From positions 1 through 22,629 of IMG/VR virus record IMGVR_UViG_3300031951_001288: a stretch of 22,629 nucleotides of DNA; one strand, written 5' to 3'. This DNA is from a virus. The position numbers were made by a program, and so were the translations under genes. Positions 1 to 22,629 of the stretch are shown here, piece after piece. The notes under the pieces were generated by a model. That model did not search any database, had not been told where the DNA came from, and saw nothing but the letters and a program-made list of their open reading frames with translations. Positions within the stretch are counted from its first letter, which is position 1. The number at the start of each line of letters is the position of its first letter.

Positions 1-1
1 A

Positions 2-3000
2 TATATTGTAGACTCTGCAATTGGCGGAGAGGAGCGCTTCCAGCTTGCTACGGGCGGTACTCAAACAGCCGTAACTAAAGCTTATCTAGAGTCTTCTATT
101 GATTCTCCATTTAGTATCCAGCCAAACGACAGACTTGCTATTCTAGTAGGAAGTGTATTAAGCGAGCATACATTTAATCAGGGTGATTTCCGCTCTAATG
201 GATTTGCTACAGCTTATGAAGTTGCGGCTTCAGTTAACGCCAATCCTAGCCTAACTTTTGTAGCTAGAACTTCAAATACAGGTAAGAAAGTAACTCTTGA
301 AGCTAAAGCAGAAGATAATGAATATCTTGAGGTTACGAATACTACAACCGGCGGTAACGCTGGAACCGCGATGGGTTTAACATCAAGTGAAGTTCAAACA
401 TTAAGATTGTACAAAAATAGAGTTCCGCTAAGCAGAAACGGAAAAAAAGCTCTACTTGAATCAGCTACTCAATCTGAATGGTCTAACGCTATTTCGACTG
501 GAGATACTTTAGTTATTTCAGTAGACGGTACAGACCCAATTACTTATTCTTTTACTAACTCGGACTTTATTGCAGAAGGAACATATCCTTCCATATCTAA
601 ATCAAATAGCTTACAGTCTTGGATTAATGTAATTAATTCTAAAGTTACAGGTGTGACGGCTTCAATTAATGGAAGTAGGGTTGTTCTGACATCTAACTTA
701 GGTATTAGCTCTAGAGCTTCTTTGCAAATTGACACTTCATCTACTCTTGTTACTAAAGGTGTATTCACCACAACTACAGGTTTATCTGCGGTTGGAGCTG
801 AATCTGACTTTACTCTATCTAGAAATACTGCTCAATTTAAATTATCAAAACCTCTAGTAGCTGGAGATAATTTAACAGCAGGAACGGCATTTAGTAACGC
901 CAGCGTATCTAGCGCCAAAATTCTTGGTGGAGCAGTCACGTTTGCTACCGATGCGTATTTGTGGTTCTTAGTAGACAATCAAGCCGCTAAGATTATTTCT
1001 ACAGGTGCTGTTTCTAATACTTTAGTTTCAGTGTCTAAGCCAACTACTAATATAGTTAGATTTACATCCAGCGTAGTTACGGCTTTTACAAATGTTGAAG
1101 TTGGCGACTATGTTATTATATGGTCTAATGAACTTAACGCTAACAATAGAATAGAAGGAAGAATTAACGCTAAAACAAATTCTACCTTTGATTTAAAAGT
1201 AACTCCTATTGAATTTGCGGCAGCAGTACCTCAAGTACTAGTACCTTTTTCAGAAGGAATGGTCTTTTTAAGAACTACTCAATCTCCTCAAAAAATTAAA
1301 TTTGCAGCAGGTTCTTATAACATTAATACAATTTCAAATTCAATTCAAAATAATTTAGTTGGAGTAACTTCTTCAACTTTAGATGATGAAATTATATTAA
1401 TTACAAGTAAAAGCGCCGACCTATACGGCTCGATATTGATTGCAACATTTAATGACTCGGCTAAAAACTTAAATTTTACTGAAGGTGATTTGAGTAATTC
1501 TATAGACTCGCACTTTGCATTTTATGAAAGCGCTAATGCTGATGGTGATTTTCCTTTATTTGTACATAGTTCAATTACCAATAACAAACACTCAGACCCG
1601 CCAAATACGTACATTACAGACTTTGCTTCGGCTATAAATTTAGCTTCACAAGCAATTTCTTCTAATGAACTTATTGGATTTTTACATCCTTATTTAACAT
1701 CTGGAGTACAGGTAAAAGATGCTCAACCTAATGGTGAGTTTTCTCAAATACAATCTCTTGCAGCATTAAATGTTAATATTGAGTCTAGTCAATTTGTAAA
1801 AAGACTTAGACAATCAGATAGATATTATGTAGCCAGCACTTTTAATTTTGGTGCAAGCGATGGACTTACTTTAGTTCTAGACGAAGACCCTACTAACAAA
1901 ACTTTTTCAATTCCACTTTATCGTCGGGCTGTAGCTAATGCTACTATGCCAATAAACTCTAATGATTTTAGAGCTTACGATGTTGATTCAGGAGCAACTT
2001 CTCAGTTTGTGACATATTTTGGTTCTACCTACGATTTTTCTAATTACAAAGCTTTAATGAAAGCTAAAAATGTCATAGACCCTAACACAGGAGCTAATCA
2101 AGACGCTATTTTATTCAGGTCTTCTCTTTGGGGAGCTTCTGGAGAAAAATTAAATATAGGATATTCTTACCCTACCTCATCTAACTTACCTATTTCTCAT
2201 ACTATCATAGTAGGAGAAAAAATTGATATTTTTATCGCCCTCAAATCAGGCGCTCCAGTTGCAAATCAAATTGACGGAACAACTGAATGGAATGTTACTG
2301 TTACGCCCAATACTCCGGTAGCTGGCGTAGATGAAGTTAGTTATACTTGGAGTGGAACTGGTTCAAACCCAACCATGACATCCCTGACAGCCGGAAACTA
2401 CGTAACAATTAATTCTAATGGCGAGTTCTCTGCTAGAAACCAAGGTACTTTTAAAGTATCTAGTGCTACTTCAACATCTTTTACGGTACGTAGACCAAAT
2501 GGTGCAGCTCTTGCTGAAAATAACGTAGCTAACTTAACTTTAACTACTGTTCTTTTATATCAAAATAGCGCCACTACAGCTCAAGAAATTGTAACTTACG
2601 TTACAGCCAATCTTGCTGATTTCATTACGGCTACCCTATTAAACGATGCCGGATTGACTGGAGCTGGAGTTATATTATCTTCAACCTATGAAGATAATAA
2701 TTTTGCCTCAGGTCAAGAAAGTGTTTCTTTAGTAGATGGTATTAATTACCTAGAATTTTCTACCTTAGCAGCATCCTCGCCAAATCCTCAATTTGGGTTT
2801 AAGAATACCTTACAGCTACCTAGTTTTAGTACTAATACTGCAAATGCGTATTCTTTTAATAACGGCGAAGAAGTAAGATTTGTACCGACAACTATAAAAC
2901 AAATAGACGACCTAATCTCTACTTTAGCTGTTTCTGGAGCTACAACTCTTTCGGATATAAGTACTTCTTATAGAAATGGAAAGTTGCAGATATCGACAAA

Positions 3001-5290
3001 CATTTTGGGTTCTAGCGGAGCTGTTCAGATTACAGGAGGTACTGCTAATGCTGCGGTAGCTAAAGTAATCAACCAAGCCCTACCTATGCTTGGAACTGAA
3101 TTAATGAAGGTATCTATTCTACGCTCAGCTTCTTCTGGATTTCAAACTGGTCAACTAGTTAAAGTATCTGCTGAAAGCGTACAAAAGAAAGAGTCTGGAG
3201 TTAGCTTTACATCTAGCGCTACTTTACATCCAAACACTATTGTAGCAGGTAAAACAGTACTAGAAATTGGAAATAAAGATAATCACGACAGGCTTTTTGG
3301 TCAGCCTAGAAATGCTTTAAGAGATATTGGTCGTGCTTTTCATGTAGAAAAACATGGAAAACTAGTATGTATATCTTGGGATGGTCAGACAGGTTCTAAC
3401 CCTCTTTTTACAAAAAATGTACAAATCAATACAGGTAACGGAAATATTTCCGTTGATTTTGACGGAGCTTTAGGATTAACATCTTATACATCGACTTCAG
3501 GCTCTAGAAACTTTTCAGAAACTCAAGTAGGAGACAGGTTTACCATCTCAGGACTAGCCAACGCTGCTAATAATGGTACTTTTAATGTTGTAGGAACTTC
3601 TGAAGATAAGAAAACTATAGTAGTGGATAACACAGCAGGAATTGATGCAGCAGCAGCCCTAGTAATATCTGCTAATCTTAGTGTTACTACTAAACTTCAA
3701 GAGGGAGATACGGTACAGATTGGAAGTCCATTTTCTAGTCTAAACCAAGGTAAGTTTAGAATCATTAAGCAATTTAATAATAGCTTCTATATCGACAATG
3801 AAGTTGCTGTTGAAGAAAGAGTTGTTGTAACTGAAAACCTAAGGTCTTTAGGATTTGATGCTACGACTCAATTTAACGTAACTGTTCCGGGTAATATGAG
3901 AATTACTTGGAACGGAACGGGAACTCAGCCTAATCTGCAAAATGCTAAACTTGGCGATACACTGACTATTGGTACGGCTTTTAATTTGCTGAACCAAGGT
4001 TCTTTCATGGTTACAAAATCTAATAAGGCAATGAGGGAGTCGTTTACAATTATAGCTCCTTCGGCGGCAGATATTGATGGCGGAGAAAGAATTCATTTTA
4101 ACCTACCTAATGGCGGTACTGCTCGTTATGGATGGTTTGATTTAAACAACACTTCCGTAGACCCAGCTCCTATTGGACGTACTGGTACTCAGTTTGATTA
4201 TACGGGCTCTGAAACATCTTCAGCTATGGCATCAATTATACAGGTGGCTTTAAACGCTTTATCTGGAGTTACAGCTACTGTTTTAGGAGATACTGTAACT
4301 GTAGAGTTTGATGACTACGGACCATGCGTAGATGCTGAAAATATTGATGTAGAGGCTTGCGAAGTGTTGGTTGTTCAACAAGGTTCTTTAGCTTACGTAG
4401 AGTGTGCTAATTCTGTTGCTATTGCTGAATCTGGCATTTCTGTAACTGGCGTTGGCGGTAATATTCTTAAATCCCACAATCCTTCTATGGTTATTAGTCC
4501 ATACGATAATACGAATTCTGGCGATAGTTTAGTTATCTCAGGCAACGTACTTACTGCAGCCAACAAGGGAACATATACCATTACTGAGGTTTTAGATGAA
4601 TCCAGAGTTGTAGTAGATGAAATACTAGCTATTCAAAACAATGTAGCTTTAGTATCTGATTTTACTCAAATATATGTCGAAGAAGAAAAGCCTTACGTAG
4701 GTTACAAAAAAATTCATAACCTACTAGTAGACCCAGCTAATAGCAACAGATACCTAATGATTTTTGACAGCAACAATCAATTTTCTAAAATAAACGATGT
4801 TGCTGTCTCAACTATTGCCGGTACAGGCAAACTTGGTTTTTCTGAAATCAATCGTAAAGGTTTAGATTCATATAGATACGATACTGGATTGTTAGCGCAA
4901 GCTAATAAGGTGGTGTACGGAGACCCAAGAGATAGTATTACTTATCCGGGCGTAGCTGCTGCTGGTGCTGAAATCTTTATTAAACCACCTCTATTTAAGA
5001 GAATTAAAGTTTCTATTAACGTAAGAATCAGAACAGGTATTCCATTTACAAGAGTTGTTGAGCAAGTTAGAAATAACGTAGCTGCTCTAATTAACTCTAC
5101 AGGAATTGGAGAGCCAATTGCTATCAGTGACATTGTTTCTGCAGTAAATTCAATTCCGGGCGTAAGCGCAGTATCTATCAGCTCTCCTGCTTACGATGCG
5201 GCAAATGATATTATTGCTGTAGCAGCCACAGAGAAAGCTTTGATTATTGATATCGTAAACGACATTATCGTGGCGAAGACGGAAGGGTAG
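2..5290 (+). CDS. Giant baseplate J-like wedge protein, 5'-partial
   Basis: Structural protein of the tail baseplate, by inference. The frame is open from base 2, so the ATG at 371 is an internal Met and the gene begins upstream of the window; at least 1,762 codons are visible. The C-terminal part (about 4990-5290) has the alpha/beta pattern of the baseplate J / T4 gp6-type C-terminus: a strand with SINVRIRTGIPF, a helix with VEQVRNNVAALIN, then GEPIAISDIVSAVNSIPGV. The rest is a chain of beta modules: several copies of a GD-x-V-x-I ... N-x-G-x-F-x-V unit (see repeat entry), units with YSFTNSDF-like strands near 500-740, and a GPCVDAENIDV unit near 4320. Usual J proteins are a few hundred residues, so this one is greatly expanded. 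It ends in TAG at 5288-5290, followed two bases later by an endonuclease gene. The family call rests on the C-terminus only. Confidence 0.75.
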   Translation, partial: YIVDSAIGGEERFQLATGGTQTAVTKAYLESSIDSPFSIQPNDRLAILVGSVLSEHTFNQGDFRSNGFATAYEVAASVNANPSLTFVARTSNTGKKVTLEAKAEDNEYLEVTNTTTGGNAGTAMGLTSSEVQTLRLYKNRVPLSRNGKKALLESATQSEWSNAISTGDTLVISVDGTDPITYSFTNSDFIAEGTYPSISKSNSLQSWINVINSKVTGVTASINGSRVVLTSNLGISSRASLQIDTSSTLVTKGVFTTTTGLSAVGAESDFTLSRNTAQFKLSKPLVAGDNLTAGTAFSNASVSSAKILGGAVTFATDAYLWFLVDNQAAKIISTGAVSNTLVSVSKPTTNIVRFTSSVVTAFTNVEVGDYVIIWSNELNANNRIEGRINAKTNSTFDLKVTPIEFAAAVPQVLVPFSEGMVFLRTTQSPQKIKFAAGSYNINTISNSIQNNLVGVTSSTLDDEIILITSKSADLYGSILIATFNDSAKNLNFTEGDLSNSIDSHFAFYESANADGDFPLFVHSSITNNKHSDPPNTYITDFASAINLASQAISSNELIGFLHPYLTSGVQVKDAQPNGEFSQIQSLAALNVNIESSQFVKRLRQSDRYYVASTFNFGASDGLTLVLDEDPTNKTFSIPLYRRAVANATMPINSNDFRAYDVDSGATSQFVTYFGSTYDFSNYKALMKAKNVIDPNTGANQDAILFRSSLWGASGEKLNIGYSYPTSSNLPISHTIIVGEKIDIFIALKSGAPVANQIDGTTEWNVTVTPNTPVAGVDEVSYTWSGTGSNPTMTSLTAGNYVTINSNGEFSARNQGTFKVSSATSTSFTVRRPNGAALAENNVANLTLTTVLLYQNSATTAQEIVTYVTANLADFITATLLNDAGLTGAGVILSSTYEDNNFASGQESVSLVDGINYLEFSTLAASSPNPQFGFKNTLQLPSFSTNTANAYSFNNGEEVRFVPTTIKQIDDLISTLAVSGATTLSDISTSYRNGKLQISTNILGSSGAVQITGGTANAAVAKVINQALPMLGTELMKVSILRSASSGFQTGQLVKVSAESVQKKESGVSFTSSATLHPNTIVAGKTVLEIGNKDNHDRLFGQPRNALRDIGRAFHVEKHGKLVCISWDGQTGSNPLFTKNVQINTGNGNISVDFDGALGLTSYTSTSGSRNFSETQVGDRFTISGLANAANNGTFNVVGTSEDKKTIVVDNTAGIDAAAALVISANLSVTTKLQEGDTVQIGSPFSSLNQGKFRIIKQFNNSFYIDNEVAVEERVVVTENLRSLGFDATTQFNVTVPGNMRITWNGTGTQPNLQNAKLGDTLTIGTAFNLLNQGSFMVTKSNKAMRESFTIIAPSAADIDGGERIHFNLPNGGTARYGWFDLNNTSVDPAPIGRTGTQFDYTGSETSSAMASIIQVALNALSGVTATVLGDTVTVEFDDYGPCVDAENIDVEACEVLVVQQGSLAYVECANSVAIAESGISVTGVGGNILKSHNPSMVISPYDNTNSGDSLVISGNVLTAANKGTYTITEVLDESRVVVDEILAIQNNVALVSDFTQIYVEEEKPYVGYKKIHNLLVDPANSNRYLMIFDSNNQFSKINDVAVSTIAGTGKLGFSEINRKGLDSYRYDTGLLAQANKVVYGDPRDSITYPGVAAAGAEIFIKPPLFKRIKVSINVRIRTGIPFTRVVEQVRNNVAALINSTGIGEPIAISDIVSAVNSIPGVSAVSISSPAYDAANDIIAVAATEKALIIDIVNDIIVAKTEG
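1028..4630 (+). repeat. Degenerate beta-module repeat inside the giant baseplate protein
   Basis: A unit of about 55-75 residues recurs at protein level. Core pattern: W-x-G-x-G-x-x-P (in some copies), then GD-x-[VL]-x-I, about 8 residues, N-[QNK]-G-x-F-x-[VI], then a strand. Approximate copies: 1028-1215 (EVGDYVIIWSNELNANNR, most divergent), 2291-2515 (AGNYVTINS...RNQGTFKV), 3416-3655 (VGDRFTISG...NNGTFNV), 3665-3830 (EGDTVQIGS...LNQGKFRI), 3872-4095 (LGDTLTIGT...LNQGSFMV), 4436-4630 (SGDSLVISG...ANKGTYTI). A further copy lies in the next baseplate gene (6685-6890). The copies differ at DNA level, so the duplications are old. Edges are estimates by eye. Confidence 0.75.
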
Positions 5291-5292
5291 TT

Positions 5293-6006
5293 ATGATTAT
5301 ATACAAAACTACAAATTTATTAACGGGAGAGTGGTATATTGGGCAAGATAAGCACAATAGACCTACTTATCTAGGAAGTGGTAAAATTTTAGTTTGTAAA
5401 GTAAAAAAGTACGGGAAGCACAATTTTAAAAAAGAAATATTAGAAGTGTGTAACTCTATCGAAGAGCTAAATAAAGCTGAAGAAAAGTGGATTGACGATA
5501 CCAACGCAGTAAAAGATAGTATGAGCTACAACCTACGTAAGGGCGGTTGTAGATTTCCAGAAAAGCATGGTTCAGATAATCATAATTTTGGTAAATACCC
5601 TATGGCTATGGTTGAAAAGACTAAAAAACCTGTTGTTTGTTTAAATGACGGTAGGGTTTTTGATACATTGACGGAAGCTTCTAGGTACTATAATATACAT
5701 ATTTCTAAAATATCTTTAATATGTAAATTAAAAAGAATTTCTTCTAAGGGATTTGTTTTCCGATATCTAGGTCAGGAAGACTTAAAGAGAAATAGAAAAA
5801 TTGGTGGTTTTAAAAAAGGCGCAAAACCAGTAAATATCAAAAAAGTAATATGTATTGAAAATAATATAGTTTTCGATTCTATTACAGAGGCGGTTAATTA
5901 TTGCCAATCTTTAAATACAAAAACAAATAGACAATCTATAAGAAATGTATGTGATGGAAAATACAAGACCGCTGCTGGTATGAAATGGGGTTGGTATGTC
6001 AACTAG
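5293..6006 (+). CDS. GIY-YIG homing endonuclease 1, free-standing
   Basis: Predicted site-specific DNA endonuclease of the GIY-YIG family (237 aa). The first motif is IIY at residues 2-4, and YIG is at 15-17 within GEWYIGQ. It has the phage-subfamily signature YLGSGK (26-31) ... KKYGKHNFKKEIL (38-50) and a likely metal-binding Glu at 63 or 64 (NKAEEKWI). A degenerate NUMOD3-like motif (GSDNHNFGK) lies near residues 93-101. Two IENR1/NUMOD-like DNA-binding repeats follow, at about 112-160 (VFDTLTEASRYYNI...) and 185-236 (VFDSITEAVNYC...). A GGAAGGG ribosome site (5281-5287) lies inside the end of the giant baseplate gene, so translation is probably coupled. Its last 11 bases overlap the next baseplate gene. 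It ends in TAG. Such genes spread by cutting endonuclease-free alleles; the target is probably near this junction, by inference. Confidence 0.88.
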   Translation: MIIYKTTNLLTGEWYIGQDKHNRPTYLGSGKILVCKVKKYGKHNFKKEILEVCNSIEELNKAEEKWIDDTNAVKDSMSYNLRKGGCRFPEKHGSDNHNFGKYPMAMVEKTKKPVVCLNDGRVFDTLTEASRYYNIHISKISLICKLKRISSKGFVFRYLGQEDLKRNRKIGGFKKGAKPVNIKKVICIENNIVFDSITEAVNYCQSLNTKTNRQSIRNVCDGKYKTAAGMKWGWYVN

Positions 6007-7603
6007 ACAAGAAAAAGAAAAACAAAGGTTACGTCAGTACCTTAATAGCGCTATACGTGGTCCCAATACAGATGCTGTACTTGAAGCTCTTTCTCAGGGA
6101 GCTACTCACCTTATTCAAAACGTTGAAGCCGTAAACGATAATATCTATATCGTATCGGCTACTGGTCGTTACTTAGATACCTTACTTGCAGGTCGAGGGT
6201 TAACTAGACCTGAAAACGTAGGTCTTTCTGACGACATTTTTAGACAAATAGGTATTGAAATTTCTACCAGAAAGCAGATCAGGGATTTGGTTTTATCTAT
6301 CCTTGAAATCATGTACGGTGAGGAATTCACAAGAGCAACGTCTCACTCATCAGAGTTTGAGACTTATGCTTTGCAGGATGGAGATACCCTAAAAATTCAA
6401 TTTGATGATGCTGAGGTTGTAGAAGTAGTTTTTTCAGCTTCTCAATTTTCTAATATTAATACCGCAACAGCTCAAGAAGTTGCTGATGCTATTACTAAAG
6501 AATTGAGAAGATTAGGCAAAACTGGAGCTGCTTTTGCAAAAGATGATGGCGTAGGTGGATTTGTAACCTTAATGTCAAGCACAGTCGGTCCAGCCTCTAC
6601 AGTAAAAGTAGTTGGCGGTAAGGCTCAAAACAAACTTAAATTTGACGCTATCAGACCCACCACTGGATTAGCCACAACCCAATGGACTTTAACCCAACAA
6701 TCAGGCGGAGTGATAAGAGCCACTTGGACTGGCGGACCTAACCCATCAGTTGGTAAAGCCAGAAAAGATGATTACGTTAATATTTACGGTACGGCTTTTA
6801 ATTTAGTTAATCGAGGTACTTTCACTGTATCTAAAGTACAGGGAGGAGTTGTTGGCGAAGCTTATGTAGAATTCCTGAATCCTAATGGAATTCCTCAAGT
6901 TGTAGTTCAAGGTAATGCTGAAGCTATTTTATTTTTCAATCCAACTCGTACTACTTTATCATCTAAAACAACATATGCAGCAGCTTATCAAACAGAAGCT
7001 AGATTATTAGAAGTATTTATCCCAGCTACAACTAAAGTTGTTAAAAGGGATTTGAAGGGTTCGGCTCACGTACATGATAGCGGTCCTTCTGGAACTCAAT
7101 TAGGTCCTTATGTTTTTGAGACAACCAAGCCCTACATTATTGGCGGAGAAGAGTGCGGAACTACTCAAACAGTAGACTCAAACTCAAACCTTGTAATACA
7201 AGTTGATAACTCATCAGACATCCCAGATACAGCAGGAAACCTTATATTTGCCTTTGGTACTGATAAAGAAGAGGGACCGGTTCCTTATATTGCCAGACCA
7301 TCGTCCAATACTTTAATGATAAACCCTTCATATAAATTTAAAAATACTCATAATTCTGGCACTAATATTAGCCTAGTAGCTCAAAACTATGTTTATGATG
7401 TAAGAACTAATGGTCTAGATTATGCTTGTTATTTAACCGATGTTGTTTCGGGAAGAGTTTACGCTGAGGATTTAATTAAATTAGTAACAGCTACGGGTAT
7501 TAGGCTTGTAATTACAATTTTATACTCGGGAGATATCGGACTCGGAAAAGCCGGAACTATCAATAGTGAAAAATATTACATTTTTGGGTCGGACCCGGAG
7601 TAA
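5996..7603 (+). CDS. Baseplate J-like structural protein
   Basis: Probable baseplate wedge component (535 aa). Residues about 55-85 contain GRYLDTLLAGRGLTRP followed by DDIFRQIG, which matches the start of baseplate J-like proteins (a Leu-Asp pair, a Gly-x-x-R and a following Phe-Arg). Residues about 125-215 form a beta unit (GDTLKIQFDD ... ATAQEVADAITKEL) like those in the giant upstream protein. Residues about 230-300 carry one copy of the shared module (ATWTGGPNPS ... DDYVNIYG ... VNRGTFTV). The C-terminal half is beta-rich with no motif I recognise. The ATG at 5996 lies inside the endonuclease gene and has only a poor GGGG upstream, so translation may depend on coupling with it. TAA stop, then a 3-base gap to the next gene. 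The assignment comes from the N-terminal motif and neighbours. Confidence 0.62.
   Translation: MSTRQEKEKQRLRQYLNSAIRGPNTDAVLEALSQGATHLIQNVEAVNDNIYIVSATGRYLDTLLAGRGLTRPENVGLSDDIFRQIGIEISTRKQIRDLVLSILEIMYGEEFTRATSHSSEFETYALQDGDTLKIQFDDAEVVEVVFSASQFSNINTATAQEVADAITKELRRLGKTGAAFAKDDGVGGFVTLMSSTVGPASTVKVVGGKAQNKLKFDAIRPTTGLATTQWTLTQQSGGVIRATWTGGPNPSVGKARKDDYVNIYGTAFNLVNRGTFTVSKVQGGVVGEAYVEFLNPNGIPQVVVQGNAEAILFFNPTRTTLSSKTTYAAAYQTEARLLEVFIPATTKVVKRDLKGSAHVHDSGPSGTQLGPYVFETTKPYIIGGEECGTTQTVDSNSNLVIQVDNSSDIPDTAGNLIFAFGTDKEEGPVPYIARPSSNTLMINPSYKFKNTHNSGTNISLVAQNYVYDVRTNGLDYACYLTDVVSGRVYAEDLIKLVTATGIRLVITILYSGDIGLGKAGTINSEKYYIFGSDPE
6685..6890 (+). repeat. Copy of the baseplate beta module in the second baseplate gene
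   Basis: Encodes ATWTGGPNPSVGKARKDD, then YVNIYGTAFNLVNRGTFTV and EFLNPNG. It lines up closely with the copy at 3872-4095 (TWNGTGTQP..., GTAFNLLNQGSFMV). The shared GTAFNL and N-x-G-x-F-x-V strings make common ancestry likely. Confidence 0.75.
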
Positions 7604-7606
7604 ACA

Positions 7607-8032
7607 ATGGCTCAATCTTTAATACTATCAGGCGCTCAAGTAAAAGTTTACATCAATGGTAAGCTTTGGAAAGAATGTCAGTCTATAAATTATACTATTG
7701 ATTATGGTCAGGAATCTATATTCGGTATTGACTCAGCATTTCCACAAGAAATTAGTCCCGGTCGCATAACGGTTCAGGGCTCTCTTTCTGGTGTTTATGT
7801 TAATGCAAGCGGTGGATTGCAAGGTAATGATATCACGCCTAGAATTACCCAGATACTTTATCAGCCATATATCTCGTTAAGGCTTAAGGATAGGAAAGTA
7901 GATAAAGATATTTTCTTTTGTCCACAAATTGTAATTACCAATGAAAGCACAACCGTAGGCGCTAAAGGTACAGTTAAAGTGAACTTTAGTTTTAGAGGGA
8001 TTATTCCCTATAGCGCTATTGACCTAGCCTAA
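7607..8032 (+). CDS. Small virion structural protein, possible tail-tube fold
   Basis: A 141-residue protein without signal peptide or membrane segment. Its pattern (SGAQVKVYINGKLWKE, then SINYTIDYGQESIFGIDS, PQEISPGRITVQGSLSGVY, and a final NFSFRGIIPY) is an alternation of strands. It resembles small phage structural proteins that adopt a tail-tube-like barrel and sit beside baseplate genes. Start: ATG 7607 with GGAG (7597-7600) just upstream, 3 bases after the stop of the baseplate gene, so it is in the same operon. The 3' end overlaps the convergent minus-strand gene by 9 bases. It could be a tube initiator or a baseplate cap; the sequence alone does not decide. Confidence 0.5.
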   Translation: MAQSLILSGAQVKVYINGKLWKECQSINYTIDYGQESIFGIDSAFPQEISPGRITVQGSLSGVYVNASGGLQGNDITPRITQILYQPYISLRLKDRKVDKDIFFCPQIVITNESTTVGAKGTVKVNFSFRGIIPYSAIDLA

Positions 8033-8323
8033 ATTTTCCCACCAAAATCGGTCAGCTTCCATATCTTGTAGATACAAAGACACCACCTCAGAAGCTTCTT
8101 TTAATGTGTACATACCAGTTACATAGGCTGTTGCATATCCCCAAGTGCTGTAAGGACTTCTTTTAGAAAGCTCATTAGGCTGGTCAGTAAGATGGAAAAG
8201 GCAAAGGCTGACAATATTAGTGTCAGGATTATACCAACAAATAAGGGTGCGGTCATTAATAGTTTTTCGCTCAAGTAACTTCCAACCTTCTTCTTCATCG
8301 ATAGTCTCCAGTAGTAGTTTCAT
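8024..8323 (-). CDS. Hypothetical acidic protein, last gene of the antisense cassette
   Basis: A 99-residue protein with no family I recognise. It begins MKLLLETIDEEEGWKLLERK, has a central beta-like part (TLICWYNPDTNIVSLCLF) and an aromatic end (DRFWWENLG). There is no signal peptide and no clear membrane span. The start ATG (8321-8323) overlaps the TGA of the gene before it as ATGA, a typical coupling arrangement that supports both genes. The stop is TAG at 8024-8026, inside the 3' end of the opposing structural gene 7607-8032. It is probably expressed from the minus-strand promoter near 9126. Function unknown. Confidence 0.68.
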   Translation of the reverse strand: MKLLLETIDEEEGWKLLERKTINDRTLICWYNPDTNIVSLCLFHLTDQPNELSKRSPYSTWGYATAYVTGMYTLKEASEVVSLYLQDMEADRFWWENLG

Positions 8324-8625
8324 TCAACCTCGGATTTACAGTCGGGACAATAATAGAAAAAACTTGTTATTAAATACTTTTTTACTTTGTTTTCGTGTCT
8401 ACAGAATCGGCTGACTCTTTTAGTTTCTTTTGGAACAGGCGGCGGTTCTTCATCGTCAATATCATCAGTGCGATAGGGATGGACCCCGGAATTAGAAGGA
8501 GGATAGTAGAAACCAAAATCTTCTTCCTCGTCTTCGTAAAAGGAATCGATTCCACCTTCAGCAAGCATTTTCTCAAACTCTCTAAGAAGCTCTTCTTCAT
8601 CGCTATTCTTCTTTTGATTTGACAT
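8320..8625 (-). CDS. Small acidic protein with C-terminal CxHx15CxxC zinc-binding motif
   Basis: A 101-residue protein beginning MSNQKKNSDEEELL. The N-terminal two thirds are very acidic (EDEEEDFGF, DDIDDEEPPP) and probably flexible. The last 30 residues carry CRHENKVKKYLITSFFYYC then PDC. The Cys-x-His-x15-Cys-x2-Cys spacing is identical to that in the protein encoded at 8839-9102, so this is probably a small zinc ribbon. Related tails occur in small phage proteins, mostly of unknown role. The start is 23 bases inside the preceding gene; AGAGG lies about 11 bases upstream, which is a long spacing. The TGA stop overlaps the next ATG (ATGA). Function unknown; a DNA- or host-protein-binding accessory factor is one guess. 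Confidence 0.7.
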   Translation of the reverse strand: MSNQKKNSDEEELLREFEKMLAEGGIDSFYEDEEEDFGFYYPPSNSGVHPYRTDDIDDEEPPPVPKETKRVSRFCRHENKVKKYLITSFFYYCPDCKSEVE

Positions 8626-8842
8626 AGATTACAAACGCCTCTCTACTTCCGTTAGTTTCTTGGCATGGTCTACCTGCCACTTTTAGATACTTAGGATGTA
8701 CGTATTTTCTTTGAGCAAAACTAACCTCATTCACTGAGCTTTGCCAAGCGTCAAAATACTCAACCTCTAAATTGTCAACGTAGACTTCAGCCTCTTCGTT
8801 ATCTAGTAAATCTAATAACTTACGTAATTGTTTAACTTTCAT
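8603..8842 (-). CDS. Hypothetical small protein, antisense cassette gene 2
   Basis: A 79-residue protein, MKVKQLRKLLDLLDNEEAEV at the start, then strands EVYVDNLEVEYF and EAFVIYVKSKEE at the end. A longer version from an ATG at 8857 would add five residues, but I prefer 8842: a GGAGAGGA site lies just upstream and the ATG overlaps the previous TGA as ATGA. The helix-then-strands pattern (KQLRKLLDLLDNEEAEVYV) is like small phage proteins of unknown function that start with a leucine-rich helix. It ends with TAG, with TGA one codon further on. The 3' end overlaps the next gene by 23 bases. Confidence 0.68.
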   Translation of the reverse strand: MKVKQLRKLLDLLDNEEAEVYVDNLEVEYFDAWQSSVNEVSFAQRKYVHPKYLKVAGRPCQETNGSREAFVIYVKSKEE

Positions 8843-9102
8843 ACTTCCTCTCCACAAGCCTTACAAACATAGTAATGACTTGTAAGTAAATGTTTTTTAA
8901 CGGTTTCTTTGTGTGGGCAGCTTCTACCTATATCAAAAGAATTCATAGCCTTAATCATATTTTCAGATATTTGTTTAGACGTAGTACTAAGAATACTTTG
9001 AAGGCGTTCAAATTCAGACTCTTCAAGCCAAGCCTGTTCGCCGCTTGATACAAAACCCCTATGCTTAGCTGCATCATCTCGTAACTTTTTAGAATTGCTC
9101 AT
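8839..9102 (-). CDS. Small protein with C-terminal CxHx15CxxC zinc-binding motif, cassette gene 1
   Basis: An 87-residue protein beginning MSNSKKLRDDAAKHRG. A helical middle (EQAWLEESEFERLQSILS) is followed by a C-terminal CPHKETVKKHLLTSHYYVC-KAC. The same Cys-x-His-x15-Cys-x2-Cys tail and a similar MSN[QS]KK start occur in the gene at 8320-8625, so the two are probable paralogues. The frame is open to an ATG at 9240, but that start would place the promoter inside the gene. The ATG at 9102 has AGGAG five bases upstream and an extended -10 motif 19 bases upstream. Its TGA overlaps the next gene's ATG. First gene of a four-gene minus-strand operon; function unknown. Confidence 0.75.
   Translation of the reverse strand: MSNSKKLRDDAAKHRGFVSSGEQAWLEESEFERLQSILSTTSKQISENMIKAMNSFDIGRSCPHKETVKKHLLTSHYYVCKACGEEV
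8846..8853 (-). promoter_or_regulatory. Ribosome binding site deciding the start of the gene at 8603-8842
   Basis: Minus strand reads GGAGAGGAAGT and then ATG. The purine-rich site supports ATG 8842 over the ATG at 8857. Confidence 0.6.
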
Positions 9103-9107
9103 AGAAT

Positions 9108-9112
9108 CTCCT
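9108..9112 (-). promoter_or_regulatory. Ribosome binding site deciding the start of the gene at 8839-9102
   Basis: Minus strand reads TAGGAGATTCT then ATG: AGGAG with 5-base spacing. It selects ATG 9102 over the upstream in-frame ATG codons at 9240 and 9237. Confidence 0.75.
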
Positions 9113-9121
9113 ATTGCATAT

Positions 9122-9130
9122 ATAATACCA
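9122..9130 (-). promoter_or_regulatory. Extended -10 promoter of the antisense cassette
   Basis: Minus strand reads TATGGTATTATA; the TGnTATTAT element covers 9130 down to 9122, 19 bases before ATG 9102. A weak -35-like TTGCAA (9144-9149) lies 16 bases further upstream. The element matches the plus-strand promoters at 9222, 14485 and 14841 in motif and distance to the start codon. Confidence 0.6.
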
Positions 9131-9221
9131 TAACGACAAGTATTTGCAACAAAAATATTAATCTTTATAGTATACGCTATTTTTTTCAATCCTCTAAACA
9201 ATCTAAATAATCCAATAATTA

Positions 9222-9230
9222 TGGTATAAT
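9222..9230 (+). promoter_or_regulatory. Extended -10 promoter of the fibre gene at 9249
   Basis: TTATGGTATAATAAAG contains TG-G-TATAAT, the classic extended -10. It ends 18 bases before ATG 9249; AAGGTG at 9239-9244 serves as ribosome site. No -35 hexamer is visible. Together with the minus-strand element at 9122-9130 it forms a divergent promoter region. Confidence 0.65.
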
Positions 9231-9248
9231 AAAGCATCAAGGTGTAAT

Positions 9249-12026
9249 ATGGCTATTAAAAGATCGGCTAACATATTGAATTCGCAAAGATTGGATGTTC
9301 CTCACATCCGATCTATTGAATCGGCAATAAGAAATGACTTCGATGAAGTAGCCAAAGGTCTGCTTACAGGCGCTAATGAATCTTTTTTTATTCGTGGTTT
9401 TGAAATCAATCTAACGGGAGCCATTGGCTCTTCTTCTACAAGTTTACAAGTACTTGCGGCTGATTCAGCCATTCTACATACTCAATCTTCTGAGTCTGGT
9501 ACTTTCTTTGTCACCGATGCCTCTGAACCAAATCAAACACTTAGCTCTACAACAAATACCAAAGTAGAAGGGTCTTTCACACCCGGCGCTATAAACTATG
9601 TTGGGATTGAATTTGTAAGAGCTGTAGATGATTCTACAACCGCTCAAGTGTATTTTTGGAATCCAACTACAGAAACTGAATTTGTAAAAACAGTACCTTT
9701 AGCTCAAACACTAAGTTATAAGTTTGTAATTTCACCTTCCATATTTACATCAAATATACTTCCTTTAGCCATTATCGAAACCGATGCGGCTAATAACGTC
9801 TTGTCTGTTGAAGATCGCAGACCTATGTTTTTCAGACTGGGTACTGCAGGCACTAGTACTCCAGACCCTTCTTATGTTTATCCTTGGGATGATGGAAGAG
9901 TAGAGAATAACTTTAAGACTACATCTAGCGCATCTTCACCATTTGTTGGTGGAGACAAGCAAATTCGTACCGAAAAAGAATGGAAAGACGCAGTAATGTC
10001 TGCCATTAAAGAAATTAAAGGTACGACTTACTGGTATTCAGAAAACGTCTCAGGCTCATTAGTTAAGACTAAGCAAGATATTGCCAGCATGATGATGACG
10101 GGTGTTGGAGATATCTCACATAGCGAAGCTATTGCTGGTAAAATTAATTGGTCAGATGATATTCATTTTAACTTTGTAGGTTCGAGACTTACATATACTA
10201 TTCTCGCAAACCCTGCCACATCTCATATTATTCTATCCGACGACCAAGCCGCTTACATGAAATTGGTTCGTGGTCAGTCGATCACTCCTCTATTAGTTTT
10301 TACTAATGGTTCTAGTATTGTAAGTTCTGTTGGAGCTGTTTCTTGGACCAATGATGTAATGGCTGGAGACTTTGTAAAACAAGCTTCTCAACTAGATACT
10401 AAATATTATAAAATATTGTCGGTAAATTCAGCTTCTCAAGTAACTTTATCTACGCCTTTCCTAGAGGCATCTACGGGTATAGGTGGTTCGGCAGCTCAAT
10501 ATGCTTGGGGTAAGTATTTAACTGACGCCGCTCCTTCAACCGACAGACATATTAAAGTAGTTTCTAGAAAAGACGTTCCTTTTGATGAGGATACGTACTG
10601 GTTAATGTTACGCCAAGATAACGGCGGCTCATTAGCTCGTGTTTATATTCGTGGTACGGGATTTGGAGAGTTAGAGCAGGGTGAAAGTGCAGAGATTTCA
10701 GATAATACGTCTAAGGATGTTATTGAATATATCGGTTCTCCTTCTGAAAATATTTCAACTCCAGATTATACAGGAGCTATAGTTCCTGCCGTATTTGAAC
10801 AATTTACTATTACTTTCCCGGCGGCAAATGCTACAACTTCAGGTCAATATTTCCTAGCTAACTCCTCAGGAGATGCTAACGAACATTATTTCTGGATTAA
10901 TAAAGACGGGGCTGGTGGTAATCCTTTAATTCCGGGTAAATTTGCTAATGCAATTGCAGTTACTACAGGTCAGCCTAATACAGTAGTTGCAGCAGCGGCT
11001 ACGATTGTTATTAACGCTATTGGTGATTTCAACGCAGTAAATAATTTAGACGGTACTGTAACGGTAACTTTATCACAAGCTGGTAACTGTACAGACGCAT
11101 CGAACGTTGATGTTGCCGGTCTTTCAATTGTTACAAACACTCAGGGTGCTGGAGCTACAAATAATTATATTGTAGACGATGAAAATCTTACTAGGTCTAT
11201 CAAACGCTTAGACCAAGCCTTAGGTGATTTTGTAGATTCTATTAGCTTAGAAGGCTATGAAGAAAAAATTGATGTAGTTTCAGGCGCTCCGGCTAATGAT
11301 AATGAACTTACAGGTCCTGTATCTGTCAGTACTACATTTTCAGTTCCTCTTAATTCAAGAAATAGCGATGTTCAACAAACCTATGTTGTAGGCTCAGGTA
11401 CTTTAGCTGTTTATTTAAACGGTATCAGATTATTTGCAGGTTCTGACTATACTGAAGTCGGCGCTCCAGCTAGTGATAGTTATCAGATAACTACATTAGT
11501 AATACTAGAAGTAGATGACGTTCTAGTATTTAAAATTGAAGGCGAAGGCGCAGGTGGCGGTGGCGGCGGTGGTGGTAGCTATACAGGTGCGAACCTAGGT
11601 ACTGTTTCTTCAGCTAACGTATTTAAACAACTTGCTGGTTCTCAATTTCAATTCCGTAGACTTACTGCTGGTTCAAACGTTACTATTACAGAAAACGCTA
11701 ACGATATTGTAATTTCCTCAAGTTCTGGAGTAGCTAATAGTTCAACAGCCACAAAGACTTCTAGCTATTCTGTAAACTCTACAGACGATGTAATTTTAGC
11801 AGACACAAGCTCTGGAAGTATTATTCTTACTTTACCTGACGCAACTTCAGTTGACGGTAAAATATACAATTTTAAAAAAATTGCAGCACTAAACAGTATG
11901 TTTGTTAAATCAATTTCATCACAAACTCTTGACGGAGTAGATATCGATGCAGCTCCTTTAGATGTAGCTATTCAATACGAAAGCTTAACTTTAGTTGCCT
12001 CAGGTGGCGCTTGGTATATCCTATAA
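9249..12026 (+). CDS. Large tail fibre or tail-associated structural protein
   Basis: A 925-residue virion protein. The N-terminal block (about 1-220) contains RSIESAIRNDFDEVAKGLLTG and ends SVEDRRPMFFRLG followed by YPWDDGRVENN, a pattern seen in large phage tail proteins. Near 10330-10470 it has MAGDFVKQASQLDTKYYKIL, a distant relative of the baseplate module. Near 10860-11160 a unit with FWINKDG, DGTVTVTL and GNCTDASNVDV matches one in the giant baseplate protein. After an NG-DY unit (about 11390-11530) comes an eight-glycine linker, then a typical fibre end: RRLTAGSNVTITENANDIVI and a final domain SGSIILTLPDA ... GAWYIL. Start ATG 9249 has AAGGTG and its own promoter. Host binding or fibre attachment is inferred. 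Confidence 0.68.
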   Translation: MAIKRSANILNSQRLDVPHIRSIESAIRNDFDEVAKGLLTGANESFFIRGFEINLTGAIGSSSTSLQVLAADSAILHTQSSESGTFFVTDASEPNQTLSSTTNTKVEGSFTPGAINYVGIEFVRAVDDSTTAQVYFWNPTTETEFVKTVPLAQTLSYKFVISPSIFTSNILPLAIIETDAANNVLSVEDRRPMFFRLGTAGTSTPDPSYVYPWDDGRVENNFKTTSSASSPFVGGDKQIRTEKEWKDAVMSAIKEIKGTTYWYSENVSGSLVKTKQDIASMMMTGVGDISHSEAIAGKINWSDDIHFNFVGSRLTYTILANPATSHIILSDDQAAYMKLVRGQSITPLLVFTNGSSIVSSVGAVSWTNDVMAGDFVKQASQLDTKYYKILSVNSASQVTLSTPFLEASTGIGGSAAQYAWGKYLTDAAPSTDRHIKVVSRKDVPFDEDTYWLMLRQDNGGSLARVYIRGTGFGELEQGESAEISDNTSKDVIEYIGSPSENISTPDYTGAIVPAVFEQFTITFPAANATTSGQYFLANSSGDANEHYFWINKDGAGGNPLIPGKFANAIAVTTGQPNTVVAAAATIVINAIGDFNAVNNLDGTVTVTLSQAGNCTDASNVDVAGLSIVTNTQGAGATNNYIVDDENLTRSIKRLDQALGDFVDSISLEGYEEKIDVVSGAPANDNELTGPVSVSTTFSVPLNSRNSDVQQTYVVGSGTLAVYLNGIRLFAGSDYTEVGAPASDSYQITTLVILEVDDVLVFKIEGEGAGGGGGGGGSYTGANLGTVSSANVFKQLAGSQFQFRRLTAGSNVTITENANDIVISSSSGVANSSTATKTSSYSVNSTDDVILADTSSGSIILTLPDATSVDGKIYNFKKIAALNSMFVKSISSQTLDGVDIDAAPLDVAIQYESLTLVASGGAWYIL
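11553..11576 (+). repeat. Eight-glycine linker in the 925-residue fibre protein
   Basis: Eight GGT/GGC codons in a row encode a flexible hinge between the NG-DY unit and the C-terminal fibre tip. Mixed GGT and GGC codons argue against simple recent slippage. Confidence 0.85.
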
Positions 12027-12028
12027 GG
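12025..12028 (+). promoter_or_regulatory. Ribosome binding site deciding the start at 12034
   Basis: AAGG lies over the TAA of the upstream gene, five bases before ATG 12034. It supports this start rather than the in-frame ATG at 11995, which would overlap the fibre gene by 32 bases. Confidence 0.6.
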
Positions 12029-12033
12029 TAAAT

Positions 12034-12468
12034 ATGAGTTTTAGACCATACAGCGCATTAAAAGCAAGCGGGTTAGAAAGTAAGTTCCAGAATGGAGCTG
12101 GTGTTATTATTGGAAAAGCAACACCGGTTAGAAAGACCAGTACAGGAACTATAGACTTTATTGATGTATCTATAGAAAATGAAGTATTGGCTCTTATTGG
12201 AGTTACTTCGTCTTCTATTTTGACCGACAGTATAGGTCCGGTTATCACTCATGGAAGGATAGAAAACGTAACGATTTCAGCTACTTTTGGCGATGCTATC
12301 TATCTTGGAAAAGACGGATTTCTAACAAATGTCAAGCCTGACGTAGGCGTAGGCGGATTTGTAGCTGGTGATTTTGTGGTCAGAGTTGCAACAGTAGCTA
12401 GAAATGAAAGTAACTTACTCCAAAAGGATTTGGTGTTAGAAATTACGCTAGTAGGGCAATTAGGATAA
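12034..12468 (+). CDS. Decoration-protein-like beta protein (DUF2190-like fold)
   Basis: A 144-residue protein. Residues about 20-130 follow the pattern GVIIGKATPVRKTSTG ... LALIGVTSSSI ... GPVITHGRIENV ... FGDAIYLGKDGFLTN ... FVVRVATV, which resembles DUF2190-type capsid decoration / head-fibre proteins. The same pattern occurs at the C-terminus of the fibre gene 12722-14482. In this tail-fibre context it may be a virion accessory or fibre-tip part rather than a head protein. It begins 7 bases after the preceding stop, in the same operon as 9249-12026. The fold call is by eye. Confidence 0.58.
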   Translation: MSFRPYSALKASGLESKFQNGAGVIIGKATPVRKTSTGTIDFIDVSIENEVLALIGVTSSSILTDSIGPVITHGRIENVTISATFGDAIYLGKDGFLTNVKPDVGVGGFVAGDFVVRVATVARNESNLLQKDLVLEITLVGQLG

Positions 12469-12470
12469 AA

Positions 12471-12674
12471 ATGATTAATAGACCTAGAACAGTGGATTTA
12501 ACCAAAATCACACCAGAGCAAGAAGAGCAAATTGGCAAGGTTTTAACAGCTAAGTTATCGGAAATATTAGAAACTGCTGGTAAGCAAGCTAATGCAATTC
12601 TTAATACTTACGGTATGGAAGTACAAATAGCCTACAAGCTTAAGAAGCAATCCAAAACCAAAAAGAAATCCTAA
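12471..12674 (+). CDS. Small basic-tailed hypothetical protein
   Basis: A 67-residue protein, MINRPRTVDLTKITPEQEEQ, followed by a predicted helix (IGKVLTAKLSEILETAGKQANAIL) and a lysine-rich end (KLKKQSKTKKKS). AGGAT lies just upstream; the ATG is 2 bases after the previous TAA, so it is coupled to the decoration-like gene. No family recognised. Size, position and basic tail would fit a small virion-associated or chaperone-like protein, but nothing in the sequence shows this. Confidence 0.65.
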   Translation: MINRPRTVDLTKITPEQEEQIGKVLTAKLSEILETAGKQANAILNTYGMEVQIAYKLKKQSKTKKKS

Positions 12675-12698
12675 TCTTTATAACATATAACAATAATT

Positions 12699-12704
12699 TA
12701 CAAT
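12699..12704 (+). promoter_or_regulatory. Possible weak -10 element upstream of the fibre gene at 12722
   Basis: TACAAT matches the -10 hexamer at five of six bases and ends 17 bases before ATG 12722, close to the spacing of the stronger elements. It lacks the TG extension, so it is only a candidate. The surrounding 47-base gap holds AGGA (12711-12714) as ribosome site and no visible terminator. Confidence 0.25.
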
Positions 12705-12721
12705 AACCGTAGGATAATATT

Positions 12722-14482
12722 ATGGCTGATATTTCGATCGTAAGTAGGCTCATTGGAAGTATCCAAAGAAACATTGACCTTCAACAAAATTCATTAGTTG
12801 TAGGTTCTTTAAAAGTCGGAACGACTTCGCCTGTAGAGCTTACTAAGACCATTCTTCAAAATCTAGTCAATCTTCAAAACGGCTCTGATTTTTCTACTGG
12901 TACGAACGCTCATACCCATGACGGTCGTTACTTTACAGAAACTGAGCTAGGCGCTTCAAGCGCCTCTTCAGGCTCTGATCTTATCGGTGACGACAATACT
13001 TATACTAACTTTACTCCAAGCGCTGCAACTGTAAAAGGTGCTTTAGCTGGAATTGATTCAGCTCTTGCTACCGCAGGTGGTACAGATTTCTTAGATACTC
13101 TTTTTAGAATCTCTGACGACGATACACCTTCTAAAAAAATTGCCTTCCAAGCATCTGCTATTACAGCCTCTACTGTTCGTACAATTTCAATGCCTGACGC
13201 TAACGTAAACTTAGCTGATGTTAATCAAGCTCTTTTACAAAACGGCACTCGTTCTCTTCTAGCTAACCTAGATGCTAACGGAAATAAAGTAACAAACTTA
13301 GCTACAGCTACAAACGCTGCTGATGCTGTTCGTTTCGATCAATTACAAAACGCTCTAGCTGGTCTAGACTTCCAACCTGATATTAATGATGTAGTTCTTG
13401 ACGGAGCTACTACTTTTCCGGGTACTGGACTTCCAGCAGCCGCCCTTGGTCAACGCTACATTATCGTAGATACTTCAGCTCTAGATGTAGCTTGGGGTAC
13501 AATTACAGGTGTTGGCAATAACGATATCGTACAATACAACGGCTCTTCTTGGGTAGTTGCTTACGATGTTTCAGTTCAAGGCGAAGGCGCTCTTGCTTGG
13601 GATAGAGATTCAAACACTTTCCAGAAATGGGACGGTACTGCTTGGGCTGAATTTGGTGGGCTTGCTGGCATAACTGCTGGTAACGGTCTTACTAAATCAG
13701 GCAATACATTAGACCTTAACTTTAATGAAATGTCAGCAGTTTCAATCGCTTCTGGCGATGAGCTTGCTTTTGGTGACGTTTCTGACTCTAACATTGTTAA
13801 GAAAATCACTCTTGCTAACTTTAACGCAGCTCTTGACCACGATACTCTATCTGGTTTTGTAGCTAACGAACATATCGACCACTCGACTGTCTCAATCGCT
13901 ACTGCGGCTGATTCAGGCTTGAGCGGCGGTGGAGATATCACAACTACTCGTAACCTTGTAGTTGATATTGCCGGTACTACTGAAGCTACCTCTGTAGCTG
14001 GAACTGATGAAGTTCTTGCAAACGTAGGCGGAAACCGTAGAAAAGTTAAAGTTAAGAACTTACTTAAAAATCAACAGACAATCAAAACCTTCCTTGCTGG
14101 TGAAGCAATGGCGGCTGATACAACTTGGGCTGTAAGGATTGCGGTATCAGGTGAAACCGCTGGTCGTGTTTACAAAGCTGACTACGATGCTACTTCAGCT
14201 AATAACTTTTATGTTATCGGTGTAGTTCAATCTGCTGTAGCGATTACTGCTGGTGATACTGTTGAAGTTATCACCCAAGGTGAAGTTGCTCAAATGGCTA
14301 ACGATGTAGCTTTTGATTCAACTGAAATCGGTCAACCAGTTCATCTTAAAGCCGCTGGAGCTTGGGATGCTAACGGTGCAATTACTTATGTTGCTAACCA
14401 AGCCTCTTTTAGATTTGGGTATGTCCAAACAACTACCTCAATTTTCTTAGACGGAAGTAAACAGCTTAACGGCGTTGCTTAA
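12722..14482 (+). CDS. Tail fibre protein with HTHDGRY motif and decoration-like C-terminus
   Basis: A 586-residue fibre protein. The N-terminal part (LVVGSLKVGTTSPVELTKTI) ends in AHTHDGRYFTETEL, with HTHDGRY at residues 64-70, a motif common in phage fibres. The middle has repeated fibre strands: GNKVTNLATATNAADAVRF near residues 187-205, a QRYIIVDTSALD unit, NGLTKSGNTLDLNF, and LSGGGDITTTRNLVV near 400. Residues about 450-586 (FLAGEAMAADTTWAVR ... VIGVVQSAVAITAGDTVEV ... IGQPVHLKAAGAW) match the neighbouring decoration-like protein. Its codons favour C endings (AAC, TTC) more than the baseplate genes, which may reflect high expression. Start ATG 12722 after AGGA. Confidence 0.75.
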   Translation: MADISIVSRLIGSIQRNIDLQQNSLVVGSLKVGTTSPVELTKTILQNLVNLQNGSDFSTGTNAHTHDGRYFTETELGASSASSGSDLIGDDNTYTNFTPSAATVKGALAGIDSALATAGGTDFLDTLFRISDDDTPSKKIAFQASAITASTVRTISMPDANVNLADVNQALLQNGTRSLLANLDANGNKVTNLATATNAADAVRFDQLQNALAGLDFQPDINDVVLDGATTFPGTGLPAAALGQRYIIVDTSALDVAWGTITGVGNNDIVQYNGSSWVVAYDVSVQGEGALAWDRDSNTFQKWDGTAWAEFGGLAGITAGNGLTKSGNTLDLNFNEMSAVSIASGDELAFGDVSDSNIVKKITLANFNAALDHDTLSGFVANEHIDHSTVSIATAADSGLSGGGDITTTRNLVVDIAGTTEATSVAGTDEVLANVGGNRRKVKVKNLLKNQQTIKTFLAGEAMAADTTWAVRIAVSGETAGRVYKADYDATSANNFYVIGVVQSAVAITAGDTVEVITQGEVAQMANDVAFDSTEIGQPVHLKAAGAWDANGAITYVANQASFRFGYVQTTTSIFLDGSKQLNGVA

Positions 14483-14484
14483 TA

Positions 14485-14493
14485 TGGTATAAT
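14485..14493 (+). promoter_or_regulatory. Extended -10 promoter of the gene at 14514
   Basis: ATATGGTATAATACC contains TG-G-TATAAT three bases after the TAA of the fibre gene and ends 20 bases before ATG 14514. GGTATAATACC (14486-14496) is also a perfect inverted repeat with a one-base centre. No good -35 hexamer. Confidence 0.65.
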
Positions 14494-14497
14494 ACCT

Positions 14498-14504
14498 AAG
14501 GAGG
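14498..14504 (+). promoter_or_regulatory. Strong ribosome binding site of the gene at 14514
   Basis: AAGGAGG followed by AGA, nine bases before ATG 14514. It is the closest match in the window to the anti-SD sequence. If transcription starts about seven bases after the -10, it would start within this site. Confidence 0.7.
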
Positions 14505-14513
14505 AGACATTAC

Positions 14514-14834
14514 ATGGCTAAGTTCCTTAGGTTGGTTAACGGTATCATGAAGAGTTTTGAAGAATCTGGCTCATCTACTATCTATGACAGATATTTAGAA
14601 GTTGTAGCTTCAGGTGCTGGAGCTAATCAAATTAACGGACCTATTACTGCCGGTACGAACATAACCCTCCCTAGTTCTCAAACATATACAGGTGATGAAT
14701 TACAAGTTTTCCTGAATGGTTTGAGGCTCGATAACGTACTTGATTACAATCACGTTTCTTCTACACAAATTAGCTTTTTATTTAATTTAGAAGTTACTGA
14801 TGTTTTAAGGTTCTACATCGACCGAAATTTCTAA
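14514..14834 (+). CDS. Short fibre-associated structural protein
   Basis: A 106-residue protein. The N-terminal half (MAKFLRLVNGIMKSFEESGS) is followed by TAGTNITLPSS and a C-terminal unit with DELQVFLNGLRL, NVLDYNHVSSTQISF and LEVTDVLRFYID. This unit also occurs in the 925-residue fibre protein (LAVYLNGIRLFAGSDYTEV ... LEVDDVLVFKI). Such NG-DY units are common in phage fibre and tip proteins. It has its own promoter and the best ribosome site in the window, so it may be made in large amounts. Role inferred from the shared unit and neighbours. Confidence 0.68.
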   Translation: MAKFLRLVNGIMKSFEESGSSTIYDRYLEVVASGAGANQINGPITAGTNITLPSSQTYTGDELQVFLNGLRLDNVLDYNHVSSTQISFLFNLEVTDVLRFYIDRNF

Positions 14835-14840
14835 TAAACA

Positions 14841-14849
14841 TGGTATAAT
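14841..14849 (+). promoter_or_regulatory. Extended -10 promoter of the giant fibre gene
   Basis: CATGGTATAATAAAA contains TG-G-TATAAT; it ends 18 bases before ATG 14868, with AGGA at 14857-14860 as ribosome site. Same motif and spacing as at 9222. No -35 hexamer visible. Confidence 0.65.
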
Positions 14850-14867
14850 AAAATACAGGAATACAAT

Positions 14868-17800
14868 ATGGCTGATACAAAACCAGATTCACGACAGATT
14901 AAGAAACGCTCAGCGCTACCTAGATTAGGTACGGCGGCTAACGCTACCGTTGAAGCTATTCTTGATAAAGTTAACGTTGACGCTAACTACCCATTAAGGC
15001 TGGCAGCTTCAGATACTCCTGATGCTAGACTTAATTTTTCTTCATCTTCAGTGGTATCTGCTGATTCAGCCAATGAAATCGTATCTCCTGTTAAAAAACA
15101 AATTTTCCCTTCCCTATCATCTCCTTGGATTAACTTCCAGACTCAAGCCGTATCTAATGCTGCTGATTTTGATATCGTATTTCCTGTAACAAATACAGTA
15201 GGTCGTTTTCGTCAAGCTGGGTTCACTTTAATTAGTTCTGGTAAAATCAAAGTATTGTTTTCTGACGAGGCTTTGACCGAAGGTGCTCTACCGAATGCGG
15301 GTGCGCTTTTTGTTAGTGGCGGTCTACCTATTGGCTATGTTGTACTAGAATGTACAAATACTTCAGGTTATTTTAAAACAGCAGGTTCTGCTTCAAGTAT
15401 CATTGAAAACGCTAAAATCTTCCGCTTTGGTTCAGGTGCTGGTGGCGGCTCAGGTACTGGTGATGCAAATACATTTACTGAAAATTTAAAGCACAGACTT
15501 ACTTCATCTTACTATGAATTCGTAACTCCTGTTGTTTTTGAATCTGATGAACAGACTCGCACAGCCTCGGCTACAGCTACTTTTGATATCGTAGACGGTG
15601 TTTATAGATTCAATAACGCTGCAGAAAATTTCGTATCTATTCAAATGTTTGATACTGAGTTTCTTGCTAATGATGACGATAGTCGTCAAGTAGAGCTTCA
15701 TGCTGAATGGTTTGATAGCGCCTCTAGAGACGATAGCGCTACCTATCAAGTGGCTCTGGATGGTACAAACTACGAAACAGTAACAATGACTCGCCAAGGG
15801 CTTTCTCAAAAGTTTACTGGAAGTAAGCTATTAGCGGTTCCTTCAAGCGTTGTTGTTCTTAGTCAAGCTTCTACCGATACCAATACAGAACTTGATGCGT
15901 CTTCTTTACAAGCATTATCTGCTCCATTCACTTTATCTGCAAAAAATGCAATCTCACAACTTGCAATTGAAATAGATGAGCTTGGTACTCCAGTTGGTTC
16001 TTATATCGTATCTATATGTAAAGATAATTCTGGCGTTCCGGGCGATGTAATATTCAGTAAAATAGCGTTAGTATCTACATTAAATTCTGGACTAAATGTA
16101 ATTACCCTAAATAGTTTCAGAAACGTTCTTGTTGCCGGAAACTATCATATTAAGATTGAAACAGACGCTACCTATAAAGCAGGATTCAGCGCTGGCGTAA
16201 ATAGCATTAGATTAAAAACCAACTCTGGCGGAAATGATTTAGTTTATAATGGTACTACTTGGAGTGCTGGTACTGTTGATTTGAAATACGCACTATCAGG
16301 TCATGCTTATGATTTGAGAGTTCAAGTTGCATCATCAGCCGGTTCAAAAAAGCTAAAAGCTTTCGGTATTTTCTATGATGAGCAAGTTGGTGACGCTATT
16401 GACGGTATTGACGCAACTCAAACATTTATATTTAGTGGTGACTTAAATACTACCACTTTCCTAGTTACAAACTTCCTTCCTACTCAAGAAAAATTAAAAG
16501 TATACGATATCAAAACCGGACAGGTTTACAGATATCCAGCATTTCAAATTAACGGTAATACAATAACTTTCGATTCTGGAACATTTCTAGTTCCGGGCGA
16601 AACTGTTCAGTTAATTTTCGACCAAAGTGAAGGCGCTGCAATTGCCTCTTCTGTAGTAGTAACTGGTACTGGCGGTGGAGCTGGTGACTTAGATACCCTA
16701 CTTTCTCAAACATTTGACTCTTCTGCTTTGGGTGATTTTACTCAGACTGGTCTTGAGCTTATTACAACAAATCCGTTGAATGGAACTCAGTCAGCTCGTC
16801 TTGTTCACCAAGCAGCTTCTAATCGTTCATTTAAACAAACAGTTGCTATTGCGCCTAAATTCCGTGGCGTAAACATGACAGCTTCTGTTGCAATTCGTTC
16901 ATCTGCCTCTCAAGGTAACGTAACGATTGCATTCCGTGATGAAACCAACGGCGTTGACTATCCAAGTCAGCAGCTCCAGACTAACTCACAAGCCATTGCT
17001 TCGCTTGTAACAAACTCAACAATTACAGTGTCGGGCTTCTCTAACTCAAGCATTAACACGCTAAAAGTGGGCATGACCGTTACTGGTTCTGGTATCCAAA
17101 CAGGTACAAGAATTGCGACTATCAACACTACAGCATTAACCATTACGCTTTCACAAGCCGCTACAGCTTCTGCTACTGTTTCGCTTCGCTTCTCTGATTT
17201 GCCACGTACTTTACAACTTGGCTTCAATATTCCAGCAAACTGCTCAAGCTATTCTTATACAATTTCTGCATTGCAAGAATCCGGTTCTCCAGAAACTTAC
17301 ATTGATGATGTTGTACTTAAGAACTACTGGCTTGGAATGAGTAATCAGGGACAAAGCACCCTTTCTGTTCCAAGCATTACACAGCAATCTCAATACTTAG
17401 AACAATCTGGGAGTGTTGGAGTTGCTACAGTAACTGGAGCAGCTACTTCAACGGTTGGTACTGATATTTTCAGTTACAACTCTGGAACCGGGCTTTACAC
17501 CGTACTTAAAGATGCTAACTTTACTTTAAATCTTTTGATGCGTAGTGCTTCTGCTGTTAAAATTGAACCTATTATTGTTGTAAATGGAGTTGATACAATA
17601 TATAGCTCAAGTGATACCGCCGCAGGAAACTCATTTGCTAACTGCACATATTCTCAAACTCTGCCAGTTGGAGCTACGTTCTCCTTTAGAAACTCAGTTG
17701 GAACTACAGATGTTAGACGCATTTCAATTAGTGCTGACGCTGTAACAACTTCACAAATTACAACAAACGACCTCGTTCCAGCAAAAGCAGTGCTTGGCAA

Positions 17801-20800
17801 CAGCACAATTGATATTCCTAACATGACAGCTTGGCAGGGATATACGCCAGCATTCCAAGGCTTTGGTACGCCAAGTGCTGTGGAGTTTGAGTGGAGACAA
17901 GTTGGAGAAAACGTAGAAATTCGTGGTAAGTTTACTGCTGGAGTAGTAACTACCGCTGAAGCTCGTGTTGGACTCCCTGTTGGATTAACTTCTGCTGGAA
18001 CAAGTATTATTCCAAGTTTAACTTTGGCAGGCGATCACGTAAGAAATAACCAAGGCTCAACATACTTTAGAGGTTCAATATTAATAGAACCATCGGTGTC
18101 CTATATCACATTCGGCGCTCAAAGCTCAACTCAAAACGCTTTGACTAAAGTAATTGGGACAAACCTTGTAAACAATAGTGACACAGTTTCATTAACTGCC
18201 TCTATCCCATGCGCAGGATTGTCAGCTACTGAGCAAATCGTAGTTTCTGGCACTCAAAGTGCATTGGTGGAAGAGGGTGATAGTAATTTGGAAATGTCGG
18301 ATAGTTCATCTATTGCTGCAAATGCCATTTATACATTTTCTACAGTTACTAGGTCTATAGGCGATGCCATTAGATATGAAAATGCCACAGGTAGATTCTA
18401 TGCTACAAAAAATGGTACATTCTCAGCTTCGATGTGGGTTACTCCGGCATCTGTTTCTGGAGTACTACCGCAATTATATAGAGTTGTAAACGGAGCAACT
18501 TCTCTAATGTCAAGACAATTAGGAGTAGCTAGTACAGGTGGGATGACTCACGTATCTAGTTCCTTCTATTTAAATTCTGGGGATTATTTCTATTTTAGCA
18601 ATGATAACAGTGGAGGGGCTGGTACAGTTCGTCAAATGGGCGTTACATACCAAGGCTCCCTAAAAGTCCTTAACACCAGCGCTGACCAAAAAATCACTAT
18701 CCCAACTTCTGAGCTACGCTTTGAAGGTGCTAGTGCTAGAGGTACTGGAACAGAAACAGCAATTGTTCAATTCACTTCCATGACTAAGATTCGCGGTGAT
18801 GCTTTCACAGTTGATAACAGTAATGGTACTGCTATTACTATGACGAAAGCTGGTAAACTCGATGTGAGTTCTAGTTTAAGGAATAGTAATGGGAGTTGTA
18901 GAATATCTAGAAATCAAGCTATTAGAACAGCACTACCGACCTCTTCTGAAACTTTAGCCGGTGAATCTGGTGTTGCGCTTGATTCTACGATTGCTTGGTC
19001 TGGGTTTGTATCAGCCGGAGATGTAATTAGAATTTGTGCAGATAACACACCAACGTCTGCTGTAGCAAACAACCTAAACCTAGCTTTCCAAGAGCAAGAC
19101 ATTTCTGTTTCTGTAACCAACACATTGCCACAATTCTCGGAGTCTGACTCCTCGGTGAGAGTTGATACAGCTAATGGGTATGGATCAACCGCTACTAAGA
19201 TTCGTAGATTTAGCAATATTAGGGATAATGTTGGTACAGATATTGAATACACAGATAGTGCGGCAAATGGTGCTAGTTTTACGGCAATGTCTAGCGGTAT
19301 TTATATGATTAGTTATTCTGAACAAACAACATTAAATACAACACCTAGAATCGGTATCAGTAAAAATGCGTCATCACTTATTAATAATATTGATGATATA
19401 TCAGCAAATGAAAGGTTAGCTATTTCTTCTGACGAAGGTGGTTCATCAGCAAGTAAATACATGTCAGTTTCTTGGCAAGGCTACTTGCAATCTGGTGATA
19501 TAATTAGACCTCATTCTTCTGGACAAACAAATACTGTACCGGGAGGGGTAACATTTACAATCTCCAAAGTCGGTAAGCCTAACGTAACTGGCGTAGATGT
19601 GACTCCATTTGTGAATGTGTCGCAGCCTGAACAAGGGGCCACTGTTAGAAATTATACAAGCTTACTGGCATCTAACGTATTTAATTTTAACACGGTTGTT
19701 GAGGATAAAAATATTAACAAATTTCTCAGCTACGATCCTACTACAGGTAAATGGACGGCTCTTAAAAGAGTGACAATTGATGTTTCTTTTTTTGTAATGA
19801 CTATCAATGGAGTTAGTATATCTATTGATAAAAATGATAGCTCTCTAGCTATATCTGATAGTGGAGGGGCTGCTGTAGGAGGATATCACAGAGCAAATGG
19901 ATCAGCTAAAACGATACTTGAAGCCGGTGAAACTATTAGATTAAGAGCACTGGCAGCTCCGAGTACAATTTATTCAACCAATTATTTTTCTATAGAGGCT
20001 ACAGCACTCTCCGACCAAATACTAACAGCACCTGAAACCTTCAGCACAGACACTGCAGCTTTGCAATATGCAAGCTCTACACAGTACACACTTAGTACTT
20101 TGGCGAATGCTCCTGTTGGTACTTTTATTACTTTTGTACACAGTGCAAATTCTAATACTAGAACTCAAACAACAGCGAATCCTCCTTCTCAAAGTACTAG
20201 CGATATGAATGCAAATGGTATTATTTTGACTACAAGAGCGTATAATGCTGGTAGTAGCTCTGCTACTCCTTCTGCGTTTGCAATTCAAATTGGTAAAGGA
20301 CTTAAGGGATTAAGTTTAAATCTTTACAAAAGTTCAGCTAAAACTGGCTCTGGTTCTTTAGATGGTATTCAATATGCATCTACTACATTTATAGGTGCTG
20401 CAGTTAAAAGTTATAACGAAAATACGGGAATACTATACATTGATACTGGATATCAAACATCAACTACAACTTCTGCCAACTTTGTATTTGATGATTTGAC
20501 AACAGCAACTTCAGGCTACCTCGTAATCAACGCAAGCAAGAATGTTTCGCTCACGGGAATGAATATTGAGCGAGTGGCAGCTAGAGGAATTAACACCGCA
20601 GGAACAGTAATGAACGCAACTGGTGTAACAATGCCAGTAACTGTTGTATTTGATACTCATGGAGCCTTAAACACTAACGGAACTTTTACTGCTCCAGAAA
20701 CTGGATATTATCAAATATCTGCTTCTATGTATTACTCAAATGCTACCTATGCCGTTGGTCAGGCTGTATATATTCAGGGTTTCAAAAATGGCGTTTTATA

Positions 20801-21002
20801 CAGTACAAGTATGGTCTTCAGGGTTGGTGCTGCTACAACTACATTTATGGGAGCAGGACCATATTCTGATCTAGTATTTTTAGGAAGAGGTGAAACTTTT
20901 CAAGTTAGGGGTGTAAACGAAAGAGGGGCTACGGCTCTTGATACTGGAACTACAGTTAACTTTTTTTCAATTGCTAAAGTAAATATCGGTAAACAACAAT
21001 GA
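14868..21002 (+). CDS. Giant modular tail fibre with tandem C1q-like jelly rolls
   Basis: A 2,044-residue virion protein, probably a long tail fibre or receptor-binding protein. In order: an N-terminal anchor region with DARLNFSSSSVV; a Gly-rich hinge near 15430 (GSGAGGGSGTGDANTFTE) and LKHRLTSSYYEFVTPVVF, seen in other phage spikes; jelly-roll-like units near 15840-16650 (CKDNSGVPGDVIFS ... KIETD); a carbohydrate-binding-like unit (16690-17330) split by a small insert; a fibre unit with AWQGYTPAFQGFG (17815-18245); and about six C1q-like modules between 17405 and 21002. The last ends NFFSIAKVNIGKQQ, a typical C1q closing strand. It has its own promoter, and its TGA overlaps the following endonuclease ATG. 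Receptor binding is inferred from the modules; the host ligand is unknown. Confidence 0.78.
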   Translation: MADTKPDSRQIKKRSALPRLGTAANATVEAILDKVNVDANYPLRLAASDTPDARLNFSSSSVVSADSANEIVSPVKKQIFPSLSSPWINFQTQAVSNAADFDIVFPVTNTVGRFRQAGFTLISSGKIKVLFSDEALTEGALPNAGALFVSGGLPIGYVVLECTNTSGYFKTAGSASSIIENAKIFRFGSGAGGGSGTGDANTFTENLKHRLTSSYYEFVTPVVFESDEQTRTASATATFDIVDGVYRFNNAAENFVSIQMFDTEFLANDDDSRQVELHAEWFDSASRDDSATYQVALDGTNYETVTMTRQGLSQKFTGSKLLAVPSSVVVLSQASTDTNTELDASSLQALSAPFTLSAKNAISQLAIEIDELGTPVGSYIVSICKDNSGVPGDVIFSKIALVSTLNSGLNVITLNSFRNVLVAGNYHIKIETDATYKAGFSAGVNSIRLKTNSGGNDLVYNGTTWSAGTVDLKYALSGHAYDLRVQVASSAGSKKLKAFGIFYDEQVGDAIDGIDATQTFIFSGDLNTTTFLVTNFLPTQEKLKVYDIKTGQVYRYPAFQINGNTITFDSGTFLVPGETVQLIFDQSEGAAIASSVVVTGTGGGAGDLDTLLSQTFDSSALGDFTQTGLELITTNPLNGTQSARLVHQAASNRSFKQTVAIAPKFRGVNMTASVAIRSSASQGNVTIAFRDETNGVDYPSQQLQTNSQAIASLVTNSTITVSGFSNSSINTLKVGMTVTGSGIQTGTRIATINTTALTITLSQAATASATVSLRFSDLPRTLQLGFNIPANCSSYSYTISALQESGSPETYIDDVVLKNYWLGMSNQGQSTLSVPSITQQSQYLEQSGSVGVATVTGAATSTVGTDIFSYNSGTGLYTVLKDANFTLNLLMRSASAVKIEPIIVVNGVDTIYSSSDTAAGNSFANCTYSQTLPVGATFSFRNSVGTTDVRRISISADAVTTSQITTNDLVPAKAVLGNSTIDIPNMTAWQGYTPAFQGFGTPSAVEFEWRQVGENVEIRGKFTAGVVTTAEARVGLPVGLTSAGTSIIPSLTLAGDHVRNNQGSTYFRGSILIEPSVSYITFGAQSSTQNALTKVIGTNLVNNSDTVSLTASIPCAGLSATEQIVVSGTQSALVEEGDSNLEMSDSSSIAANAIYTFSTVTRSIGDAIRYENATGRFYATKNGTFSASMWVTPASVSGVLPQLYRVVNGATSLMSRQLGVASTGGMTHVSSSFYLNSGDYFYFSNDNSGGAGTVRQMGVTYQGSLKVLNTSADQKITIPTSELRFEGASARGTGTETAIVQFTSMTKIRGDAFTVDNSNGTAITMTKAGKLDVSSSLRNSNGSCRISRNQAIRTALPTSSETLAGESGVALDSTIAWSGFVSAGDVIRICADNTPTSAVANNLNLAFQEQDISVSVTNTLPQFSESDSSVRVDTANGYGSTATKIRRFSNIRDNVGTDIEYTDSAANGASFTAMSSGIYMISYSEQTTLNTTPRIGISKNASSLINNIDDISANERLAISSDEGGSSASKYMSVSWQGYLQSGDIIRPHSSGQTNTVPGGVTFTISKVGKPNVTGVDVTPFVNVSQPEQGATVRNYTSLLASNVFNFNTVVEDKNINKFLSYDPTTGKWTALKRVTIDVSFFVMTINGVSISIDKNDSSLAISDSGGAAVGGYHRANGSAKTILEAGETIRLRALAAPSTIYSTNYFSIEATALSDQILTAPETFSTDTAALQYASSTQYTLSTLANAPVGTFITFVHSANSNTRTQTTANPPSQSTSDMNANGIILTTRAYNAGSSSATPSAFAIQIGKGLKGLSLNLYKSSAKTGSGSLDGIQYASTTFIGAAVKSYNENTGILYIDTGYQTSTTTSANFVFDDLTTATSGYLVINASKNVSLTGMNIERVAARGINTAGTVMNATGVTMPVTVVFDTHGALNTNGTFTAPETGYYQISASMYYSNATYAVGQAVYIQGFKNGVLYSTSMVFRVGAATTTFMGAGPYSDLVFLGRGETFQVRGVNERGATALDTGTTVNFFSIAKVNIGKQQ
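17000..17195 (+). repeat. Small beta insert inside a carbohydrate-binding-like module of the giant fibre
   Basis: Encodes ITVSGFSNSS, then LKVGMTVTGSGIQTGTRI and TITLSQAATASATV, a compact unit (VGM-x-V-x-G-x-GI ... GT-x-I ... LS-x-x-A) found in many phage tail proteins. The flanks (FRDETNGVDYPSQQL before, LPRTLQLGFNIPANC after) read as one domain when the insert is removed. Edges approximate. Confidence 0.55.
17405..21002 (+). repeat. Tandem C1q-like modules of the giant fibre
   Basis: About six jelly-roll units of 110-150 residues sharing: an entry strand; a short -G-x-x-F-x-x-x-x-x-G-x-[YF] turn (for example NGTFTAPETGYYQISASM); an NG or KN turn; and L-x-x-G-[DE]-x-[IVF] near the end (SGDYFYF, AGDVIRI, SGDIIRP, AGETIRL, RGETFQV). 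Approximate copies: 17405-17755, 18260-18680, 18735-19110, 19135-19595, 19660-20015 and 20590-20990. The DNA of the copies is well diverged. The last copy is the clearest match; the others are by pattern. Confidence 0.6.
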
Positions 21003-21724
21003 AATGGCTAGTATATCTACACTATAGATTAGACACTGGAGAATGTTTTTACATTGGTAAAGGTACTGAAAAACGTGCCCGAGCTAGGGATTGTCGCAAT
21101 CCTATTTGGAAACGTATAGAAGCAAAAGCTGGTAGAAAAGTAGTAATTGTGCAATTTTTTGAAAAAGAGCAAGACGCTTTAGATTTTGAAGTTGACTTAA
21201 TAGCTCGTTATAAACCTATCGCAAATATTTCTGCTGGTGGAGAAGGTGTTTCTGGCTTAAGGCACACAGAAGAAACAAAAGAAAAGTGTAGACAAGCTAC
21301 TCTGAAACTAAGACAAGATTCAAAATGGCTTGAAAAAAACCTTAATAATATGAAAGAAGCTGTTTCTAAACCAGAATCAAAATCTAAAGTTTCAAAAGCT
21401 AGAAAAGCCTTCTTTAAAAATGAGCAAAATAGAAAGCACATGTCCATAAAGCAATCTGAGTTTATCAAAAATAATCCAGAACGTAATGCTAAAAGACAAC
21501 AACTATCTATAGAAGCTAAACAAACTCCTGAGTATAGATTGCTATCATCAAGAGTTCAAGGCGGAAGAGATTTTTTAGTATTTAAAAATGGTAAATTAAT
21601 TACAGAAGCTAGTATTCTTAATCAATTTGCTAGAGAACATAATTTACATGCTGCTGCAATTCATCGTTGTTTAACTGGCAAACAAAAAGAACATAAAGGT
21701 TATACATTTAAATACAAGGACTAA
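20999..21724 (+). CDS. GIY-YIG homing endonuclease 2, free-standing
   Basis: Predicted site-specific endonuclease (241 aa). The first motif is LVY (residues 4-6), YIGKG is at 18-22, the conserved Arg is probably R26 (TEKRARA) and the catalytic Glu is E64 in FEVDLIARYKP. A NUMOD3 motif follows (GVSGLRHTEETKEKC, about 80-97), then lysine-rich helical repeats (about 110-170) and a C-terminal IENR1-like module (ITEASILNQFAREHNLHAA). It is quite different in sequence from endonuclease 1, so the two arrived separately. The ATG overlaps the TGA of the giant fibre gene as ATGA. Its flanking genes are fibre genes; the cleavage target is probably in an endonuclease-free version of this junction. Confidence 0.9.
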   Translation: MKWLVYLHYRLDTGECFYIGKGTEKRARARDCRNPIWKRIEAKAGRKVVIVQFFEKEQDALDFEVDLIARYKPIANISAGGEGVSGLRHTEETKEKCRQATLKLRQDSKWLEKNLNNMKEAVSKPESKSKVSKARKAFFKNEQNRKHMSIKQSEFIKNNPERNAKRQQLSIEAKQTPEYRLLSSRVQGGRDFLVFKNGKLITEASILNQFAREHNLHAAAIHRCLTGKQKEHKGYTFKYKD

Positions 21725-21727
21725 TAT

Positions 21728-22216
21728 ATGATTAAAATATCTATCAAAAAACAAGAACAGATTACTAACCAAGGGCTTTTTCCAACAATGGAAGAAGCTC
21801 AAGCTTGGCTTGACAAGCACGAAGGTATGGGTACTTTTGGACAGAAAGCTATCTTTCAAGAGCAAGATGTTCTTGTAGCAGAAGAAGTTCGTGGTCCAGT
21901 TCAGGAACTTGCAACTCCGGCAGTTTATGATAACAATGGAAATGAGCTAGAACCAGCCACATACACTCTAAATCCAGATGGAGTTATATCTCCTGCTATT
22001 TACGAGCGTAGAATTGTTATGGTTTCTCCTGCTCAGTATGAAGTTGTAATTGAGGATATTTCTGCTCAAATTGCACAGGAAGAAGTTAACGCAGAAGCAC
22101 AAGCTTTTCTTGACTCAACAGACTGGATGGTAATTAGAGCTGCAGAGCGTGGAGAAGAGCTTTCTCCAGAGTTTAAAGCAGAGAGACAAGCTGCTCGTAA
22201 TAGGATTATTAAATAA
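21728..22216 (+). CDS. Tail-fibre-assembly-like protein
   Basis: A 162-residue protein. The N-terminal part is MIKISIKKQEQITNQGLFPT with MEEAQAWLDKHEGMGTFG. The middle has repeated short strands ending in proline turns (ATPAVYDNNGNE, SPAIYERRIVM, SPAQYEVVIED). The C-terminus (AQAFLDSTDWMVIRAAERGE ... ARNRI) has the L-x-S-TDW-x-x-x-R signature of fibre-assembly / chaperone-like proteins that sit next to fibre genes. Ribosome site AAGGA (21716-21720), 3 bases after the endonuclease stop. The partner is probably one of the adjacent fibres. Confidence 0.62.
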   Translation: MIKISIKKQEQITNQGLFPTMEEAQAWLDKHEGMGTFGQKAIFQEQDVLVAEEVRGPVQELATPAVYDNNGNELEPATYTLNPDGVISPAIYERRIVMVSPAQYEVVIEDISAQIAQEEVNAEAQAFLDSTDWMVIRAAERGEELSPEFKAERQAARNRIIK

Positions 22217-22219
22217 ATT

Positions 22220-22224
22220 GAGGG
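22220..22224 (+). promoter_or_regulatory. Ribosome binding site of the gene at 22232
   Basis: GAGGG lies three bases after the TAA at 22214-22216 and seven bases before ATG 22232; no promoter motif is visible, so the gene is probably co-transcribed with 21728-22216. Confidence 0.6.
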
Positions 22225-22231
22225 AATATAT

Positions 22232-22549
22232 ATGGGAATATTTAAAGAAACCATAGGAACATTGACTGCATCAAGTACAACGCAACTAACTCTTGTAGGT
22301 AGAACTGTTGTTAGACTTGGTGGATTGTTTAAGGTTCTTGACTCTCCAACACTTTCTACCGCCGTTACAGGTATAGGTGGGCTTGATACTGGTACAATTG
22401 CGGCTTCTACTTTTTATTATGTTTACGCTGTTTCTAACGGTACAGCCCATGGAATTGTAGCTTCAACTAGTAATCAACTTCCTACTGGCTTTACAAGATA
22501 TAAGAAAGTTGGAGCGTTTTATACTAATAGCGGTAGTTTGATTTTTTAG
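22232..22549 (+). CDS. Fibre-type protein, N-terminal part, ended by an in-frame TAG
   Basis: 105 residues up to the TAG at 22547-22549. The sequence TLTASSTTQLTLVGR ... GIGGLDTGTIAASTFYYVY ... TSNQLPTGFTRYKKVGAF is a familiar phage fibre module that normally continues into a longer receptor-binding protein. Here the protein would stop after SGSLIF, in the middle of what looks like a strand. Downstream of the TAG the same frame stays open to the window end. Possible readings: a true amber mutation (pseudogene), programmed readthrough, suppression by a tRNA, or a base-call error. An insertion or deletion is excluded because frame is kept. Confidence 0.7.
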   Translation: MGIFKETIGTLTASSTTQLTLVGRTVVRLGGLFKVLDSPTLSTAVTGIGGLDTGTIAASTFYYVYAVSNGTAHGIVASTSNQLPTGFTRYKKVGAFYTNSGSLIF

Positions 22550-22629
22550 GCTTATAGATTTCAAGAAATAAATCAAACCGTTCTCACTACCTATACCGGC
22601 TCTGGTATTCAGACTCCTTTTAGCTGGCA
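22550..22629 (+). other. In-frame continuation of the fibre gene after the amber codon, 3'-partial
   Basis: Twenty-six codons without a stop, in the same frame as 22232-22549: AYRFQEINQTVLTTY and then ...TGSGIQTPFSW, reaching the window edge. The codons (ACC GGC, AGC TGG) and composition look like coding phage fibre sequence, and there is no ATG or ribosome site for a separate gene. The other two plus frames hit stops just after the TAG. Confidence 0.65.

Follow-up and report, generated by a model that had tools for sequence, protein, structure and literature searches.

An in-frame amber codon in the last hundred bases of a phage contig interrupts a small fibre-like gene

The virus record analyzed here (IMGVR_UViG_3300031951_001288; hereafter the window) is linear, is 22,629 bases long in its entirety and contains a tail-gene module. 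Its last gene, which codes for a small fibre-like protein, is broken by an in-frame TAG, beyond which the homology to fibre relatives continues in the same frame. We suggest that a single-base nonsense change, either in the data or in the phage, very probably explains everything seen; it would disrupt a small tail-fibre gene of which all relatives have an intact version. There is about an even chance that the cause is a wrong base in the contig tail, and a real nonsense allele carried by some phage genomes of the population is nearly as likely. All other explanations are jointly improbable, readthrough or suppression by itself distinctly more so, and the regulatory amber codon that was originally proposed is not supported as a real feature.

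A stop codon within a conserved reading frame

The features concerned are the following:

20535..22089, plus strand: segment with a fibre tip, an endonuclease gene and most of a chaperone gene, found without a mismatch in contig G3 at a different fibre locus (contig comparison)
20999..21724, plus strand: free-standing GIY-YIG/NUMOD homing endonuclease gene (PF22083 above the cut-off, PF01541 just below it)
21728..22216, plus strand: tail fibre assembly (chaperone) gene (PHROG 4912, E 4e-8)
22089..22090, no strand: breakpoint within the chaperone gene, where base-for-base identity with contig G1 ends and another cassette lies beyond (contig comparison)
22232..22546, plus strand: N-terminal 105 codons of the small fibre-like gene, with an mtd_2nd domain (open reading frame; PF21916, E 3.9e-8; relatives 40-70% identical)
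22547..22549, plus strand: in-frame TAG, where relatives have AAA, AAT or GGA (frame reading; alignment of relatives)
22550..22627, plus strand: 26 in-frame codons of the same gene, running as far as the contig end (alignment to L007; none of 2,000 shuffles as good)

The last gene starts at ATG 22232, with a GAGGG upstream, and runs for 105 codons to the TAG at 22547-22549, after which the same frame is open for 26 codons, to 22627 at the contig end; the site lies 80 bases from that end. These coordinates reproduce those of the original prediction, as do the stops close by (within about ten codons) in both remaining plus frames and the lack of a new start codon between the TAG and the contig end. 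The 26 codons carry no further damage, a point that counts against a nonsense change. Taken alone, an open run of this length is weak evidence that proves little; in a control using the gene at 14868-21002, 27/121 and 10/233 of the runs that follow a stop in its two wrong plus frames were as long as 26 codons. The observation counts as real because the homology continues past the TAG and not because of the length of the open run.

The protein alignment of relatives drew on 62 IMG/VR loci, many of them near duplicates. The translation of 22550-22627, AYRFQEINQTVLTTYTGSGIQTPFSW (AYRFQEINQTV...), aligns to residues 100 onward of the protein from locus L007, AYFYGEINQTVFSAYF...QTPINW (AYFYGEINQTV...), beginning directly past the lysine aligned with the TAG and reaching a score of 61 that was matched by 0 of 2,000 shuffles. 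The same codons are a direct continuation in L003, L007 and L008, which bears out the earlier impression that they read like fibre sequence, and alignment to fibre proteins, the check then proposed, shows homology on both sides of the TAG in one frame. This homology to fibre relatives on the 3' side makes it a single gene that the stop interrupts.

No stop occurs at the aligned site in any of the relatives whose contig covers it. The column is occupied by Lys (AAA) in L003, L006, L007 and L008, which are also the best matches to the codons 3' of the TAG, by Asn (AAT) in L009 and by Gly (GGA) in L002, and these sense codons agree with the proposal that a base substitution explains the TAG. The six proteins have 207-250 residues in total and extend about 110-150 residues past the site; that is, the homologues read on rather than all ending at the equivalent of SGSLIF, an ending that the original prediction had named as counting against it. 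L002 is the closest relative over the first 104 residues (70% identity) and swaps its C-terminal module exactly at the TAG column for one that is weakly C1q-like, under the Pfam cut-off. The site is therefore a module border. Relatives were found by tblastn in no cultured phages and were confirmed in no bacterial genomes. A search for the TAG context elsewhere gave one exact 20-mer match (L072), with similarity ending where the 20-mer does, and a DNA match resembling YRFQEINQT (L110) was set aside, being located in an unrelated 39-codon frame.

The N terminus of the window protein matches PF21916 (mtd_2nd) with 34 bits (cut-off 24.6) over 92 of the 115 profile positions, and the same domain lies above the cut-off in five of the seven relatives scanned; the PDB yielded no sequence match for the fibre-like protein. 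PF21916 is the second domain of the major tropism determinant (Mtd) of a Bordetella phage. The window protein and its relatives have this domain in common with Mtd, but the relatives show no counterpart of its variable C-terminal domain. The small fibre-like proteins L003, L007 and L008, from uncultured phages in IMG/VR, have both the N-terminal domain and the continuation after the site as in the window; they differ from it in the sense codon at the site and in a complete C-terminal part, with PDW.. at its end. The mtd_2nd domain, together with the adjoining tail-fibre-assembly gene, makes a receptor-binding role plausible.

An AlphaFold2 model of L007 (8 sequences; mean pLDDT of 62, mostly >80 in the N-terminal domain) places Lys99, the residue aligned to the TAG, within the strand formed by residues 97-102, the last of the confidently predicted N-terminal domain. 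A short form would therefore have a clipped N-terminal domain. The TAG is, or would be, a plain stop. Provided that the base is real, the product would be a 105-residue N-terminal fragment that breaks off within the final strand of the first beta domain and is devoid of the C-terminal module.

The contig tail and the origin of the TAG

Three informative contigs were reached via the chaperone gene at 21728-22216. The first, G1 (IMGVR_UViG_3300027816_000127; 54.8 kb), matches the window at every base of 9629-22089 (12,461 bases), and the exact match of the second, G2 (IMGVR_UViG_3300042691_027063; 95.6 kb), stops at the same base, 22089. Beyond the breakpoint, G1 and G2 have another chaperone end and a 228-aa gene, and the cassette of the window is supported only by the third contig, G3 (IMGVR_UViG_3300032093_002247), as far as 22305 and at ~97%. 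Positions 22306-22629 are covered by no other record found, degenerate patterns retrieved no close copies of the window tail from IMG/VR, and the breakpoint sequence of the window occurs in no other record. The window may derive from genuine recombination, or its assembly path may have switched phage within the shared 1.55-kb segment. Because the window parts from its sister contigs 458 bases short of the TAG, the contig tail is suspect; it is the least trustworthy part of the record, and the TAG falls within its weakest 540 bases.

G1 (L106-L108) and G2 (L101-L105) have different metagenome ids and are identical over 48 kb, so they represent the same phage assembled twice; neither is closed. 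Searches for a DNA invertase or a retroelement behind the cassette change or the stop found no Resolvase or RVT_1 domain in G1, G2 or G3, from an incomplete genome; the Mtd likeness thus does not extend in these contigs to the RVT_1 of a diversity-generating retroelement.

Low coverage, a miscalled base where a T run ends or a questionable extension beyond an assembly-graph branch might each have put a wrong base here. The T of the TAG makes the T run one longer than in L003, L006 and L007, and the end of a T run is a usual place for base-call errors. Deciding between an error and a mutation, and saying what becomes of the protein, are both matters of inference. When a single stop lies within the final hundred bases of a metagenomic contig, after that contig has departed from its sister contigs, it needs a check against the reads first. 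A programmed frameshift at the T run was considered and rejected, as the homology remains in frame 0 and both other plus frames meet a stop after about ten codons at most; an internal start 3' of the TAG was likewise rejected, there being no start codon in that stretch.

The proximity of the cassette to a recombination breakpoint and the switch of C-terminal module in L002 at exactly the TAG column would both fit a reading in which a domain-swapped gene truly ends at the TAG, the protein stopping there after recombination at the module border and the later codons being a remnant or part of another gene. The 26 codons after the TAG, however, are the direct continuation in L003, L007 and L008, and there is no start codon from which a new gene could be read, which makes such an end highly unlikely.

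Readthrough and recoding

Were the amber codon functional, a receptor-binding protein would be made in two forms. The original prediction allowed for a short and a long form, by readthrough or a suppressor tRNA. In such a case an amino acid would sometimes be inserted at a real TAG, through its context or a host suppressor tRNA, and virions would carry a mixture of short and long fibres. The retention of frame and homology past the TAG is compatible with such a mechanism, and a short form made by design would likewise end at the module border. However, programmed readthrough would be expected to conserve both the stop and the downstream frame, and in the relatives the frame is kept and the stop in none of them. 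Further, the 80 nt present 3' of the TAG fold like shuffled sequences (z 0.13), the short form would end within a predicted strand (in the L007 model, of modest confidence), and the suppressor tRNA with a CUA anticodon that had been suggested as a check did not turn up: ARAGORN found no tRNA genes in the window, G1, G2 or G3, an incomplete genome of which the window and the two contigs with its exact sequence make up about 112 kb. The literature search on amber readthrough in tail fibres returned nothing relevant. We accordingly consider readthrough very unlikely.

This phage uses TAG as an ordinary stop: the codon terminates four other genes of the window (at 5290 and 6006 and, on the minus strand, at 8024 and 8603) and 10 of the 85 genes of G2. 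Phages using genetic code 15 have TAG within many genes together with suppressor tRNAs (PMC10607447), and the window phage resembles those with recoded TAG, such as phAss-1 (PMC10607447), in having an in-frame TAG in a structural gene. It differs from phAss-1 in that this TAG is single, TAG stops genes elsewhere and no suppressor tRNA was found. Global or late-gene recoding with a phage-encoded suppressor tRNA would predict many in-frame TAG codons and avoidance of TAG as a stop; instead, TAG is absent from the interior of the other tail genes, the longest of which has 2044 codons, and the coding coverage of the window does not rise when TAG is read as sense. Neither is there a phage suppressor tRNA with a CUA anticodon in the window, G1, G2 or G3. 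The code 15 reading is thus already largely refuted and retains next to no probability.

Exchange at the fibre locus and other genes of the window

The surrounding fibre locus deserves more attention than the TAG itself. The 1,555 bases at 20535-22089, which belong to the first fibre locus in the window, G1 and G2, recur unchanged at the second fibre locus of G3 (L109 9123-10677). They encode approximately 155 residues at the C-terminal end of the first fibre, the GIY-YIG endonuclease and most of the chaperone. Outside this segment, the second large fibre locus of G3 is 99.8% identical to that of G2 (77434-86560), in which the corresponding region (82998-87071, in L105) has another fibre tip and lacks the endonuclease. 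At the junction in G3, about 30 nearly identical bases lead from the second fibre locus into the segment copy. Intronless homing with co-conversion of flanking DNA is a reviewed mechanism (PMC2988022), and judging from the sequence comparison, the G3 arrangement looks like homing and co-conversion that moved a fibre tip and its chaperone between fibre loci. A chimeric assembly at this junction is less likely because the loci share there only about 30 imperfect bases.

Among otherwise identical contigs, the N-terminal part of the chaperone gene is constant; the C-terminal ends have been exchanged, and each precedes a different small fibre cassette. The exchange points lie within a short EEVN.EA..FL.STDWM stretch (window 22089-22129, L074 6362-6402 and L109 10677-10717).

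A second GIY-YIG endonuclease gene, which is SegE-like and just under the Pfam cut-off, is located at 5293-6006, flanked by two tail genes of the same module. Four small genes are found on the minus strand at 8024-9240, within the plus-strand tail module. Two of these have similar terminal Cys/His patterns (C..E..VKK.L.TS..Y.C..C..EV), and their products are perhaps small zinc-binding proteins.
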